From the NCBI GenBank assembly GCA_020444545.1, contig JAHLKT010000002.1, forward strand, positions 464,870 to 528,869: 64,000 bases of DNA, in the 5' to 3' direction. How positions within the stretch are numbered: the first letter of the stretch is position 1; each line of letters opens with the position of its first letter. The stretch comes from Desulfarculaceae bacterium. Its GTDB lineage: Bacteria; Desulfobacterota; Desulfarculia; Desulfarculales; Desulfarculaceae. Positions 1 to 64,000 of this stretch are shown here, one piece after another. The position numbers were made by a program, and so were the translations under genes. The notes beneath the pieces are model-generated. The model did no database searches, had not been told where the DNA came from, and saw nothing but the letters and a program-made list of their open reading frames with translations.

Positions 1-1
1 T

Positions 2-775
2 GACGACATTCATCTTAGGTTCGGTGGGCTGAACGCCCTGAGCGGGGTCAGCTTCGAGGTCCAGGAAGGGCACATCCAGGCGATCATCGGGCCCAACGGG
101 GCGGGCAAGACCTGCATCCTCAACTGCATCTGCCGCTTTTATCACCCCCACCGGGGAAGCATCATCTTCAACGGCCAGGACATCTCCAAGGTCGCCACCC
201 ACAAGGTGGCTGCCCTGGGAATCGCCCGCAGTTTCCAGAACATCGAGCTGTTTCGCGGCATGACCGTGCTGGACAACATCAAGCTGGGCCACCACGTGCA
301 CATGCACGCGGGGTTCTTGTCCGGCGGCATCTACCTGGGCCGGGCCAAGAACGAGGAGATGAAGGTGCGCGCCGAGATCGAGGAGCGCATCATCGACCTG
401 CTGGAGATCGAGGCCATACGCAAGCAGGTGGTGGGCACCTTACCCTATGGCCTGCAAAAGCGGGTGGAACTGGCCCGCGCCTTGGCCATGCGGCCCAAGA
501 TTTTGCTCCTGGACGAGCCCATGGCCGGCATGAACCTGGAGGAGACCGAGGACATGGCCCGCTTCATCCTCGACGTGAACGAGGAGTGGGGGGTCACGGT
601 GGTGCTCATCGAGCACGACATGGGCGTGGTGATGGACATCTCGGACAACGTGGTGGTGCTGGACTTCGGCACCAAGATCGCCCAGGGCTCCCCGGAGGAA
701 GTCAGCAAGAATCCCCACGTCATCGAGGCCTACCTTGGGGCCGACGACGCGGCTCATTCCAAGCTGGGTTTGTAG
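2..775 (+). CDS. livG: Branched-chain amino-acid-type ABC transporter ATPase LivG (5' truncated by window)
   Basis: This is the LivG-type ATPase of a HAAT-family importer and energises uptake of a branched-chain amino acid or similar carboxylate. The reading frame is open from base 2, so the true start lies upstream. The Walker A motif GPNGAGKT is encoded near bases 89-112, the Q-loop follows in the segment IARSFQNIELF, and the Walker B motif LLLDEPMAGMN lies near 505-537 with the H-loop IEHDM near 608. The signature region is the LivG-type LPYGLQKRVELARA. It is followed after 21 bases by an acyl-CoA synthetase and then by livH, livM, the binding protein and livF, all in the same direction, so it belongs to one transport unit. 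The substrate cannot be read from the ATPase. Confidence 0.93.
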   Translation, partial: DDIHLRFGGLNALSGVSFEVQEGHIQAIIGPNGAGKTCILNCICRFYHPHRGSIIFNGQDISKVATHKVAALGIARSFQNIELFRGMTVLDNIKLGHHVHMHAGFLSGGIYLGRAKNEEMKVRAEIEERIIDLLEIEAIRKQVVGTLPYGLQKRVELARALAMRPKILLLDEPMAGMNLEETEDMARFILDVNEEWGVTVVLIEHDMGVVMDISDNVVVLDFGTKIAQGSPEEVSKNPHVIEAYLGADDAAHSKLGL

Positions 776-796
776 CATAAGCCTGGAGAAGCGCTA

Positions 797-2815
797 GTGC
801 CCCGGAAGACCTATCTGCAAGCAGAAACCAGCGGCGCGGACATCGGCAACGACACCATGCCGGCCCTGCTCAAGCGCAACGCCGACAAGTACGGCGACGA
901 CAAGGTTGCGCTTCGCGAGAAGGAATACGGCATCTGGCAGTCGTACACCTGGCGGCAGTACCACGAGCACGTGAAGTACTTCGCCCTGGGCCTGGCCGCC
1001 TTGGGCTTCAGCGACGACGACGCCCTGGCCATCATCGGAGACAACCGCCCCGAGTGGGTGTTCGCCGAGCTGGCCGCCCAGAGCCTGAAAGGCCGCCCCC
1101 TGGGCATCTACCAGGACTCCATCCTTAACGAGGTGGCCTACGTCATTGACCACTCGGAGGCCAAATTCGTGGTGGCCGAGGACCAGGAGCAGACCGACAA
1201 GGTCCTGGACATGAAGCACGAGCTGCCCCGGGTCAAGAAGGTGATCTACACCGACCCCAAGGGCATGCGCGACTACGACGACCCGCTGCTCATCTACCTG
1301 CCCGAGGTGGAGCGCATGGGCCGCGAGTTCGAGAAGGAGCACCCCGAGTACTACGAGAAATCGGTGGCGCGCCTGACCCCGGAAGACGTGGCCCTGATCG
1401 CCTACACTTCCGGCACCACCGGCTTCCCCAAGGGTTCGCTGCTCACCCATTCCAACATGCTCAAGATGGCCCTCAATTTGGCCCAGGTGGACCCCAAGTT
1501 CCCCAACGACGAGTTTGTCAGCTTCCTGCCCCTGCCCTGGATCGGGGAGCAGATGATGAGCGTGTCCACCGCCCTGGCCATCGGCTTCACGGTGAACTTC
1601 CCCGAGGAGCCCGAGACCGCCATGGCCGACCTGTACGAGATCGGGCCCAACGTGGTGTTCAGCCCGCCGAGGGTGTGGGAGCAGCAGGCCCGCTCGGTGA
1701 TCGTGCGCCACTTGGACGCATCCTGGCTTAAGCGCTTCGTGTACCGCCTGTGCATGCCCATCGGCTATGAGATGGCGGACTTCCATTTCGACAAGCAGGA
1801 GCCGCCCTGGTACTGGAAGCTCATGTACTCCCTGAGCTACGTGATGCTCTTCCGGGCGCTAAAGGACCGTCTGGGATTTTCCAACATCCGCTCCGCCTCC
1901 ACCGGCGGCGCGGCCCTGGGGCCCGACGTGTTCCGCTTCTTCCACGCTTGCGGGGTGAACCTCAAGCAGATCTACGGCCAGACCGAGATCTCGGGCATCT
2001 CCTGCATCCACCGCGAGGGCAAGGTGGACTTCACCAGCGTGGGCGAGCCCATCCCCGAGACAGCGGTGAAGATCGACGACCCCGACCCCGAGGGGGTGGG
2101 CGAGATCATCTCGCGCTCGCCGGCCCTGTTCGATGGCTACCTGAAGAACGACGAGGCCACGGCCGAGACCATCGTGGATGGCTGGCTGCACTCGGGCGAC
2201 GCGGGCTACGTGACCGACGAAGGCCGCCTGGTGTGCATCGACCGCGTCAAGGACCTGATGCAGCTCACCAGCGGGGCCCGCTTCTCGCCCATGTTCATCG
2301 AGAACAAGCTCAAGTTCTGCCCCTACATCGTGGAGCCCTGCGTCTTGGGCCACGAGCGGGGCTATGTAACAGCCATCATTTGCATCGACTACAAGCACAC
2401 CGGCAAGTGGGCCGAGGGTCACCGCATCGGCTACACCACCTACACCGACCTGGCTTCCAAGTCCGAGATCTACGACCTGATCGAGCGGGAGGTGGTGCGC
2501 GTGAACCGGGAGCTGCCCGAGGCGGCGCGCATTGCTAAGTTCCTGTTGCTCTACAAGGAGTTCGACCCGGACGACGGCGAGCTGACCCGCACCAGGAAGC
2601 TTCGCAGGCGCTTTATCGCCGAGCGCTACGCCAAGGAGATCGAGGCGCTCTACGAAGACATCGACCAGGTGCACGTGGAGAGCGAGATCAAGTACCAGGA
2701 CGGCAAGACCGCAACCATCATCACGGACCTGCACATCCGCAAGATGAAGCCCATGGACCAATATGCCCTGGAGGCCGAGCGCAAGTGGTGGCAGTTCTGG
2801 AAGCCGGTGCACTAG
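797..2815 (+). CDS. AMP-dependent long-chain-type acyl-CoA synthetase
   Basis: A 672-residue ANL-superfamily ligase that should convert a carboxylic acid, ATP and CoA into acyl-CoA, AMP and PPi. The P-loop-like motif YTSGTTGFPKGS lies near residue 205. The motif YGQTEISG and the hinge-proximal GWLHSGDAGYV with DRVKDL follow in canonical order. Length and the insertions around the 330s match the long-chain fatty-acid/AMP-forming group rather than short-chain Acs. The start is GTG at 797, with GGAG upstream and no better ATG before conserved sequence. It sits between livG and livH, so it is probably co-transcribed with the transporter. That placement is known from deltaproteobacteria and suggests the imported compound is an acid activated on entry. 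The exact substrate is unknown. Confidence 0.88.
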   Translation: MPRKTYLQAETSGADIGNDTMPALLKRNADKYGDDKVALREKEYGIWQSYTWRQYHEHVKYFALGLAALGFSDDDALAIIGDNRPEWVFAELAAQSLKGRPLGIYQDSILNEVAYVIDHSEAKFVVAEDQEQTDKVLDMKHELPRVKKVIYTDPKGMRDYDDPLLIYLPEVERMGREFEKEHPEYYEKSVARLTPEDVALIAYTSGTTGFPKGSLLTHSNMLKMALNLAQVDPKFPNDEFVSFLPLPWIGEQMMSVSTALAIGFTVNFPEEPETAMADLYEIGPNVVFSPPRVWEQQARSVIVRHLDASWLKRFVYRLCMPIGYEMADFHFDKQEPPWYWKLMYSLSYVMLFRALKDRLGFSNIRSASTGGAALGPDVFRFFHACGVNLKQIYGQTEISGISCIHREGKVDFTSVGEPIPETAVKIDDPDPEGVGEIISRSPALFDGYLKNDEATAETIVDGWLHSGDAGYVTDEGRLVCIDRVKDLMQLTSGARFSPMFIENKLKFCPYIVEPCVLGHERGYVTAIICIDYKHTGKWAEGHRIGYTTYTDLASKSEIYDLIEREVVRVNRELPEAARIAKFLLLYKEFDPDDGELTRTRKLRRRFIAERYAKEIEALYEDIDQVHVESEIKYQDGKTATIITDLHIRKMKPMDQYALEAERKWWQFWKPVH

Positions 2816-2845
2816 AACCGGGCCCTTTTTAGACGGGAAAGGCGC

Positions 2846-3733
2846 ATGCAGGAATTCCTACAGCTAATCGTGACCGGGTTGGTGATCGGCTCGGCCTACG
2901 CCCTGGTGGCCATGGGCTTCGCGCTCATCTACAAGTCCACCAGCATCATCAACTTCGCCCAAGGCGAGTTCGTGCTGGTGGGCGGGTATGTGTGCTGGTG
3001 GCTCTACACCGGGCTGCACGTGCCCATCGTGTGGGCCTTCATGATCACCATGCTTATCGCGGTGCTCATGGGCATGGTGCTGGAGCGCTTGATGCTCAGG
3101 CCCATGATCGGCGAGCCCATCATCAGCGTGATCATGATCACCATCGCCCTGGCCGCGGTGCTCAAGGCGGCGGTGACCATGCTGTGGGGGACCCAGATCA
3201 AGGTGTTCACCCCGGCCATCTTCAGCCAAAAGGCGGTGTATCTGGGCCCGGTGCTGGTGAGCGAGGTCTACTTATGGACCTTCGGCTTCGCCGCCGTGTT
3301 CCTGGGCGTGTTCGCCGCCTTCTTCAAGTTCACCCGGGTGGGCATCTCCATGCGGGCGGTGGCCAACGACCAGCAGGTGGCCCAGTCCATGGGCATCAGC
3401 GTAAAGCGGGTGTTCGCCATTTCCTGGTCCATCGGCGCCCTGGTCAGCGCGGTGGGCGGCATCCTGGTGGGCAACATCAACGGCATCAACATCACCCTGA
3501 GCGACTTCGGCCTCAAGGTGTTCCCGGCGGTTATTTTGGGCGGCCTGGAGTCCATCGGCGGGGCCATCATCGGCGGGCTCACCATCGGGGTGTTGGAGAA
3601 CATAATGGGCTCGTACCTCGACGCCTATCTGGGCGGCGGGGTCAAGGAGATCGCACCGTTCATCGTGCTGATCATCATCCTTATGATCAAGCCCTACGGT
3701 CTGTTCGGCATCAAGGAGATCGAGCGGGTCTAG
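2846..3733 (+). CDS. livH: Branched-chain amino-acid-type ABC permease LivH
   Basis: A 295-residue inner-membrane permease with about eight hydrophobic segments, typical length for LivH. The N-terminus carries the family motif GLVIGSAYALVAMG followed by INFAQGEF. The cytoplasmic ATPase-contact segment has the LivH-type RAVANDQQVAQSMGI, near residue 172. The C-terminus ends in the characteristic IKPYGLFG. The gene starts at ATG 2846, 30 bases after the acyl-CoA synthetase, and precedes livM by 44 bases. It should pair with LivM as the heterodimeric channel served by the LivG and LivF ATPases encoded on either side. Confidence 0.94.
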   Translation: MQEFLQLIVTGLVIGSAYALVAMGFALIYKSTSIINFAQGEFVLVGGYVCWWLYTGLHVPIVWAFMITMLIAVLMGMVLERLMLRPMIGEPIISVIMITIALAAVLKAAVTMLWGTQIKVFTPAIFSQKAVYLGPVLVSEVYLWTFGFAAVFLGVFAAFFKFTRVGISMRAVANDQQVAQSMGISVKRVFAISWSIGALVSAVGGILVGNINGINITLSDFGLKVFPAVILGGLESIGGAIIGGLTIGVLENIMGSYLDAYLGGGVKEIAPFIVLIIILMIKPYGLFGIKEIERV

Positions 3734-3777
3734 GCCCGCCGCGGCCCGGCCGGGGCCGCCAAACTTGGGAGGCGTAA

Positions 3778-4839
3778 ATGCCCTGCGGTCTATTCTTCGA
3801 GACCTACCAGAAGGACCAAAGCATCTTCCCCACCTGGTGGCTGAGGTGCTGGATGATCGCCTTGGGCGTGTTCCTGCTGGCCTTCCCCTTCTTTGCCCAG
3901 CCGATCAGCGACCTGGTGGGCATCAACGTGCTCAACATGTTCAACCTGATCTTCATCTACGTGGTGGGGGCCCACGGCCTGAACCTGCTCACCGGCTACA
4001 CCGGGCAGATCTCCCTGGGCCACGGCGCTTTCATGGGTGTGGGGGCCTACACCGCGGGCATCCTGGCCAACATGGGACTGCCTTTTTACGTCTGCCTGCC
4101 CCTGGCCGGCCTGGTCGCCGCCGCGGTGGGCATGATCTTCGGCATCCCCTCGCTCAGGCTTCGGGGCCTGTACCTGGCCATCGCCACCCTGGCGGCCCAG
4201 TTCATCCTGGTTTATGCCATGCGCAACTGGGAGCACCTCACCGGCGGTTCGGCCGGCCTCTTGGTGCCCACGGCCAAGATCGGCTCCTTCGAGTTCGACA
4301 GCGACTTCAAGTTTTATTTCCTGGCCCTGGCCTTTGCCATCATGGCCACCATGTACCTCAAGAACCTTTCCCGCACCCGCACCGGCCGGGCCTTCGTGGC
4401 GGTCCGCGACCGCTACCTCTCGGCCGAGGTGATCGGGGTGAACCTGTTCAAGTACCGCATCATGAGCTTCGGCATCAGCTCGTTCATGGTGGGCATCGCC
4501 GGCGGCCTGTGGGCCTACTACATCACCATCATCTCCGACGAGCACTTCACGCTGTGGCTCAGCGTCCAGTACCTGGCCATGTGCATCGTGGGCGGCCTGG
4601 GCCAGGTCCTGGGCTCCATCTTCGGGGTTATCTTCATGGTGGTGCTGCCCGAGCTGCTGCGCATACCCACCGAGCTACTGACCGGGATATTCCCCAACAT
4701 CTCCGACATATTCGCCAGCCTGCGCGAGATGGTTTTCGGGATCGTGGTGATCCTGTTCCTGATATTCGAGCCGGACGGCATGGCGGCGCGGTGGCACACC
4801 ATACGCGCCTATTGGAAGTTATGGCCGTTTTCTTACTAG
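3778..4839 (+). CDS. livM: Branched-chain amino-acid-type ABC permease LivM
   Basis: A 353-residue polytopic membrane protein, the LivM partner of LivH. Family landmarks are GLNLLTGYTGQISLGHGAFMG near residues 69-88, LRLRGLYLAIATLA, and the ATPase-contact region GRAFVAVRDRYLSAEVIGVN. The start at ATG 3778 has GGAGG 6-8 bases upstream. The C-terminal tail after EPDGMAARW is typical of the family. It is followed by a 165-base gap with a strong hairpin before the binding-protein gene, which may allow the binding protein to be expressed at a different level. Confidence 0.94.
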   Translation: MPCGLFFETYQKDQSIFPTWWLRCWMIALGVFLLAFPFFAQPISDLVGINVLNMFNLIFIYVVGAHGLNLLTGYTGQISLGHGAFMGVGAYTAGILANMGLPFYVCLPLAGLVAAAVGMIFGIPSLRLRGLYLAIATLAAQFILVYAMRNWEHLTGGSAGLLVPTAKIGSFEFDSDFKFYFLALAFAIMATMYLKNLSRTRTGRAFVAVRDRYLSAEVIGVNLFKYRIMSFGISSFMVGIAGGLWAYYITIISDEHFTLWLSVQYLAMCIVGGLGQVLGSIFGVIFMVVLPELLRIPTELLTGIFPNISDIFASLREMVFGIVVILFLIFEPDGMAARWHTIRAYWKLWPFSY

Positions 4840-4895
4840 AATGATAGGGAGCCAAGCCCGGCACACCAAGGCCGGGCGAGGGAGGGACCCCAAGG

Positions 4896-4954
4896 GACCA
4901 ATCACGGCGAATGCCTAGCGGCCGCCCCCAAAGAGGGCGGGCCGGTGATTGGTC
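4896..4954 (+). promoter_or_regulatory. Long inverted repeat in the leader of the binding-protein gene
   Basis: A 10-base perfect arm pair (4896-4905 with 4945-4954) encloses a second GC-rich hairpin around 4919-4942. A smaller hairpin lies at 4855-4876. The structure sits between livM and the substrate-binding protein gene. There is no U-run, so it is not a canonical terminator. It could be a processing or mRNA-stability element that raises binding-protein yield relative to the membrane subunits; this role is inference. Confidence 0.5.
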
Positions 4955-5004
4955 GCCAAGAAAACGGTTGGGAGAGTGGTAACTTGGGAAAGGAGAGGAA
5001 TCGG

Positions 5005-6168
5005 ATGAAAAAGGCACTGTTGATCATCGCCTTGATGGCGGCGGCCTGCCTGCTGCTGACCCCGGCGGCAATGGCCAAGGACATCAAGGTGGGCGGCATC
5101 TTCGACCAGACCGGCCCCACCGGCGCGGTGGGCGCGGACTATCAGAAGGGCGCCGTGGCAGCCACCAAGTTCTGGAACGACAAGGGGGGAATCGACGGCA
5201 TCAAGTTGGACCTGATCTCCAACGACTACGCCTACAAGATCCCCGAGGCTCTGAACCTGTACAAGAAGTACAAGGACGTTGACAGGGTTTACGTGATTCA
5301 GGGCTGGGGCACCGGCGACACCAACGCCCTTCGGCCCCTGGTCAACCGCGACAAGATCGTGTTCTTCAGCGCGTCCTATGACGGCAACCTGACCAGCCCC
5401 AAGAAGAACCCCTACAACTTCTTCATCGGCACCAGCTACTCCACGGCCATCCGTTTGGCCATGATCTACGCCAAGGAGAAGGGCGCCAAGAAGGTGGTCT
5501 TCATCTACCCCGACCACCCCTATGGCAAGAACCCCATCCCGGCCGGCAAGGACTACGCCAAGAAGCTGGGCCTGAACATCGGCCCGGACGAGATCGTCAG
5601 CCTGCGGGCCATGGACGCCACCAGCCAGTTGCTGCACATGAAGAAGTTCAACCCGGACTTCGCCTGGATCGGCGGCACCACCCCCTCCACCGCGGTGATC
5701 ATCAAGGACGCGGCCAAGCACGGCCTGACCACCAAGTTCGTGATCAACTGCTGGGGCTTTGACGAGAACCTGCCCCGCCTGGCCGGCAAGGCGGCCGAGG
5801 GCCGCGCCTTCGGTATGCTGCCCGTGGCGCCCTTCGGGGCCGACGTGCCCGGCATGAAGGACGTGGTGGCTTCGGCCGGCGGCAAGAACTACACCCTGCA
5901 CTACGTGAAGTCCTGGGTGTCGGTCATGGTCATGGTCGAGGGCCTCAAGCGCGCCAAGAAGGCCGGCAAGCTCAACGGCCCGGGCCTCAGGGCCGCTCTG
6001 GAGACCTTGAAGGACTTCAACACCGGCGGGCTCTGCGCGCCCATCACCTACACCCCCGAGGATCACCGCCCCAACACCTCCATGGCTATTGGTGGCATCA
6101 AGGACGGCAAGATCTTCCTGGTCAAGGACGTGAACTTCCCGCGCAAGAAGGAGTACATCGGCTGGTAG
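5005..6168 (+). CDS. Periplasmic substrate-binding protein of the Liv-type ABC transporter
   Basis: A 387-residue type-1 periplasmic binding protein (ANF/peripla_BP_6 family) that would capture the transported ligand. The start is ATG 5005, preceded by AAAGGAGAGG. It gives a clean Sec signal peptide with a Lys-Lys n-region, a hydrophobic core and an AMA-K cleavage site near residue 20. The mature protein starts DIKVGGIFDQTGPTG, a standard LivJ/LivK opening, and contains the VIQGWGTGDTNAL segment and the later FVINCWGF. An upstream in-frame start at 4945 is rejected because it falls inside the leader hairpin and would bury the signal peptide. The deltaproteobacterial paralogues of this family often bind aromatic or fatty acids, so an amino-acid ligand should not be assumed. 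Confidence 0.92.
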   Translation: MKKALLIIALMAAACLLLTPAAMAKDIKVGGIFDQTGPTGAVGADYQKGAVAATKFWNDKGGIDGIKLDLISNDYAYKIPEALNLYKKYKDVDRVYVIQGWGTGDTNALRPLVNRDKIVFFSASYDGNLTSPKKNPYNFFIGTSYSTAIRLAMIYAKEKGAKKVVFIYPDHPYGKNPIPAGKDYAKKLGLNIGPDEIVSLRAMDATSQLLHMKKFNPDFAWIGGTTPSTAVIIKDAAKHGLTTKFVINCWGFDENLPRLAGKAAEGRAFGMLPVAPFGADVPGMKDVVASAGGKNYTLHYVKSWVSVMVMVEGLKRAKKAGKLNGPGLRAALETLKDFNTGGLCAPITYTPEDHRPNTSMAIGGIKDGKIFLVKDVNFPRKKEYIGW

Positions 6169-6181
6169 GCCGAGCTCACGG

Positions 6182-6208
6182 CGGGGGCTCCCTCGGGAGC
6201 CCCCGTTT
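6182..6208 (+). terminator. Hairpin terminator after the binding-protein gene
   Basis: An 11-bp perfect GC stem (6182-6192 with 6195-6205) with a two-base loop is followed by TTT. It lies between the binding-protein gene and livF. With such a short U-run it may only attenuate read-through into livF. Confidence 0.6.
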
Positions 6209-6235
6209 CACCTTGAACCGTTCGAGGACCGAATT

Positions 6236-7039
6236 ATGCCGCTGTTGTCGGTGAACAACATCGAGGTCATCTACGATGACGTGATCCTGGTGCTCAAGGG
6301 CCTGTCGCTCACCGTGGAGGAGGGCCAGATCGTGGCCGTGCTGGGGGCCAACGGGGCGGGCAAGACCACCACCCTGAAAGCCATCAGCGGTCTTTTGAAG
6401 ACCGAAGAGGGCGAGGTCACCGACGGGGCCATCGAGTTCGACGGCAAGCAGATAAATCTGCTGGAGCCCGAGGAGATCGTCAAGCGGGGCATCTTCCAGG
6501 TCATGGAAGGACGCCGGGTCTTCGAGGACCTCACGGCCAAGGAGAACCTCATCGCCGCGGCCCACACCCAGAAGTGCTCCCGCGGCGAGCTGGAAAAACG
6601 CATCGAGCAGGTCTATCACTACTTCCCCCGCCTCAAGGAGCGCGAGAGCGGCCTGGCCGGCTACCTGAGCGGCGGGGAGCAGCAGATGCTGGTGATCGGC
6701 CGGGGCATGATGGCCAAGCCCCGTTTGATGATGCTCGACGAGCCTTCCCTGGGGCTTAGCCCCCTGCTGGTGGGCGAGATTTTCGAGATCATCGGCAAGC
6801 TCAACAAGGAGCTGGGCACCACCATCCTGTTGGTTGAGCAGAACGCCCGCATGGCGCTGAACATCGCCGACCACGGCTACATCATGGAAAATGGCAAGAT
6901 CGTCCTGGACGACACCACCGAGAAACTGAAAAGCAACGAGGACGTGAAGCGCTTTTATCTGGGCATGACCGACGTGGGCACCAAGCGCTCTTACCGCGAT
7001 GTGAAGCATTATAAGCGCCGCAAGCGCTGGCTCACTTAG
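6236..7039 (+). CDS. livF: Branched-chain amino-acid-type ABC transporter ATPase LivF
   Basis: A 267-residue ATPase, slightly longer than Escherichia coli LivF because of a basic C-terminal tail (KHYKRRKRW). Walker A is GANGAGKTT near residue 37. The LivF-type Q-loop segment reads GIFQVMEGRRVFEDLT, the signature is YLSGGEQQM, and Walker B is LMMLDEPSLGLSP with the H-loop replaced by the LivF-typical VEQNAR. It completes the LivGHMF transporter and precedes a CoA-ligase gene after a 190-base spacer containing a palindromic repeat. Confidence 0.94.
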   Translation: MPLLSVNNIEVIYDDVILVLKGLSLTVEEGQIVAVLGANGAGKTTTLKAISGLLKTEEGEVTDGAIEFDGKQINLLEPEEIVKRGIFQVMEGRRVFEDLTAKENLIAAAHTQKCSRGELEKRIEQVYHYFPRLKERESGLAGYLSGGEQQMLVIGRGMMAKPRLMMLDEPSLGLSPLLVGEIFEIIGKLNKELGTTILLVEQNARMALNIADHGYIMENGKIVLDDTTEKLKSNEDVKRFYLGMTDVGTKRSYRDVKHYKRRKRWLT

Positions 7040-7056
7040 TCCGGCCCACCCACCCA

Positions 7057-7146
7057 CCGGCAGACTGTGTTGCCGGCTTCGCTGCAGCCTCGACGTAGCT
7101 AAGGCTACGCCTCCGGCTGTCGGTCGCCGGACGCCTTGTCTGCCGG
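7057..7146. repeat. Nested palindromic intergenic element
   Basis: Outer arms CCGGCAGAC (7057-7065) and GTCTGCCGG (7138-7146) enclose an inner hairpin CGTAGC-TAAG-GCTACG near 7091-7106 and further CCGGC-rich pairs. The architecture resembles REP/BIME-like intergenic palindromes that are dispersed in many high-GC genomes. No second copy is visible in this window. It separates livF from the PaaK-like ligase gene and could act in mRNA stability or termination. Confidence 0.6.
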
Positions 7147-7232
7147 CGGCTGGATGAGCCGGAAAAAAATTTGAGAGAGAGTGTCTGGCGTTTGCCAAGG
7201 GCCGCCAGGCTTCGGAAATAGGGAGGGGAGCA

Positions 7233-8516
7233 ATGCCGGACAAGGATCGCACCAGCGGGTATCTGCGGCCCGAGCTGGAGACCATGGACCCCCAGGCCCG
7301 CCAGGAGTACCTGGACGGCCGGGTGGCCGATATCGTGGCCCACGCCTATGCCAACGCCCCGGGGTTCAAGAAGGTCATGGACTCGGTGGGCGCCCAGCCG
7401 GGCGACATCACCTCGGTGGCCGACCTGCCCAAGCTGCCGGTGAACAAGAAGTCCGAGCTGGTCTCCGCCCAGCAGGCGGACCTGCCCTTCGGCGGCCTGA
7501 TGGGCTCGTCCATGGACAACGTCAGGCGCATCTACATCTCGCCCGGACCTATCTACGAACCGGCGGACAAGACCTATAGCGACGACCGCTGGGCCCAGGC
7601 TTTGTATGCCGGCGGCTTCCGCTCGGGTGACATCGCCCAAGTGACCTTCAACTTCAACATGGTGCCTTTCGCTTTCAACCTGGACGAGTCGCTCAACTCC
7701 CTGGGCTGCGTCAGCGTGCCCACCGGCGTGGGCAACACCGAGCTTCAGGTGCAGATAATGAAGGACCTCCAGGTGCAGGGCTACCTGGGCACCCCCAGCT
7801 TCCTGGCCGCCATCGCCGACAAGGCCGAGGCCATGGGCCTGGACCCCCTGAAGGACCTGAACCTGCAAGTGGCCTTCGTGGCCGCCGAGGCGCTGCCCAG
7901 CAGCCTGCGCGCCGAGCTGGAGGAGCGCCTGGGCATGACCGTGCGCCAGTGCTACGGCACCGCCGAGCTGAACTGCCTGAGCCTGGAGTGCTACCACATG
8001 GGCGGCATGCACCTGGCCCAGGACTGCGTGGTGGAGGTGGTGGACCCGGAGACCGGCCAGCCGGTGGAAGAGGGTGAGATCGGCGAGGTGGTGGCCACCA
8101 TCTTCAACAAGACCTATCCTCTGATCCGCCTGGGCACCGGCGACCTGACCTCCCTGACCTATGACACCTGCGCCTGCGGCCGCACCTCGCCCAAGATGGT
8201 GGGATGGCTGGGCCGGGTGGACCAGGTGACCAAGGTGCGCGGCATGTTCGTGCGCCCGGAGAACGTGCAGCAGGTGGCGGCCAAGTTCCCCCAGGTGGAG
8301 GCCTTCCAACTGGTGGTGACCCGCGAATCCAACCAGGACGTGATGACTCTGGTGTGCGAGCTGACCGAGGCAGGCGTGGACCGCGAGGAGCTTCGGGGCG
8401 ACATCGAGCGGGAGCTCAAGGAGATCCTCCGCGTAAAGGGCCAGGTCAACTTCCAGCAGAAGGGCCAATTGCCCGAGGGGTGCAAGGTTATCGACGACCA
8501 AAGGAAATGGGATTAG
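7233..8516 (+). CDS. PaaK-like phenylacetate-CoA ligase family protein
   Basis: A 427-residue adenylate-forming ligase of the phenylacetate-CoA ligase group, which is usually about 430 residues. Visible marks are the N-terminal LETMDPQARQEYL with a LPKLPVNKKSEL segment, the adenylation motif CYGTAELNCL near residue 237, LIRLGTGDLTSLT, and a C-terminal ACT-like domain from about residue 335. The usual PaaK Ser/Gly-rich P-loop is altered (MGSSMDNVRRIYISPGPIYEP), so catalytic competence or substrate range may differ from phenylacetate. ATG 7233 has GGAGGGGAG upstream. It is the last gene of the transporter cluster and is followed by a terminator. Confidence 0.8.
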   Translation: MPDKDRTSGYLRPELETMDPQARQEYLDGRVADIVAHAYANAPGFKKVMDSVGAQPGDITSVADLPKLPVNKKSELVSAQQADLPFGGLMGSSMDNVRRIYISPGPIYEPADKTYSDDRWAQALYAGGFRSGDIAQVTFNFNMVPFAFNLDESLNSLGCVSVPTGVGNTELQVQIMKDLQVQGYLGTPSFLAAIADKAEAMGLDPLKDLNLQVAFVAAEALPSSLRAELEERLGMTVRQCYGTAELNCLSLECYHMGGMHLAQDCVVEVVDPETGQPVEEGEIGEVVATIFNKTYPLIRLGTGDLTSLTYDTCACGRTSPKMVGWLGRVDQVTKVRGMFVRPENVQQVAAKFPQVEAFQLVVTRESNQDVMTLVCELTEAGVDREELRGDIERELKEILRVKGQVNFQQKGQLPEGCKVIDDQRKWD

Positions 8517-8836
8517 CTGGGCGGCTGCGCCGCACTCGCTGGCATTAAAAAAATTGAAAAGGCCGGGGCAGGGCGCCTCGGCCTTTTTTGTTTAGTTGGG
8601 AAATTAAAAGATTTGTTTTGAAAGATGCGGCCGTCTGGCCTTGTATTCGTGGGGCCGTTCAGTGTGCGCCGGTCCCCAAGCCCAATGGAATGCGGGCTGC
8701 GGCTACGTCACGATAGAGCCAGTGGGCATGGAGGCCAAATTAGGCCCTTAGCCAACGAGGGCGGCGCGCAGCTTTTTCACTTTTTCTTTACCCGCCTCTT
8801 ATTCCTCCACTGATATTTCTTGTGACCTAATGGTCC
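8517..8836. other. Gene-free stretch between convergent units
   Basis: Apart from the terminator at 8559-8590 no convincing gene is seen. A 62-codon frame at 8625-8813 lacks a ribosome binding site and recognisable protein character. The composition becomes more AT-rich toward 8800. Confidence 0.6.
8559..8590 (+). terminator. Rho-independent terminator of the transporter/ligase cluster
   Basis: An 11-bp stem with one mismatch (8559-8569 with 8575-8585) is followed by TTTTTTG. It lies 43 bases after the PaaK-like gene and ends the plus-strand unit. Confidence 0.85.
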
Positions 8837-9757
8837 CTACGCCGTGGCCTCCCGGATACGCAGGCGCCAGTTTAGCCAGATCAGGTAGAGCACGAAGATG
8901 ATGGTGCACACGGTGGTGGGCACCGCGGCGGCCGGGCCGAACAAGGCCAGGCACAGGCCCGAGGCCAGGCCGTAGTTTTTCATGCTGCCCAGCATCATCA
9001 GGGTGTTGGCCCGCTGGGGGTTGATGCCCTGCCAGCGCATGATCAAAAGCAGCAACTCGCCCAGCACGATGGAGGAGACCACGCCGATGATGATCAGGGG
9101 CATCAGCTCCAGGGGGTCGTGCAGGAACACCTCGCGGTTGAGCCCGATGATGGTGTAGACCGCCACGAAAAAGCCCCAGTTGGTCAGGGCGCCCCGGTGG
9201 CGCACGAAAGGCTTGTCCCAGCCCTTCCACATGAGCAGGCGCGACACGGCCATGGGCGCCACGATCAACACCATGACGATGATAAACAGCTCGTGGCGGA
9301 ACAAATGCTCCCCGCCGAAGAAGGCTAGGAAGATCAGGGGAATCATCACCAGGCCGCCCACATAGGCCCCGGACATGGAGACCAAGGCGTAATCAGGGTC
9401 GCCGTCCAAGACCACGGCCAGGGGCATGACCACCACCGCCGGCGGGGCCGCGGCCAGCACCACCATGCCTTGGAAATAGGCGGGCTCGGGCACCAGCCAC
9501 CAGGCCAGGAGCAGTATGATCCCGCCCTGCACCAGATAGCTTAGGAAAAGGCCGATGAGAGCGGGGCGCACCAGCATGCGGGGGTAGCGGAACACCTCGC
9601 CGGAGATGGACAGGGTGGCCAGCATCATGACGAAGGCCAGGGCCGGCACCACCAGGGAGCGGGTGTAGGCCGCGCCTTGCCCCACGGCCAGGCCGCAGAC
9701 CAGGGCCGCCAGGAAGATGAAGTTGCGCTCGTTGAGCATTTTGAGGATGCGGTTCAC
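8837..9757 (-). CDS. BASS-like (bile acid:sodium symporter superfamily) transporter
   Basis: A 306-residue membrane protein with about nine to ten hydrophobic segments. The pattern FVMMLATLSISGEVFR and VLAAAPPAVVVMPLAVVLDGD near residues 102-120 resembles the repeat core of SBF/BASS transporters and auxin-efflux-like carriers, where a conserved proline-glycine crossover binds substrate and sodium. The motif MLGSMKNYGLASGLCLALFG late in the protein matches the second crossover region. The substrate is unknown; family members carry organic acids, steroids or arsenite. It is a single gene on the minus strand, convergent with the preceding cluster. Confidence 0.7.
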   Translation of the reverse strand: MNRILKMLNERNFIFLAALVCGLAVGQGAAYTRSLVVPALAFVMMLATLSISGEVFRYPRMLVRPALIGLFLSYLVQGGIILLLAWWLVPEPAYFQGMVVLAAAPPAVVVMPLAVVLDGDPDYALVSMSGAYVGGLVMIPLIFLAFFGGEHLFRHELFIIVMVLIVAPMAVSRLLMWKGWDKPFVRHRGALTNWGFFVAVYTIIGLNREVFLHDPLELMPLIIIGVVSSIVLGELLLLIMRWQGINPQRANTLMMLGSMKNYGLASGLCLALFGPAAAVPTTVCTIIFVLYLIWLNWRLRIREATA

Positions 9758-9842
9758 GATGATTCGCCTGCGCCTGTCAAAAGAGTTAGCCTTGAACTTT
9801 TAAAACATAGGGCCCCGGGAAGGGGCGCGCAAGGCGGGGGGC

Positions 9843-9879
9843 CAAAAAGCCCCGCCCCGGGCGCGGGGCCCGGGGCGGG
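9843..9879 (-). terminator. Rho-independent terminator of prpE
   Basis: A perfect 12-bp stem (9851-9862 with 9868-9879) is followed on the minus strand by CTTTTTGG. It starts 20 bases beyond the stop codon of the propionyl-CoA synthetase gene. Confidence 0.85.
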
Positions 9880-9898
9880 TAAATTGTGCCGTGCGGGA

Positions 9899-11797
9899 TT
9901 ATTCGCTCTTGGGATAGCCGATGCCCTGGAGGGCGGTGCCGATCTCGTCCAGGCTGGTGGGATCGTCGATGGTGGAGGGCACGGTGTACTTGGACCCGTC
10001 GGCGATCTTGCGCATGGTACCCCGGAGGATCTTGCCCGAGCGGGTCTTGGGCAGGCGGTCCACTATGGCCACCTGCTTGAAGGAGGCCACCGCGCCGATC
10101 TGGTCGCGCACCATCTGCACCAGCTCGGCCCGAATCTCCTCGGGGTCGCGCTTGATACCTGCCTTGAGCACCGCGAAGCCCACCGGGAGCTGGCCCTTGA
10201 AGCTGTCGGCCGCGCCGATGACCGCGCACTCGGCCACGTCGGGATGGGTGGCGATCACCTCTTCCATGGCCCCGGTGGACAGGCGGTGGCCCGCCACGTT
10301 GATCACGTCGTCCACCCGGCCCATGATGAACACGTAGCCGTCCTGGTCGATGTAGCCCTCGTCCCCGGTGAAGTAGTAGCCAGGGAAGGGGGCCAGGTAG
10401 GACTCCAGGAAGCGCTTGTCGTCGTGCCACAGGGTGGGCAGACAGGCCGGGGGCAGAGGCAGCTTCACCGCCACCACGCCCGGGGTGTTGGGCTCCACCG
10501 GCTCGTTGTCCGGCGAGAGGATGGTCACGTCATAGCCCGGAGCCGCCTTGGTGGCCGAACCCGGCTTGATGGGCAACAGCTCGATGCCCCGGCAGTTGCC
10601 CGCGATGGACCAGGCGGTCTCGGTTTGCCACCAGTGGTCGATCACCGGGCGCTGCAACAGGTCCGCGGCCCATTGGTAGGTGTCCGGGTCGGTGCGCTCG
10701 CCGGCCAGGTAGAGCGCCTCGAAGTCTCCCAGGTCGTACTCTTTGAGCAGCTCGCCCTTGGAGTCCTCGCGCTTGATGGCCCTGAAGGCGGTGGGCGCGG
10801 TGAAGAGCACCTTGACCCCGTGCTGGCTGATCACCCGCCAGAAGGCCCCGGCGTCCGGGGTGCCCACGGGCTTGCCCTCGTAGACGATGGTGGTGGCGCC
10901 GTAGAGCAGGGGGGCGTAGACGATATAGGAGTGGCCCACCACCCAGCCCACGTCGCTGGCCGCCCAGTACACGTCGCCGGGCTCCACGGCGTAGACGTTC
11001 TTCATGGTCCAGTACAGGGCCACGGCGTGGCCGCCGTTGTCGCGCACGATGCCCTTGGGCAGGCCGGTGGTGCCCGAGGTGTAGAGAATGTAGAGCGGGT
11101 CCGTGGCGGCCACGGTGACGCACTCGGCGGGCTCGGCCCCCGCCACCAGATCGTCGTAGTCCACGTCGCGGCCTGGGGTAAGCTCGGCCTCGACTTGGGG
11201 CCGCTTTAGGATGATGCAATGGGACGGCTTGTGGGTGGCCAGCTCGATGGCCCGGTCCAACAGCGGCTTGTAGGCGATGATCTTCTTGCCCTCGATGCCG
11301 CAGGAGGCGCTGATCATAACCTTGGGGGCGGCGTCGTTGATGCGCACCGCCAGCTCCTTGGGCGCGAAGCCGCCGAAGACCACCGAATGCACCGCGCCGA
11401 TGCGGGCGCAGGCCAGCATGGCGGTGAGGGCCTGAGGCACCATGGGCATGTAGATGACCACGGTGTCGCCCTTGGTCACGCCCAGGGACTTGAGCCCCCC
11501 GGCCAGGCGCGATACCTGGTCCAGGAACTCGGCGTAGCTGATCTTTTGAACGGTGCCGGTTACCGGGCTGTCATAGATGATGGCGGTCTGATCGCCCCGG
11601 CCCGCCTCCACGTGGCGGTCGATGGCGTTGTAGCAGGTGTTCAGCTCTCCCCCGGTGAACCAGCGATAAAAGGGCTTGTTGCTGTCGTCCAGCACCTTGT
11701 CCCATTTTTTGACCCAAGTGATGTTTTCCGCTGCCTCACCCCAAAAGCCGTCGGGGTCCTCGATGCTCCGCCGAAACACCTCCTCGTAGGTCGCCAT
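9899..11797 (-). CDS. prpE: Propionyl-CoA synthetase (acetyl-CoA synthetase family)
   Basis: A 632-residue AMP-forming acyl-CoA synthetase of the Acs/PrpE branch. The N-terminal segment MATYEEVFRRSIEDPDGFW and the run FGGFAPKELAVRINDA are PrpE-like. ATP-binding YTSGTTGLPKGI lies near residue 235, the adenosine-pocket WWQTETAW near 413, and the C-terminal lysine motif PKTRSGKILRG carries the conserved catalytic lysine. The start is ATG 11797 with AAAGGAACGGGCG upstream. It would activate propionate, a common intermediate or substrate for syntrophic and sulfate-reducing deltaproteobacteria. Acetate activity cannot be excluded. It stands alone with its own terminator. Confidence 0.88.
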   Translation of the reverse strand: MATYEEVFRRSIEDPDGFWGEAAENITWVKKWDKVLDDSNKPFYRWFTGGELNTCYNAIDRHVEAGRGDQTAIIYDSPVTGTVQKISYAEFLDQVSRLAGGLKSLGVTKGDTVVIYMPMVPQALTAMLACARIGAVHSVVFGGFAPKELAVRINDAAPKVMISASCGIEGKKIIAYKPLLDRAIELATHKPSHCIILKRPQVEAELTPGRDVDYDDLVAGAEPAECVTVAATDPLYILYTSGTTGLPKGIVRDNGGHAVALYWTMKNVYAVEPGDVYWAASDVGWVVGHSYIVYAPLLYGATTIVYEGKPVGTPDAGAFWRVISQHGVKVLFTAPTAFRAIKREDSKGELLKEYDLGDFEALYLAGERTDPDTYQWAADLLQRPVIDHWWQTETAWSIAGNCRGIELLPIKPGSATKAAPGYDVTILSPDNEPVEPNTPGVVAVKLPLPPACLPTLWHDDKRFLESYLAPFPGYYFTGDEGYIDQDGYVFIMGRVDDVINVAGHRLSTGAMEEVIATHPDVAECAVIGAADSFKGQLPVGFAVLKAGIKRDPEEIRAELVQMVRDQIGAVASFKQVAIVDRLPKTRSGKILRGTMRKIADGSKYTVPSTIDDPTSLDEIGTALQGIGYPKSE

Positions 11798-12140
11798 CGC
11801 CCGTTCCTTTCCCGCCGGCGCCGCCGCCGACGTGGTCCCAGAATAGAGAAAGCCGCGCCTCAGCCTCGGCGGTTACCCGCCAGAACTCAACCGCGCGTGG
11901 CTGAGGGCGGCGAAGATCCTGGGATAACTATAATAAGAAGACATTGCCCGACACCATGGGGGGCAACCCCCAATTTTAAGGGGGATGACCCTACCATATC
12001 CCTCTCATCGGCAGGCGTATTGTGCTAAGTTTGGTTGCGCGGAATTGTCCCTGAGCGCCATCAGGCCTCAGATGCTAGATTTCATACAACCCACGCCGTA
12101 AACCTGCCCACGGCTCTCACATACTTAGGAGAAACAGCAA
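11798..12140. other. Intergenic region between divergent prpE and DUF1847-like genes
   Basis: A 343-base divergent promoter region without coding character. An imperfect inverted repeat involves GCGCCTCAGCC (11854-11864) and GGCTGAGGGCG (11900-11910). A purine-rich ribosome binding site, AGGAGA, sits at 12128-12133. No clear minus 35/minus 10 pair was found. Confidence 0.5.
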
Positions 12141-12857
12141 ATGAGCCAACAGCAAGAGCCCAAGCACCCCGCCTGCGCCGCCTGCAAGATTCCCAGCCAC
12201 AAAAGGGTTTGCCTGGTGGGCGAGGGTGGAGTGGGCATCGAGGGCTGTCCCAGCCTGCATCAGGCCGAGGCCCTGGCCGTGGCCAACGCCAAGTACGAGG
12301 ACCCGGAGCTGGCCGAGTTCGCCCGCCAGGCCTCCATCCAGGAGGCCACCGCCTATGGCAACCGCCATGCGCGGCCCTTTGTGCTCAGCCCCTGCAAGAG
12401 CCGCATTCAGGAGATCTGGGAGTTCGCCCAGCGCATGGGCTATAAGAAGCTGGGCCTGGCCTTTTGCGTGGGTCTGCGCAGAGAGGCGGCCACCGTGGCC
12501 CAGATCCTGGAGGACAAGGGCTTCGAGGTGGTTTCGGCGGCCTGCAAGGCCGGGGCCACGCCCAAGGAGATGCTGGGTCTCAGGGAGCAGGACAAGATCA
12601 AGCAGGGCAGCTTCGAGACCCTGTGCAACCCGGTGTTCCAAGCCGAACTGCTCAACCAGGCGGGCTGCGAGTTCAATATCGCCCTGGGCCTGTGCGTGGG
12701 CCATGATTCCATGTTCTTCATGAACGTCAAGGCGCCCAGCACGGTGCTGGCGGTCAAGGACCGGCTGTTGGGCCACAATCCCCTGGCCGCCATCTACCTG
12801 TCGGACCACTATTACTCCAGGCTGAAGGGCCCGGCGCCGGAGCCAACGGACGACTAG
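12141..12857 (+). CDS. DUF1847-like cysteine-rich protein
   Basis: A 238-residue soluble protein matching the DUF1847 family by its features: an N-terminal cysteine cluster CAACKIPSHKRVC with a following GCPSLH, and a conserved body with LSPCKSRIQEIWEFA, AFCVGLRREA, CNPVFQAE and NIALGLCVGHDSMFF. The twelve or so cysteines suggest metal or Fe-S binding. Members are widespread in anaerobes and have no assigned function. ATG 12141 has AGGAGA eight bases upstream. The convergent TPR gene on the minus strand ends only seven bases after it. Confidence 0.8.
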   Translation: MSQQQEPKHPACAACKIPSHKRVCLVGEGGVGIEGCPSLHQAEALAVANAKYEDPELAEFARQASIQEATAYGNRHARPFVLSPCKSRIQEIWEFAQRMGYKKLGLAFCVGLRREAATVAQILEDKGFEVVSAACKAGATPKEMLGLREQDKIKQGSFETLCNPVFQAELLNQAGCEFNIALGLCVGHDSMFFMNVKAPSTVLAVKDRLLGHNPLAAIYLSDHYYSRLKGPAPEPTDD

Positions 12858-12863
12858 AAGGCG

Positions 12864-13667
12864 CTAGGAGGGGTTGCCGCCCCGGCCGAGGCGCTTTTGC
12901 AGCTCCTCGATCATCAGGGCGACGCTCAGGTCCAGGGGGTTGTGCACCTGGAAGGTCTTGAGGTCGGCCAGGGCCCGCTTGTACAGCCCCATCTTTTCCA
13001 GGGCCTCGGCGCGCATGTAATAGGCGTCGGCGATGGAGGGGTCGTGCTTGATGGCCAGGCTGAAGTCGTCGGCGGCCAGCTTGTTCTCGCCCTTGAGCAT
13101 CCACACCGTGCCCCTGAGGTAGTAGGCCTTGGCGTAGTTGGGCTTCAAGGCCACCGCCTGGTTCAGGGCCACCACCGCCTCGGTGAACAGCCCCAGGTTG
13201 CGCAGGGTCTCGCCCAGGTAGTAGTGGGCCGGGGCGTTGGAGGGGTCGGCCTCCAGGGCCTTGGCGAAGTCGTAGACCGCCTCGGCCAGGTGGTTGCTGC
13301 GCGCCTTGGAGATGCCCCGGCTGGTGTAGGCCTGGGAGAGCTTGTCCAGGGGCAGCCCGCCCGAGTCGATGGCCTCGGTCAGGCGCTTGATGGCGTATTT
13401 GTGGTTGCCCACGATGGAGGCCGAGGCGCCCACCCGGAGGTCATCCTCGGGCAGGGGCTTGAACACCGGGCCGTCCAGGCTCATCAGGTTCATGCGGGTG
13501 GTTGGGTCCAGGTTCCTCTCCAGCACGTCGCTGGGGTCGCTTTTCATGCCCGAGCTTTGGGCCCAAAGCGAAGAGGGAAGCCCGCCGGCCAGCAGGAGCA
13601 GCAGCGCCCAGGCAATCGCCGCCTTGCCTAGACGTTTCCAGAGGCTATTGGGGTTATGCGGAATCAT
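12864..13667 (-). CDS. Secreted TPR-repeat protein
   Basis: A 267-residue protein with a signal peptide (Lys-Arg n-region, hydrophobic AWALLLLLAGGLPSSLWA, AQS cleavage) followed by four or more tetratricopeptide repeats from about residue 75 to 235. The repeat consensus is visible in AVYDFAKALEADPSNAPAHYYLGE, ALNQAVALKPNYAKAYYLRG and DFSLAIKHDPSIADAYYMRA-like units. The start is set at ATG 13667 because the longer frame to 13718 would run through the upstream terminator at 13681-13712. It probably scaffolds protein complexes in the periplasm; the partner is unknown, although the two PEP-CTERM genes lie directly upstream. Confidence 0.78.
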   Translation of the reverse strand: MIPHNPNSLWKRLGKAAIAWALLLLLAGGLPSSLWAQSSGMKSDPSDVLERNLDPTTRMNLMSLDGPVFKPLPEDDLRVGASASIVGNHKYAIKRLTEAIDSGGLPLDKLSQAYTSRGISKARSNHLAEAVYDFAKALEADPSNAPAHYYLGETLRNLGLFTEAVVALNQAVALKPNYAKAYYLRGTVWMLKGENKLAADDFSLAIKHDPSIADAYYMRAEALEKMGLYKRALADLKTFQVHNPLDLSVALMIEELQKRLGRGGNPS

Positions 13668-13680
13668 GCAGTCTGCCAAC

Positions 13681-13712
13681 AAAAGCCCCGGCCCGGAAAA
13701 CGGGGCCGGGGC
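13681..13712 (-). terminator. Rho-independent terminator after the first PEP-CTERM gene
   Basis: A 10-bp perfect stem (13685-13694 with 13703-13712) followed on the minus strand by TTTT. It lies 43 bases beyond the stop at 13755. Confidence 0.8.
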
Positions 13713-13754
13713 AGGCATGGTTTTGGGGTGTAGGTCCGGAGCAGGGGAGAGGCT

Positions 13755-14486
13755 CTAGCTCCGCTCCGTGGCCTTGCGCCGGCGGCGAACCCGCCAAGCG
13801 GCCAGACCGCCCAAGCCGCTGGTGAGCAGCAGCAGGGTGGCCGGTTCCGGGGTGCCCGCGCCGCCGCTGCCACCCGCGGTCTGGTAGGTGACGGTTATAA
13901 ACCCGTTCACCGTGGGCGGGGTGCTGCCCTGAGAGATGCCGCTGGCGCCGGTCACGCTCAGGTAAGTGCCGATCACCCCGGTGATGTTAAAGGTGCCCGC
14001 GCCCACGTAATCGGACCAGGCGCTGGCAACCACGTTGCCCGAGAGACTGTTGGTGATGTTGGCGCCGGGCAGCTCACCGTAGTCGATGCCGCCGCTTTGC
14101 ACGCCCACGCCGTCGCCGTCATCCGAGCCCAGGCTGTAGTCGCCGCCGACCACGGCGGTCACCGGCGCGGCCGGGTTGGTGAGCACGGTGGGCAACAAAG
14201 GCCCGCCGGAGATGAGCCAGCCGCTGGTGCCGAAGTCCACATGGACGTTGGCCACGGGGGCGCTCTCGTTGTCCACCTGGGCCAGGCCGCCCACCGTTGT
14301 GAGGCTCAGCTCCACCACGATGCCGGTCAGATCGGCCAAGTTCCCGTTATACTGGTTGAAAAACATCACCGGAAAGTAATCGGGAACATCCGGACCAAAG
14401 GTTTGGGTCTGGATGATGTCAGCCTTGGCGGGAAGGGCCGCAGCCAGGAAAATCACAATGAAGACAAAAGCTTTGAGGTGGCGCAC
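13755..14486 (-). CDS. PEP-CTERM sorted exported protein, choice-of-anchor E-like (copy A)
   Basis: A 243-residue exported protein. It has a signal peptide ending near PAKA-D at residue 22, a beta-rich body beginning ADIIQTQTFGP that resembles the choice-of-anchor E domain, and a C-terminal sorting signal of the PEP-CTERM type: TPEPATLLL, a hydrophobic stretch and a basic RVRRRRK tail. Proteins of this class are recognised by an exosortase, which must be encoded elsewhere. The start is GTG 14486 with AAGGAGAG upstream. It is closely similar to the next gene upstream (14721-15461), by eye about 80-90% over the mature part. Confidence 0.85.
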   Translation of the reverse strand: MRHLKAFVFIVIFLAAALPAKADIIQTQTFGPDVPDYFPVMFFNQYNGNLADLTGIVVELSLTTVGGLAQVDNESAPVANVHVDFGTSGWLISGGPLLPTVLTNPAAPVTAVVGGDYSLGSDDGDGVGVQSGGIDYGELPGANITNSLSGNVVASAWSDYVGAGTFNITGVIGTYLSVTGASGISQGSTPPTVNGFITVTYQTAGGSGGAGTPEPATLLLLTSGLGGLAAWRVRRRRKATERS

Positions 14487-14651
14487 GGCCTATTCTCTCC
14501 TTGAAGGGCAGGCGGACCTAGCCGCCCTTTGGATTCACTTACAGTTATTATAGCCAATTCCCAATACGAAGCAATCATTCATAAAAATAAAAATTCATTA
14601 ACACGGTATTTTAACAAAGAGCCGTCTCGCGCGGTGGGGCCTGGGCATGGC

Positions 14652-14681
14652 AAACAGCCTCGCTCCGCTGGAGCGAGGCTG
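14652..14681 (-). terminator. Hairpin downstream of PEP-CTERM copy B
   Basis: A 12-bp perfect stem (14655-14666 with 14670-14681) followed on the minus strand by TTTG. It separates the two PEP-CTERM genes; the short U-run makes termination partial or uncertain. Confidence 0.6.
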
Positions 14682-14720
14682 GTCAGGAGCTTGGGGAGAA
14701 GAGGACCCCGGGCCCTGGGG

Positions 14721-15461
14721 TCAGACACTCTCCCTGCGCCGCCGGCGGACCCGCCAGGCGGCCAAGCCACCCAGGCCGCTGGCCAGAAGCAGCAGGCTGG
14801 CGGGCTCAGGAGTGCTGGCCCCACCGCCCACGGTCTGATAGGTGACGGTCACGGACCCGTTCACCGTAGGCGGGGTGCTGCCCTGGGAGATACCGCTGGC
14901 GCCGGTAACGCTCAGGTAAGTGCTGATCACTCCGGTGATATTAAAGGTGCTTGCGCCCACGTAATCGGACCAGTTGGTGGAGAGCACGTTGCCGCTCAGG
15001 CTGTTGCTCAGGGAGCCGCCGGGCAGCTCACCGTAGTCGATGCCGCCGCTCTGCACGCCCACGCCGTCACCGTCGTCCGCGCCCAGGCTGTAGTCGCCGC
15101 TGGTCACGGCGGTCACCGGCACGGCCGGGTTGGTCAGCACGGTGGGCAACAGAGGCCCGCCGGAGATCAGCCAGCCGCTGGTGCCGAAGTCAACGTGAAC
15201 GTTGGCGATAGCGGCGCTCTCGTTATCCACCTGGGCCAGACCGCCCACGCTGGTGAGGCTCAGCTCCACCACGATGCCGGTCAGGTCGGCCAAGTTCCCG
15301 TTGTACTGGTTAAAAATCAGCACCGGGAAGTAGTCGGGGACCTGCGGGCCGAAGGTTTGAGTCTGGATGATGTCGGCCGACGCGGGCAGCGCCACCAGCA
15401 GCAAGGCCAGAATCACGATTGTCGTTGTAAGGATACGGGCGAATTCCTCTTCTCCCTTCAA
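14721..15461 (-). CDS. PEP-CTERM sorted exported protein, choice-of-anchor E-like (copy B)
   Basis: A 246-residue paralogue of the neighbouring copy A, with the same ADIIQTQTFGP start of the mature region, the same internal GGIDYGELPG segment and the same sorting signal TPEPASLLL plus RVRRRR tail. Only a TTG at 15461 fits as a start for the whole signal peptide, giving a poor n-region of MKGEEEF. This TTG overlaps the position equivalent to the ribosome binding site of copy A. At the place where copy A has GTG, copy B reads CGT. The start may therefore be weak or altered. The pair is a recent tandem duplication. Confidence 0.8.
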   Translation of the reverse strand: MKGEEEFARILTTTIVILALLLVALPASADIIQTQTFGPQVPDYFPVLIFNQYNGNLADLTGIVVELSLTSVGGLAQVDNESAAIANVHVDFGTSGWLISGGPLLPTVLTNPAVPVTAVTSGDYSLGADDGDGVGVQSGGIDYGELPGGSLSNSLSGNVLSTNWSDYVGASTFNITGVISTYLSVTGASGISQGSTPPTVNGSVTVTYQTVGGGASTPEPASLLLLASGLGGLAAWRVRRRRRESV

Positions 15462-15597
15462 GGCGGCTATTTCAGTGCCGCATCATTTCCTACTTCAAAG
15501 ATATGCATTGAAGGGCTAAAAGCAAGAATAAAGGTGCACAATCAGGAAATGAGGAGGGAGAAGGGGCGAGACGCCATGCCTGCAAGGGCGAAACCAC

Positions 15598-15629
15598 AAA
15601 AAACGCGCCAACCCCGGGGGGTTGGCGCG
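15598..15629 (-). terminator. Rho-independent terminator of tRNA-Leu(CAG)
   Basis: A 10-bp perfect stem (15604-15613 with 15620-15629) lies ten bases beyond the tRNA 3' end and is followed on the minus strand by TTTTTT. Confidence 0.88.
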
Positions 15630-15638
15630 GCTTTTTAC

Positions 15639-15725
15639 TGGTGCCGAAGGGGAGACTCGAACTCCCACGACCGTACGGCCACTAGACCCTGAACCTAGCG
15701 CGTCTACCAGTTCCGCCACTTCGGC
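15639..15725 (-). tRNA. tRNA-Leu, anticodon CAG
   Basis: An 87-base class II tRNA on the minus strand including an encoded CCA end. The acceptor stem GCCGAAG pairs with CTTCGGC. The anticodon arm has the loop TTCAGGG, giving CAG, which reads CUG codons. A long variable arm follows, and the T loop GTTCGAG is canonical. The extended variable arm supports leucine identity. Confidence 0.95.
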
Positions 15726-15783
15726 TCGTCTTGGGCTCACCGCGCCCAAAGGCCCGGTGAACTTGTCAAAGAACAGGGCGAAG

Positions 15784-15810
15784 TCTATAATCACGACCCA
15801 TGCTTGTCAA
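15784..15810 (-). promoter_or_regulatory. Candidate sigma-70 promoter of tRNA-Leu(CAG)
   Basis: On the minus strand a perfect TTGACA (15810-15805) is followed by TATAGA (15789-15784) with a 15-base spacer, which is short. It would start transcription about 50 bases before the tRNA. Confidence 0.4.
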
Positions 15811-15874
15811 GTGAGTTTGTAGGCCCCGGGAGCTAGAAAATTACACATTTCGCGGGGCAGGGAGCGAAACAACC

Positions 15875-16831
15875 GTGCTGACCATAATGGGCCTTGAAGA
15901 GTTCCGGGTGCGCCATCCCCGGCCGGTGATCACCATCGGCAACTTCGACGGGGTGCACCTGGGCCACCAGGCCCTTTTCGCCAAGACTCTCGAGCGCGCC
16001 CAGGCCCTGGACGGCTGCGCCCTAGCCATGACCTTCGAGCCGCACCCCATGCGGGTGCTCCGGCCGGCGGTCAACCTGCCCCTTATAACCCCTTTGGAGC
16101 AAAAGCTGGAGCTGATGGAGCAGGCGGGCCTGGATGTGACCTTGTGCCTGCGTTTTGACCAGGACTTCGCCCGCCTTTCGGCCGACGACTTCGTGGACAA
16201 GCTGCTGGTGGGCCGCCTGGGCGCGGCCGAGGTGGTGGTGGGCTATGACTTCTCCTTCGGCCACAAAGGCTTGGGCGATCTGGAGCTGATGGGGTCCAAG
16301 GCCGAGCGCCACGGCTTCGCCCTGCACGTGGTGGGGCCGGTGCTGGTGGAGGGCCGCCCGGTGAGCTCCACCCGGGTGCGCCAGGAAGTGGCCTCGGGCC
16401 AGATGGCCGCCGCCCGGGAGCTTCTGGGGCGCCACTACCAGGTGCAGGGCAGCGTGGTCAGCGGCCACGGCCGGGGCGGACGTTTGCTGGGTTTCCCCAC
16501 GGCCAACCTCAAGGTCTCCGACGAGCTGCTGCCCGGGCCGGGGGTTTACGCGGTGCTGGTGGAGCTGGAGGACGGCCGCCTGCTCATGGGGGCCAATAAC
16601 ATCGGCAACAACCCCACCTTTGACCACGGTGGGCTCAACGTGGAGACCCATCTGCTGGATTTCCACGGCGACGTCTACGGCCAGCGCATCCGGCTGCATT
16701 TCGTGGAGCGCCTGCGGGGCGAAAAGCGCTTCGAGAGCCCCGATGAGCTCAAGGCGCAGATCGGCCGCGACGTGGACCAGGCCATCGCGGTGCTGAAGCC
16801 CTGGGTCAAGGCGGGCAACGGCGAGGCGTAA
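15875..16831 (+). CDS. ribF: Bifunctional riboflavin kinase/FAD synthetase RibF
   Basis: A 318-residue enzyme of usual RibF length, making FMN from riboflavin and then FAD in the cytoplasm. The N-terminal adenylyltransferase half has the nucleotide-binding GNFDGVHLGHQ near residues 22-32 and the SSTRVR motif near 167. The C-terminal kinase half has GRGGRLLGFPTANL near 203-216, containing the PTAN metal/ATP motif. The start is GTG 15875 with GGGAG upstream; an in-frame ATG at 15887 is possible. It faces away from the tRNA-Leu gene. Flavin supply fits the many redox proteins nearby but is a general house-keeping role. Confidence 0.94.
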   Translation: MLTIMGLEEFRVRHPRPVITIGNFDGVHLGHQALFAKTLERAQALDGCALAMTFEPHPMRVLRPAVNLPLITPLEQKLELMEQAGLDVTLCLRFDQDFARLSADDFVDKLLVGRLGAAEVVVGYDFSFGHKGLGDLELMGSKAERHGFALHVVGPVLVEGRPVSSTRVRQEVASGQMAAARELLGRHYQVQGSVVSGHGRGGRLLGFPTANLKVSDELLPGPGVYAVLVELEDGRLLMGANNIGNNPTFDHGGLNVETHLLDFHGDVYGQRIRLHFVERLRGEKRFESPDELKAQIGRDVDQAIAVLKPWVKAGNGEA

Positions 16832-17290
16832 GGCAGAAGGCAGTTGAGAAGGAAGGGGAGGGCATGGTCCCTCCCTATCAATTTTGGCGGGCGCGCTGGG
16901 GGCAAAGGGGCAGGTAATGGAAAGGGCGGGGCGAGGCCCTGATTGATTTGCCGGGTGGCCGTCGCTACCGCTGCCATTACAAAAATCATGCGGTGTGCCG
17001 CAACGGTTTCATGCGCCGGCGCCATTCCGACGTCCAGGCCGAACCCATGGCGGGCCGGTCTGGGCAGCACCCAGGCCCATGGCTTAATTCGACCACCTGG
17101 GCTTCTCCATTCACAGCTCCACCTGAGCGCAGCGCTCTTGGGCGGTGATAAATCCCGACCCTACACCGCATAAACTCGGCAACGTGCCGTGGTGTAGTCC
17201 AGGCGCCGGCGGCAGGCCGGACCGCCGCCCACCGGCACGTCCCCGTCTCTTTCCTCATTCCGAGCTGCTTTTTCCGATGAGAGCGGGCCG
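16832..17290. other. Gene-free stretch downstream of ribF and the cytochrome b gene
   Basis: These 459 bases lie between convergent genes. A short hairpin (GGGAGGG 16856-16862 with CCCTCCC 16869-16875) followed by TATCAATTTT may terminate ribF. No coding frame with convincing start and composition was found; the middle (16940-17060) has weak coding character on both strands and may be a decayed gene. Confidence 0.5.
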
Positions 17291-17911
17291 CTACAGCCCC
17301 GAGGTAGGCCTTCCGTCCCTGCGGATGCGCCAGAAGTGGTAGAGGCAGGCCACCAGCACCACGGCAGGCAGGGCCAGGCAGTGCAACACGTAGAACCTGA
17401 GCAGGCTGGCCTCGCCCAGGCTGGGGCCGCCCAGGAGCAGGCGCTGGAACAGCGGGCCCACCGCCGGGATGGAGCCCACCACCCCGGCGGCCACGGTGGC
17501 CGCGCTTTGGGTGGCCGGGTCCCAGCGCAGCACGTAGCCGCTCAGGTCCAGGGCCAGGGTGAGCACCAGCAGCAAGAGACCCACCAGCCAGTTGGCCGCG
17601 CGGGGGGGCAGGTAGGCCCCGCTCAAGAGCACCCGGGCCAGATGCAGGAACAGGGTGATGACCATGGCCTGCCCGGCCAAGAAGTGCAGCCGCCGGAAGA
17701 ACCAGGCAAAGGGCAGGTCCCCAGCCTCGGAGGCGAAGAAAGCGGCCGCGCCCTGGGGGGTGGGCACGTAGGAGAACATTAGCACCAGGCCGGTGGCCCC
17801 CAGCACCAGGAAGAGCAAAAAGCTGATGCCGCCCAGGCAGAAGGTGGCCGAGAAGCGGGTGCGCTCGGGGGGTATGCGCGGGGGGTGGATGTGCTCCAGG
17901 AACCCGGCCAT
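17291..17911 (-). CDS. Cytochrome b6-type subunit of a Rieske/cytochrome b complex
   Basis: A 206-residue four-helix cytochrome b N-terminal domain, the length of plastid b6 rather than full cytochrome b. Two histidine pairs for the b hemes are visible: one with 13 residues between the histidines (RRLHFLAG to FLHLAR) and one with 14 (VLHCLAL to LYHFWR). The 14-residue spacing is the b6 pattern. The segment FCLGGISFLLF places a cysteine at residue 25 where b6 proteins carry the cysteine that binds the extra heme c(n). It should oxidise menaquinol at the membrane. It is encoded three bases after the Rieske gene; the missing C-terminal domain is probably supplied by the divergent 18495-18860 gene. 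Confidence 0.85.
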   Translation of the reverse strand: MAGFLEHIHPPRIPPERTRFSATFCLGGISFLLFLVLGATGLVLMFSYVPTPQGAAAFFASEAGDLPFAWFFRRLHFLAGQAMVITLFLHLARVLLSGAYLPPRAANWLVGLLLLVLTLALDLSGYVLRWDPATQSAATVAAGVVGSIPAVGPLFQRLLLGGPSLGEASLLRFYVLHCLALPAVVLVACLYHFWRIRRDGRPTSGL

Positions 17912-17914
17912 GGT

Positions 17915-18403
17915 TTAGCCCTTCAGCCTCGTGGTGGGGGCCACCTCCGAGCCCGGCCGGGCGATGAGCGAGCCGTTGGGGCTTTTTTCCAAGGCCAGGT
18001 GACTCAGGCCCCGGGGGGCGGGGCCGGAAAGGCGCGCGCCGTCCAGGGCAAAGGAGGAGCCGTGGCAGGGGCACAGGAAGCGGCCGCTCGGTTGGTGCCA
18101 GGCCGGGCGGCAGCCCAGGTGGGGGCAGACCAGGCTGAGCGCGAAGTAGCCCTCGCCGTCGCGGGCCAGGGCCACCGCCCCCACGTCCCGCGCCTGCCCC
18201 ACGGCCAGGCCGGAGGGCGAGCCCAGGTCCACCGGGCCGGGCGTGGCCGGGCCTTCGCCCGAGGACACCAGGCGCAACACCGCGCCGATGCCCAGCCCCG
18301 CCGCGGCCACCAGGCAGGCCCAGGTGAACACGCCCAGGCCCTTGAGCAAGCCGCGCCGGCTGGGATCTGAAGAGCTTGCTTTGCTGGGGGTGGTTTGGCT
18401 CAA
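17915..18403 (-). CDS. Rieske iron-sulfur protein
   Basis: A 162-residue Rieske protein. The two cluster motifs are CPHLGC (near residue 110) and CPCHGSSF (near 130), supplying two cysteines and two histidines for the [2Fe-2S] centre; the four-residue gap and short insert match bacterial b6f-like Rieske proteins. The N-terminus has a twin-arginine-like SRRGLLKGLG before a hydrophobic segment, so it is probably exported by Tat and stays anchored. It lies just upstream of the cytochrome b6 gene in one unit and would pass electrons from quinol to a periplasmic acceptor, plausibly the multiheme cytochromes encoded next door. Confidence 0.9.
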   Translation of the reverse strand: MSQTTPSKASSSDPSRRGLLKGLGVFTWACLVAAAGLGIGAVLRLVSSGEGPATPGPVDLGSPSGLAVGQARDVGAVALARDGEGYFALSLVCPHLGCRPAWHQPSGRFLCPCHGSSFALDGARLSGPAPRGLSHLALEKSPNGSLIARPGSEVAPTTRLKG

Positions 18404-18494
18404 GGAAGCATCCTCGCGAATGAGGGGTTCGTCGCCTGGTTCATAGGATACCAGCAGGCTTGCCCTCGCGCCGGACAGGGGCTAGAGTTGATTC

Positions 18495-18860
18495 ATGGCT
18501 GAAAGCACCCGCGCCAATCTTGTCAAGAAAGAGGGGCTCTGCTCCCTGATCGTGCTGGCCCTCTTGGGCCTGGCGGCGGTGGCCTATCCCCTGGCCCCGG
18601 TGGGCTCGACCCCAACGGGCCATGCCGACGCGCCCTGGGTGTTCCTGGGATTTCAACAACTCCTGCGCTGGCTGCCGGTGGGAATCGGCGGCCTGCTCCT
18701 GCCCGCCATCGGCCTGGCCTTGCTGATCATCCTGCCCTGGCAGCGGGGCCAGCGCGGCAAGGCCATTCCCGCCTATCAGCTCCCCGCCCTGCTGGAGCTG
18801 CCCGCCTGGGCGGTGCTCCTGGGCTGGGCCGGGCTCACTCTTTGGACTTTGCTGGCCTAA
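18495..18860 (+). CDS. Subunit IV-like (cytochrome b C-terminal domain) membrane protein
   Basis: A 121-residue protein with three hydrophobic segments. The stretch APWVFLGFQQLLRWLPVG, followed by LLLPAIGLALLIILPW, resembles the start of the C-terminal cytochrome b domain (compare APWYFLGLQELL in bacterial subunit IV-like proteins). It would help form the quinol-oxidation pocket with the b6 subunit, but no PEWY motif is evident, so assignment rests on the helix pattern and context. It is transcribed away from the Rieske gene and overlaps the 3' end of the decaheme gene by 26 bases tail to tail. Confidence 0.6.
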   Translation: MAESTRANLVKKEGLCSLIVLALLGLAAVAYPLAPVGSTPTGHADAPWVFLGFQQLLRWLPVGIGGLLLPAIGLALLIILPWQRGQRGKAIPAYQLPALLELPAWAVLLGWAGLTLWTLLA

Positions 18861-20658
18861 AGGGCCACGACTCCTCCAGCGCCTTCAATAGCCAGCGATT
18901 GTAATTCTTGCCCGGCTCGAGCAGGCGCTTCAGCTCTTCCTGGCTGTAGGGCCGCGAGCCCTCCACCAGGAACTCCTGCTGCGCCTCGCCCTTCAGGTTC
19001 ACCACCCGAGTCCAGTCGCCCTTTAGGTCCAGGCCCTCGGCCCAGGGCTGCCACAGGCCCGGCGCCAGGGGGCTCTCTCCCGGCTTGGGCTTGCCCTCGC
19101 GGGTAAAGGTGAGCCCCAGGCCCAGGGCCTTGGCCGAGCCGTGGCAGTCGGCGCAGCCAACCGTTGGCCGGGCTATGGTGTGCGGGTTCCAGGGGGTGAT
19201 GCCCAGGCCGGGCTTGGGCACCCGCGCCTGCTGGGTGATCTTGCCTTGCTGGTTCATGAGGGTGACCACGTACTGGAAGCGGGGGTTGAGCAGATAGGTG
19301 CGCCCCTCGGGGCCCACGCCGTACACCCGCCAGAGCAGACGCCGGAACCAGGGCGAGACCACCCAAAGGCCGGGCCGCTTCTTGCCGCTCAGGTAATCAG
19401 CCGTTTGCACCCAGGGGCTCTCGCTGCTGCCGCAGACCAAGGGAGGGCAGAGCAGCTTGAAGGCCTGAGGGTCGCCCTGGGCGGCGATGGGCGACCACAC
19501 GCCGTAGGACATGCGGGTCTCCAGCATCACCTGCATGCCCCAGGCGCCGGGGTTGTAGGAGGCGTGGCAGGCATGGCAGGCCACCTTGGCGTGCTGGCTG
19601 ATGCGGTGGGCCACCGGGGCCTTTTTGCCGCCGGGCAGCAGGGGCACGGCCCGCGCCTTGCCGTCCAGCTTGCCGGTGAGCATCAGCTCCTTGCCCTTCC
19701 AGGCCAGGTTCACCTTGAGCGCGCCCAGGCTGGTGACCGGGCGGGCGTCGGGCTTCTTGCCAGGGGTGCCGTGGCAGGAGTAGCAGCGCACCCCCACGTG
19801 CTCCAGGCCCGAGCCGCCCAGGCGGCCGTCGCCCATGATCTCCGAGCGGGGGTGGCAGTCGATACAGGCCATGCCAGCCTTGAAGTGCGCGTCCGGGCGC
19901 ATGGGCCGCCACACCCGGTCCTGGATGAACTTGGGCCGCGCGCGGTCGGTCGCCAAGAAGCGGGCCGAGTCGCGGGCGTCACGAGCGGTGCGCCCGGCGT
20001 ACTCCGCCCCGGCTCCGCAGCCGCCGCCGTGGCAGGTGAGGCACTGGCTAACCGGCACCTTCTTGGTCAGGGCGTGGCCCTTGGGCTTTTGGTTGTCCGG
20101 TCCGTAGACCCGGTGGCAGGCCGCGCACCCGGCCGAGCGCCGCGCGCCGTCGCTGTCCGCGCCCTTGCCCCAGAGGTGGCAGCGCAGGCAGCGCCGCCTG
20201 AGGAAGTCGTCCACCGGCTTGCCGCCCCGGCCCGGGCCGGGCAGCTCCACCAAGGGCCACTGGTCGTGCGCCCCGTACTCCGGCGAGGCCTGGGACTGCT
20301 CGCCCCAGAGATGGCGGGTCTGGTTGATCAGGCCCAGGTTGGTGGCCATGGGCGAGAGGGCCACCTTTTCCGGCCAGCCCTTATGGCAGGAGCCGCAGGC
20401 GCGCTTCGCCTGGTCCAAGGCCGAGGGGTTGGCCGCCATGCCCTGGTGGCCTTTGGCGGCCTCGCCGGCCTCGCCGTCGCCCAGGTGGCAATAGGTGCAG
20501 GCCAGGCGCTTGTGGGGCTCGGCTTGGGGTGGCATGGGCGAGGCGATGTCCTTGTGGCACTCCCGGCAGCCCACGTCCGGCCCGGCCGGGGCGGCCAGGG
20601 CCGGCAGGGCGGCCAGGCACAGCCAGGCGATCAGCCCCACGGCGATGAGGCGCTTCAT
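18835..20658 (-). CDS. Decaheme c-type cytochrome
   Basis: A 607-residue secreted protein with a signal peptide (LPALA-A near residue 22) and ten CXXCH heme-binding motifs: CRECH, CTYCH, CGSCH, CLRCH, CAACH, CLTCH, CIDCH, CYSCH, CHACH and CADCH. The segment CIDCHPRSEIMGDGRL and the late KALGLGL region recur in the neighbouring undecaheme protein, so the two are paralogues. It is encoded after that gene with a 4-base overlap. With the Rieske and b6 genes downstream, a role as periplasmic electron acceptor of the quinol-oxidising complex is likely but inferred. No beta-barrel or membrane anchor is seen after the signal peptide. Confidence 0.88.
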   Translation of the reverse strand: MKRLIAVGLIAWLCLAALPALAAPAGPDVGCRECHKDIASPMPPQAEPHKRLACTYCHLGDGEAGEAAKGHQGMAANPSALDQAKRACGSCHKGWPEKVALSPMATNLGLINQTRHLWGEQSQASPEYGAHDQWPLVELPGPGRGGKPVDDFLRRRCLRCHLWGKGADSDGARRSAGCAACHRVYGPDNQKPKGHALTKKVPVSQCLTCHGGGCGAGAEYAGRTARDARDSARFLATDRARPKFIQDRVWRPMRPDAHFKAGMACIDCHPRSEIMGDGRLGGSGLEHVGVRCYSCHGTPGKKPDARPVTSLGALKVNLAWKGKELMLTGKLDGKARAVPLLPGGKKAPVAHRISQHAKVACHACHASYNPGAWGMQVMLETRMSYGVWSPIAAQGDPQAFKLLCPPLVCGSSESPWVQTADYLSGKKRPGLWVVSPWFRRLLWRVYGVGPEGRTYLLNPRFQYVVTLMNQQGKITQQARVPKPGLGITPWNPHTIARPTVGCADCHGSAKALGLGLTFTREGKPKPGESPLAPGLWQPWAEGLDLKGDWTRVVNLKGEAQQEFLVEGSRPYSQEELKRLLEPGKNYNRWLLKALEESWPFRPAKSKE

Positions 20659-22823
20659 CGCAGGGCCTTCCTTTCCCAGGCGCGGTGCTTGGCCTTGAGG
20701 TCGCCGTGGGGTCCAATGCGCTGCCAGGCCTTGGCCGGGTCGGCCAATACCGGGTCGTCGGGCTTGCGGTGACAGGGCAGGCAGCGGCCAAAGGCGATCA
20801 CCTTGGCGATCTCCTGCTTGTTCAAAGGCCGCGCGCCCTGGTGGGTGCTGCTCTGCAAGGGCTGGCCCTCGTTGTCCACCAGGGCGTCCCAGTCCGCCGT
20901 TTGGCCCACGGCCCGAAGGTCGGCCAGGGGCAGGGCGGCCAGGGAGCCCAGGGGCCGGGGCCCGCCGCCCAGGCCCAGGGCCTTGCCGCTCAGGTGGCAG
21001 GCCTCGCAGGGCCGCACCTCCTTGCGGGTGGTGTGGGGAGCGATGGGGGTCATCACGATGCCGCTGCCGATGAGCCGGGGCTTGGGCACCTTGAGCTCCA
21101 GGCCGGGCAGGGGCACTCTCTCTCCGTCCAGGGCGGTGTAGACCACCTGGCAGCCGGGTACGAAGGGCTTGATCAGGCCGCCGCCGCCGATGGCCAGCAA
21201 GGGGTCCACGAAGCGGTAGAGATCGCGGCTCTCTTGCCAGGTGCCCTTGGTGTGCTTGTGGGTGTCATAGGACCACATCAGGCCGCCGGGCTTGCGGTAG
21301 TCGTGGCACCCGTAGCACTGCGGGGTCCAGCGGCTGTGGCAGGCCTGGCAGGCCAGGCGCTGGTGGCCGGGCTGGCGGTGGCGGGCGTCCTGGCCTACCA
21401 GGGGCACCGGGTGCTTCTTGCCCGGCTTGCTGCGCGAGTAGAGCACCAGCTTGCCGTCTTCTTGGCGCAGGTTGAGCAGGGGACGGCCCTTGGCGCTGAG
21501 CGCCAGGCGGGCGCGCTCGTCCAGGACCGGGCCCTTGTTGAGCGGGCCGTAGGCCGCCTCGTAGCGGGCATAGGCGTCCGGCGGGCCCAGGCGGGGAGGC
21601 CCGGCCGCGTCGCCGTGGCAGGTGGCGCAGGTGATCTCGGTTTGGTAGCGCATCCGGCCGTAGAGGCGTCCGTCGCCCATTATCTCGCGGCCCGAGTGGC
21701 AGTCGATGCAGCTCATCCCGGCGGCGGCGTGGGCGTCGGGCAACAGGGTGTGCACCCCGCGTCCGCCGCTGAGCTTGACCTTGGGGTCGCCCTCGCTCCA
21801 GGGGGTGCGGCCGTTTTCGTCTTCCACCCAGCCCTGGTAGTTGAGCCCCAGGCGGCCGGAGCGGTTGTGGCAGCGGCGGCAGTTCTCCTCGGGCGGGGTC
21901 TCGTGCAGCTGATGATAGGCCGCGTGCCCCGCTTCGTCGTGGTTCACGGTGGCGTCCAGGCCCAGGTAGCGGCCGGAGTTATCCCGCTGGCCGTGGCAGG
22001 CCGCGCAGCCCTTGCCGTGGGCCGACATACCGGCCTGGCGCTCGGCCCGCAGATGGCAGCGGGCGCAGAACTTGTTCCACTGCTCGTCGGCCACCTGCTT
22101 GGGCAGGGGCCCGACCGGGGGCCCGCCGGGAACCCTGACCAGCGAGGCCAGGGTGAGGGCAGGGGGCGGCACCGGCCGCCGGGGGTCGCTGATGGCCGCG
22201 GTGGCCACCCGGGCGGTGTAGTCGTCCTGGGCTCCCCAGGCCACCCGCAGGCTGGTGAGCACCCCGGTCATGGTGGCCATGATGGTGCGCTCCACGCGGT
22301 AGACCATGTTTGCCGCCGGGTCGCCCCGTCCGGCGTGGCAGCGACCGGCCGCCGCGCCGCGCCCCCCGCAGGAGGCCCGCGCCGTGCCCAGGCGCGAGGG
22401 GTTGCGCCCCATGAGGCCCCGGTGAGCCTCGTCCTTGGTCAGGGCCAGGCCCTGGCCGCCGTGGCAGGCCACGCAGCCCATGGCCTCCACCGGATGGGAG
22501 GGGCTAATCTGCTTGAGGCCCTGGTGGCAGGTGAGGCAGCGTTCGGGCTGGCCGAAGGCGGTGGGCACCACCTCGATGACCCGGGGCGGCTGCTCGGCCA
22601 CCTCGCGGGCCCGCTCGGCCGCGCGCCGGGGGGCCATGCCCGCGGCCACCAGGCGGTCCTGGAGCTGCAAGGCGCGGCGTTCATTGATGGCCCGCACTTC
22701 CTGGTGCCAGGGGCGGTGCATCTGGGCGTACCAGGCCAGGCCCAGCACCGCGCACAGGGCGGCGGCGGCCAGGGCAAAGGCCCAGGCCCATTTGTGGGAT
22801 GATTTTGACTCGCCGCCGGCCAT
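20655..22823 (-). CDS. Membrane-anchored undecaheme c-type cytochrome
   Basis: A 722-residue protein with one N-terminal membrane helix (residues about 12-30, AFALAAAALCAVLGLAW) that lacks a clear cleavage site, so it is probably an uncleaved anchor. Eleven CXXCH motifs follow: CLTCH, CVACH, CARCH, CAACH, CRRCH, CIDCH, CATCH, CQACH, CYGCH, CEACH and CLPCH. An additional SCGGRGAAAGRCH segment near residue 155 could be a degenerate or CX9CH-type site. Together with the decaheme paralogue the pair offers at least 21 hemes. The start codon at 22823 overlaps nothing; a divergent gene begins 39 bases away. Confidence 0.87.
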   Translation of the reverse strand: MAGGESKSSHKWAWAFALAAAALCAVLGLAWYAQMHRPWHQEVRAINERRALQLQDRLVAAGMAPRRAAERAREVAEQPPRVIEVVPTAFGQPERCLTCHQGLKQISPSHPVEAMGCVACHGGQGLALTKDEAHRGLMGRNPSRLGTARASCGGRGAAAGRCHAGRGDPAANMVYRVERTIMATMTGVLTSLRVAWGAQDDYTARVATAAISDPRRPVPPPALTLASLVRVPGGPPVGPLPKQVADEQWNKFCARCHLRAERQAGMSAHGKGCAACHGQRDNSGRYLGLDATVNHDEAGHAAYHQLHETPPEENCRRCHNRSGRLGLNYQGWVEDENGRTPWSEGDPKVKLSGGRGVHTLLPDAHAAAGMSCIDCHSGREIMGDGRLYGRMRYQTEITCATCHGDAAGPPRLGPPDAYARYEAAYGPLNKGPVLDERARLALSAKGRPLLNLRQEDGKLVLYSRSKPGKKHPVPLVGQDARHRQPGHQRLACQACHSRWTPQCYGCHDYRKPGGLMWSYDTHKHTKGTWQESRDLYRFVDPLLAIGGGGLIKPFVPGCQVVYTALDGERVPLPGLELKVPKPRLIGSGIVMTPIAPHTTRKEVRPCEACHLSGKALGLGGGPRPLGSLAALPLADLRAVGQTADWDALVDNEGQPLQSSTHQGARPLNKQEIAKVIAFGRCLPCHRKPDDPVLADPAKAWQRIGPHGDLKAKHRAWERKALR

Positions 22824-22862
22824 GGGTTAGGCTACCAGCGTCTGTGCAAGCGGAGGTGGTTC

Positions 22863-23261
22863 ATGATTTCTCGGTTCGCCAAACTGGCCGAAGCCATGCG
22901 CCAGGAATTGGATGCCGTTCCCCAGACCATGCGTCAGGATGCGGTGCTTCGTCAAGCCCTGGTGTGCCTGCTCTATCAAGCGGTCAAGGAAATGGGCCTG
23001 GTGCCCCTGGCTTCCTGGAAACCGCCCCGCTCCACCCGCGAGAGCATCGACCTGGTGGGGGTGGACCCCTCGGGCGAGGTGCCCAAGGTGATGATCGCCT
23101 TCGCGGTGGACCCGCTGGTGGATCTGCCCAAGGTCAAGTCCCTGGGCTGGGTGGAGTGCGAGGACAAGATCGTGGTGACCTTCAGCCAACGCAAGGACAA
23201 GGTGGACCAGAGCGCCTTTTTCCTCACCCCCGCCCTGAGCCACGTCAATCTCTACGACTAG
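22863..23261 (+). CDS. Conserved-looking soluble protein of unknown function
   Basis: A 132-residue protein with no signal peptide or membrane helix. ATG 22863 is preceded by GGAGGTGGTTC, a strong ribosome binding site. The first 60 residues are helical and basic. The second half reads IDLVGVDPSGEVPKVMIAFAVDPLVDLPKVKSL in two pieces of alternating hydrophobic character. The spacing of Asp, the FAVD segment and the Lys recalls a nuclease-like (PD-(D/E)XK) beta core, but this is only a resemblance. It is divergent from the undecaheme gene and convergent with tusA. Function unknown. Confidence 0.65.
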   Translation: MISRFAKLAEAMRQELDAVPQTMRQDAVLRQALVCLLYQAVKEMGLVPLASWKPPRSTRESIDLVGVDPSGEVPKVMIAFAVDPLVDLPKVKSLGWVECEDKIVVTFSQRKDKVDQSAFFLTPALSHVNLYD

Positions 23262-23274
23262 GCCCCGCGCCCGA

Positions 23275-23302
23275 TAAAAAGGCCGGCCCCGAGGGGCCGG
23301 CC
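23275..23302 (-). terminator. Rho-independent terminator of the yedE-tusA unit
   Basis: A perfect 10-bp stem (23281-23290 with 23293-23302) is followed on the minus strand by TTTTTATC. It may also serve the plus-strand gene ending at 23261. Confidence 0.82.
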
Positions 23303-23335
23303 CAAGAATTCGCAGCTATGGCCGCTTGGGCGCGC

Positions 23336-23572
23336 TTAGCCCTTTTTCACGTAAAAGCTGATGTAACCGTCCTTCTGCTCTTCGCCCAGGAACTCGTCGC
23401 CCGAGCGCTCGGTGAAGGCGGGAAGGTCGTTGCGCGTGCCGGGGTCGGTGCCCTGGATCTCCAGGATCTGGCCCGGGGAGAGCTTTTTCATGATTTTTTT
23501 GGTCTTGAGGATGGGCATGGGACAGCTCAGTCCGCGCGCGTCCAAAATCTCATCAGCGGTCCACTCGGCCAT
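23336..23572 (-). CDS. TusA/SirA/YeeD-family sulfur carrier protein
   Basis: A 78-residue TusA-like protein. The hallmark is DARGLSCPMPILKTKK near residues 11-26, where the cysteine of CPMP carries persulfide sulfur. It ends in a beta strand DGYISFYVKKG typical of the fold. It is encoded 52 bases after the YedE-type membrane protein. In other bacteria YeeE/YedE proteins import thiosulfate or related sulfur species and hand them to such carriers (TsuA/TsuB), so a sulfur-trafficking role is likely. A selenium role is also known for YedE-linked TusA-like proteins and cannot be excluded. Confidence 0.88.
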   Translation of the reverse strand: MAEWTADEILDARGLSCPMPILKTKKIMKKLSPGQILEIQGTDPGTRNDLPAFTERSGDEFLGEEQKDGYISFYVKKG

Positions 23573-23624
23573 AACGTCTCTCCTTTAAGTCTGGTTATTC
23601 TGCCAAAGCCAATATCTATACTAC

Positions 23625-24794
23625 TTACACTATGGTAAGGCTATCGGTCTCTTCGTTCCAGGCCATGATCGCCCACCAGACCAGCATCACCACCGCGGTG
23701 ATGACGATGGCCCAGAAGTAGTCGGTGACCATGGGCAGGAAGATCGGCTTGCCCCAGGAACTGGCCACGTCCCGGGTCCACACATAGTTCTTGAACAGAC
23801 TGTTGCTCATGGAGAAGGTGATCACCGCCAGGATCAGCTTGAACTGACCCTCGCCGGCCCGCCACACGCTGCCCGAGCCGCAACCGCCGGCCAGGAGCAT
23901 GCCGATGCCGAAGATCACGCCGCCCACCAGACCGCCGATCCAGTGGTGGTAGATGTAGATCATCTGCCAGTCGGTGCGGAACCACTTGATGGCGAAAAAG
24001 CCGAACACGCTCAGGATGACGCTGAGGGCCACGGCGCGGGTGGCCACCGCCTCGCCGGTCATGAAGGGGTCGCGGAAGGAGCGCACGAAGCAGAAGCGGC
24101 AGCGCTGGATAACGATGCCGATGCCCACCGCGGCGAGCATGAGCACCGCCTCCTGGGTGTAGGCCCTAAAGGACAGGCAATAGGCCCAGCCCACCAGGAA
24201 CAGGAAGAACAGGGCGCCCAGCCAGGGCTGCACCTTGGGCCACTCGATGCCGCCTTCCTTGGAGGCCTTTTGTTTGGGCGGCTTCATGTCAATGTGCTCG
24301 ATCTCCCACATCAAGTACTTGAGCCCGATGAGCGCGCCCACCAGCAGGCCGGCCATCATGGCGAAGCCGGAAACCGAACCGGCGGCCAGCGCGGTGTAGA
24401 AGCCACCCACGTTGCAGCCGCCGGCCATCACCGAGCCCACGCCCATGAACACGCCGCCCACTAGGCCCTTGCCCAGCTCCCAGCGGGGGGCGTTGCGCCA
24501 GGCGAACTGGCGCGACAACAGGGCCGCGCCAAAGGCGCCGAACAACAGGCCCCAGGTGAGGATGGAGGTGTTGGACAGAAAGAAGGCATAGCCGGGCGCG
24601 GTGGGGTAGAGGCCGATCCAGTAGAAGAGCCAGTCGCTCCACACGCGAAGACCGCCGGCCACGCCCCAGGGACGTCCCGCGGCCATACAGATAATGCCCA
24701 ACAGGGCCAGGAGTATGCCGCCCACCCACAAGGGCCAGTTGCGGTCGAACAGCAAGGAGTAGCCCTCTTTGAACTTCTCCACCAAAACGCTCAT
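23625..24794 (-). CDS. YeeE/YedE-family membrane transporter (sulfur or selenium species)
   Basis: A 389-residue membrane protein with ten or so helices. Three conserved cysteine-bearing motifs of the family are present: GSVMAGGCNVGGF, the loop RCRFCFVRSFRDPF, and MLLAGGCGSGSVWR. The cysteines are proposed to relay thiosulfate or persulfide through the membrane. The start is ATG 24794 with GGAGGT seven bases upstream; a longer frame to 24836 has no ribosome binding site. It is the first gene of a two-gene unit with tusA and has a strong promoter upstream at 24896-24924. Confidence 0.87.
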   Translation of the reverse strand: MSVLVEKFKEGYSLLFDRNWPLWVGGILLALLGIICMAAGRPWGVAGGLRVWSDWLFYWIGLYPTAPGYAFFLSNTSILTWGLLFGAFGAALLSRQFAWRNAPRWELGKGLVGGVFMGVGSVMAGGCNVGGFYTALAAGSVSGFAMMAGLLVGALIGLKYLMWEIEHIDMKPPKQKASKEGGIEWPKVQPWLGALFFLFLVGWAYCLSFRAYTQEAVLMLAAVGIGIVIQRCRFCFVRSFRDPFMTGEAVATRAVALSVILSVFGFFAIKWFRTDWQMIYIYHHWIGGLVGGVIFGIGMLLAGGCGSGSVWRAGEGQFKLILAVITFSMSNSLFKNYVWTRDVASSWGKPIFLPMVTDYFWAIVITAVVMLVWWAIMAWNEETDSLTIV

Positions 24795-24895
24795 GCACCT
24801 ACCTCCGCCACGATGGATTGTGCCTGGGATGTACACGGCTTGCGGCGCACCAGAGCGCCGTCCGGGGCCGTGGCAAACCGGGACATAGTCCCCAG

Positions 24896-24924
24896 ATTAT
24901 GAGCGGTGATGCCTGATTTGTCAA
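24896..24924 (-). promoter_or_regulatory. Sigma-70 promoter of yedE-tusA
   Basis: On the minus strand a perfect TTGACA (24924-24919) and CATAAT (24901-24896, five of six to consensus) are separated by 17 bases. Transcription would start near 24889, about 95 bases before the yedE start. Confidence 0.7.
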
Positions 24925-25020
24925 ATTGTTATGTATATTGAATGGTTGGGTGGTAGAAATGGGTGACGGAAATGTTACGTTTTTCAACGTTCGCGCGTGC
25001 ATGTGTGAACTTGTATGGGG

Positions 25021-25041
25021 GTTGCCGTATGTGACGGCAAC
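25021..25041. promoter_or_regulatory. Perfect inverted repeat in a divergent promoter region
   Basis: GTTGCCGT (25021-25028) and ACGGCAAC (25034-25041) with a five-base spacer. There is no U-run, so it may be an operator for a dimeric regulator controlling the plus-strand cytochrome genes. Confidence 0.45.
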
Positions 25042-25197
25042 TAGTGGAGCCAGCTGCGGATTAAATCGGCCGGGGCCATTGACTCACAAGCGTCACTTGG
25101 GCATTTTGGAATAGAAAAGACCTATTGGGGTAGGGAAATTACGACTAGATAACTATGGTTTAAGACCCCGGTCCCGGTGAGCAAGGGAGCGCGACAG

Positions 25198-26352
25198 ATG
25201 GCGTGGAACAAAGGCAAACCCCTAAGCCGCCCGGCCTTGTTGGCGGCGCTGTTGGCCGCGGCCTTGGCCTTGGCCGGCTCGGCCGCGGTGGGGAGGGCGG
25301 ACAGCCCCCAGGCCAAGCCCATCGACGGCAAGGCGATTTATCAACAGGCCTGTCTGGCCTGTCACGGCCCGGACGGCAAGGGCGAGCCCGCCGATCGTTT
25401 GGCCTTCAAGCCCCTGCCGCCGGACTTCACCGATTGCAGCTTCGCCAGCCGCGAGGCCAACCGGGACTGGCTCATGGTGGCCCAGGAGGGCGGCCCGGGC
25501 CGGGGCTTCAACATCATTATGCCCGCCTTTGGCAACGCCCTGAGCAAAGAGCAGCTCTTGGCGGTGATCAACTACATGCGCACCTTTTGCAAGGACAAGC
25601 GCTGGCCCCGGGGCGAGCTGAACCTGCCCCGGCCCATGTTCACCACCAAGGCCTATCCCGAGGACGAGGCGGGCATCCAGGTGCTGTACAACCCCTCGAC
25701 TCCGGGCAGCGTGAAGAACAAGGTGTTCTTCGAGACCCGCATCGGCCCCCGGGGGCAGGTGGAACTCTCCTTGCCCTACGACTGGCTGCAAGTGGATGAC
25801 GCGGGCGGCGGCACCTCCTGGAACAACGGTATCGGCGACGCGGCGGTGTCCTACAAGCAGGTCGTTTACGCCAGCCTGGAAACCGGGGCCATCGTAGCCC
25901 TGGGCGGCGAGCTGATATTGCCCACCGGCGACCAGGACAAGGACCTGGGCAAGGGCACCGCGCGCTTCGAGCCCTACGTGTCCTATGGCCAGCTCCTGCC
26001 GGCACAGTTCTTTTATGAATTCCAGGGGGGAGGGGCCATTCCCCAGGACGGGGCCAAGGCCAACGAGGAAATCTTCGGGCGTTTGGCCGTGGGCCGCTGC
26101 TTCTACGCCGGGCAGTACGGCCGCCGCTGGACCCCCATGGTGGAGCTGCTGGCCTCCAAGGAGCTGGTGAGCGGCGAGGACACCCAATGGGACGTGGCCC
26201 CGCAGTTCCAGGTAACTCTCAGCGACCGGCAGCACGTGCGCCTGGGCCTGGGCGCGCGCATTCCCCTGACCCAAACCGACACCCGCGACGTGCAGTACGG
26301 CCTTTATCTGGTCTGGGACTGGTTCGACGGCGGGCTCTTCGAGGGATGGTAG
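25198..26352 (+). CDS. Monoheme cytochrome c fused to an outer-membrane beta-barrel-like domain
   Basis: A 384-residue exported protein. After a signal peptide (VGRA-D near residue 35) there is a cytochrome c domain with the single heme site CLACHGPDGKGEP near residues 51-63 and a distal MPAFG methionine near 111. From about residue 150 to the end the sequence is rich in alternating amphipathic strands with aromatic girdles (FFETRIG, LSLPYDWLQV, QFFYEFQGGG, YGLYLVWDW), as in transporter/porin barrels, and it ends with W. The start ATG 25198 follows AAGGGAGCG; a GTG at 25177 would overlap that site. The pentaheme gene follows eight bases later, so both probably act together at the outer membrane. 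Confidence 0.72.
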   Translation: MAWNKGKPLSRPALLAALLAAALALAGSAAVGRADSPQAKPIDGKAIYQQACLACHGPDGKGEPADRLAFKPLPPDFTDCSFASREANRDWLMVAQEGGPGRGFNIIMPAFGNALSKEQLLAVINYMRTFCKDKRWPRGELNLPRPMFTTKAYPEDEAGIQVLYNPSTPGSVKNKVFFETRIGPRGQVELSLPYDWLQVDDAGGGTSWNNGIGDAAVSYKQVVYASLETGAIVALGGELILPTGDQDKDLGKGTARFEPYVSYGQLLPAQFFYEFQGGGAIPQDGAKANEEIFGRLAVGRCFYAGQYGRRWTPMVELLASKELVSGEDTQWDVAPQFQVTLSDRQHVRLGLGARIPLTQTDTRDVQYGLYLVWDWFDGGLFEGW

Positions 26353-26360
26353 GTGATAGC

Positions 26361-27986
26361 ATGAAATCATTAATCAGCCTATTCACCGCCGTCCTTCTCT
26401 TGTCTCTGGGTTCCGTGGCCCTGGCCCAGCCCCAGCCACCGGCTCAGATATTCGTCACCTCGGACCGCTGCGTGGCCTGTCACAACGGGCTAAGGACCGC
26501 CGACGGCCGGGACGTGTCCATAGGTTTCGATTGGTCAGGGTCCATGATGGCCAACGCGGCCAAGGATCCCTACTGGCAGGCGGCCGTTCGCCGCGAGATC
26601 ACTGATCACCCCACCGCCTCGGCGGCCATCCAAAACGAGTGCTCGGCCTGCCACATGCCCATGAGCCGCTACACCGCCAAGATGCACGGCAACATGGGCC
26701 AGGTGTTCGCCAACCTGCCGGTGAACCTGGCCGCGCTCAACCCCGCGCCCAACGCCCTGCTGGCCTGGGACGCGGTGTCGTGCAGCATGTGCCACCAGAT
26801 CACCCCGGCCAAACTGGGCACCCCGGCCAGCTTCACCGCCGGCTTCGTGGTGGACAACACCATGCCCCTGGGCGCGCGCCCGGCCTACGGGCCTTTCGTG
26901 GTGGACCAGGGCCGCCAGCGCATCATGAGCTCGGCCTCGCAGCTAAAGCCCACTCCGGGCGCCCAGATGAGGGACGCGGGCCTGTGCGGCTCCTGCCACA
27001 CCCTCTACACCCACGCCCTGGGCCCGGACGGCAAACCGGTGGGCCGCCTGCCCGAGCAGGTGCCTTATCTGGAGTGGGAGCACAGCGCCTATGCCAGGGA
27101 AAAGCGCACCTGCCAGAGCTGCCACATGCCCAAGGAGCCCAAGCCCATGGCCATCACCTCGGTCATGGGGGTGATGCGCCAGCCCTTCAGCCGCCATTCC
27201 TTCAGGGGCGGCAACTTCTTCATGCTGGGCCTGCTCCAGCAGAACGCCCAGCCCCTGGGCGTCACCGCCCGGCCCCAGGACCTGGCCGCCTCGGTGGGGC
27301 GCACCAAAAAGCACCTGGAGACGCTCTCGGCCAAGGTCGAGCTGGTGGAGGCCAGGGTGCGCGGCGGCAAGCTGGAGGCCAAGGTGCGCCTAACCAACTT
27401 GGCCGGGCACAAGCTGCCCACGGCATACCCTTCGCGCCGGGCCTGGCTCTGGTTCCGGGTCACTGACGCCCAGGGCCGCGAGGTGTTCTCCTCCGGGGCC
27501 CCGCGCCCGGACGGCTCCATCGCGGGCAATGACAACGACCAGAACGCCCGGGCTTACGAGCCCCACTACCAGAGCATCACCCGGCCGGACCAGGTGCAAA
27601 TATACGAGGCCATCATGGCCGATACCATGGGCCAGGTGACCACCGGCCTGATCAAGGCGGTGCGCTACATCAAGGACACCCGCCTGTTGCCCCGGGGCTT
27701 CGACAAGGCCACGGCCCAAAACGACATCGCGGTGCAGGGCCCGGCCCGCCAGGACCCGGACTTCGCGGCCGGCGGCGACGTGGTGAGCTACGTGGCGCCG
27801 GTGGACCCGGCCCAGGGGCCTTTCAAGGTGAGCGTGGAGCTGTGGTATCAGCCCATCGGCTTCCGCTGGGCCCAGAACCTGGGCCTGGTGAACTCCGCGG
27901 AGAGCAAGCGCTTCCTGGGCTATTACAACGCCGCCGCCAAAAGCTCGGCCCTGCGCCTGGCCGCGGACAACGCCAGCGCCCGCTGA
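26361..27986 (+). CDS. Pentaheme c-type cytochrome
   Basis: A 541-residue exported protein with a signal peptide (SVALA-Q near residue 23) and five CXXCH motifs: CVACH, CSACH, CSMCH, CGSCH and CQSCH, all in the first 270 residues. The C-terminal half (from about 300) has beta-sandwich character (AKVELVEARVRGGKLEAKV followed by TNLAGHKLPTAYPSRR) and a HKLPT segment typical of the C-terminal domain in large multiheme cytochromes of deltaproteobacteria. The start is ATG 26361, just after the stop of the barrel fusion and with AGGTGAT upstream. It is probably the periplasmic or surface partner of that protein. A strong terminator follows. Confidence 0.85.
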   Translation: MKSLISLFTAVLLLSLGSVALAQPQPPAQIFVTSDRCVACHNGLRTADGRDVSIGFDWSGSMMANAAKDPYWQAAVRREITDHPTASAAIQNECSACHMPMSRYTAKMHGNMGQVFANLPVNLAALNPAPNALLAWDAVSCSMCHQITPAKLGTPASFTAGFVVDNTMPLGARPAYGPFVVDQGRQRIMSSASQLKPTPGAQMRDAGLCGSCHTLYTHALGPDGKPVGRLPEQVPYLEWEHSAYAREKRTCQSCHMPKEPKPMAITSVMGVMRQPFSRHSFRGGNFFMLGLLQQNAQPLGVTARPQDLAASVGRTKKHLETLSAKVELVEARVRGGKLEAKVRLTNLAGHKLPTAYPSRRAWLWFRVTDAQGREVFSSGAPRPDGSIAGNDNDQNARAYEPHYQSITRPDQVQIYEAIMADTMGQVTTGLIKAVRYIKDTRLLPRGFDKATAQNDIAVQGPARQDPDFAAGGDVVSYVAPVDPAQGPFKVSVELWYQPIGFRWAQNLGLVNSAESKRFLGYYNAAAKSSALRLAADNASAR

Positions 27987-28013
27987 GCCCAACCAGGGGC
28001 CTTATAGACCATC

Positions 28014-28046
28014 GGGGGCTTGCCCTAAGGGCAGGCCCCCTTTTTT
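28014..28046 (+). terminator. Rho-independent terminator of the cytochrome-barrel/pentaheme unit
   Basis: A 12-bp stem with one G-T pair (28014-28025 with 28029-28040) followed by TTTTTT. Confidence 0.9.
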
Positions 28047-28072
28047 AGGCGCCCCGTGCCGCTGGAAAGCGG

Positions 28073-28101
28073 TTGACACTGTGACGGCCCCCAGGTACAA
28101 A
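28073..28101 (+). promoter_or_regulatory. Sigma-70 promoter of the parvulin-TPR gene
   Basis: A perfect TTGACA (28073-28078) and TACAAA (28096-28101, four of six) with a 17-base spacer, placed just after the preceding terminator and about 45 bases before the start codon. Confidence 0.65.
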
Positions 28102-28152
28102 ACTGTAGCCGGCCTGACTGAGATAACGTAGTATTTTTGGAGATTTCAGCCC

Positions 28153-29646
28153 ATGAAATGGCGAGTGACCTGCCTGTTGGCCCTTTGCGCCTTTTTGTTC
28201 GTGGCCCTGGCGGCCCCCCTGGCCCATGCCGAGGGCACGGTGGACCTGGGCATCATCACCGTCAAGCAAAAGGATTTGGCCGACAACCTGCGCGCCCAGC
28301 TTCTCAAGGGCGCCAGCTTCGAGAGCCTGGCCAAAGCCAACTCCGTGGGCCCCGCCTCCTTCCGGGGCGGCCGTTTGGGCAAGGTGCCCAACACCCGGCT
28401 GCGCACCGAGTTCCGCGCCGCGCTCAAGGACCTGCCGCCCGAAAAGCCCAGCAAGGTCATTCCCACCGAAGAGGGTTACACCATCCTCATGCGCTTTGAC
28501 CAGGCAGACGCCTCGGCCGAGGCATCCCCCCGGGCGGTGCCCAACATGGACAAGTCCCAGGATTCGGCCTTCCGCTTCAGCAGCAAGGCCCCCAGCATGG
28601 ACGCCAAGCCGGAAACCCGCCCCGTTCCCGGTCCCCGATCCGGCCAGGCGGCCCAGGCTCCGGAGCCGCGGACCCTGCAAGGCCACGAGGCATCCTACCT
28701 GATCGCCCGGCGGCACGTGCTGGCGGGCATCGAGGCGCTAATCGGCGGTCAGCTCAAGCTGGCCGAGCAGAGCTTTTCCCGCGCCCTGGGCGAAAACCCC
28801 CGCGAAGACAGCGCCCAGTTCCTTTTGGAAATGACCCAGCAGGCGCGGGCGGGCAAGGTAAAGCCGGCCGCGGTGAAGCTGTTTGCCGAAGGCTTTGAGG
28901 CCGTGACTCAGGGTGATGGCAACAAGGCCCTGGAATTCTTTATGAAGTGCAAGAAGAGCGACCCCAACTTCTGGCAGGGCGACCTCTTCGCGGCCAACAT
29001 GCTGGCCGGCGCGGGCAAGATGGGCGAGGCCAAGGAAATCATTGAAAAGCAGGTGCTTGCCCGCAACCCGCGCTCCTACCGGGCCTACGTGACTCTGGGG
29101 CTCATGGCGGCGGACAGCAAAAAGCCCAACGAGGCCCGCCAGTACCTGGAAAAGGCCATCTCCATCAACCCGGATTTCGCCCAGGCCCACTACCAGTTGG
29201 GCATGGTGGCCCTGTACAGCCAAGACCTCAAGCTGGCCGAGACCCAGTTCAAGCGCACCATCACTCTGGACCCCTACAACGACCAGGGCTACAACAACCT
29301 GGGCCTGATCTACGCCTTTAAGCGCCAAGCCGCCGAGGCGGAGAAGATGTACAAGAAGGCCCTGGCCCTGAACCCCAACTATCCGGACGCCCACGTGAAC
29401 CTGGGCAACCTCTACGCCAGCCAGGGCAAGCTGAACCAGGCCATCGACGAGTATGTCAAGGCCTTGACCATCGATTCCAACTTCGCTCCGGCCTTCGGCA
29501 ACATGGCCGCCGCCTATGCCCTGAAAAAGGACTGGCCCGAGGCCATCAAGGCCGCGGACCGCGCCCTGGAGCTGGGCCAGCGGGTGCCCCAGTCCCTGCT
29601 GAACGTGCTGGCCCCTCACCGCGAGGCCGCCAAAAAGAAGAAGTAG
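28153..29646 (+). CDS. Exported parvulin-like/TPR protein
   Basis: A 497-residue exported protein with a signal peptide (APLAHA-E near 25). Residues about 30-115 resemble a parvulin-type rotamase domain: LLKGASFESLAKANSVGP, FRGGRLGKVPNTRL and EEGYTILMRFD follow the order of PpiC domains, though shortened at the start. A proline-rich linker (120-175) is followed by TPR repeats from about 190 to 490, with clear units such as INPDFAQAHYQLGMVALYSQ and LNPNYPDAHVNLGNLYASQG. Such proteins accompany multiheme cytochrome genes in deltaproteobacteria and may chaperone their folding or assembly; that role is inference. It has its own promoter. Confidence 0.78.
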   Translation: MKWRVTCLLALCAFLFVALAAPLAHAEGTVDLGIITVKQKDLADNLRAQLLKGASFESLAKANSVGPASFRGGRLGKVPNTRLRTEFRAALKDLPPEKPSKVIPTEEGYTILMRFDQADASAEASPRAVPNMDKSQDSAFRFSSKAPSMDAKPETRPVPGPRSGQAAQAPEPRTLQGHEASYLIARRHVLAGIEALIGGQLKLAEQSFSRALGENPREDSAQFLLEMTQQARAGKVKPAAVKLFAEGFEAVTQGDGNKALEFFMKCKKSDPNFWQGDLFAANMLAGAGKMGEAKEIIEKQVLARNPRSYRAYVTLGLMAADSKKPNEARQYLEKAISINPDFAQAHYQLGMVALYSQDLKLAETQFKRTITLDPYNDQGYNNLGLIYAFKRQAAEAEKMYKKALALNPNYPDAHVNLGNLYASQGKLNQAIDEYVKALTIDSNFAPAFGNMAAAYALKKDWPEAIKAADRALELGQRVPQSLLNVLAPHREAAKKKK

Positions 29647-29655
29647 TTTCGGAGA

Positions 29656-30375
29656 CTAGGCTTCGGGGAGCTTGAGCAGCTCCCACACCTGCTCCACCCG
29701 GCGGCGGCAGACCGGGTCTTCGCAGTCGTCCGCGCCCATTAGGTTCAAATCAGTGCCTTCCAGGGATTGGCCTTGTGCGTCCAAGACCTCCAGGCGCGCC
29801 TTGCCCTTGGCCTCGTCCCGGCGCTTGGCCGCGCCCCGGGGCGCCCGCCGCAGCCGCTCTATGGCCCTCAGGCCCAGGAAGTCCGGGGAGGGCAGGGCGG
29901 CCATGCGCTCCAGCAGGGGCTCGAAAGGCCCCAAATCCAGCCCCACCAGCCCGGCCACCCGGCGCACCTGCTCCGGGGTGGCGCTGGCATACTCCCGGCC
30001 CAGATCCAGGGCCTTCTCCTCGCCTCGCAGGTAATCGGCCAGCATGGGGGCCAGCTTGGCCCACCGCTGGGCCGGGGGCTCCCATCCCATGTTTTTCAGG
30101 AAAACGCCCAGCCGCTCCAGGTTGTCCCCGGCCCGCTCCAGGCCCCGGAACATGGGCTGGCCCACGTGGGACGCTTCCAGGTCGCGCTCGATGATGTTCA
30201 TATAGGCGCGCACCGCCGCCGCCCGCAAAACGTCCCGGTCCTCGCCGGGGATGTCGCCCAGGTGGTGCAGGCTTTCGGCCAGGGCCACCTGGGGCATTTC
30301 ACCAGCGTTTTCCACAAGCAATACTTCGTCTTCCAGCCAGGCCGGAACCGGGGCGTCGTAGGGGTCGCTCAACAT
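29656..30375 (-). CDS. Hypothetical acidic helical protein
   Basis: A 239-residue soluble protein without recognisable domain. It is helix-rich, with acidic N-terminal half (LLVENAGEMPQVALAESLHH) and a basic middle (LRRAPRGAAKRRDEAKGKAR). Two cysteines close to the C-terminus occur in DDCEDPVCRRRVEQVWELL, which could form a disulfide or bind metal. The start ATG 30375 is chosen over TTG 30396 because AAAGGA lies at the right distance. It converges on the parvulin-TPR gene with a nine-base gap. Function unknown. Confidence 0.6.
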   Translation of the reverse strand: MLSDPYDAPVPAWLEDEVLLVENAGEMPQVALAESLHHLGDIPGEDRDVLRAAAVRAYMNIIERDLEASHVGQPMFRGLERAGDNLERLGVFLKNMGWEPPAQRWAKLAPMLADYLRGEEKALDLGREYASATPEQVRRVAGLVGLDLGPFEPLLERMAALPSPDFLGLRAIERLRRAPRGAAKRRDEAKGKARLEVLDAQGQSLEGTDLNLMGADDCEDPVCRRRVEQVWELLKLPEA

Positions 30376-30527
30376 TTTTTTCCTTTGCATAAGCAAGTAT
30401 TTCGTTGCGAAGTAGGGGGCCGGGTGTTAATAAAGCACAAGTATAACGGGTTCGCGGCCGGGCCGGTAGCGGCGAGAGGCGGGGCCCGCAGTCAGGCCAG
30501 GAGCGGAGGCTCCGGAGGATTAAAACC

Positions 30528-30947
30528 ATGGGTGGCGATTTCCACACCAATTACCGCGAAGAGAACCTGATCTCACGTTTGGAGAGTTCTCGCCAGTCCG
30601 CCTGGACCCGCCAGCTCATGCAATTGGGTGACTGCGCCGACGAGTTGGCCCAGAAGCTGGCCATGAAACTGGTCAACGCCAACCTCATCGAGACCAGCAA
30701 CCAGCGCGACGTGGAAGACCAGCTGGCCGGCGCCCTGGGCTCCCTGCTCAATGCCGAAGATTTCGATATCCAGTATGCCATCGCCAACTTCCGCAATCTG
30801 ATCCCCCAGGCCAACCGCATCAGCCTCTACGTCACCGCCTTTATCATCGAGCGCCTCATCGACCATCGTTCGGTGGTGGACATCTACGGCACCGACGAGG
30901 AGATCTACGCGGTGGTCAACACCGAAGTTACCGGCATGATCCGCTAG
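30528..30947 (+). CDS. Hypothetical small cytoplasmic protein
   Basis: A 139-residue mostly helical protein starting at ATG 30528 with GGAGGATTAAAACC upstream. It has no signal peptide, membrane segment or known motif. The segment DFDIQYAIANFRNLIP and the end SVVDIYGTDEEIYAVVNTEVT show balanced, coding-like composition. It is a single-gene unit between divergent and convergent neighbours, closed by a perfect terminator. Function unknown. Confidence 0.65.
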   Translation: MGGDFHTNYREENLISRLESSRQSAWTRQLMQLGDCADELAQKLAMKLVNANLIETSNQRDVEDQLAGALGSLLNAEDFDIQYAIANFRNLIPQANRISLYVTAFIIERLIDHRSVVDIYGTDEEIYAVVNTEVTGMIR

Positions 30948-30969
30948 CCCGACTCCCTCGGAAATGACC

Positions 30970-30996
30970 AAGGCCCCCGATATCGGGGGCCTTTTT
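30970..30996 (+). terminator. Perfect palindromic terminator
   Basis: A 24-bp perfect palindrome (30970-30993) continuing into TTTTTT. It terminates the gene ending at 30947 and, being symmetric, may also work for the minus-strand nitroreductase. Confidence 0.9.
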
Positions 30997-31032
30997 TATT
31001 GGGGCGAGGCGTTGGCTCCCCAGTCGCGGGCC

Positions 31033-31680
31033 TCAATACCAGCGCACCACCTCGTCCAGCTCCGCGCGCGGCGAGCGCATGCGGTTGATGGGGTTGTCCG
31101 GGTCCGCGTGTCCCAGGGCCACGGCCAGGACCACCCGCCTATTCTGGTCTATGTTCAGGAAATCCTTGATAACGTCGCCGTAAGAGGTGATCAGGCCTAT
31201 GGGGCAGGTGGCCAGCCCCTCCTCGGCCGCGGCCAGGAGCAGCCAGCCCAGGGCAAAGCCCAGGTCCAGGGCCCGCTCGGCGGGGAAGGCTCCGTCCAGG
31301 GTGCCTACCACCACGGCGGGCGCGCCGTAAAAATTCAGCGATCCCGTGTTGATGAAGTCCCGCCCCAGGCCGGCCTCCTGCATGAGCGGGGCCATGAGCC
31401 GCCCCAACTCGGCCTGGCGCTGGCCGTAGACCTCGTCCAGGGGCGCGGTGTTGTCCGGCTTGCAGGAAAAGCCCCGCTCGCCGAAGGCGCGGGTGAGCTT
31501 CTTGCCCAGGCGGGGAACCTCATCGTCCATGACCACGGTGAACTGCCAGGGTTGCAGATTGATGGCGCTGGGCGCGAGGCGGGTCAGGTCCATGATTCGC
31601 TCCAGGACCTCGCGGGGCACCGGCTGGCCGGTGAAGGCGCGGCAGGAAGAGCGGCTGGTGATGGCTTGGGAAACGTGCAT
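31033..31680 (-). CDS. Nitroreductase-family protein
   Basis: A 215-residue FMN-dependent nitroreductase-like enzyme, probably NAD(P)H-linked and cytoplasmic. The FMN phosphate-binding start is SRSSCRAFTGQPVP near residues 9-22, followed by LAPSAINLQPWQF near 39-51, which corresponds to the family SPSxxNxQPW motif. The late segment LATCPIGLITSY supplies the second FMN contact. ATG 31680 is preceded by GGAGG at nine bases; a longer frame to 31794 has no such site. Physiological substrate unknown. Confidence 0.88.
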   Translation of the reverse strand: MHVSQAITSRSSCRAFTGQPVPREVLERIMDLTRLAPSAINLQPWQFTVVMDDEVPRLGKKLTRAFGERGFSCKPDNTAPLDEVYGQRQAELGRLMAPLMQEAGLGRDFINTGSLNFYGAPAVVVGTLDGAFPAERALDLGFALGWLLLAAAEEGLATCPIGLITSYGDVIKDFLNIDQNRRVVLAVALGHADPDNPINRMRSPRAELDEVVRWY

Positions 31681-32326
31681 GGCGTGCCTCCGAATGAGTG
31701 CTGGCATGGTTTTAACACAGCCGGGGCCCGGCAGGAAGGGCCCTGTGCGGGGCGGTGCGCCACGGCACCGGCATTTCAACCTTGCAAAACACAATTACAA
31801 CTTGCAACAAATGGTTTCCTGTTATATATACGCCCATTCAGAAACGTAGGGATTCAAAACGATAAAATAACAAAAATTGATCGAAATTAATTCGCTATAT
31901 TGATTAGAAAAATAACAATAGTAACACCCACGGAGATTGTGAAGTCCGGCCCTATTACATACATTCCGATAAGTATGATAATGATTTTGTGAAAAAGGGA
32001 TTTGGAAATGAAAATTGCAAGATAGAAAAATGGTAGTTGTGGAGTAGGAATTAAAATCGGCCAGACCGGGCATCTCGCTGGACGAGACGGGGGATTAGGC
32101 TATATCATAGTAATATTATCGTTAAAATTAGCTATAATAAGGTGGGTGTAATAACCTTGAAATGGCATCGAAAAGCAATGATTGACAAGATGGAATAAGA
32201 GTGTATTTTGAACATAGTTTAATTAGAAATGGGTAATTAGCGGTCAAAACGGGGCGTTGGCCGAAGGAGCCGCCGTGGGTGGCGGCAATATAGCAAAATT
32301 CACATAACAGCAAGAGATCGTTGCCG
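31681..32326. other. AT-rich gene-free region upstream of the Hdr-like pair
   Basis: These 646 bases are much more AT-rich than the flanks from about 31790 to 32300. No frame shows coding character on either strand. A promoter-like TTGACA/TATTTT pair lies at 32182-32209. The composition suggests foreign or decayed DNA or a long upstream control region for the Hdr-like genes. Confidence 0.6.
32182..32209 (+). promoter_or_regulatory. Candidate sigma-70 promoter of the Hdr-like genes
   Basis: A perfect TTGACA (32182-32187) with TATTTT (32204-32209) and a 16-base spacer, about 110 bases upstream of the start at 32327. AT-rich DNA makes chance matches more likely. Confidence 0.35.
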
Positions 32327-34009
32327 ATGTTCTTTCAACTCAGCTTACTGATCGCCTTGGTATTATGCGTCGCCGGGTTGGCCTACAAGGTTTGGACCTG
32401 GCTCAGCGTTTCCGTTTCCGCCACCGAGAAGGAGGCCGGCTACTCACCCGGCCAACGCGCCTCGGCCGTGCTGGGCGGGCTGGTCCGCGCGGTGTTCAGC
32501 CGCAAGATATGGGCCATGCTGAGAGCCTTGATCCTGGACGGCCTGTTGCAGGCGCGCTCCCTCAAGCACAGCGTCCTGGCCTGGGCGGCCCACATCCTGG
32601 TTTTCAGCGGCTTCACCGGCCTTTTGCTATTGCACGCCTTGGGCACCCAGATCACCGACAATTTGTTCCGCAACTATTACCCAACCGTGGACCCATGGTT
32701 GTGGCTGCGCGACGCAATGGGCGTCATGGTCATGGTGGGGGTGTGCATCATCATTGCCCGCCGCATCTTGGTGCCCGGGCTGCGCATGACCACCCAGCGC
32801 GCCGACCGGCTGGCCATCATTCTTTTGGCCGTGATCATGCTCTCGGGCTTCGGGTTGCAGGCGGTGAAAATCACCTCGGCCCATGAATACCAGCGCATGG
32901 TCGAGGAATACTCCATGGTGGAGTCGCCGGAGGAAAAGCTGGCCCTGCGCTCGGTGTGGGCGGCGGATTACGGCGTGGTCTTCCCGGCCGGGCAGACCAG
33001 CACCGAGCCCGAGGTCCTGGAGTTGGGCCGCGAGCTCAACCAGGACTCCTGTGTTGAGTGCCACGCCCCGGCGCAGCACGCCTTCGCTTCCTACGGCCTT
33101 TCGCGCATCATCGCACCCGTGGCCCTGGCCCTGGACCGGGCCAACATGCCCCAGATCCTTTACTACATCCACTTCCTGGCCTGCTTCCTGGGCCTGGCCA
33201 TTCTGCCCTTCACCAAATTCCTGCACATGCTCACCGCTCCGCTGCTGATGGGTTTCAACGCGGTGGTGGGCCGGGCGGAAATGGACCCGGCGGCCAAGGC
33301 CTTCTACCGGGCCCTGGAGCTGGACGCCTGCACCCACTGCGGCACCTGCTCGGTGCATTGCTCGGTGGCCCCGGCGGTGCGCGTAATACCCAACCAGACC
33401 ATCCTGCCTTCGGAGAAGCTGGCCGCCCTGGGCGGATTGGTTCGCGCCTCCAACGGCAACGGGCCCGACCCGGCCACGGTGCGCCAGGGCGCCTACGTGT
33501 GCACCGACTGCGGTCGCTGCACCCGCCTGTGCCCGGTGGGCATAAACCTGCGGGATCTCTGGGCCGCGCTCAAGGAGGACCTGGAGTGCAAGGGCCTGGG
33601 CAAGCCCCTGCCCGAAATGGCCTCCGCCGCCTGGCAGGCTGCCGAGGATAGCCGCCAACAGGCCCAGGTTAAGGTGGACACCCGCGCCCTGCGCAAGACC
33701 CTGGGCTACTCGGCCCAGGGAGCCAACTTCTCGGAGTGCTACTCCTGTAAGACCTGCACCAACGCCTGCCCCCTGGTGTTCCGCAGCGAGCACCCGGCCG
33801 ACGAGCTGGACCTGTTGCCCCATCAGGTGATCTTTAGCGTGGCCGTGGGCATGAAGGAAGAGGCCATGGGCTCGCGCATGGTGTGGAACTGTCTCACCTG
33901 CTATCAGTGCCAGGAGGCTTGCCCCAACCTGGTGCCCATCACCGACATCTTCTATGAACTGCGCAACATGGCCGCCAAAGAGGCCCGTGAGAGAGAGGCC
34001 GGAGCATGA
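32327..34009 (+). CDS. Membrane heterodisulfide-reductase-like protein (cytochrome b plus Fe-S domains)
   Basis: A 560-residue respiratory protein. The N-terminal 310 residues form a NarI/HdrE-like cytochrome b domain with about five helices; between the fourth and fifth a loop carries CVECHAP, a heme c site that would face the periplasm. The C-terminal half carries four Fe-S motifs: CTHCGTCSVHC, CTDCGRCTRLCP, CYSCKTCTNACP and CLTCYQCQEACP. The first pair fits a 2[4Fe-4S] ferredoxin domain and the second pair the HdrC type. It would exchange electrons between membrane quinone and the HdrB encoded next, with which it overlaps by four bases (ATGA). The substrate is unknown. Confidence 0.82.
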   Translation: MFFQLSLLIALVLCVAGLAYKVWTWLSVSVSATEKEAGYSPGQRASAVLGGLVRAVFSRKIWAMLRALILDGLLQARSLKHSVLAWAAHILVFSGFTGLLLLHALGTQITDNLFRNYYPTVDPWLWLRDAMGVMVMVGVCIIIARRILVPGLRMTTQRADRLAIILLAVIMLSGFGLQAVKITSAHEYQRMVEEYSMVESPEEKLALRSVWAADYGVVFPAGQTSTEPEVLELGRELNQDSCVECHAPAQHAFASYGLSRIIAPVALALDRANMPQILYYIHFLACFLGLAILPFTKFLHMLTAPLLMGFNAVVGRAEMDPAAKAFYRALELDACTHCGTCSVHCSVAPAVRVIPNQTILPSEKLAALGGLVRASNGNGPDPATVRQGAYVCTDCGRCTRLCPVGINLRDLWAALKEDLECKGLGKPLPEMASAAWQAAEDSRQQAQVKVDTRALRKTLGYSAQGANFSECYSCKTCTNACPLVFRSEHPADELDLLPHQVIFSVAVGMKEEAMGSRMVWNCLTCYQCQEACPNLVPITDIFYELRNMAAKEAREREAGA

Positions 34010-34974
34010 GCAGCTACGCCCTTTTCGTGGGATGCCAGATACCCGAGTGCGCCCCCCAGTATGAGACCAGCGCCCGCAAGGTGCTCAAGGCGCTGAACTT
34101 CGAGGTGACGGACCTGGAGTTCAACTGTTGCGGCTACCCCATGCGCGACACCAGCTTCGAGTCCTTCCTGGTGGCCTCGGCCCGCAACCTGGCCCTGGCC
34201 GAGTCCCAAGGCAAGAACCTCATGGTCCTGTGCAAATGCTGCCTGGGCACTCTCAAGGCGGCCCAGAACTTCCTGGCCCAGCACCAGAACCTGCGCGCCC
34301 TGGTCAACGACATCCTGGGGCGCGAGGGCCTGGTCTACAGCGGCTCGGCCCAGGTGAAGCACCTGCAAAGCGTGCTGCACGATGACCTGGGCGTGGAGAA
34401 GATCGCCGATCAGGTGGAGCGGCCCTTCAGCGGGCTCAAGGTGGCGGCCTTCTATGGCTGCCACGCCCTCAGGCCCAGCCGGGTCACCAACTTCGACAAC
34501 CCATACGAGCCGCACCTCATCGACGACCTGCTCAAGGCCGTGGGCATCGAGAGCGTGCCCTGGGAGGGCCGCATCAAGTGCTGCGGCGCGCCCCTGCGCG
34601 ACAAGAACCCCGAGCTGTCCCTGGAGACGGTGCAAAAGCGCATCGCCGAGAGCAGCAAGGCCGAAGCCCAGGTCTTGGGCGTGGACTGCCCCCACACCTT
34701 CAAGCAGATCCAATGGGCCTTCGAGACCCTGGGAGGGGAGGGCATGGGCAGCCTGCGGGGCATCGCCGTGTATCCCCAGCTCCTGGGCCTGGCCCTGGGC
34801 CTGGACCCCAAAGCCCTGGGCCTGGACGACAACCGCCCCCGCTCGGGCTGCGTGGCCAACTTCCTGGCCGCCGAGCATCCCATCGAGCCCAAGGAGGAGC
34901 CCAAGCCCAAGGCCAAGGCAAAGCCCAAGGCCAAGAAGGAAGATGGCGGCGAAAAGGCCAAAGACGCGGTTTAG
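34006..34974 (+). CDS. HdrB-like protein with two CCG domains
   Basis: A 322-residue cytoplasmic HdrB-like protein, the catalytic type of subunit that carries non-cubane Fe-S clusters. The first CCG domain is complete: VGCQIPE, FNCCGYP and VLCKCC. The second has YGCHALRP and IKCCGAP, but the final CXXC is changed to DCPHTF, so one cluster ligand is missing. A lysine/proline-rich tail (from about residue 290) follows the domain and has low complexity. It is translationally coupled to the membrane Hdr-like gene. The pair resembles HdrBC/TmcB/DsrK-type modules; which disulfide or thiol it acts on cannot be told. Confidence 0.82.
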   Translation: MSSYALFVGCQIPECAPQYETSARKVLKALNFEVTDLEFNCCGYPMRDTSFESFLVASARNLALAESQGKNLMVLCKCCLGTLKAAQNFLAQHQNLRALVNDILGREGLVYSGSAQVKHLQSVLHDDLGVEKIADQVERPFSGLKVAAFYGCHALRPSRVTNFDNPYEPHLIDDLLKAVGIESVPWEGRIKCCGAPLRDKNPELSLETVQKRIAESSKAEAQVLGVDCPHTFKQIQWAFETLGGEGMGSLRGIAVYPQLLGLALGLDPKALGLDDNRPRSGCVANFLAAEHPIEPKEEPKPKAKAKPKAKKEDGGEKAKDAV

Positions 34975-35075
34975 GGATGACTTGATGTGTTAGATTAAAT
35001 GCTTGGATATAATATTTAAGGCCATTAATAAGCAAAAAAAGATAATTTAGCTGAATTATTGTTAAAGATCGTAAA

Positions 35076-35116
35076 CAACGGTGATGCCCTGATTCCGGGC
35101 GTCGCCGTTGCCTTTT
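35076..35116 (+). terminator. Terminator of the Hdr-like unit
   Basis: A 14-bp stem with two G-T pairs (35076-35089 with 35097-35110), seven-base loop, then CCTTTT. Confidence 0.8.
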
Positions 35117-35136
35117 GGGGGAAACGGTTTTTAGCA

Positions 35137-35165
35137 GCCGTCGACCGGATATGAACCGGCACGGG
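35137..35165 (-). repeat. Degenerate tRNA-Leu 3'-end remnant (old attachment site)
   Basis: A 29-base stretch that matches the T-arm and acceptor end of tRNA-Leu(GAG) at 56820-56905 with two visible mismatches. It has no matching 5' half. It lies 805 bases from the sharper copy at 35942 and may mark an older integration event at the same kind of site. Confidence 0.55.
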
Positions 35166-35209
35166 GCGCGCCTCTTCCCCGCCGATCCCCAAGCCAGCTC
35201 GTATTTACA

Positions 35210-35238
35210 CTATCATCTGCATTCGCTTGCCCTATAAT
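35210..35238 (+). promoter_or_regulatory. Candidate promoter of the SYLF gene
   Basis: A perfect TATAAT minus 10 box (35233-35238) with only a weak minus 35 (CTATCA, 35210-35215). Transcription would start near 35245, which supports the start codon at 35281. Confidence 0.45.
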
Positions 35239-35280
35239 GGATTTGACCGCAAGTACCGACTGAATGCCCAAGGAGCCCCC

Positions 35281-35868
35281 ATGCCCCGCCATCGCATTAT
35301 CCCCGCCGTCTTGGCTCTGACTCTGGCCCTCGGCTTGGCCCTCTCGGGCAGCCCCGCCAGGGCCGCCACTAAAAAACAGATCAAGGAGGCCCGGGCCGAG
35401 ATCCGCAAGATGTCCCAGGACACCCTGACGAGGCTGTACAAGCTGCGCCCCTCGTCCAAAAAGGCCATGGACAAGTGCGCGGGCTACGCGGTGTTCAGCA
35501 ACTTCGGTACCAAGCTCCTGTTTTTCGGCGGGGGCAAGGGCGAGGGCGTGGCCGTCGACAAGAAGACCAAGCGAGAGGTCTTCATGCGCATGTTGGAGGC
35601 GCAGGCCGGCTTCGGCATCGGGGTTAAGAAATTCAGCGTGGTGATCTTCTTTGACCGCCAGGCGGATTTGCGGCGCTTCGTGGACCAGGGCTGGGAGTTC
35701 GGCGGCCAGACCTCGGCCGCCCTGAGGATGGAGGACGAGGGCGCGGGCTATGCCGGGGCCATCTCGGTCTCTCCCGGGGTGTGGATGTACCAGATGACCG
35801 ACCAGGGCGTGTCCATGGAAGCCACGGGCAAGGCCACCAAGTATTACAAGGACAAGGACCTCAACTGA
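35281..35868 (+). CDS. Exported SYLF (YSC84-like) domain protein
   Basis: A 195-residue protein with a signal peptide (SPARA-A near residue 25) and a SYLF/YSC84 lipid-binding domain: KAMDKCAGYAVFSNFG, then GGGKGEGVAVDKKTKREVFMR and a C-terminal EGAGYAGAISVSPGVWMYQMT. The fold in eukaryotes binds phosphoinositides; bacterial secreted members have no settled function. ATG 35281 has AAGGAG upstream, while an in-frame start at 35227 overlaps the probable minus 10 box. The gene lies between two tRNA-Leu remnants, just outside the N-ATPase island. Confidence 0.82.
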   Translation: MPRHRIIPAVLALTLALGLALSGSPARAATKKQIKEARAEIRKMSQDTLTRLYKLRPSSKKAMDKCAGYAVFSNFGTKLLFFGGGKGEGVAVDKKTKREVFMRMLEAQAGFGIGVKKFSVVIFFDRQADLRRFVDQGWEFGGQTSAALRMEDEGAGYAGAISVSPGVWMYQMTDQGVSMEATGKATKYYKDKDLN

Positions 35869-35894
35869 GGCGTCCATCCTTGCGCTAAAAATGA

Positions 35895-35927
35895 ATCGGG
35901 CGCTCGCCTTAATGGCCAGCGCCCGAT
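35895..35927. terminator. Bidirectional hairpin at the left island boundary
   Basis: A 10-bp perfect stem (35895-35904 with 35918-35927). On the plus strand it follows the SYLF gene; on the minus strand it sits just beyond the tRNA fragment, where the original tRNA-Leu terminator would be. Confidence 0.6.
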
Positions 35928-35930
35928 TTC

Positions 35931-35969
35931 GGTTCTATGTGTGGTGCCGTCGGCCGGATTTGAACCGGC
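35931..35969 (-). repeat. Left attachment repeat (tRNA-Leu 3' fragment)
   Basis: Thirty-nine bases identical to 56809-56847, covering the last 28 bases of tRNA-Leu(GAG), including the T loop, acceptor strand and CCA, plus 11 flanking bases. The 5' part of the tRNA is absent, so it is not a functional tRNA gene. Confidence 0.9.
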
Positions 35970-35993
35970 GTGGGGCATAATATTTTTAGATAG

Positions 35994-37038
35994 TTAGTCG
36001 GATTCTGCCAGACGGCTGTCAGACCGACGCAGCTTATTGGCGGTCTCATAGATGCGCCTGCTGGGCTCGGCCTTGTACTGCATGTAGCGCTCAAAGGCCG
36101 CGTTGGTTGCGTGCATGGTCCCGCTTTCGCGGAGCTCATCGCGGGTGAAAATGGCCCCCAGGGCCGAGGCGGCGCGGCGCCGGTCCGGGCCAAATGCCGG
36201 AAGAAGGGCAAATCAGGAAACGGGGTGGGCAGGCCGCGATAGAGTTCTATGTCCTCATCCAGCATTGGGATCAGCTTGGGCTTTTTCTCTTTAGGCTTGA
36301 TGACCACGAAAAAGCCGTTGACGTCGATGTCCCGCTCCCTGAGGTTCCTCATCTCGCCAGGCCTGATGGCCACGTAGGTGGCCAGCCATTTGATGCCCAG
36401 CCATATGCGGGGGTTGCGTTTCCAGGTTAGCTCCTCCACGGTTTCCAGGATTCGGGCCTGGAGCTTCAAGTCAATGATGTTGCGCCAGCCGAGCTCGAAG
36501 CTGACTTTAGGCATCCTTGGAACTGGGATGTCTTTCTCGCGGAGATTTAGCCACTTGAAAAAGCCCAGCAGATGCGAGCGCATGTTGTGGCGGGTCTTAT
36601 CGCCCACCTTCTGGGCCAGCAGGAAGTCCTCTATTTGGGCATACTGGATTTCCTTCACGTTGGTCTGGCCCCAGGTGGCCACCGCCTTGTTGATGGTGCG
36701 CTCCAGGTCCCGGAGCGAGTTGGCCTTGACCTCGGCGGCCTTGACCCTGAGCCATTGACTGGCCTGGGTTTCAAAGCCGAGGGGTGCCCCTGCTTATAAT
36801 CGCGGGGGTCAAACAGCCCCCGATCCTCATCACAGCGCAGGGTGTTAAGGAAACGGGAGGCGGCGCCGTAGTTCCTGAACCTACGCTCGATCTCCCGCCC
36901 GAATTGGACCCGGAGCCGGTTGGCCTGTACCTCCGGGTGCTCTGGGCAGCAGACGGATTGACGCCGGTCGTTATGCTGGAGGATTTGGCCGCACAGGGGA
37001 CACCTTTGGGAGGTGTAGATATTACCCTTCATGGACAT
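35994..37038 (-). pseudogene. Decayed tyrosine integrase (phage-type site-specific recombinase)
   Basis: The pieces read as one deltaproteobacterial integrase. An N-terminal zinc-ribbon-like part (RCPLCGQIL, VCCPEHPE) and FDPRDY are encoded upstream of about 36785. One base appears lost in the C-run at 36781-36784. The SAM-like and catalytic parts then continue in another frame (GFETQASQWLRVKAAEV, IRPGEMRNLRERD). Near 36180-36200 the frame shifts again, and the stretch that should hold the RHxxR box between FFRH and TRDELRESGTMHATN is missing. The tyrosine region FERYM and the natural stop at 35994 survive. It should be inactive. The first lesion could be a sequencing error, the second looks like a true deletion. 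Confidence 0.8.
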
Positions 37039-37465
37039 GGGCTTGTCCGTGAAGGGTGGCAGTCGGCCTCTGGCTTTGGTGGAGCAGAGTCTGCCCAAGC
37101 CCGGGAGTCCCCAGGGTGGGCGGAGCGGACGTTAGCGGGGACAGGGCTGCAAGCTCCAAAGCGAGTTTGTCAAGCAATCAATTCACAGCAGGGCACTTCG
37201 GCAAGGTGTCCCCTAAGGATCGAGTCTGGCAAGACACACTAATAGGCAGGTTGAATTGCTCGATTGATGGGCGCAATTATTGATAGCAGAACCAGGGCTA
37301 ACTTTTATGGCGAAATAGCAATGTTTGATCTAGCCGACACCATTCAATGCCTAGCAACCTGAGCTTAATCATCAAGTATAAAGGCTTCTCCTTTTTCCAA
37401 AAAAACTATGATTCAAACATTCGTTGAAAGGCCGACATGTAAATACAACTAGTAACCAGGAATAT
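37039..37465. other. Gene-free stretch between the integrase remnant and a histidine kinase
   Basis: These 427 bases show no supported gene on either strand. The part from 37190 to 37465 is AT-rich, consistent with island DNA. No promoter or terminator stands out. Confidence 0.55.
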
Positions 37466-40400
37466 TTATTTATCCAGAACCGACCAGATTTTAGCAAAAA
37501 GCTCCTGCCGTTTTACCGGCTTGATAAGGAATGAGGTCGCCCCCAGAGAGGCGATCTCACCCAAGTTGGTATCATGAGAATAACCCGTGGCTATGATTAT
37601 CTTCACTTCGGGATCTAAAAGCTTCATCTCTTGTAGGCAGCGCTTCCCCCCGATGCCGGGCATGCTCAGGTCCAATAACACCAAGTCGATTTCTTCCCTT
37701 TTGCTGTAGAAAATATTTAGCGCCTGCTCCCCGCTGGTCGCAGTCAGGGCCTTATAGCCCTCTGACTCCAGCCTGTGGGAGGTGATCTCCAGAAGAGCCT
37801 GCTCATCATCCACGACCAATATGGTTTCACCCCTTCCTTTGGCCGAAGGGGCGGGGTCAACCGTTGCCGTGGGGCCAGCCTCTTGAGCCGGCTTCAAATA
37901 GATGTTGAAGGTCGTCCCTTGGCCAAGATTGCTGTCACAGGTCAAGAAACCGCCAAATGATTTGACAGCGCCAAACACGGTGGAGAGGCCCAGGCCCGTA
38001 CCCTTCCCCACTTCCTTGGTGGTGTAGAAGGGATCGAATATGCGGCTCATGTGATCAGGGTCTATCCCCTCGCCGGTGTCGGCCACACTGAGCACCACGA
38101 AATCACCGGAAAATTCCCGGGACCAAATTAGGCAGTTCAGGCCATTCACGTGTGCAAAGCCGGTGGATATGGTCAGCCTACCCCCATCTGGCATAGCATC
38201 ACGGGCATTGGTGCAAAGGTTCATCAACACTTGTTCTATTTGCGGCTGATCACCCAGGCCGGAGGGGATGTCATCATTTAGTTGCATGTTGACTTCGATC
38301 ATCTTGGGTAAGGTCTGTTCGAGCAGATGACCGACGTTGAGCACCGCCGCGTTGATGTCGGTTGGTTTGATTTTGTATTCAGCCTGCCGACTGAACATCA
38401 TTATTCGGCGGACAATGTCCCGCCCCCGCTCGCTGCTATCCATGATGCTCTGTAGAGCTTCTGTATTCGCGGTTCCCTCCTTGGCGTCTTCCAGCGCCAT
38501 CTCGGACATGCCCATGATGACCGCCAAAATATTGTTGAAATCATGGGCAATGCCGCCCGCCAAAGTGCCGATGGCTTCCATTTTCTGGGATTGCCTGAGG
38601 CGGTTCTCCATATCGTGTTTTTGGGTGACATCACGGGCGATCACCAGCCCCTGGGTCACCTTTCCCTGGTCGTCGCGTATGGGCACTCCCAGGTTTTCGT
38701 AAATGGTGTCCCGCAATTTCACCTCATAGGTGACAATCTCCCCCGTCAAGATTTTTTGATGCTCGGAGTCTATTACCGTGGCCACTTCTTCGGGGAAAAG
38801 TTCCCGGGGGCTTTTGCCCTCGAACTGATGGGGGTCCATTCCCGAAGCGTGGATGGCCTGCCCATCAGCGAAAACAAAGCGCCCCTGTGCCTCGAACAGA
38901 AACAGAGCCCCGTCCGGGAAGTTCTCGGCCATGGCGCGGTAACGGGCCTCGCTCAGGCGCAGGGCCTCTTCGGCCCGCTTGCGCTCGGTTATATCGGTGA
39001 AGGTTCCCAGGAGGGAGGGGCCCATTTCACTGGTCCCCTGAACCAGCCTTCCCCGGACCAGGAACCAGTGGGTTTCCTTTTGGCTGTCGTACAAGGGCAT
39101 CTCAAAGACCGCGCTGTCCTGGTCACCGTGGGCCAGGGCTTGCCAGTGTTCCCTGATTCTGCTTTGGTCGGAGCCGGGGCATATTTCCAAGAGGTCTGCG
39201 AGGGCCGAGAATTGTTTTGAGGAGGGATAGCCCAGGATTTCCCGGATGCTTTCGTCGATGTTCAGTTCCTGTCCGCTGGGCATAAAGCTCCAGGCCCCCA
39301 CCCGGCCGGCCTCGGTGGCCCATCGGTAACGGCGCTCCGCCTCCAAGAGGGAATCCCGCTGGCGAGTGGTCTGCCCCAGAAACTCCAGGCGTTTCTTGTC
39401 CATATAAAACAGGCTGATGGTCAGGATCAGGTAAACCACCATGTAGCGCAGGCCGAACTTGGAAAAATAAACCGAGACGAAATTGCCCATGAGATAACTG
39501 GCCGTGACCGACACGAGCAAAAACAGCAGGGAGAGGGCAAAACCCACCTTGGGGCCAAAGGCCAGGAGGCAAACCAGGGGGATGGTCAGGGCCCAGAGGA
39601 TGGTGCCCGAGGCCAATTCATAGGTCAGAAAGTAGACGCAAAGGACCCACAGGAGCCCCACGAAGATTATGACCGCCAGTTTGAACAATAGTTTGGTCAG
39701 GCTCGGCGAGGTGATGTTGCTGAGCAGAACGGCGAAAAGGATGATGGTTGCCAGGCACAGGACATCCATGGTGCCGGTAAAGTACCAACCGACACTGAAA
39801 TTGTTGGCAATGAAATAGGTGAAGGTGGGGATGAGGACCACGGTCAGGGCCCGCACCACATGCACCTGGAAGCGCAGATCGATGAATTTGCCCGAGACTT
39901 CTATGGGCTTGCTTTCAGGCAACCGGTAGCGGAACACCGCGAAAAGGGTGAGCAGGGCGGGGATGAAAAAGGAGGCCGCCGTGGGGTCCGGCAGCCCTCG
40001 ATGATATAGAGCCACGTGGTAGTAGGCCACGAAAAAGACCGGGGCGCTCAGGCCGGCCAGGATGAGCAAAATTTCCTTTCTCTCTTGGGCCGGGTTATGG
40101 AGCAGGGAATCTACAAGCACTACCAGGGAAAAGCAGATCACCAAAAAAGGATAGGCCAGGTAGACCACCCAAAATACCGGGTTGAGGGTTAAGCGTATCG
40201 TTGAGCTGTGCTCAGCCGCTTGCTGAAGAACGAACAGGAGGTGGTGGTGCTGATTGGTCCAGGCCAGCGCGGCGGCGATCAGGGGAACCACTAAGAACCA
40301 GGCTATATATCGCCTGTTGAGCAGCCAGGACCAGCGGGAATAGCTCAGGGCCTGCATGGCAAATGCGGATGGTATGACCGCGATGCCGGTGAGGCCGATT

Positions 40401-40606
40401 TTGGCCCAAAAAATTTTAGCGCCCAGGCCCGGCACCTTGAGCATTAGGCCGTAGCCCAGGGCCCAGACACACAGGGACGTCATGAGGACGATGAGGCTTT
40501 TTACGGACCAGAATTCCCGGAAGCGGATCAGTTGAATCGCGGCGGTCAGGCAAAGGGAGGCGCTGACCAGGGTAAGAATCCAGGCGTGGCTAAGCCAAAA
40601 AATCAT
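37466..40606 (-). CDS. Membrane hybrid histidine kinase (7TM sensor, PAS, HisKA, HATPase, REC)
   Basis: A 1046-residue sensor kinase. Residues 1 to about 400 contain many hydrophobic helices; the first part resembles the 7TM histidine-kinase N-terminal domain (HisKA_7TM). Two PAS domains follow at about 425-550 and 560-675. The phosphoacceptor histidine is at residue 688 in GGIAHDFNNIL, the ATPase domain shows NARDAMPDGG and DTGEGIDPDHM with GKGTGLGLST, and a C-terminal receiver has its aspartate at 979 in LLDLSMPG. The start at ATG 40606 gives a suitable membrane entry but has a weak ribosome binding site, so an upstream start is possible. Signal and output are unknown. Confidence 0.87.
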   Translation of the reverse strand: MIFWLSHAWILTLVSASLCLTAAIQLIRFREFWSVKSLIVLMTSLCVWALGYGLMLKVPGLGAKIFWAKIGLTGIAVIPSAFAMQALSYSRWSWLLNRRYIAWFLVVPLIAAALAWTNQHHHLLFVLQQAAEHSSTIRLTLNPVFWVVYLAYPFLVICFSLVVLVDSLLHNPAQERKEILLILAGLSAPVFFVAYYHVALYHRGLPDPTAASFFIPALLTLFAVFRYRLPESKPIEVSGKFIDLRFQVHVVRALTVVLIPTFTYFIANNFSVGWYFTGTMDVLCLATIILFAVLLSNITSPSLTKLLFKLAVIIFVGLLWVLCVYFLTYELASGTILWALTIPLVCLLAFGPKVGFALSLLFLLVSVTASYLMGNFVSVYFSKFGLRYMVVYLILTISLFYMDKKRLEFLGQTTRQRDSLLEAERRYRWATEAGRVGAWSFMPSGQELNIDESIREILGYPSSKQFSALADLLEICPGSDQSRIREHWQALAHGDQDSAVFEMPLYDSQKETHWFLVRGRLVQGTSEMGPSLLGTFTDITERKRAEEALRLSEARYRAMAENFPDGALFLFEAQGRFVFADGQAIHASGMDPHQFEGKSPRELFPEEVATVIDSEHQKILTGEIVTYEVKLRDTIYENLGVPIRDDQGKVTQGLVIARDVTQKHDMENRLRQSQKMEAIGTLAGGIAHDFNNILAVIMGMSEMALEDAKEGTANTEALQSIMDSSERGRDIVRRIMMFSRQAEYKIKPTDINAAVLNVGHLLEQTLPKMIEVNMQLNDDIPSGLGDQPQIEQVLMNLCTNARDAMPDGGRLTISTGFAHVNGLNCLIWSREFSGDFVVLSVADTGEGIDPDHMSRIFDPFYTTKEVGKGTGLGLSTVFGAVKSFGGFLTCDSNLGQGTTFNIYLKPAQEAGPTATVDPAPSAKGRGETILVVDDEQALLEITSHRLESEGYKALTATSGEQALNIFYSKREEIDLVLLDLSMPGIGGKRCLQEMKLLDPEVKIIIATGYSHDTNLGEIASLGATSFLIKPVKRQELFAKIWSVLDK

Positions 40607-41160
40607 CGGTTTTGGGCTGTGAGGTGGGAAGGCGAGCTGCGGGGGAGTGTCCACAAATTGATTAGGAGCATGGCAACCCCGTTGTTGCATGTGCCAAGCG
40701 AGGCTCCGCGTTGGCCAATAACCAGGACGTCTAAGCCATGGCTACAGTCACCTGGCCGCCCACCTTGTGTACTTCATATCTCGCATAAGGCATGCTAGCC
40801 CGAATCGTCTATATTGGTCAATGATATATAGTTAGTTATAATGACATTTATCGTTTTTCATCGGCGGTTAATATTCTTCTGCAGGGGCAGGACGGTCACT
40901 GGGGGGAGGACGCGGCGGCTCAGACATCAGAAGTTTTTGGTAAAAGCCTAGGCAAGCTTAACTCAGACCTGATAAATGAGTTACAGGGAGGACAAACAAA
41001 CTTAATCTTGGGCCCCCTTTCATCAATGAAGCATTTAGCCGACTACCTTAGCCGGGACCGATGGCCCGTAATTCAAAGCAGGAGATGCCACTTTCCATCG
41101 AGTAGGTTCCTGATCGTTTTCCGCAGGTCAGCGACCTTGTAGGATGTTGGAATTCTGCCA
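40607..41160. other. Gene-poor stretch with an open frame
   Basis: These 554 bases separate two minus-strand signalling genes. On the plus strand a frame is open from about 40846 to the stop at 41142, with protein-like character (LLQGQDGHWGEDAAAQ, LINELQGGQTNLILGPLSS), but it lacks a good start codon and ribosome binding site. It may be a gene relic. Palindromic AT-rich DNA occurs around 40815-40850. Confidence 0.45.
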
Positions 41161-42279
41161 TCAGCCATCCTCACCCGAGGCCGGTGGTGGGGACATCTCC
41201 GCAGATAAAGCCTCGCCGCCATCGCTATATTTTTCCTTTATGGCGAGTATCTCATCCTTTGCCTGGAAAAAAGCGTCCACCACTTCCGGGTCGAAATGAG
41301 TCCCACGCCCCTCCCTAATGATCCCAAACGATTTATCCAAAGTAAACGCATCCTTATAGGGCCGCTTAATGGTGAGAGCATCGAACACGTCGCAAATGGC
41401 CGCGATGCGCCCTACCAAAGGGATTTGCTTGCCTTTGAAGCCATGGGGGTAGCCGGTGCCGTCCCAATGCTCGTGGTGGGTCAAAGCGACGATTTCGGCC
41501 AGCATGAGGTAGCCCGTCTTCGCCCCGGAGAGAATTTTCCCACCGATGGTGGTGTGGGTCTTCATCACCACCCACTCCTCATCGCTAAGCGGGCCGGGCT
41601 TGAGCAGAATTTTGTCGTCTATGCCGATCTTGCCCACGTCGTGCATGGGCGCGGCGTAGAGGACCGATTGGGCTACCTTGTCGCCAAGCCCCATTTGGCG
41701 GGCCACGGCAGCGCTGTAGTAGCTCATGCGCAGAATGTGATCACCGGTGTCCTCGTCTCTGTATTCCGCCGCCCGGGCCAGGCGCGTGATGGTGTCCAGG
41801 GAGGCTTGGTGGAGCTTGTTCAGGGTCAGGCGTAACCCCTCGGTGCGCTCGGTTACCCTCCTTTCGAGGATCTCGTTATGTTGCTCCAGCTCCCTGCTGG
41901 CCAGCAGCAGGGAAAAATGGGTCTTGACCCGGGCCAGGACGATGGCGGGGCTGAAGGGCTTGCTGATGTAGTCCACCGCCCCCAGTTCCAAGCCTTTGGT
42001 TTCGTCGACCACCTCGGTCATGGCGGTGATGAAGATGACAGGGATGGCTTCGGTGGCGGTGTCGGCCTTGAGTCGGCGACAGACCTCGTAGCCGTCCATG
42101 CCCGGCATCATGATGTCCAGCAAGATTATGTCCGGCCGGTTCTCGGCCACCGCCTGCAAGGCGGATTCGCCGTCCATGGCCACCGCCACCTCATAGTCGT
42201 CACCGAGGGTTTCCAGCAAGATGTCTACGTTGGTCTTGATATCGTCCACCACCAGGACGCTGCCTTTGAGTTCCCTCAT
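41161..42279 (-). CDS. Response regulator with HD-GYP domain
   Basis: A 372-residue two-domain regulator. The receiver domain has its phosphoacceptor aspartate at residue 55 in ILLDIMMPG and the conserved lysine in ISKPF. A coiled-coil linker (about 140-180) leads to an HD-GYP domain with HD at residues 213-214 in APMHDVGKIG and the later HHEHWDGTGYP. Such proteins usually hydrolyse cyclic-di-GMP, so phosphorylation by the upstream hybrid kinase probably controls local cyclic-di-GMP levels. The start ATG 42279 lies five bases after the stop of the kinase gene and has GGAAGGGG upstream, so the two genes form one unit. Confidence 0.9.
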   Translation of the reverse strand: MRELKGSVLVVDDIKTNVDILLETLGDDYEVAVAMDGESALQAVAENRPDIILLDIMMPGMDGYEVCRRLKADTATEAIPVIFITAMTEVVDETKGLELGAVDYISKPFSPAIVLARVKTHFSLLLASRELEQHNEILERRVTERTEGLRLTLNKLHQASLDTITRLARAAEYRDEDTGDHILRMSYYSAAVARQMGLGDKVAQSVLYAAPMHDVGKIGIDDKILLKPGPLSDEEWVVMKTHTTIGGKILSGAKTGYLMLAEIVALTHHEHWDGTGYPHGFKGKQIPLVGRIAAICDVFDALTIKRPYKDAFTLDKSFGIIREGRGTHFDPEVVDAFFQAKDEILAIKEKYSDGGEALSAEMSPPPASGEDG

Positions 42280-42284
42280 CGCTT

Positions 42285-45200
42285 TTACCCCTTCCCGCTG
42301 TTTGGGAGCAGGGTATCCAGCAAGGCCAGAGCCGCCATGAATTCGTAGTTGCTCACCAGTTTGCCCAGGTCTGATATCTTCAGTGAAAATTCCGGGGTCC
42401 AATTCAGAAGGGAAATTTTTTCGAAAGCCTCATTGCTGGTCTTGGGCTTGCGGGTCTTGAGCGCCGCGGCCAGTTCCTCCAGCGCCCCGGCATGCTCCTG
42501 GGGGCTGCCCTCCTGGCCATTGGCCTGTTTGGCGGCGGGGTCGCCGGCCGCGCCCAGCACCTCCAAGGCCTCCACCAATGGCCCCAGCAGCTGGGCCAGC
42601 TCTTCCAGCAGTGGGGGGTAACTCTCTGCCCGGCCTTCCTTCAGGGCCGACTCCACGGCCGCAGCCGCCGCCTGCAATCCAACCGCTCCCACGTTGCCGG
42701 CCACGCCCTTGATGCTGTGGGCCAGGCGCTGCGCCTCCTGCTTGCGGCCAGCCTCGATATGCCCGGCCAACTCCGCCGGGGCCTTCGCGTAGCCCTCCCG
42801 CAGTTCGATCAGCAAGCTTCGGTAGAGTTCGCGGTTGCCGCCCACCCGGTTGAGACCTTCGGCAAGGTCAATCCCGGCGATGGCCTCAGGCAACTCCGCG
42901 CCCGGCGGGGCCGGGCCGGCTGGAGTTGCGGCAGCGGCGTCCTGGGGGATCTCGGGGGCGAAGCCCCTGGTTCCCGGCTTAATCCAGCGGATCAGGGAGG
43001 CAAAGAGAAGGGCCGGATCTATGGGCTTGGGCACGTGGTCGTTCATGCCCGCCGCAAGGGCCTTCTCCCGATCCCCGTCCATGGCGTTGGCGGTCATGGC
43101 GATGATGGGCAGGTCGTCGAAGCGGTTGTCCTTACGGATGGCCTGGCTGGCGGCATAGCCGTCCATCACCGGCATCTGCACGTCCATAAGCACGGCATGG
43201 TAGTTTTCCCTTTCAAGCGCATCCAACGCCTGTTGGCCGTCGGCCGCTGTCTCCACCACCAGCCCGACCGACTCCAGAATCTCCTGGGCCACCTGCCGGT
43301 TGATCTCGTTGTCCTCCACCAGGAGCACCCGCGCTCCTTGGATGGAGTCGAGCCCTTCCATCTGCTCCTGTTTAATCTCCACATCCCGGCCCACCACCTC
43401 CTTGCCTAAGGCGGCCATTATGGCTTCCAGCAGCAACGAAGGGCCCACCGGTTTGAGGATGAAACCGTCCAGACCACTCTGTTCAGCCGCCTGCATGGTT
43501 TCCTCGCTGCCGTCGGCGGTGACCATGATGATGGCCGGTGTATTGGCCAGGTCCAGCTCGTTCTTTATGCTACGCGCGGCGGTGAGACCGTCCATGTCCG
43601 GCATACGCCGGTCCATGAGCACCAGGCCGAAGGGCTGCTTGTCCTTATCCGCCGCCTGGATTGCGCCTAGGGCTTCGGCCCCGGTGGTGGCCTGGTGGGG
43701 CTCCATGAACATGGGCAGGAGCATGGCCTGCAATACTTTTAGGCTGGTGGGGTTGTCGTCCACCACCAGCACCTTGAGCCCGCTGAGGTCGTGATGGGGT
43801 GATAATGCGCGCCCGGGTTTGGACTGGCCCAGGCTCAAGCGGGCAGTGAACATAAATTGGCTGCCCACGCCCTCCTCGCTCTCCATCCAAATCTCTCCCC
43901 CCATCATCTCCACCAGACGCTTGCAGATGGTCAGTCCCAGGCCAGTGCCGCCGTACTTGCGTGTGGTGGAGTTGTCGGCCTGGCTGAAGGCCTTGAAGAG
44001 ACGTCCCATCTGTTCCTCGGTCATGCCGATGCCGGTGTCGCGCACACTGAAACGCACCAGAACCTGGTTTTCTTCTCTTTTCTCCAAGTGGGCTGATATG
44101 ACGACCTCGCCCTTCTCGGTGAACTTGATCGCATTGTTGGTGAGATTGGTCAGCACCTGGCTCAGGCGCAGAGAGTCGCCCTTCAGTTCGTCGGGCAGCA
44201 GCGGGTCCACGTCGAAGATTAATTCCAGCTCCTTTTCCTGCACCTTGCCTCCCAACAGTGCGGCCACCTTTTGCAGGACCTCATCCAGCGAGAAGTCGAT
44301 GGCCTCCAGGGCCAGCATGCCGGCCTCGATCTTGGAAAAGTCCAGGATGTCGCTGATGATGCCCAACAGGGTCTTGGCGCTGGACTGGATCTTGTCCAGG
44401 TAGCCCCGCTGCTTGGGGTTCAAGCCGTTCTTCAAGGCCAAGTAGCAGAACCCGATGATGGCGTTAATGGGGGTGCGGATTTCATGGCTCATGTTGGAAA
44501 GAAAATCCGACTTCGAGGCGTTGGCTTTTTCCGCTACGACCTTGGCGCTCTCCAGCTCGATGTTCTTGTCCCGCAGAGCCTGATCCAAAAGCTTGCGCTC
44601 CGTTATATCGCGGGCGGCGGCGAATACGCCCTGCAACATCCTATTCCGGTCGTAAAAAGTGGTCGCATTGTAGGACACTACGGTTTCCTTGCCGGACCTG
44701 CTATGCGCGGTCAGCTCGTAATCGGTGACCTTGCCTTGAGCTAGCACCTGCTTAATACCCGCCTCGGCCATTTCGGGATCGGTAAAGTAGTTCTTGAACG
44801 GCGCCCCAATCAGCTCATCGCGCGTACAACCGGTAAGTGCCTCCGTCTGTTTATTGACGTCGGTGATGATTCCTTGCGGGTCGGTGGTCATAAGTGCATC
44901 GATATTTGATTCGATGAGAGACCGCGTATAGAACTGCTGGTCACGGAAGCGCTGATCGATCTTCATCCGCTCCTCTTCCGCCTTCTTGCGCGCGGTGTTA
45001 TCGGTGCCGATCAACAGATAGCCAATAATTTTGTCCTGCTCGTCGCGCAGGGCCGTGACGGATACCCTCGCGGGGAAACGGCTTTCATCTTTACGGATAT
45101 AGGTCAGCTCGTAGATGTCTTCGATTTCGCGCGAGGCCTTGAACACCAAGGCTTCAAAACCGGGCGCAATGGTGGTGCCCAGATCAACGCTTAGCGAGGT

Positions 45201-45482
45201 GGCCCGCGCGATGATTTCCTGGGGATCGGAGATATCGGCCGGCGTGCGCTTGTTGATCATTTCGGAGGCCGAGTATCCCAGCATGCGCTCGGCGCCAACG
45301 TTGAAAATTTGGATGATGCCCTTGGCATCGGTGGCGATGCTGGAAAAGTTGGCGCTGTTCAAAATCGCCTTTTGCAAAGCCTCCGCATTAAGAAGCACTT
45401 GTTCTTGTCGGGCTTCGGTAGGGTTGTCCCCCTCGACGGGAATCTCCTCGTTAGCACCAGAACCTGGATGTTTATTCGGCAT
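42285..45482 (-). CDS. Soluble multi-domain hybrid histidine kinase (PAS, HisKA, HATPase, two REC, HPt)
   Basis: A 1065-residue BarA-like phosphorelay kinase without membrane helices, so it senses a cytoplasmic signal. Two PAS domains lie at about 35-165 and 185-300. The phosphoacceptor histidine is at residue 333 in SNMSHEIRTP. The ATPase domain has NNAIKF, DTGIGM and GGTGLGLTI. Two receivers have aspartates at 624 (VLMDRRMPD) and 767 (VLMDVQMPV), and a C-terminal HPt domain has its histidine at 922 in AHSIKG. Phosphate should pass from the kinase through the receivers and HPt to the HD-GYP regulator encoded next. ATG 45482 is used; the region upstream has no gene for 880 bases. Confidence 0.9.
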   Translation of the reverse strand: MPNKHPGSGANEEIPVEGDNPTEARQEQVLLNAEALQKAILNSANFSSIATDAKGIIQIFNVGAERMLGYSASEMINKRTPADISDPQEIIARATSLSVDLGTTIAPGFEALVFKASREIEDIYELTYIRKDESRFPARVSVTALRDEQDKIIGYLLIGTDNTARKKAEEERMKIDQRFRDQQFYTRSLIESNIDALMTTDPQGIITDVNKQTEALTGCTRDELIGAPFKNYFTDPEMAEAGIKQVLAQGKVTDYELTAHSRSGKETVVSYNATTFYDRNRMLQGVFAAARDITERKLLDQALRDKNIELESAKVVAEKANASKSDFLSNMSHEIRTPINAIIGFCYLALKNGLNPKQRGYLDKIQSSAKTLLGIISDILDFSKIEAGMLALEAIDFSLDEVLQKVAALLGGKVQEKELELIFDVDPLLPDELKGDSLRLSQVLTNLTNNAIKFTEKGEVVISAHLEKREENQVLVRFSVRDTGIGMTEEQMGRLFKAFSQADNSTTRKYGGTGLGLTICKRLVEMMGGEIWMESEEGVGSQFMFTARLSLGQSKPGRALSPHHDLSGLKVLVVDDNPTSLKVLQAMLLPMFMEPHQATTGAEALGAIQAADKDKQPFGLVLMDRRMPDMDGLTAARSIKNELDLANTPAIIMVTADGSEETMQAAEQSGLDGFILKPVGPSLLLEAIMAALGKEVVGRDVEIKQEQMEGLDSIQGARVLLVEDNEINRQVAQEILESVGLVVETAADGQQALDALERENYHAVLMDVQMPVMDGYAASQAIRKDNRFDDLPIIAMTANAMDGDREKALAAGMNDHVPKPIDPALLFASLIRWIKPGTRGFAPEIPQDAAAATPAGPAPPGAELPEAIAGIDLAEGLNRVGGNRELYRSLLIELREGYAKAPAELAGHIEAGRKQEAQRLAHSIKGVAGNVGAVGLQAAAAAVESALKEGRAESYPPLLEELAQLLGPLVEALEVLGAAGDPAAKQANGQEGSPQEHAGALEELAAALKTRKPKTSNEAFEKISLLNWTPEFSLKISDLGKLVSNYEFMAALALLDTLLPNSGKG

Positions 45483-46367
45483 GGCTCTCCCCGTTCAACG
45501 CAAACCGACCTAGGTCAGCGAGCGTTTCATATCCATTTGGGTCAGGGCCAAACCGCAGGCGATGTGCGCGTGGCTTTGGCCATTTCCATGGCAGAGATGG
45601 CGTTCAAATGTTTGGTACCTTGGTCTGCGCTCTAACTCTCAACGCCGCCTTAAAAACCACGGATGTGACGCTCTGCGGAGCGCGGCTATAGGGTTATGGC
45701 AATTCCGCCAGGGCTGGACCAATGCCATGCTGAACAGGTCGTCGCCGCCGCATGCAGGGCGGATAAGGAGGGGCAAGGATAGGCCCGAAGGAAGCTTCAG
45801 GCGTGGCTGGCGAGGGCAATGTCGAGTCGAGGGCCAGCCAACGCTGAGCCCCATCAGGATTAAGGAATTGGGCTTGTCCTCTTATATAATTATATTATTC
45901 GCCTTGCTCTGCTTGCGGTCAAGCACTGGTACGCCTTGAACCGGCGAAGATGAGTTTTCGGAACAGCGGTTTAGGATGGCGGCACCACTGGGACGACAAA
46001 CGGAATTTCATGGGAGGCAAGGTAGGCGGGACAAGTTTCAGGCGCAAGAGCTCATGCGAAAGTCAAACATGTGCTAAGCAACCTTCACTGGGGGGCGAGT
46101 AAGCAGAGTAGCCTCTTGCATGAACAAGATTGAACAGAATCCGTTGCGTGAGGGCCTTTTAGAAAATTCGTACCCATGGGCCGAACCATGGATTATTGAA
46201 AAAGGGGTTCCCCCCTCCCCAATTGGTCTCGGGTGAGACTTCCATGATGTATAGGGCATCGGCCACCATAATTAAGTATCACAGTGCGGAGTAAAGCTTC
46301 TTCCCGGTATTGCAGAGATTTTTCAACTTGGATGCCTAAAGGTAAGCGGGGGGCAAGCAGTGGGAGT
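45483..46367. other. Gene-free island stretch
   Basis: These 885 bases contain no frame with a credible start, composition or recognisable protein. Short frames at 45562-45939 and 46074-46259 look random. The stretch includes AT-rich DNA near 45880-45900 and probably represents decayed sequence between the signalling genes and the ATPase operon. Confidence 0.55.
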
Positions 46368-46544
46368 TTATTCGTCCCCATCACTTGCTGCGGGTGGCAG
46401 TTTAGTCACACCGAGCTCGGCTAGGCGCTGCTTGATGGCCTCCATGTGCTCCCCGAGCTTTCGCTTCCGCTCGCTCGCCTGCTCGTAGGCCCCGAGTGCT
46501 GCTTGCCTGGTGCAGCTTAACCTGTTGTAAATAGAACCCGTCAT
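46368..46544 (-). CDS. Possible small protein (58 residues)
   Basis: A 58-codon frame from ATG 46544 to TAA 46368. The product starts MTGSIYNRLSC and is a highly charged helix in the middle (EQASERKRKLGEHMEAIKQR) ending in a short acidic tail. The codon pattern and helix periodicity look protein-like, and a GGCGGG just before the ATG is a weak ribosome binding site. It is divergent from the ATPase operon. It could be a functional small coiled-coil protein or the intact end of a lost island gene. Confidence 0.35.
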   Translation of the reverse strand: MTGSIYNRLSCTRQAALGAYEQASERKRKLGEHMEAIKQRLAELGVTKLPPAASDGDE

Positions 46545-46554
46545 CCCGCCGGTT

Positions 46555-48394
<1,840 letters not shown>

Positions 48395-48395
<1 letters not shown>

Positions 48396-48691
48396 TGCCC
48401 GCGCCTCCGCCCAAGAAGGGGCCGAGCTTCGACCGCGAGGTGGGCCTCAAGGAAAAGCGCAAGATCAAGGCGCGGGCCGAGAACCGCTCGGTGTGGTTCG
48501 GCCTGGGCATGTTCGGGATGGTGGGCTGGTCGGTGGCCATCCCCACCGTGGCCGCCATCGCCCTGGGGGTGTGGCTGGACAAGAGCTATCCCGGCCCGCC
48601 CTCCTGGACCCTGACCCTTTTGGTGGTCGGGGTGGCGCTGGGCTGCCTCAACGCCTGGTTCTGGATCAAGCGGGAAAGCAAAGAGGACTGA
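48395..48691 (+). CDS. atpQ: N-type ATPase accessory membrane protein AtpQ (AtpI-like)
   Basis: A 98-residue protein with a basic N-terminus and two membrane helices (about 38-58 and 68-88). The pattern FGMVGWSVAIPTVAAIALGVWLD resembles AtpI/AtpQ proteins, which assist c-ring assembly. Position directly after atpC and before atpR is diagnostic of N-ATPase operons. The function in this group is inferred from family and order. Confidence 0.8.
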
Positions 48692-48692
48692 G

Positions 48693-48986
48693 ATGTTTTT
48701 ACAAGGCTTGCAACCCATAACCCTGGCCCTGGCTTTTGTGGCCGGGCTGGCGGTGGGCTGGTTCTTCTTCTACGGCCTGTGGTGGACGGTGCGCCGCCTG
48801 CCCGCCTCCCGGCATCCCGCCCTGCTCACCCTGGGCAGCCTGGGGCTGCGCATGGGGGTGAGCCTGGCGGTGCTCTACGGGGTCATGGCCGGGGACTGGC
48901 GCCGCCTTGCCGTGGCCGTGGCGGGCGTCGTGGCCATGCGCCTGATCCTGGTGCGCCGACTGCGCCCGGCCGGGGAGAGCGCCTGA
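48693..48986 (+). CDS. atpR: N-type ATPase accessory membrane protein AtpR
   Basis: A 97-residue small membrane protein with three hydrophobic segments, WFFFYGLWWTVRRLPASRHP after the first, and a late RLAVAVAGVVAMRLILVRRL. AtpR is found only in N-ATPase operons and is thought to be a c-ring-associated or assembly factor. Its gene follows atpQ by one base and touches atpB (TGATG). Confidence 0.78.
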   Translation: MFLQGLQPITLALAFVAGLAVGWFFFYGLWWTVRRLPASRHPALLTLGSLGLRMGVSLAVLYGVMAGDWRRLAVAVAGVVAMRLILVRRLRPAGESA

Positions 48987-49735
48987 TGGAATCGTTGGAC
49001 CTGATGGGCATCAAGGACATCAGCCCCGACGTGTTGGTGTTCTGGTCCTGGCACTGGGCCAAACTCAACGCCACCATCGTCTACACCTGGATCACCATGT
49101 TCCTGCTGACCCTGGGCTCCTGGCTGGCCACCCGCAACCTGCAAGCCAGGCGCGAGCTCTCCCGCTGGCAGAACTTCCTGGAGGTGATCGTCACTGCGAT
49201 GCGGGACCAGATTCGGGAGATCGCCCAGCGCGACGCCACCCCCTTTCTGCCCTTCGTGGGCACCTTGTTTTTGTTCATCGCCCTTAGCAACCTTCTGGCC
49301 ATCATTCCCGGCTGGGTGCCGCCCACCGCCTCGCTCTCCACCACTGCGGCCCTGGCCCTGGTGGTCTTGATCGGGGTGCCCATCTACGGCATCCAGAGTC
49401 GAGGCTTTGCCAGCTACCTCAAGCAGTATGTGCAGCCCTCGCCCATCATGCTGCCCATGAACATCCTGGGCGAGCTGAGCCGCACCCTGGCCCTGGCGGT
49501 CAGGCTCTTCGGCAACATCATGAGCGGCACCAAGATCGCGGCCATCCTCCTGGCCATCACCCCCATACTTTTCCCGGTGGTCATGCAGGCCCTTGGCCTT
49601 CTCACCGGCATGATCCAGGCCTATATCTTCGCGGTGCTGGCCATGGTCTACATCGCTTCGGCCGCCCGTATCCAGGACCAGCGCGAACAAAAGGCCCGCG
49701 AAGCGGCCTTGGCGAAAGGAGACGACCATGGATAA
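48986..49735 (+). CDS. atpB: N-type ATPase a subunit
   Basis: A 249-residue membrane a subunit forming the ion half-channels. The essential arginine is at residue 173 in LALAVRLFGNIMSGTKI, and the segment PTASLSTTAALALVV is a family mark. The start is ATG 48986; an open frame reaches further upstream but overlaps atpR entirely. It overlaps atpE by eight bases. Confidence 0.92.
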   Translation: MESLDLMGIKDISPDVLVFWSWHWAKLNATIVYTWITMFLLTLGSWLATRNLQARRELSRWQNFLEVIVTAMRDQIREIAQRDATPFLPFVGTLFLFIALSNLLAIIPGWVPPTASLSTTAALALVVLIGVPIYGIQSRGFASYLKQYVQPSPIMLPMNILGELSRTLALAVRLFGNIMSGTKIAAILLAITPILFPVVMQALGLLTGMIQAYIFAVLAMVYIASAARIQDQREQKAREAALAKGDDHG

Positions 49736-50006
49736 CTTGGGCCTCATCGGCATGATCTCGGTGGCCACGGCGGGCATCACCATCGGCTTGGGCGCCATCG
49801 GCCCGGCCCTGGGCGAGGGGCGCGCCGTGGCCCAGGCCCTGGCGGCCATGGCCCAGCAGCCCGACGAATCCAACACCATCACCCGCACCCTGTTCGTGGG
49901 CCTGGCCATGATCGAGTCCACGGCCATCTACTGCTTCGTGGTCTCCATGATCCTCCTGTTCGCCAACCCCTTCTGGGACTACGTGGTTTCCAAGGCGGGG
50001 AGCTAG
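49728..50006 (+). CDS. atpE: N-type ATPase c subunit with two-carboxylate motif
   Basis: A 92-residue two-helix hairpin. Helix 1 holds a glutamate at residue 30 in GPALGEGRAV, where Ilyobacter tartaricus c has glutamine in GVGQG. Helix 2 has Glu63-Ser64-Thr65 and Tyr68 in IESTAIY, equivalent to the sodium ligands Glu65, Ser66, Thr67 and Tyr70 of that protein. Two carboxylates in the binding site are typical of N-ATPase rings. Sodium coupling is plausible but not proven, since a proton-coupled N-type ring with this kind of motif has been described. Confidence 0.93.
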   Translation: MDNLGLIGMISVATAGITIGLGAIGPALGEGRAVAQALAAMAQQPDESNTITRTLFVGLAMIESTAIYCFVVSMILLFANPFWDYVVSKAGS

Positions 50007-50010
50007 CCCA

Positions 50011-50829
50011 GTGCTACTTGATTGGTTCACCGTGGCGGCCCAGGTCGTCAACTTCCTTATCCTGGTGTGGTTGTTGAAGCACTTCCTCTACGACCGCATC
50101 ATCAAGGCCATCGACCAGCGGGAGGCGGCCATCGCCGAGCGTTTCGCCCAGGCCGAAACCCGCGAGGAAAAAGCCGCCCAAGAGGAAAAGGAGCTGGCCC
50201 GGCGCCGCCTGGAGCTGGAGGAGGAAAGCGGAGCCATGCTCGCCGAGGCCAAGGAGCAGGCCGAAACGCGCCGCCGCGAGCTGGTGAGCCAGGCCAAGCA
50301 GGAGGTGGAGGGCCAGCGCAACAACTGGCGCGAAGCCCTGGCCCGCGACCGGCAGGCCCTGGCCGGAGACCTGGCCCGCCTGGCGGCCCAGGGCGCGGCG
50401 GGCATGGCCCGGAGGGCCCTGACCGATCTGGCCGGGGCCGAGGTGGACCGGCTCTCCCTGGAGGTGTTCCTGGCCAAGCTGAAGGCCCTGGAGGGCCAGG
50501 AGCGCGGGGAGCTGGCCGAGACGCTGGGGGAGGCCGGGAGCCTCAAGGTGCGCGCCGCCTTCGAGCTGGACGACGAGCAGCGCGGGCGCATCGCCCAGGC
50601 CTTGGCCGGGCTCATGGGTCGCGAGCCGGAGCTGGAGTTCAGCCAAGACCCGGAGCTGATCCTGGGCCTGGAGATACGCCTGCCCGGCCGCAAGCTGGCC
50701 TGGAGCCTGGACGAGTATCTGAGCGAAATGGAACAGAGCCTGGTGGAGCGCCTGGCCCAGGCCCTCAACAGCGGGGCCCAGCGCGAGGCTGAAGCAGCTC
50801 CGGCTCAGGAGGAAGCCTCCGATGCCTGA
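50011..50829 (+). CDS. atpF: N-type ATPase b subunit with delta-like C-terminal extension
   Basis: A 272-residue protein, far longer than a normal b subunit of about 160. A single membrane helix ([18 protein letters not shown]) is followed by a long charged coiled coil (about 30-130). From about 160 the sequence changes to a globular domain ending [21 protein letters not shown] and [21 protein letters not shown], similar to the C-terminal part of delta subunits. This agrees with the lack of a separate atpH gene in the operon. The start is GTG 50011; it overlaps atpA by eight bases. Confidence 0.88.
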
Positions 50830-52399
50830 GCGGCCCGAGGAGCTTAGCCGCGCGCTGGAGGCCCTGGAAGGGGCCTTGAGCCAGGCGGCCGACGCACCGG
50901 AGCCCCGCCCCCGTTTGCAGGAAGTGGGCGAAGTGCTTAGCGTGGGGCCCGGCGTAGTGCGGGTGGGCGGCCTGCGCGGAGTGAAGAGCGAGGAGATTCT
51001 CCTGCTCGAGGGCGGGGTGGAGGGCATGGCCTTCAACCTGGACCGCCGCGAGGTGGGGGTGATTCTCCTGGACCACGGCGAAGGCCTCAGCGCGGGCGGC
51101 GAGGTGCGCCGCAGCGGCCGGGTGCTGGACACCCCGGTGGGCGAGGGCCTGCTGGGCCGGGTGGTGGACACCCGGGCCCGTCCCCTGGACAACCTGGGCC
51201 CTGTGGACTCCTCGGACACCCTGCCCGTGGAGCGCCCCGCCCCGGAGATCATGCAGCGGGCCCCGGTAACGGTGCCCCTGCAAACCGGGCTCAAGGTGGT
51301 GGACGCTATGATCCCCATCGGCCGGGGCCAGCGTGAGCTGATCCTGGGCGACCGCCAGACCGGCAAGACCGCTCTGGCCCTGGACACCATCCTCAACCAG
51401 CGCGGCAAGGGGGTGGTGTGCATCTACTGCGCGGTGGGTAAGCGCTCCTCGGCGGTGGCCCATGTGGTTCAGAGCCTGCGCGAGGCCGGGGCCCTTGAGT
51501 ACTCCCTGGTCATGGTGGCCACCGAGGAGGACCCGCCGGGCCTGCAGTTCTTCGCGCCCTACGCCGCCACCACCATCGGCGAGTGGTTCATGGCCCAGGG
51601 CCGCGACGTGCTGGTGGTCTACGACGACCTCACCCGCCACGCCCGGGCCTACCGCGAGCTTTCCCTCTTGCTCCGGCGGCCGCCGGGGCGCGAGGCCTTT
51701 CCCGGCGACATCTTCTACGTGCATTCGCGTCTGCTGGAGCGCTCCACCCACCTGCGCGAGGAGCACGGCGGCGGCTCGCTCACCGCCCTGCCCATCATCG
51801 AGACCGAGGCCCAGAACCTCTCGGCCTACATCCCCACCAACCTCATCTCCATCACCGACGGCCAGGTGTACCTGAACCCCGAGCTGTTTCGGAAGGGCAT
51901 CCTGCCCGCAGTGGACGTGGGCAAGAGCGTGAGCCGGGTGGGGGGCAAGACCCAGCTTCCGGCCTATCACCGGGTGGCCGGCGACCTCAGGCTCTCTTAC
52001 ACCCAGTTCGAGGAGTTGGAGTCCTTTGCCCGCTTCGGCAGCCGTCTGGACGAGGACACCCGCAAGAACCTGGAGCGGGGCCGCCGGGTGCGCGAGGTGC
52101 TCAAGCAGCCGCAATACCAGCCCATGCCCGTGGCCGAGCAGATCGCGGTGCTTGTGGCGGTGAATCAGGGGCTGTTCGACGGCCTGGAGCTGGACCGGGT
52201 GGCCGAGGCGGAAGAGGAAGTGCGCCGGGTGATGCGCGGCCCCCTGGCTGAGCTGGCCGAGGCCGTTGCCCAGGGCAACCAACTCAGCGACGAGGACCTG
52301 GAACTGATCGCCCAGGCCGCCCGGCAAGCCCTGGACATGAAGCCCGGCGAGGCCCCGCCGGAGGCCGCCGATGAGCCGCAAGCCGGGGACGAGGCCTAG
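50822..52399 (+). CDS. atpA: N-type ATPase alpha subunit
   Basis: A 525-residue alpha subunit. The P-loop [10 protein letters not shown] lies near residue 178, and the [20 protein letters not shown] segment and the [13 protein letters not shown] segment are conserved. It forms the alternating alpha/beta head with AtpD. A short acidic C-terminal tail extends past the usual end. It lies between atpF (overlap) and atpG (two-base gap). Confidence 0.94.
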
Positions 52400-52401
52400 C
52401 C

Positions 52402-53286
52402 ATGGAGACGGTGGAAGGCCTCAAGCGCAAGCTGGGCAGCACCGAGGATTTACAGTCCGTGGTCAAGACCATGAAGGCCATGGCTGCGGTGAACATCCGC
52501 CAGTATGAGAAGGCGGTGCGCTCCCTGGCCGATTACGCCCGCACTGTGGAGCTGGGCCTGGCCGTGGTGCTGGGGGCCGGGGGACGCCCCCCCCGGGCCC
52601 GGCGCACCGCCCACGGCAACCTGGGGGTGATCGTCTTCGGCTCGGACCAGGGCATGGCCGGGTCGTTCAATGAGCAGGTGTCCTCCCTGGCCTTCGACGA
52701 GTTGCGCGCCGCCGGGGTGAAGCTCGGCGGGCTGCCCATGGTGGGAGTGGGCCAGCGGGTGCTGGGCCCCTGGGAGGACGCCGGCGGCGAGGTGGAGAGC
52801 TACCTCCAGGTGCCCGGCTCCATCGCGGGCATCACCCCCCTGGTGCACCAGCTATTTTTCCTAATCCAGATTTGGGGCGAGCAGCGGGGCATCGACCGGG
52901 TGTGGCTCTTCTACAACCGCCAGCTCGGCGGCGCGGCATACAAGCCCATCAAGCGCGAGCTCCTGCCCCTGGACCGCGACTGGCTGGACCGGCTGCAGCG
53001 AGAGCCCTGGGAGGGGCCCAGCTTGCCCGCCTTCACCATGGACCCCCAGGCCCTTTTCTCGGCCTTCCTCAGGCAATACCTGTTCATCGGGCTGTTCCAG
53101 GCCCTGGCCGAGAGCGCGGCCAGCGAAAACGCCTCGCGCCTGGCGGCCATGCAGGGCGCGGAAAAGAGCATCGGCGAGCGCCTGGACGAGCTCACCAAGT
53201 ACTACTTCCAGCGCCGCCAGTCGGCCATCACCGAGGAGCTTCTGGACATCGTCTCTGGCTACGAGGCCTTCAGCCAGCAATCTTAG
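52402..53286 (+). CDS. atpG: N-type ATPase gamma subunit
   Basis: A 294-residue gamma subunit, the rotating central shaft. The N-terminal coiled coil has the family start ETVEGLKRKLGSTEDLQSVVKTMKAMAAVNI, here seen in two overlapping parts, with FGSDQGMAGSFN near residue 75. The C-terminus shows ASENASRLAAMQGAEKSI followed by a region close to the usual Gly-rich end but divergent, as in N-ATPases. It is the last gene of the operon and is followed by a hairpin. Confidence 0.9.
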   Translation: METVEGLKRKLGSTEDLQSVVKTMKAMAAVNIRQYEKAVRSLADYARTVELGLAVVLGAGGRPPRARRTAHGNLGVIVFGSDQGMAGSFNEQVSSLAFDELRAAGVKLGGLPMVGVGQRVLGPWEDAGGEVESYLQVPGSIAGITPLVHQLFFLIQIWGEQRGIDRVWLFYNRQLGGAAYKPIKRELLPLDRDWLDRLQREPWEGPSLPAFTMDPQALFSAFLRQYLFIGLFQALAESAASENASRLAAMQGAEKSIGERLDELTKYYFQRRQSAITEELLDIVSGYEAFSQQS

Positions 53287-53290
53287 TAAA

Positions 53291-53312
53291 ACGAGGCCCC
53301 GCTCAGGCGGGG
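53291..53312. terminator. Hairpin between convergent atpG and EEP genes
   Basis: A six-base stem (53297-53302 with 53307-53312) overlapping the stop codon of the minus-strand EEP gene; on the minus strand it is followed by CTCGTTTTA. Probably serves both directions, with a weak plus-strand U-run. Confidence 0.5.
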
Positions 53313-54046
53313 GGATGAAAGCCGGCCACCAGGGGCAGGTGGTCCGAGGCGGCCCGGACCAAGGCGGGCTCGCCGCCCAGTTGATACTCGGCTTGCCAGG
53401 AGGCGGGGCGGTGCCAGATGCGGTCAAGGGGCAACAGCGGCGCGCGGGAGGGGAAGGTGGCCAGGCGGGGGCCGGGCTGGAAGGAGCGGCGCATGTTGCG
53501 CAGCAGGGCGGCCCAGGGGCGCCACTCGTTGAAGTCGCCCACCAAGATGTCCAGGTCGCCGCGCGGCGGTCCCATTTTCTCTAGCAGGCGGGTCATCTGG
53601 CGCTCCCGCTCCCCGGCGCGCAGGCCCAGATGGGTGGCCACCAGGCGCACTAGCTTGCCGCCGCGTTCCAGCAGCACCTCCAGGGCTCCCCGGGGCTCGC
53701 GACCGGGCTGGGAGAGGTCCCAGCGGCGCACCCCCCGCACCGGCAGGCGGGTGAGCACCGCGTTGCCGTAGTCGCCCCGCCCGTCTTCAAGGGTTGGCCC
53801 GGCTACGACCCGGTAGCCGGTGCGCCCGGCCAGGTCCTGAGCAAAGGTGGCGCAGCCTCCCCCCAGCGCGGGGCAGACCTCCTGCAGGGCGATCACCTGG
53901 GCCCCCAGGCTGTCGATTACCGCCAGGCTGCGCTCCAGGTCCTGGCGGCGATCGGAGCCCACCCAGCGGTGCACGTTCCAGGTGGCCGCCCGCAGCAGGG
54001 GGCGGCCCCGGCCGCCGGATGCGGCTGCCGCGAATCGTCCGATCAA
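53303..54046 (-). CDS. Endonuclease/exonuclease/phosphatase (EEP) family protein
   Basis: A 247-residue metal-dependent phosphoesterase. Family motifs occur in order: ATWNVHRW, VIALQEVCP, the histidine in THLGLRAGE, LVGDFNEWRP and the late RAASDHLPLVAGF. Together they supply the catalytic Asn, Glu, His, Asp-Asn and Asp-His. The start is a TTG overlapping the stop of the PLD gene (TTGA), with GGACGAGG upstream. An in-frame opening further upstream lies inside the PLD gene and shows no EEP sequence, so it is not used. Substrate may be a phospholipid head group, nucleic acid or inositol phosphate; coupling to a PLD protein favours lipid. Confidence 0.82.
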   Translation of the reverse strand: MIGRFAAAASGGRGRPLLRAATWNVHRWVGSDRRQDLERSLAVIDSLGAQVIALQEVCPALGGGCATFAQDLAGRTGYRVVAGPTLEDGRGDYGNAVLTRLPVRGVRRWDLSQPGREPRGALEVLLERGGKLVRLVATHLGLRAGERERQMTRLLEKMGPPRGDLDILVGDFNEWRPWAALLRNMRRSFQPGPRLATFPSRAPLLPLDRIWHRPASWQAEYQLGGEPALVRAASDHLPLVAGFHPPA

Positions 54047-56232
54047 GCCTCGTCCTTTTCTTCCGCCGTCAGACGGCGCTTGGACCAGGCGGCCAGCAGG
54101 AACAGCGCGGCGGCGGCGGCCACCACGGCGGCGATCTGCCAGGGGCCGGGGTCCTGTATGGCGCTTTTCACCCTGCCAGCGAAGGTGGTGAACAGGACCA
54201 CCCCGGGCAGCAGGCCCAAAGCGGTGCCCAGGGCGAAGTCGCGGAAGCTGATGTGCGAGGCCCCGGCCACCAGGTTGACCACCGTGAAGGGGGCCACCGG
54301 CAGGTTGCGCATGATGGCTACGTTGATGATGCCGTGTTCGGCCAGCCGGCGGCTCAGTTCGTTGAGGCCGTCGCCGGCCAGCCGCTCCACCGCCTCGCGC
54401 CCCAGCAGGCGGCCGATCCAATAGAAGGCCACCGCGCTTAGCAGGCAGCCGCCTAGGGCATAGAGCGGGCTGAGCCAGGGGCTGAAGACCAGGCCGGTGG
54501 CCAGCATGAGCAGAGTCACCGGCAGCATCACCGCCCCGCCCAGTAAAAAGGCCCCCAGCACCAAAAGCACCCCGGTGGCGCCGTGACTGAACCGGTAGGC
54601 CCAGGAGGCCAGGGCCGAGGCGTCGAGCACCCCGGACAGGGGGCCCCAGCGCCAAGCCACGGCCAGGCCTCCCAGTACCAGCAGGAGAATCAGCAGGCCG
54701 ACCAGCTTGCCTTTGGAGGCCAGGCGGGTCTCGTCGGGCAAGAACTTCTTGGCCAGGCTCTTGGCCTCGATGGGCTTTTCCGGGTCCAGGAGGTCCCTGT
54801 CCATCAGCTCGGGGTCCAGCCACTCGGGCGGATGCTCGTCCAGCTCCCGCAGGCTGCGCCCCGGGCCACGCAGGGATTCCACCGCCGCTATCAAGGAGCC
54901 CTTTTCCCGCACCGCCACGCCCACGTCCTCGGGGGCCACGTCCAGGTGCTCGCCCAACAGGCGGTCTCGGAGGGCGGCAATACCCGAGGCCGTCTTTGGG
55001 TCGCCGGCCTCGATCGCCAGGTCGCACTCGGTGTCCAGGCCCATGGAGCGGTTGGAGGCGTTGGCCGAGCCCACCTTCAAAAGCTGATGGTCCACGATCA
55101 GCACCTTGGAATGCACATTGACGAACTCTCCCTCGCCCAGTCCGGGGACGTGGGGATAGTAGACTTTCAGGCGACCATGCTGGTCCGCCTCGCGCAGTCT
55201 TCTCAGCAGGCGGATGCGCAGGGCGTGCATGGTGCTTTCCTCCAGCCAGCCCACCGCCCGCCGGGGGAGGATCAATATCACCTCGGGCCCCTCGGCCTCG
55301 CGCAGACGCTCGGCCAGGCCCTGGCCTATTTTCCAGGAGGTGAGGTACTGGTTCTCGAGGAATATGAAGTGCTGGGCCGAGGCGATGGCGTCGAGATGAA
55401 GCCGCTCCACTTCGCGGATTTCAGGCTCGCCGTCATAGGCCGGCAGGGTCCGCGCCAGGGCTACCTCGATATCGTGAAAAGCGGGCGCGACCTCCCCGGG
55501 CCAAGGGTCGGCCCCGGCTTCGGGCGGCGCGGAGAGTTCCTCGCCCTGCGATCTTTGCCAGCGCCAGCGGAAGAGCTCACCTAGGCAGGCGGCCGCCGGG
55601 CCCTGCACCATGGCCTGCACGTCGTGGAAGGGGCCATAGTTTTTCCCCCTGGAATTGATCCGCCTCGTGTCCTCGGGAGAGTGCTCGTGAGTGTCCCAGC
55701 GGTTGCGGGCCAGATCGAATCCGCCCAGCAGGGCCAGCTCGTCGTCGACCACGATCACCTTTTGGTGGTGCGAGGCTCCCAAAGGGTGCTTGCCGTCCAT
55801 GGCGAACCTCACCCCGCCGTCGGTGCGCCAGCCTAGATGGAAGATTGGTAGGAACTCACGCTCCAGGGCGTAGATCATGGCGAAGTCCCAGTTGAGGATG
55901 TAAACCCGCAACTGGGGACGTTTCTCGCTCAACCGGCTGAGGAACTCGCCCAAATAAAGGGGAGGCTCGTCGTGGCCCCGGTTTAGATGCAGCTTGCTGT
56001 CGATGTCCCAACTGAGGACGTAAAGGCTATGCTGGGCTTGTTGTGCCACCTGAACAAGGGCGTCAAAAAACTCCTCACCGTCCACCAACACGGCCAGGCG
56101 TTGGGCGCGTGCCAAGCGCCAAGCATTGCGGCCGGATTGCAGGATAGGGCCGCCTTCGGACCGGCCGTGGCGCTTGGCGCTTTCCCGCGGCGTCAAGGAG
56201 GAAGAATCTCGCTGGAACGTATCGTTGTCCAT
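54043..56232 (-). CDS. Phospholipase D/cardiolipin-synthase-like protein fused to a VTT (TVP38/DedA-like) membrane domain
   Basis: A 729-residue protein. Two HKD catalytic motifs of the PLD superfamily are present: HQKVIVVDD with histidine at residue 156, and HSKVLIVDHQLLKVGSANASNRS with histidine at 374. From about 520 a membrane domain follows with several helices, FLLGGAVMLPVTLLMLATG, NLPVAPFTVVNLVAG and SFRDFALGT, typical of VTT/TVP38 proteins. It may synthesise or remodel phospholipids at the inner membrane, perhaps moving them between leaflets. Its last codons overlap the EEP gene. ATG 56232 is used; the flanking upstream region is intergenic. Confidence 0.85.
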   Translation of the reverse strand: MDNDTFQRDSSSLTPRESAKRHGRSEGGPILQSGRNAWRLARAQRLAVLVDGEEFFDALVQVAQQAQHSLYVLSWDIDSKLHLNRGHDEPPLYLGEFLSRLSEKRPQLRVYILNWDFAMIYALEREFLPIFHLGWRTDGGVRFAMDGKHPLGASHHQKVIVVDDELALLGGFDLARNRWDTHEHSPEDTRRINSRGKNYGPFHDVQAMVQGPAAACLGELFRWRWQRSQGEELSAPPEAGADPWPGEVAPAFHDIEVALARTLPAYDGEPEIREVERLHLDAIASAQHFIFLENQYLTSWKIGQGLAERLREAEGPEVILILPRRAVGWLEESTMHALRIRLLRRLREADQHGRLKVYYPHVPGLGEGEFVNVHSKVLIVDHQLLKVGSANASNRSMGLDTECDLAIEAGDPKTASGIAALRDRLLGEHLDVAPEDVGVAVREKGSLIAAVESLRGPGRSLRELDEHPPEWLDPELMDRDLLDPEKPIEAKSLAKKFLPDETRLASKGKLVGLLILLLVLGGLAVAWRWGPLSGVLDASALASWAYRFSHGATGVLLVLGAFLLGGAVMLPVTLLMLATGLVFSPWLSPLYALGGCLLSAVAFYWIGRLLGREAVERLAGDGLNELSRRLAEHGIINVAIMRNLPVAPFTVVNLVAGASHISFRDFALGTALGLLPGVVLFTTFAGRVKSAIQDPGPWQIAAVVAAAAALFLLAAWSKRRLTAEEKDEA

Positions 56233-56538
56233 GAGGAAGCGCGGTTCAGTGCCTGCGGGCGGCGTTGGACAGTGATTCTAACATCTTAATAATAGCCTAA
56301 ACCAATAGAGGTTGTCTCGCCAGTCCACATCTAACGAAGCCCCGTACACCCCACCATCATCATTAGGCAGATGACTTCTGGCCGATGCCAGGTCTTATTT
56401 GTATCCCGAATCATGAGCAATAGGTACTTACTGTCAATCGGCATTGAAAATTGATCCAGGATAGGCGTCGAATGCTGACCCACCTCCGTACGCAATGGTT
56501 TGGCCTCCTTTGGGGGCTTTGGTGTTTGAGGTTCTAAG
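56233..56538. other. Gene-free stretch at the right end of the island
   Basis: These 306 bases carry no supported gene. TGACCCA-type repeats near 56478 resemble those on the other side of the istB remnant and may be the far end of a collapsed IS21-type element. Confidence 0.5.
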
Positions 56539-56710
56539 TCAGTACCTGCTCTTGAACCTACGGCTTTCGTAGCCGTTTTCGATGATGCCGCAGTGGTGGG
56601 TCAGGCGATCCAAGAGTGCGGTGGTCATCTTGGCGCTGTGGAGGATGCCTGGCTGAGGACGGGTCAATTTTGGACGCCAATTACTGCCAAAACTGGGTCA
56701 TTTTTGCATG
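56539..56710 (-). mobile_element. IS21-family remnant (3' end of istB and terminal repeats)
   Basis: On the minus strand about 32 codons ending at 56539 read [22 protein letters not shown] followed by a serine/arginine-rich end, the typical C-terminus of an IstB helper ATPase, in two short pieces. Outside it, near 56663-56710, two imperfect 21-22-base direct repeats begin GGGTCA and contain TTTTGGACGCCAATT or TTTTTGCATGCCGATT, like the multiple terminal repeats of IS21 elements. istA and most of istB are gone. Confidence 0.65.
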
Positions 56711-56771
56711 CCGATTCACAGCCATCACCTGCGTCTGACAGAATTCAGGATGCCAGACGGCTGCCAGACGC

Positions 56772-56806
56772 AAAACGGGCACTTGCAACATGCAAGTGCC
56801 CGTTTT
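56772..56806 (-). terminator. Rho-independent terminator of tRNA-Leu(GAG)
   Basis: A perfect 15-bp stem (56772-56786 with 56792-56806) with a five-base loop, starting 14 bases beyond the tRNA end and ending in TTTT on the minus strand. Confidence 0.9.
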
Positions 56807-56808
56807 AT

Positions 56809-56847
56809 GGTTCTATGTGTGGTGCCGTCGGCCGGATTTGAACCGGC
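56809..56847 (-). repeat. Right attachment repeat within tRNA-Leu(GAG)
   Basis: Identical over 39 bases to 35931-35969. It covers the 3' 28 bases of the intact tRNA gene and 11 bases downstream, the expected crossover site of a tRNA-specific integrase. Confidence 0.9.
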
Positions 56848-56905
56848 ACGGGTCGCCCCACCGCCCCCTCAAGACGGCGTGTCTACCAAATTCCACCACG
56901 ACGGC
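56820..56905 (-). tRNA. tRNA-Leu, anticodon GAG
   Basis: An 86-base class II tRNA including the encoded CCA. The acceptor stem GCCGTCG pairs with CGACGGC, the anticodon loop TTGAGGG gives GAG, and a long variable arm and the T loop GTTCAAA are present. It follows secG by 31 bases on the same strand, matching the secG-leuU linkage of Escherichia coli, and is probably co-transcribed with secG. Confidence 0.95.
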
Positions 56906-56936
56906 ACTTGGAAAATCATCGTATGCCCCGCTAGCC

Positions 56937-57287
56937 TTACTTGGTGGCCGGAGCCGGGGTCTTGGGGGCTGGGGCCGGAGCAGCCGGAGCGGCCTGCTTG
57001 GCCGGAGCGGCCATGGGGGCCGCGGCCTTGCCCGTGCCCTCCATGACGGAAGAGGGCGCGCCCTGATGGCCTAGGATGGCCAGGCCCAGGGAGGTGAGCA
57101 TGAACACGATGGCCACCACGGTGGTCAGTTTGCTCAGGAAAGTGGCCGCGCCGGCGCTGCCGAAGACGGTCTGGGAAGACCCGCCGAAAGCCGCGCCGAT
57201 GGAGGCGCCCTTGCCGGTCTGCAAGAGGACCACCAGGACCAGGGTTACGCTGGACAGGAGATGAATGATCAGGGTAATGGTGTCCAT
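56937..57287 (-). CDS. secG: Preprotein translocase subunit SecG
   Basis: A 116-residue SecG with two membrane helices. The family signature LLQTGKGASIGAAFGGSSQTVFG lies near residues 21-43 (given here in parts: QTGKGA, FGGSSQTVFGS), between the helices. A proline/alanine-rich tail from about residue 80 is common in this group. It assists SecYE in protein export. It is the fourth gene of the gap-pgk-tpiA-secG unit. Confidence 0.93.
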   Translation of the reverse strand: MDTITLIIHLLSSVTLVLVVLLQTGKGASIGAAFGGSSQTVFGSAGAATFLSKLTTVVAIVFMLTSLGLAILGHQGAPSSVMEGTGKAAAPMAAPAKQAAPAAPAPAPKTPAPATK

Positions 57288-57306
57288 GAACTCGAGTTTC
57301 TTCCAG

Positions 57307-58059
57307 TTAGGCCGCCTGGATAATCCCCAGAAAGCTTTCGGCGGACAAGGAGGCCCCGCCTACCAGGGCTCCGTCCACCTCGGGTTGATTCAACAAGCCG
57401 GCCGCGTTGGACGACTTGACACTACCTCCATACAGGATTCTGGTGGAGTTCGCAACGTCTTTGTTAAATCGGGCCCCTAGCCATGCCCGAATATAGGCGT
57501 GCGCCTCGTTGGCCTGCTCGTTGGAGGCGGTCAAACCGGTGCCGATGGCCCACACCGGCTCATAGGCGATAGTGATCTTGTTGGCGTGTCCCGGCATGAA
57601 CCCGGCCAGGGCCCCGGCCAGTTGGCTCTCCAAAACGCCTTCGGTCTGGCCGCTCTCGCGCTCGGCCTGGGTCTCGCCCACGCAGAGGATGGGCAACAGC
57701 CCGGCCCGCAGCGCGGCCTCCATGCGCAGGCGGCAGGTGCGCTCGGTCTCGCCGAAGTACTGTCGCCGCTCGCTGTGGCCCACCAGCACGTAGCGCGCCC
57801 CGGCCGCTTTGAGGAAAGGCCCGCTTACCTCGCCGGTGTAGGCGCCCTCGTCCTCCCAGAAGAGGTTCTGGCCGCCCACCAGCACCGGGCTGGAGCTCAG
57901 ACTCAGCGCCACGGGCTCCAGGGCCAAAAAGCCCGGGATCACCAGCACATCCAGGTCGTCGCGCACCAGGCCGGAGGCGATATCCCCGGCCAGGGTAACC
58001 GCCTCTTCCACGGTCTTGTTGAGCTTCCAGTTGCCGGCAATGAGCAGTCTGCGCGCCAT
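57307..58059 (-). CDS. tpiA: Triose-phosphate isomerase
   Basis: A 250-residue TIM-barrel enzyme of normal length that interconverts dihydroxyacetone phosphate and glyceraldehyde 3-phosphate. The active-site lysine is in AGNWKLN near residue 12, the histidine in VGHSERR near 94, and the glutamate in AYEPVWAIGTG near 166. The phosphate-binding end has YGGSVKSSNA and GALVGGASL. It lies between pgk and secG with short gaps. Confidence 0.96.
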   Translation of the reverse strand: MARRLLIAGNWKLNKTVEEAVTLAGDIASGLVRDDLDVLVIPGFLALEPVALSLSSSPVLVGGQNLFWEDEGAYTGEVSGPFLKAAGARYVLVGHSERRQYFGETERTCRLRMEAALRAGLLPILCVGETQAERESGQTEGVLESQLAGALAGFMPGHANKITIAYEPVWAIGTGLTASNEQANEAHAYIRAWLGARFNKDVANSTRILYGGSVKSSNAAGLLNQPEVDGALVGGASLSAESFLGIIQAA

Positions 58060-58078
58060 TAGGTCCTTCTCCCTGTGT

Positions 58079-59290
58079 CTAGTGGGCCGAGCCGCCGTTT
58101 TCCAGGCCGGTGTAGCCGCCCAGGGCCTCCACCGCGGGCAACACCTCGCCGGTGAGGAGCGCCAGGAAGGCGCCGCCGCCGGTGGAGATGTAGCTGATGT
58201 TCTCGATCTCCCCGGCGTTACTCACCGCCACGTCGGTGTCGCCGCCGCCGATGATGGTCATGGCGTAGGTCTGGGCCACTGTGGAGACCATGTTGTAGGT
58301 GCCGCGCGAGAAGGCGTCCATCTCAAAGGCGCCCATGGGCCCGTTCCAGATGATGGTCTTGCAGTCGCGCAAGGCCTCGCGGTAGAGCAGGCTGGTGGCC
58401 GGCCCTATGTCCATGATCATCCATTCCTTGGGCACGTCCAACACGGTGACCAGCTTGGTCTCGGCGTGGCGGTCGAAGCGGTCGGCCACCACGCAGTCCA
58501 CCGGGATGTAAACCTTCACCCCGGCGGCCTTGGCGTTTTTTAAGAGCACGTTGGCCACGGGCACCAGCTCGGGCTCGTGCAGGCTCTTGCCCACGTCGAT
58601 GCCCACGCTCATCAGGAAGGTGTTGGCCATGGCCCCGCCGATGACGATCTTGTCCGCGTGCTCCAGGAGGTTCTCCAGGGCCGGGAGCTTGGTCATGGCC
58701 TTGGCCCCGCCCAGGACCGCCGCCAGGGGCCGGGCCGGGTCCAGCATGGCCCGCCGGAAGTAGTCCAGCTCCTTCTTCATGGTGAAGCCGGCCACGCTGA
58801 TGGGGGCGTAGTTCACCACGGCTACCACCGAGGCGTTCTCGCGGTGAGCCACCGCAAAGGCGTCATCCACGTACACGTCGCAGAGCTTGCCCAGGGCCTG
58901 GCCGAACTCGGGTTCGTTGTCGGTCTCGCCCTTGTGGAAGCGCAGGTTCTCCAGCATCACCACCTGGCCGGGCTTCATCTGCTCGATGAGCTTCTCCACC
59001 TCGGGGCCCACGCAGTCCGGGGCCATGGTGACCTCTTTTTTGAGCAAACGGCCCAGGCGGCGGGCCACCGGAGCCATGGAGAACTCCTCGGCAGGCTTAC
59101 CCTTGGGACGGCCCATGTGGCTGGCCACGATGACCTTGGCGTCCTCGTCCAGGGCGTAGTTGATGGTGGGCAAGGCGGCCCGGATGCGGTTGTCGTCGGT
59201 TATGTTGCCTTCCGCGTCCAAAGGCACGTTGAAGTCAACCCGGATCAGCACCCGTTTGCCGGCGAGATCGACCTGATTTATGTATTGCAA
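58079..59290 (-). CDS. pgk: Phosphoglycerate kinase
   Basis: A 403-residue enzyme catalysing phosphate transfer between 1,3-bisphosphoglycerate and ADP. The substrate-binding start [13 protein letters not shown], the SHMGRPKGK motif near 58 and the C-terminal nucleotide motifs WNGPMGAFE and GGGDTDVAV are all present. The start is TTG 59290 with GAAGGG upstream; no ATG precedes the conserved region. It lies about 100 bases after gap. Confidence 0.95.
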
Positions 59291-59396
59291 CTGACTACCC
59301 TTCTCCCAAGGGGAACGCGGCGGCGCGGGGGCCCCTCAACCCCCTCGCCGCCCGTTATTGGCTCTCCCTGGCCGGCGGAATCATGCCCGGGCCGGC

Positions 59397-60404
59397 CTAC
59401 ATGCTCCTGGCGACCAGGGCCGCCAGATCCACCAGACGGGCGGCGTACCCCATCTCGTTGTCGTACCAGGCCAGCACCTTGACCATGCGTCCGCCGATGA
59501 CCTGGGTCAGGGGGGCGTCCACCACCGAAGAGTAGGGGCTGCCCGTGTAATCTATGGAAACCAAAGGTATTTCCGTTACCATCAGGACGCCCTTCATGGG
59601 GCCGTCCGCTGCCTCCTTGAGCGCGTCGTTCACCTCGGCCACGGTCACGTCCTTGGCCAGGCGGCAGGTCAGGTCCACCAGGGACACGTCCGGGGTGGGC
59701 ACCCGGATGGCGAAGCCGTCCAGCTTGCCTTCCATCTCGGGCAGCACCAAGGTAACCGCCTTGGCCGCGCCGGTGGTGGTGGGGATCATGCTCAGGGCCG
59801 CGGCCCGCGCCCGCCGGATGTCCTTGGAGCTGCCGTCCAAAATGCGCTGGCTCATGGTGTAGGCGTGGGTGGTGGTCAGCAGGCCGTGCTCGATGCCGAA
59901 GCTGTCGTTCAAGACCTTGACCACCGGGGCCAGGCAGTTGGTGGTGCAGGAGGCGTTGGAGACGATCTGGTGCTTGGCCGGGTCGTACTGGTGGTCGTTG
60001 ACCCCCATGACCACGGTCAGGTCCGGGTCCTTGCCCGGCGCGCCCATGACCACCCGCTCGGCCCCGGCCTCCAAATGGCCGCCGCACTCTTCCTTGGTTT
60101 TGAACTTGCCGGTGGTCTCCAGCACCAGGTCCGCCTCCTTGGGGCCCCAGTAGCACTGGTGGGGAACGTCCCGGCGGGTAATGGCCACCCGGTTGCCGTT
60201 GATGATCAGGTCGTCGCCCTCGTAGCTCACCTCGGCGTCATAGGTGCGGTGCACGGAGTCGTATTTGAGCAGGTGGGCCAGCTGAGCCGTATCGGCCCGG
60301 GCGTTAATGGCCACCAGCTTCAGTTCGGGATGACCCTTGCCCAGGATGCGGGTGGCCAGCCTTCCGATGCGTCCAAAGCCGTTAATGCCGACAGTCACTG
60401 CCAT
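59397..60404 (-). CDS. gap: Glyceraldehyde-3-phosphate dehydrogenase
   Basis: A 335-residue enzyme of the NAD-type GapA family. The Rossmann start VGINGFGRIGR lies at residues 5-15, the catalytic cysteine in SNASCTTNCLAP near 152, and the phosphate-binding SMIPTTTGAAKAV near 208. The residues after the first strand (AINARADT) lack the Asp32 of strictly NAD-dependent enzymes at the typical place, so cofactor preference is uncertain. ATG 60404 has AGGAGG upstream. It heads the gap-pgk-tpiA-secG unit. Confidence 0.95.
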   Translation of the reverse strand: MAVTVGINGFGRIGRLATRILGKGHPELKLVAINARADTAQLAHLLKYDSVHRTYDAEVSYEGDDLIINGNRVAITRRDVPHQCYWGPKEADLVLETTGKFKTKEECGGHLEAGAERVVMGAPGKDPDLTVVMGVNDHQYDPAKHQIVSNASCTTNCLAPVVKVLNDSFGIEHGLLTTTHAYTMSQRILDGSSKDIRRARAAALSMIPTTTGAAKAVTLVLPEMEGKLDGFAIRVPTPDVSLVDLTCRLAKDVTVAEVNDALKEAADGPMKGVLMVTEIPLVSIDYTGSPYSSVVDAPLTQVIGGRMVKVLAWYDNEMGYAARLVDLAALVARSM

Positions 60405-60533
60405 GGCGGGTAAACCTCCTTGGAGAGGTGATGCAAATTAGATTGCGGGAACGTTGTACAGGGACAAGGGCGCCCACCCGGCGCACCTTGGCGGCCGGGC
60501 CGAGGACAATCCCTGTAATCTCTTTAATCCCCT

Positions 60534-60545
60534 AGGGTTAACCCT
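60534..60545. promoter_or_regulatory. 12-bp perfect palindrome upstream of gap
   Basis: AGGGTTAACCCT, about 130 bases before the gap start and 110 after the rimI stop. It could be an operator for a regulator of the glycolytic genes. Direct TTAAGG repeats near 60597 and 60607 lie nearby. Confidence 0.35.
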
Positions 60546-60653
60546 GGGAAAACAATAAGTATTACCAACCCCGGCACCCAAAATGAGGGTTGACTTTAAG
60601 GTAAACTTAAGGGGGGGTGGGGGTCAAGAAATTTCCCCAACATTGTTAGCCGG

Positions 60654-61160
60654 CTACAAGTCTCGCCCCATGAGGATGGCGTCCTCGTTCTCGGGCTGGT
60701 AGTAGCGGGGCCGCACCCCCAGGCGGGCGTAGCCCAGGGACTGGTATAGGGCCAGGGCCGCCGCGTTGCCCGCGCGAACCTCCAGGCCGCTCCACACCGC
60801 GCCCAGGCCCTTGGCCTCGGCCAGGGCAGTGAGCAGCAACCAGCGGCCCACGCCCCGGCGCTTGTACTCCGGGTCCACCGCGATGTTCTGCACCTGGGCC
60901 TCGCCGGCCACCAGCCATAGGATGATGTAGCCCACCACCCGCTCCGTGCCCGCCTCCAGGGCCACCCGGTCCATAGCCCAGGGCAGGCTCAGCTCGTGGG
61001 CGAACATGCCCCGCGACCAGGGGTTGGCAAAGCATTGCCCCTCAATGGCCACCACCTGCTCCAGGTGGGCCTGGCGCAGGGTTTGGTAGGTGATATCCAG
61101 GCCGGGAGGAAGGACGGGCTCAGGCAGAGAGCAGCTCGCCGGCGGCGGAGATGGCGTCAC
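60654..61160 (-). CDS. rimI: Ribosomal protein S18 alanine N-acetyltransferase-like GNAT protein RimI
   Basis: A 168-residue GNAT acetyltransferase. The acetyl-CoA binding pyrophosphate loop reads VDPEYKRRGVGRWLL near residue 98, preceded by QVQNIAV and followed by LEVRAGNAAALALYQSLGY, a pattern characteristic of RimI. The usual N-terminal EGQCFANPWS is present near 40. The first 25 residues overlap the previous gene by 41 bases and could be shorter in reality. Confidence 0.85.
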   Translation of the reverse strand: MTPSPPPASCSLPEPVLPPGLDITYQTLRQAHLEQVVAIEGQCFANPWSRGMFAHELSLPWAMDRVALEAGTERVVGYIILWLVAGEAQVQNIAVDPEYKRRGVGRWLLLTALAEAKGLGAVWSGLEVRAGNAAALALYQSLGYARLGVRPRYYQPENEDAILMGRDL

Positions 61161-61518
61161 GGCCAGCCTCGCAGACCTTGCGGGCCAGCTCTTGCAAGCC
61201 GACGCCGTCGCGGCCGGTGGCCGCTTTGATCATCATGGGCAGGTTCACCCCGGTCACCACCTCCACCCGGTTCTCTTCCAGGAAGGTGAGGGAGATGTTG
61301 TTGGGCGAGCCGCCGAACATGTCGGTAAGCACCAGGACCCCGTCGCCCACGTCCACCTTGTCGATGGCCGACTCCAGGCGGCCGTGCAGCTTCTCGGCCT
61401 CCAGGGAGGAGTCCACGGTGACCGTGGCCGCCTGCTCCACCTTGCCCAGAATGAACTCGGCGGCATTGAGCAGTTCGCGGCCCAGACGGGCGTGGGTTAT
61501 GATCACCAATCCGATCAA
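61120..61518 (-). CDS. PTS mannose-type EIIA domain protein
   Basis: A 132-residue EIIA(Man)-like protein. The phosphorylation histidine is at residue 9 in VIITHARLGRELL, and the second family mark is VLTDMFGGSPNN near 62-73. No EIIB, EIIC or EIID genes accompany it, so it probably regulates rather than transports sugar. In this position after rapZ it is part of the regulatory PTS of deltaproteobacteria. Confidence 0.9.
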   Translation of the reverse strand: MIGLVIITHARLGRELLNAAEFILGKVEQAATVTVDSSLEAEKLHGRLESAIDKVDVGDGVLVLTDMFGGSPNNISLTFLEENRVEVVTGVNLPMMIKAATGRDGVGLQELARKVCEAGRDAISAAGELLSA

Positions 61519-61521
61519 GTT

Positions 61522-62409
61522 TCAATCCAATGCTACGTCGCGGTGCCGGATGGTCAGGCGGGTGCCCGGGATATTCAGCTCCCGGGCCAGCCATTCCACC
61601 ACGGCCACCGAACGGTGGTGGCCCCCGGTGCATCCAAGGGCCACGGTGAGCTGGGTCTTGCCTTCCCGCTGGTAGCGGGGCAGAAGAAAATCCAACAAGC
61701 TTTTGAATCTCGTAAGGAAATCCTCGGCGATCCCGTCTCGAAAAACGTAATCTACCACCCGGGCGTCGCGCCCGTCAAGCTGGCGCAGCTCGTCCACGAA
61801 GTGGGGGTTGGGCAGAAAGCGCACGTCCATGACCACGTCCGCTTCCTGGGGCAGGCCGTGCTTGAAGCCGAAGGACAACAGGTTCACCTGCATCTCGGCC
61901 GGGCCGCCCTCCTGGCTGTAGGTGCACACGATCTCCATGCGCAGGTCGTGCACCGTGAAGCGGCTGGTGTCGATGATCTGGTGGGCCATGGCCCGGATGG
62001 GGGCCATGAGCTTCCGCTCGCGCTCCAGGCCCACCCGCACCGACTCCCCGGGCTCGGACAGGGGGGGCTTGCGCCGCGTCTCGGAGAAGCGGCGGATGAG
62101 CACCTCGTCGTTGGCCTCCAGGAACAACAGCTCCAGGCGGTGGCCGGCGTTGGCCAGGCGCAGATAGGTGTTGGGAAAGCGCTCCACAAAGCCGCGGCCG
62201 CGCACGTCCATGCCCAGGGCGGCTTGGAAGGGTGTGTTCAGGGAGCTGAGGGGAAGCTTTACAAAAGCGGGCAGAAGCTCCACCGGCAGGTTGTCCACCG
62301 CGTAGTAGCCCAGGTCTTCCAGGGCCTTCAAGGCGGTGGACTTGCCCGATCCCGACAGGCCGGTGATGACCACGAAGCGGGAGGGGCTGGAGTCTGGCTT
62401 GGGGCTCAT
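61522..62409 (-). CDS. rapZ: RNase adapter/P-loop protein RapZ
   Basis: A 295-residue protein. The Walker A motif GLSGSGKST is near residues 18-26, with YAVDNLPVELLP soon after. The C-terminal domain has the conserved VDVRFLPNPHFVDELR-like stretch, here VMDVRFLPNPHFV, and GCTGGHHRSVAVVE. In enterobacteria it controls GlmZ sRNA processing and glucosamine-6-phosphate synthesis; in other groups the target is less clear. It is placed between ptsN and the EIIA gene as in many proteobacteria. Confidence 0.93.
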   Translation of the reverse strand: MSPKPDSSPSRFVVITGLSGSGKSTALKALEDLGYYAVDNLPVELLPAFVKLPLSSLNTPFQAALGMDVRGRGFVERFPNTYLRLANAGHRLELLFLEANDEVLIRRFSETRRKPPLSEPGESVRVGLERERKLMAPIRAMAHQIIDTSRFTVHDLRMEIVCTYSQEGGPAEMQVNLLSFGFKHGLPQEADVVMDVRFLPNPHFVDELRQLDGRDARVVDYVFRDGIAEDFLTRFKSLLDFLLPRYQREGKTQLTVALGCTGGHHRSVAVVEWLARELNIPGTRLTIRHRDVALD

Positions 62410-62436
62410 GCCGGCTACGCCGTCTCTGAGGCAGGC

Positions 62437-62898
62437 TTAGAACTCTTCGTCTTGCGCCTCTATGATCTCGTAAATCTCGCGGGCGTCGCCGGCTTCCAGA
62501 AGCTCCTGGCGCACCGCGTTGCTTTTGAGCAGGCGGCTTATGCGGGCCAGGGCCTTGAGATGGGTGCCGGCGCTGTTGTCCGGGGCCACCACCAGGAAGA
62601 AAAGGTGGGCGGGCTTGCCGTCCAGGGAATCGAAATCCACCCCCGCCCGTGAGCGCCCGAAGGTGAGCATCAGTTCGTTCAGGCCCACCATCTTGCCGTG
62701 GGGGATGGCTATGCCGTCGCCGATGCCGGTGGAGCCCAGCTTTTCGCGCTCCACCAACACCTCCATGAGCGCGCCGAGCTCGATCTCCGGGTGCTGGGCC
62801 AACAGGGGGCGGCAGAGCTCTTCCATGACCGCGCGTTTGCCGCGGCCGGCCAGGTCGGCCACCACCTGATCAGGGCTGAGTATGTCGGTGAGCTTCAT
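62437..62898 (-). CDS. ptsN: Nitrogen-regulatory PTS EIIA protein PtsN
   Basis: A 153-residue EIIA(Fru/Ntr)-type protein. The phosphoacceptor histidine lies near residue 66 in GIAIPHGKM, preceded by REKLGSTGIGDG. It acts in the nitrogen PTS branch, often signalling on potassium uptake or sigma-54-linked functions. It follows hpf by 14 bases. Confidence 0.93.
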   Translation of the reverse strand: MKLTDILSPDQVVADLAGRGKRAVMEELCRPLLAQHPEIELGALMEVLVEREKLGSTGIGDGIAIPHGKMVGLNELMLTFGRSRAGVDFDSLDGKPAHLFFLVVAPDNSAGTHLKALARISRLLKSNAVRQELLEAGDAREIYEIIEAQDEEF

Positions 62899-62912
62899 GG
62901 ACCGTTCCTAGG

Positions 62913-63455
62913 CTACTGCGGCTCGATCAGGCCGAAGTTGCCGTCGGCACGGCGGTAGATGACGTTGAGCGACTCGGTGCGCTCGTTGATGAAGACCAGG
63001 AAGTCGTCTTCGGACAGGTCCAGCTGCATTGCCGCCTCGTCGGCGTTCATGGGCTTGGCCACCAGGCTCTGGCTCATGATCACCCGGGGGGTCTCCTCGG
63101 GCAGGCTCTCGGCCTCCAAGACCTCCACGGTGTAGGGGACCTCGGCGGCTTCGGAGCGGGCGCGGCGGCCCACATTCTTGAGCTTGTCGCGGTAGCGGCG
63201 CACCTGCTTTTCCAGCTTGTCGCAGGCCAGGTCGATGGACGAGAACAGATCGCCGGTGGTTTCCCGGCTGTGGATCTTCAGGCCCGAGGCGATGAGGTTA
63301 ACGTCAGCCTCGTGACGGTGCTTTTCCACGCTCAGGGTTACGCTGGCCTCCAGGGGGCCATCCAGGTACTTTTGTAGCTTGCCGACCTTATCCCTGGCGT
63401 ATTCCTTGACAGCCTCGGAACTTTCCACGTGGCGGAAGGTCACCTGGATTTGCAT
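62913..63455 (-). CDS. hpf: Long-form ribosome hibernation promoting factor
   Basis: A 180-residue HPF. The N-terminal S30AE domain (MQIQVTFRHVESSEAVKEY, VEKHRHEADV) binds the 30S decoding centre, and a C-terminal domain from about 125 (VIMSQSLVAKPMNADEAAMQ, then FLVFINERTESLNVIYRR) dimerises 70S ribosomes. The length marks it as long form. It follows rpoN, as in many proteobacteria. Confidence 0.94.
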   Translation of the reverse strand: MQIQVTFRHVESSEAVKEYARDKVGKLQKYLDGPLEASVTLSVEKHRHEADVNLIASGLKIHSRETTGDLFSSIDLACDKLEKQVRRYRDKLKNVGRRARSEAAEVPYTVEVLEAESLPEETPRVIMSQSLVAKPMNADEAAMQLDLSEDDFLVFINERTESLNVIYRRADGNFGLIEPQ

Positions 63456-63533
63456 GCTGCTGTTCTCCTTGGCAATAAAATGGGCACCCGGAAGAATAAT
63501 GAATATGTGGCTTACCCCCCAGCCGGTTGGTTG

Positions 63534-64000
63534 TCAACGCCCTTTTTTGCTCAGGGCGCTGAGGGGTTGCCGCCGGCGGGAGGAGGGCAGAATGCCCAAC
63601 ATCTCTCTATATTTCGCCACTGTCCGGCGGGCAATGTCTATATCTTCTTTTTTAAGCATATCAGCAATGGTCTGATCCGACAGTGGCTTGGCCGGATTCT
63701 CCTCGGAAATAATCTTGCGGATGCGCTCCTTGACCGCCTCCGAGGCCATGGCCTGGCCCTGGAAGCGGTTGATGCCGCTGTTGAAGAAGTACTTGAGCTC
63801 GAACACGCCCTGGGGGGTGTGCACGTACTTGTTGGTGGTCACCCGGCTGATGGTGGACTCGTGCATGCCCACGTCCTCGGCCACGTCTCTGAGCACCAGG
63901 GGCTTCAGATAGGCGATGCCCTTGTCGAAGAACTCTCGCTGGAACTTGACGATGGACTCGGTGACCTTGTAGATGGTGCGCTGCCGCTGGTGGATGGAGC
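63534..64000 (-). CDS. rpoN: RNA polymerase sigma-54 factor, C-terminal part (5' end outside window)
   Basis: The frame is open to the window edge at 64000 and the start lies beyond it. The core and DNA-binding parts are clear: LVLRDVAEDVGMHESTISRV, here in parts VAEDVGMHES and TISRVTTNKYV, forms the helix-turn-helix, and the RpoN box ARRTVAKYRE with LGILPSSRRR closes the protein. It reads promoters of the minus 24/minus 12 class. It heads the hpf-ptsN-rapZ cluster, the usual neighbourhood. Confidence 0.95.
   Translation of the reverse strand, partial: SIHQRQRTIYKVTESIVKFQREFFDKGIAYLKPLVLRDVAEDVGMHESTISRVTTNKYVHTPQGVFELKYFFNSGINRFQGQAMASEAVKERIRKIISEENPAKPLSDQTIADMLKKEDIDIARRTVAKYREMLGILPSSRRRQPLSALSKKGR

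Follow-up and report, generated by a model that had tools for sequence, protein, structure and literature searches.

A tandem gene pair encoding a predicted cytochrome c–barrel fusion and a pentaheme cytochrome in Desulfarculaceae, a candidate outer-membrane redox unit

To our knowledge, Cyc2 is the sole fused cytochrome–porin known, and it is as yet a model that its substrate enters the pore and encounters one heme there. Cyc2 consists of a short cytochrome region with the motif AXPXFAR[Q/K][T/Y] and a 16-strand OprO/P-like barrel, and provides a precedent for a heme domain and a barrel in one chain, with a heme that is modelled where the barrel opens to the periplasm (PMC8406198). Porin–cytochrome conduits, such as MtrCAB, OmbB-OmaB-OmcB, and OetABI, combine a surface cytochrome with a large barrel, of 26 strands in MtrB, whose interior accommodates a multiheme protein as a chain of its own, and units of this kind are known in Desulfobacterota (PMC10553843). 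In the Geobacter ext cluster, ExtI, with 12 predicted strands, and the five-heme selenoprotein ExtKL are separate proteins, whose genes have a small gene between them and are found alongside ExtM to ExtP; loss of ExtI impairs the reduction of selenite and tellurite (PMC5877670). Moreover, the COG4313/PF13557 family includes the channels Pput2725 (PDB 4RL8) and FapF (PDB 5O65). The solved COG4313 barrel has 12 strands and an N-terminal plug on the periplasmic side, with a bore of 10-12 Å without the plug and almost none with it, and is, thus, largely occluded (PMC4493636).

The window, i.e., the whole stretch of 64,000 nucleotides analysed here, lies on contig 2 of a 4.38 Mb Desulfarculaceae genome (G000) and contains the fusion gene P0001 (25198-26352, + strand), which encodes 384 amino acids and was characterized through Pfam matches, an AlphaFold2 model, fold matches, and alignments. 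A signal peptide (about residues 1-35, by inspection) precedes a class I monoheme cytochrome c domain at about residues 40-131, where the sole CXXCH of the protein occupies residues 52-56 and the invariant Met108, located in MPAF, was assigned by inspection as the Met ligand. Residues 43-129 match the Pfam families Cytochrome_CBB3 (7.8e-10) and Cytochrom_C (2e-9), and residues 175-269 match PF13557 (Phenol_MetA_deg) with 24.7 bits against a gathering score of 22; the three families are matched in all five homologues scanned. Both parts are joined by a conserved linker at about residues 132-155, WPRGELNLPRPMFTTKAYPEDE, which is nearly invariant in the alignment of the fusion proteins.

An earlier note on this DNA had read a cytochrome c domain and a barrel-like region in one chain, and both the Pfam domains and structure prediction agree with it. 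Using 28 aligned sequences, AlphaFold2 predicts 12 strands between residues 156 and 375 (25663-26322, + strand), with pLDDT values mostly of 75-93 over them: 156-165, 171-182, 186-200, 206-226, 231-241, and 256-267 for strands 1-6, and 271-282, 291-304, 309-322, 330-340, 347-356, and 366-375 for strands 7-12. With five homologues only, pLDDT was 31, and it was the deeper alignment that resolved the barrel; two alignments placing the N-terminal strands of stand-alone barrels on the cytochrome domain were left out. Foldseek returned FapF as the top match of the barrel; 4RL8, a channel of COG4313, and two porins with 12 strands, NanC and KdgM, were matched as well. In VIA-align, the barrel superposes on FapF with Z 23.6 (2.5 Å, 223 residues), on 4RL8_A with Z 21.9 over 218 residues, and on KdgM with Z 20.3, where 171 of the 171 KdgM residues fit at 2.0 Å. 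The sequence profile also matches 4RL8 (4e-5), and the signature of the family, composed of the invariant D214, P242, and G251 together with PTGD and LGxG, is common to P0001 and 22 stand-alone PF13557-like barrels. It is, therefore, a good prediction that the C-terminal region of P0001 forms a 12-strand barrel of outer-membrane type, and the outcome named in the earlier note as refuting its reading, a C-terminal region predicted to be something other than a barrel, did not arise. The textbook barrel formula, with an assumed tilt of 40 degrees, gives a backbone diameter of about 22 Å for 12 strands versus about 48 Å for 26.

The predicted fusion protein shares with Cyc2 the signal peptide, an N-terminal cytochrome with one CXXCH on an outer-membrane barrel, and a heme predicted at the periplasmic mouth. 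However, it has a full class I cytochrome domain, a COG4313-like barrel, and a tandem pentaheme gene. The assignment of the fusion as a Cyc2 protein was rejected, since AXPXFAR[Q/K][T/Y] is absent upstream of CXXCH in all six fusion proteins and 12 strands are predicted instead of 16. With the COG4313/PF13557 channels it has in common the Pfam family, the fold (Z 21.9-23.6), the 12 strands, and an N-terminal segment before strand 1, whereas a heme motif was found in none of 26 related stand-alone barrels and FapF has another N-terminal periplasmic part. A search of PMC texts found no cytochrome–PF13557 fusion. By analogy with these channels, the conserved linker (here residues 136-157) is no more than suggestive of their N-terminal segment, which enters the lumen from the periplasmic side. 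We infer the placement of the heme domain relative to the barrel, because AlphaFold2 models the cytochrome half poorly, with pLDDT values of about 35-55 between residues 50 and 110.

The stop codon of P0001 (26350-26352) is separated by 8 bases from the ATG (26361) of the next gene, which matches the spacing given in the earlier note. This gene, P0003 (26361-27986, + strand), was recognized by its five CXXCH motifs and by sequence comparison as encoding a pentaheme c-type cytochrome of 541 amino acids. The motifs lie at residues 37, 94, 141, 209, and 251, and the additional conserved His residues 83, 241, 279, 350, and 402 would suffice to give each of the five hemes a bis-His ligation, while the C-terminal domain is free of heme. 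A signal peptide was judged by eye, and a pattern search of the pentaheme proteins from all six pairs found no lipobox, nor was another surface anchor recognised. In all five members scanned, the MtrC/MtrF II-IV domain model matches the N-terminal region. Moreover, the NLxGHKLPTxYPSRR region relates P0003 remotely to 5ZE8 and MccSep. In the wider pentaheme family, two relatives (L067:2876-5968 and L095:6807-9869) are open reading frames of 1020-1030 amino acids with six CXXCH and no adjoining fusion gene, and a solo pentaheme relative (L091:6790-8640) has a lipobox (LSGC); this family may, thus, consist partly of lipoproteins, unlike its paired members. The pair resembles porin–cytochrome conduits in that an outer-membrane barrel is encoded together with a multiheme cytochrome, but it was rejected as a member of the MtrCAB type on the basis of its barrel (about 22 Å versus about 48 Å) and of the absence of a lipobox in the six pentaheme proteins.

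The pairing of both genes is constant wherever the fusion was found. In all six fusion-bearing genomes, i.e., G000, G001 (a related Desulfarculaceae metagenome assembly, record JAIPEN01), G007, G282, G322, and G475, they are arranged in tandem and 4-8 bases apart. The fusion and pair recur at 49-79% identity in the five genomes other than G000, a degree of conservation from which it is concluded that they are not the product of chance. The pairwise identities of the fusion and pentaheme proteins run parallel (r 0.96 for 15 pairs), a value that is descriptive, as it comes from six sequences with a common phylogeny. P0001 and the pentaheme gene were found in three of the eight genus members. In the genome search, which was carried out within the phylum on samples that are draws, with an initial filter scoring few candidates per genome, a full-length relative of P0001 appeared in 4 of 395 genomes spread over the phylum, and pentaheme relatives above 1000 bits were restricted to the same four. 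In G282, G322, and G475, which belong to another class of the phylum, the pentaheme gene scores at least 868 bits and the fusion gene adjoins it in each of the three, whereas no fusion gene adjoins the more distant pentaheme relatives (549 bits or less) at any of the nine loci with inspected neighbours. A scan of genome contigs recovered one locus, in G001, and searches of plasmids and of viral contigs gave no match. Judging from these comparisons, the two cytochrome genes are a conserved and rare two-gene unit.

This unit is found in five different surroundings (one common to G000 and G001, and one each in G007, G282, G322, and G475), and most relatives lack it. Together with the patchy distribution, these surroundings favour the movement of the pair. 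In G000, the site of the pair is bordered on the left by a gene for a YeeE/YedE-type sulfur/selenium transporter (23625-24836, - strand), identified by sequence comparison, and the neighbouring locus on the right, outside the pair, encodes the PpiC-TPR protein P0002 (28153-29646, + strand), which contains a PpiC rotamase domain (4.9e-10, residues 40-113) and TPRs. The earlier note had proposed P0002 as a partner or assembly factor of the barrel, a suggestion that gene content and synteny contradict. Full-length PpiC-TPR orthologues are present in seven of the eight genus members, as compared with three for the pair; in G002, G004, G005, G006, and G007, the YeeE gene is followed directly by the PpiC-TPR gene, with about 240 bases between them and no pair. 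In G007, the PpiC-TPR gene and the pair are located on different contigs, the latter with a sensor kinase gene on one side and the end of its contig on the other. PpiC-TPR was, therefore, rejected as a member of the module, and, as far as synteny indicates, the pair has either entered or left a YeeE/PpiC-TPR locus that is fixed in other respects. A terminator-like hairpin found by sequence scan at 28014-28040 (+ strand), with a 12-pair stem followed by TTTTTT, would end the two-gene unit, and promoter-like boxes of the PpiC-TPR gene lie at 28073-28101 (+ strand; TTGACA at 28073, 17 bases, and TACAAA), which makes the remark in the earlier note on a promoter of its own reasonable. By eye, the other genus members inspected have TTGACA and a TA-rich box in the corresponding position, and a strict scan does not report them. 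Both elements point to the pair and the PpiC-TPR gene as separate units.

Sequence comparison and prediction are the basis for the domains, the 12-strand barrel, the tandem pairing, the patchy distribution, and the separation from PpiC-TPR. From them, we infer an outer-membrane location and an orientation for the fusion protein, and it is held with moderate confidence that the pair constitutes a two-gene outer-membrane redox unit, composed of a heme-tethered small-molecule channel and a soluble periplasmic pentaheme partner, a unit that probably deals with electrons on the periplasmic side of the outer membrane. The fusion protein would be a COG4313/PF13557-type 12-strand outer-membrane channel with a class I monoheme cytochrome c at its N-terminus, whose heme domain would be held where the barrel opens to the periplasm. 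By analogy with 4RL8, the conserved linker would act as a plug-like segment, as in the COG4313 family. The pentaheme protein would be secreted and soluble, and its electron exchange would involve both the tethered heme and the pool of cytochromes in the periplasm. The barrel would give a small redox-active compound a way to the periplasmic hemes or out from them, and no hemes would carry electrons through it. The narrow 12-strand barrel and the 10-12 Å bore of the COG4313 channel (PMC4493636) favour a heme at the channel mouth over an MtrCAB-style wire. The molecules assumed to pass through solved COG4313 channels are hydrophobic and give no pointer to a redox substrate, which counts against an explanation based on a channel. 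The barrel could serve as an anchor only, a closed COG4313-type structure that lets nothing through and fixes the monoheme cytochrome to the outer membrane, where it would serve the pentaheme protein or further partners in the periplasm. The solved barrel is largely occluded (PMC4493636) and a nearly invariant linker is what would be expected of a plug, but a barrel with no role other than anchoring could well have diverged in its interior, yet the barrel part retains a mean column identity of 73%, a weak argument with six sequences; this arrangement is considered unlikely.

The surroundings of the pair in the window bring metalloid reduction into consideration. An Ext-like redox locus recognized by profile matches (17291-22823, - strand) encodes a cytochrome b, a Rieske protein, and 10-heme and 11-heme cytochromes, of which the cytochrome b matches the ExtP model (4.7e-61) and the 11-heme cytochrome the ExtM model (8.5e-103), all matches of the locus lying under the curated cut-offs. 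The locus, counted as 17291-24836, adjoins TusA and the YeeE/YedE transporter, for which the selenium YedE/FdhT type is the best-matching model. Apart from G000, six genus members retain the locus as one block, complete in five of them, the contig of G004 ending inside the ExtM-like gene. Elsewhere in the window, two similar tandem genes (13755-15461, - strand) each terminate in a PEP-CTERM motif, and one open reading frame (54043-56232, - strand) combines phospholipase D-like domains with a VTT membrane domain. As in the ExtI-ExtKL system, a small porin-like protein is encoded near a five-heme cytochrome with ExtM/ExtP-type genes adjoining, and the channel might admit an oxyanion of the selenite or tellurite type to be reduced by the pentaheme protein, as proposed for ExtI/ExtKL. 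The 12 strands predicted for ExtI and the effect of its loss (PMC5877670), the remote relationship of the pentaheme family to ExtKL/MccSep, and the presence of ExtM-like proteins in all six pair-bearing genomes are in line with this possibility. However, ExtM-like proteins also occur in genomes without the pair, and the pair adjoins the ExtM-like locus only in G000 and G001, which makes this adjacency weak evidence of a joint function. P0003 is only a remote relative of ExtKL and was rejected as such, with 20.5 bits against the cut-off of 250 of NCBIfam NF040886, and the P0001 profile search, with E values up to 1, returned no ExtI model, although the profile set may hold none. Moreover, the true ExtKL gene of G000 lies elsewhere in the genome (G000:C11:5587-6738, L161), is multiheme with one in-frame TGA, and likely encodes a selenoprotein; it is located downstream of ArsR-, permease-, and thioredoxin-like genes. 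A metalloid-reducing function of the pair is, on balance, improbable.

A true trans-outer-membrane conduit, as suggested by the earlier note, where the fused heme and the pentaheme protein would pass electrons between periplasm and surface with one of them reaching the outside, is very doubtful: the barrel and cytochrome in one chain, the pairing with a multiheme partner whose N-terminal part matches MtrC/MtrF, and the porin–cytochrome units of the phylum (PMC10553843) speak for it, but 12 strands form a barrel with too little room for hemes (PMC4493636), which makes a heme route through it unlikely, the membrane cannot be bridged by a single heme at the mouth, and the pentaheme protein has neither a lipobox nor a recognised surface anchor.

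Returning to the heme-tethered channel with its soluble pentaheme partner, the pair may tentatively be regarded as a second, independently evolved fused cytochrome–porin, namely a 12-strand small-molecule channel with its own heme on the periplasmic side and a dedicated pentaheme protein, encoded by a mobile two-gene cassette and oxidizing or reducing soluble redox compounds or shuttles on entry. Such a second fusion, with another barrel, another cytochrome, and a fixed pentaheme partner, would test the pore-entry idea for Cyc2 independently. Moreover, it would enlarge the set of genes from which outer-membrane electron exchange can be predicted in genomes.

Follow-up and report, generated by a model that had tools for sequence, protein, structure and literature searches.

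Two adjoining genes on the forward strand of the DNA analysed here, a stretch of 64,000 nucleotides from a Desulfarculaceae bacterium (the window), probably encode an inner-membrane electron conduit between periplasmic c-type cytochromes and a cytoplasmic HdrB, as judged from their sequences. The first gene (32327..34009, +) encodes a 560-aa fusion of a membrane cytochrome b, a putative heme c site in a loop between helices, and an Fe-S half with an HdrC-like end. The second (34006..34974, +) encodes an HdrB-like protein of 322 aa. Sulfate reducers have to bring periplasmic electrons, which may stem from H2, formate, partner cells or minerals, to sulfite reduction and bifurcation in the cytoplasm, and to the open question of how they do so the answers so far have been the multi-subunit Tmc, Hmc and Dsr complexes. 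A module of two genes (three with HdrA) in which a single chain forms the wire across the membrane would be of a size that lends itself to expression and measurement.

Domain order and conserved residues of the fusion protein

The open reading frame was confirmed from an ATG at 32327 to 34009, with an in-frame TTG two codons upstream. Homologues have a methionine at or near the same start as the window ATG, in a comparison for which each homologue was trimmed by script to its nearest Met. Pfam stretches are counted here from the TTG and therefore run two ahead of the residue numbers, which are counted from the ATG. The NarI-type cytochrome b domain Nitrate_red_gam (PF02665; 37.1 bits, cut-off 22.9) has its best stretch at 97-196, followed by Fer4_8 at 333-408 and Fer4_10 at 469-535; a CCG domain is absent among the Pfam matches of the 560-aa chain. 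The first Fe-S module (33317..33544, +), seen in the Fer4_8 match and the conserved cysteines, holds two [4Fe-4S] motifs (Cys335/338/341/345 and Cys392/395/398/402). The second, HdrC-like module (33716..33985, +) holds two more (Cys471/474/477/481 and Cys522/525/528/532) and is delimited by NCBIfam, HdrC structures and again the conserved cysteines. Here, residues 466-555 correspond to positions 13-95 of the QmoC model (NCBIfam), the HdrC model matches too, and the tail resembles HdrC as solved within HdrABC complexes (E 3e-18). As expected of an HdrC, it carries two [4Fe-4S] motifs of the HdrC kind and has HdrB encoded next to it.

The initial annotation had described a cytochrome b followed by four Fe-S motifs, the reverse of the order in QmoC, and both parts of this description hold. 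PF02665, Fer4_8 and an HdrC/QmoC-like dicluster follow each other in that order. Indeed, in a search of the QmoC model against the organism's own genome the model matched the gene in separate pieces, positions 222-320 first and 13-96 last, i.e. swapped, so that the claim of a reversed order is right. Scores against whole families were low: the QmoC equivalog NF038018 gave 73.6 bits (cut-off 300) and the HdrC equivalog TIGR03290 66.4 bits (cut-off 160), both below their cut-offs, and the TmcC and HmcE models stayed far under theirs (26.6 against 240 and 18.4 against 275 bits).

Are the residues that could carry hemes and clusters kept in relatives? From 91 matching ORFs (at least 300 aa, E up to 1e-80) we obtained an alignment of 56 distinct sequences, whose rows are the homologues with DNA taken; the other profile matches listed stand outside it. 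At the place of the candidate heme c attachment motif CVECH (residues 242-246; 33050..33064, +) all 56 homologues have CxxCH, and the loss of the motif that would have spoken against the initial annotation was not seen. A second CxxCH in L018, L030, L032, L054, L060 and L052 (the last a second fetch of L030) lies inside a [4Fe-4S] motif and was not counted. His89 (32591..32593, +) and His103 (32633..32635, +) in the second hydrophobic segment are kept in 55 of 55 rows, with one gap in the 56, and His282 (33170..33172, +) and His300 (33224..33226, +) in the fifth segment in 56 of 56. These four candidate ligands would make up two heme b pairs. Met191 (32897..32899, +) is likewise invariant (56/56) and could serve as the second axial ligand of heme c; Trp211 is invariant as well (56/56). 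Fifteen of the 16 cluster cysteines are kept in all 56 rows and Cys398 in 53. An AlphaFold model of the chain, computed from a four-row alignment of the window protein and three named relatives, had a mean pLDDT of 37.9 and was too poor for use.

With the whole CxxCH, histidine included, kept throughout the alignment, with its position on the predicted outer side (see below), and with two cytochrome c assembly proteins (PF01578) encoded in the genome, we consider it very unlikely that CVECH forms a disulfide or binds a metal in the loop instead of attaching heme. In favour of such a role, there is only one motif, and among solved chains none had its best match (E up to 0.001) within profile positions 1-300. 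Zinc binding or a disulfide was ranked low among the candidates considered.

Sidedness of the loop and comparison with other NarI-type cytochromes b

The window protein has five hydrophobic peaks, centred at residues 10, 92, 140, 171 and 286. CVECH had been placed between helices, and indeed it falls within the 91-residue loop between the fourth and fifth hydrophobic segments (residues 183-273; 32873..33145, +), which is predicted outside from hydropathy and charge. Only the fifth segment separates this loop from the Fe-S half. Since CVECH precedes it and the Fe-S half follows it, the two must lie on opposite sides if this segment spans the membrane.

Which of the two sides is the outer one was approached by the density of Lys+Arg, counted between segment borders that were set by hand. 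Pooled inner segments were denser than outer segments in all 56 sequences (means 0.155 and 0.073), and this excess persisted with stricter borders. Compared singly with the loop, segment 26-81 was denser in 54 of 54 sequences and segment 148-159 in 55 of 56, whereas segment 298-322, just past the last helix, was denser in only 21 of 56. The charge argument is thus uneven, as 298-322 gives no support. When hydropathy is averaged over the family, a weaker sixth peak appears near 61-65 (maximum 1.52; at most 1.3 in the window protein); it would alter the orientation of the N-terminus, but leave the loop and the Fe-S half on opposite sides. Most likely, then, the CVECH loop is outside and the Fe-S half cytoplasmic, by this prediction. 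The check for the motif's side consequently went in favour of the initial annotation, a cytoplasmic placement not being favoured, and the protein is predicted to have what defines a c-type cytochrome, a CxxCH within a segment exported to the periplasm.

Is such a loop motif a common feature of NarI-type cytochromes b? The genome gave seven PF02665 matches, two in the window gene, one in a paralogue and four in other proteins. By eye, two of these four resemble DsrM and TmcC/HmcE, with an Fe-S protein next downstream in both cases, and the remaining two have seven and six CxxCH before the cytochrome b (G000:C1:638616-639284, L125, and C4:389033-389623, L124, respectively); frames near the latter two resemble, again by eye, a CCG Fe-S protein and a FAD oxidoreductase. 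Together with nine proteins picked among the weaker cytochrome-b-only matches listed, these four served as 13 controls. In none of the 13 other NarI-type cytochromes b compared does the loop that joins the fourth segment to the fifth contain a CxxCH. Their N-termini carry six to eleven CxxCH in ten cases and none in two, and the last, L134, is truncated by the end of its contig and shows one motif right at the edge. The putative loop heme motif thus marks the family among the proteins compared, and the N-terminal multiheme c parts in 10 of the 13 controls indicate that a link to c hemes on the outside is common in the NarI-type group.

This comparison bears on a different view of the protein, namely as a mainly menaquinone-linked enzyme (a quinol:disulfide oxidoreductase of the HdrED/DsrMK type) without a periplasmic cytochrome partner, in which heme c would be an accessory, tuning or storing electrons close to the outer quinone site. 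NarI-type cytochrome b subunits usually handle quinones, and a NarI-type cytochrome b with four conserved histidines, along with the lack of a standout cytochrome cluster among the neighbour clusters listed, agrees with such an enzyme. However, a 91-residue loop with the heme motif in 56 of 56 sequences is much for an accessory, and the outside multiheme c domains in 10 of the 13 other NarI-type cytochromes b compared argue in the same direction. We therefore regard a primarily quinone-linked enzyme as unlikely, if less so than a loop without heme.

The HdrB neighbour, HdrA and a Desulfarculaceae clade

The ATG of the HdrB gene overlaps the stop of the 560-aa gene (ATGA). Its product has two CCG stretches by Pfam and matches the solved HdrB 5odc_B (E 3.9e-45), with 186.6 bits against TIGR03288, under the cut-off of 345.15. 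In the second CCG motif, a threonine, Thr231 (34696..34698, +), takes the place of the last cysteine, as found by comparison of HdrBs, and this may reflect a changed or absent second HdrB cluster. Thr231 and the score below the HdrB equivalog cut-off count against the conduit.

We compared 43 loci, made up of the window region, L045, L047 and 40 chosen stretches. HdrB follows downstream on the same strand at 42 of them, and at the 43rd the contig stops 224 bases on, with the start of HdrB visible. The gene overlap and this constant neighbourhood bear out the link to a cytoplasmic HdrB that the initial annotation had drawn. HdrA comes directly after HdrB at 16 of the 43 loci. Five of the 43 (L083, L089, L094, L099 and L110) had under 2 kb of contig left past the gene. 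Elsewhere within about 7 kb, HdrA was found at L091, L098, L099 and L102, with a weak match (90.6 bits) at L080. The HdrA of L111 has flavin and Fer4 domains and scored 876 bits against NF040770, under the cut-off of 1100. With HdrB at 42 of 43 loci and HdrA next at 16, the protein looks like a membrane-anchored, heme-c-bearing HdrC, and the family, on the basis of gene order and similarity, looks like a membrane-anchored HdrABC, of which the window's clade is without an adjacent HdrA.

Further genes follow at some loci: MvhD-type genes at L095, L097, L100 and L104 and molybdopterin-oxidoreductase genes at L103, L108 and L109, with one of each kind checked by Pfam. The label FrhB for a neighbour was dropped, as Pfam identified only an Fe-S protein. 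Of the 20 HdrA frames listed, 16 open straight after a TGA whose position is conserved, and among the 16 HdrAs adjacent to HdrB this holds for 13; loci with such a TGA include L111, L107, L106, L101 and L103. This fits selenocysteine at that position, and selenocysteine has been reported for HdrA of Desulfobacterium autotrophicum (PMC2702500).

Around the window gene, HdrA was not found in the 19 kb searched. Together with the lack of a cytochrome cluster standing out among the neighbours listed, this counts against the conduit. It also raises the question whether the protein is simply a membrane-anchored HdrC for an HdrA encoded elsewhere, so that HdrABC with bifurcation would operate in the window organism, too. 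The adjacency of HdrA at 16 of 43 loci and the HdrC-like tail are in line with this. To weigh it, the distribution on the tree of the 43 loci has to be considered. The presence of HdrA is scattered (9 changes for HdrA next, 6 for no HdrA) and does not form one clean clade, so that only one clade of nine rows, with support 100/99 and including the window gene and its paralogue, serves as an argument. All nine rows are Desulfarculaceae, and three more Desulfarculaceae rows (L080, L082 and L084) fall outside. Within the clade, none of the nine loci has an adjacent HdrA, and the last cysteine of the second CCG motif of HdrB is Ser or Thr in all nine, as against Cys in 33 of 33 others. The exchange of Cys for Ser/Thr combined with the lack of an adjacent HdrA suggests a changed function, and we give the dependence on a distant HdrA only a small chance. 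Deviations at the first CCG motif occur as well: in the HdrB of L110, outside the clade, Gly replaces a cysteine of this motif, and the HdrBs of L102, L105, L090 and L091 deviate around its first cysteine.

The paralogue (G000:C3:239029-240684; L002, L075) lies within the window organism and shares 51% identity. Downstream of it come HdrB and then genes for two 2-oxoacid:ferredoxin oxidoreductase subunits, which may represent an electron partner in the cytoplasm.

Proposed electron path and related systems

For the conduit, we infer the following path, from heme attachment, ligands and histidine pairing to the partner cytochrome and the disulfide substrate. A single heme c, attached to CVECH in the loop facing outward and perhaps ligated on its second side by Met191, would swap electrons with periplasmic c-type cytochromes. 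Electrons would cross the membrane via two b hemes, the outer one held by His103/His282 and the inner one by His89/His300, and then pass down the four [4Fe-4S] clusters of the cytoplasmic tail to HdrB, whose CCG clusters might have a carrier with a disulfide or persulfide, such as DsrC, as their substrate. A carrier of the DsrC type is plausible because the genome encodes DsrA (582.5 bits, cut-off 392.85). Electrons could run in either direction. In other genomes, the same kind of protein would replace HdrC in an HdrABC set, and the flavin-bearing HdrA could there couple the wire to ferredoxin or formate, at some loci together with the MvhD-type or molybdopterin-oxidoreductase genes.

We speculate further, and far more tentatively than for the conduit itself, that the family as a whole is a membrane-anchored HdrABC whose single-heme loop would wire periplasmic cytochromes directly to flavin-based bifurcation or confurcation without a need for quinone. 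The Desulfarculaceae branch would then have lost HdrA and turned the second cluster of HdrB into a different site (Cys to Ser/Thr), possibly becoming a stand-alone cytochrome c:disulfide oxidoreductase. This wider scenario is rather doubtful at present.

How does the window pair compare with known systems? TmcABCD, HmcA-F and DsrMKJOP span the membrane with periplasmic c hemes, a NarI-type cytochrome b and an HdrD-like cytoplasmic protein. Their c hemes are in separate subunits, whereas the window protein would have one in the cytochrome b loop; by analogy, the wire would work like Tmc, Hmc or DsrMK with the outside heme built into the cytochrome b. QmoC likewise joins an HdrC-like Fe-S part to a membrane cytochrome b, and the window protein differs from it by the reversed order, two more [4Fe-4S] motifs, the heme c loop and the HdrB partner. 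HdrED of methanogens combines a membrane part with HdrC- and HdrB-like domains, HdrD being a fusion of HdrC to HdrB; in the window, HdrB is instead a separate gene. HdrABC of methanogens (5odc and others) has an HdrB and an HdrC homologous to the window's HdrB and HdrC-like tail, but its HdrC is a small chain of 183-191 aa without cytochrome b or heme c.

Closer in architecture is HdrF of D. autotrophicum, in which a membrane part is joined with HdrC/HdrB domains (PMC2702500), so that joining as such is not new. In HdrF2 and HdrF3 the membrane, HdrC and HdrB parts are in one chain, in contrast to the separate HdrB gene here, and the portion of the description available to us makes no mention of heme c (PMC2702500). 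A possibly similar complex was described for HotSeep-1 (AMM42179.1-AMM42180.1), consisting of HdrA and a protein to which the authors ascribe hemes c and a CCG domain, and proposed there to carry electrons from cytochromes c to DsrC or perhaps ferredoxin (PMC10553843, PLoS Biol 2023). By that description, the CCG domain is in the heme protein in HotSeep-1, while it is in the separate HdrB in the window. Apart from the HotSeep-1 remark, we found no description of a loop-heme protein in the literature examined, and an earlier account in a review is possible. Although its relatives share the design, it seems to be a variation on electron-transfer complexes that are already known.

The genome comprises 4,377,656 bases on 11 contigs, and among named relatives the closest one found, with 88% identity for the 560-aa protein, is a Desulfarculaceae MAG. 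Despite the presence of DsrA, a profile search found no QmoC over the family cut-off in the genome, and we considered whether the window protein stands in for it. The HdrC-like part of the QmoC model gave several weaker matches there. Of 395 genomes sampled from the phylum, 49 have a match to the family profile (E up to 1e-60); a scan of viral contigs gave no relative and a plasmid search no match.

Upstream in the window, three further frames were noted. The frame at 25177-26352 joins a cytochrome c domain and a Phenol_MetA_deg match, perhaps an outer-membrane barrel, in one chain, and that at 28153-29646 fuses a TPR array to a Rotamase (PPIC-type) domain. The third, at 26187-27986, about 4 kb upstream on the same strand, encodes a multiheme cytochrome with an MtrC/MtrF-like domain (35.5 bits, cut-off 30), and a similar order of frames is present at L045.
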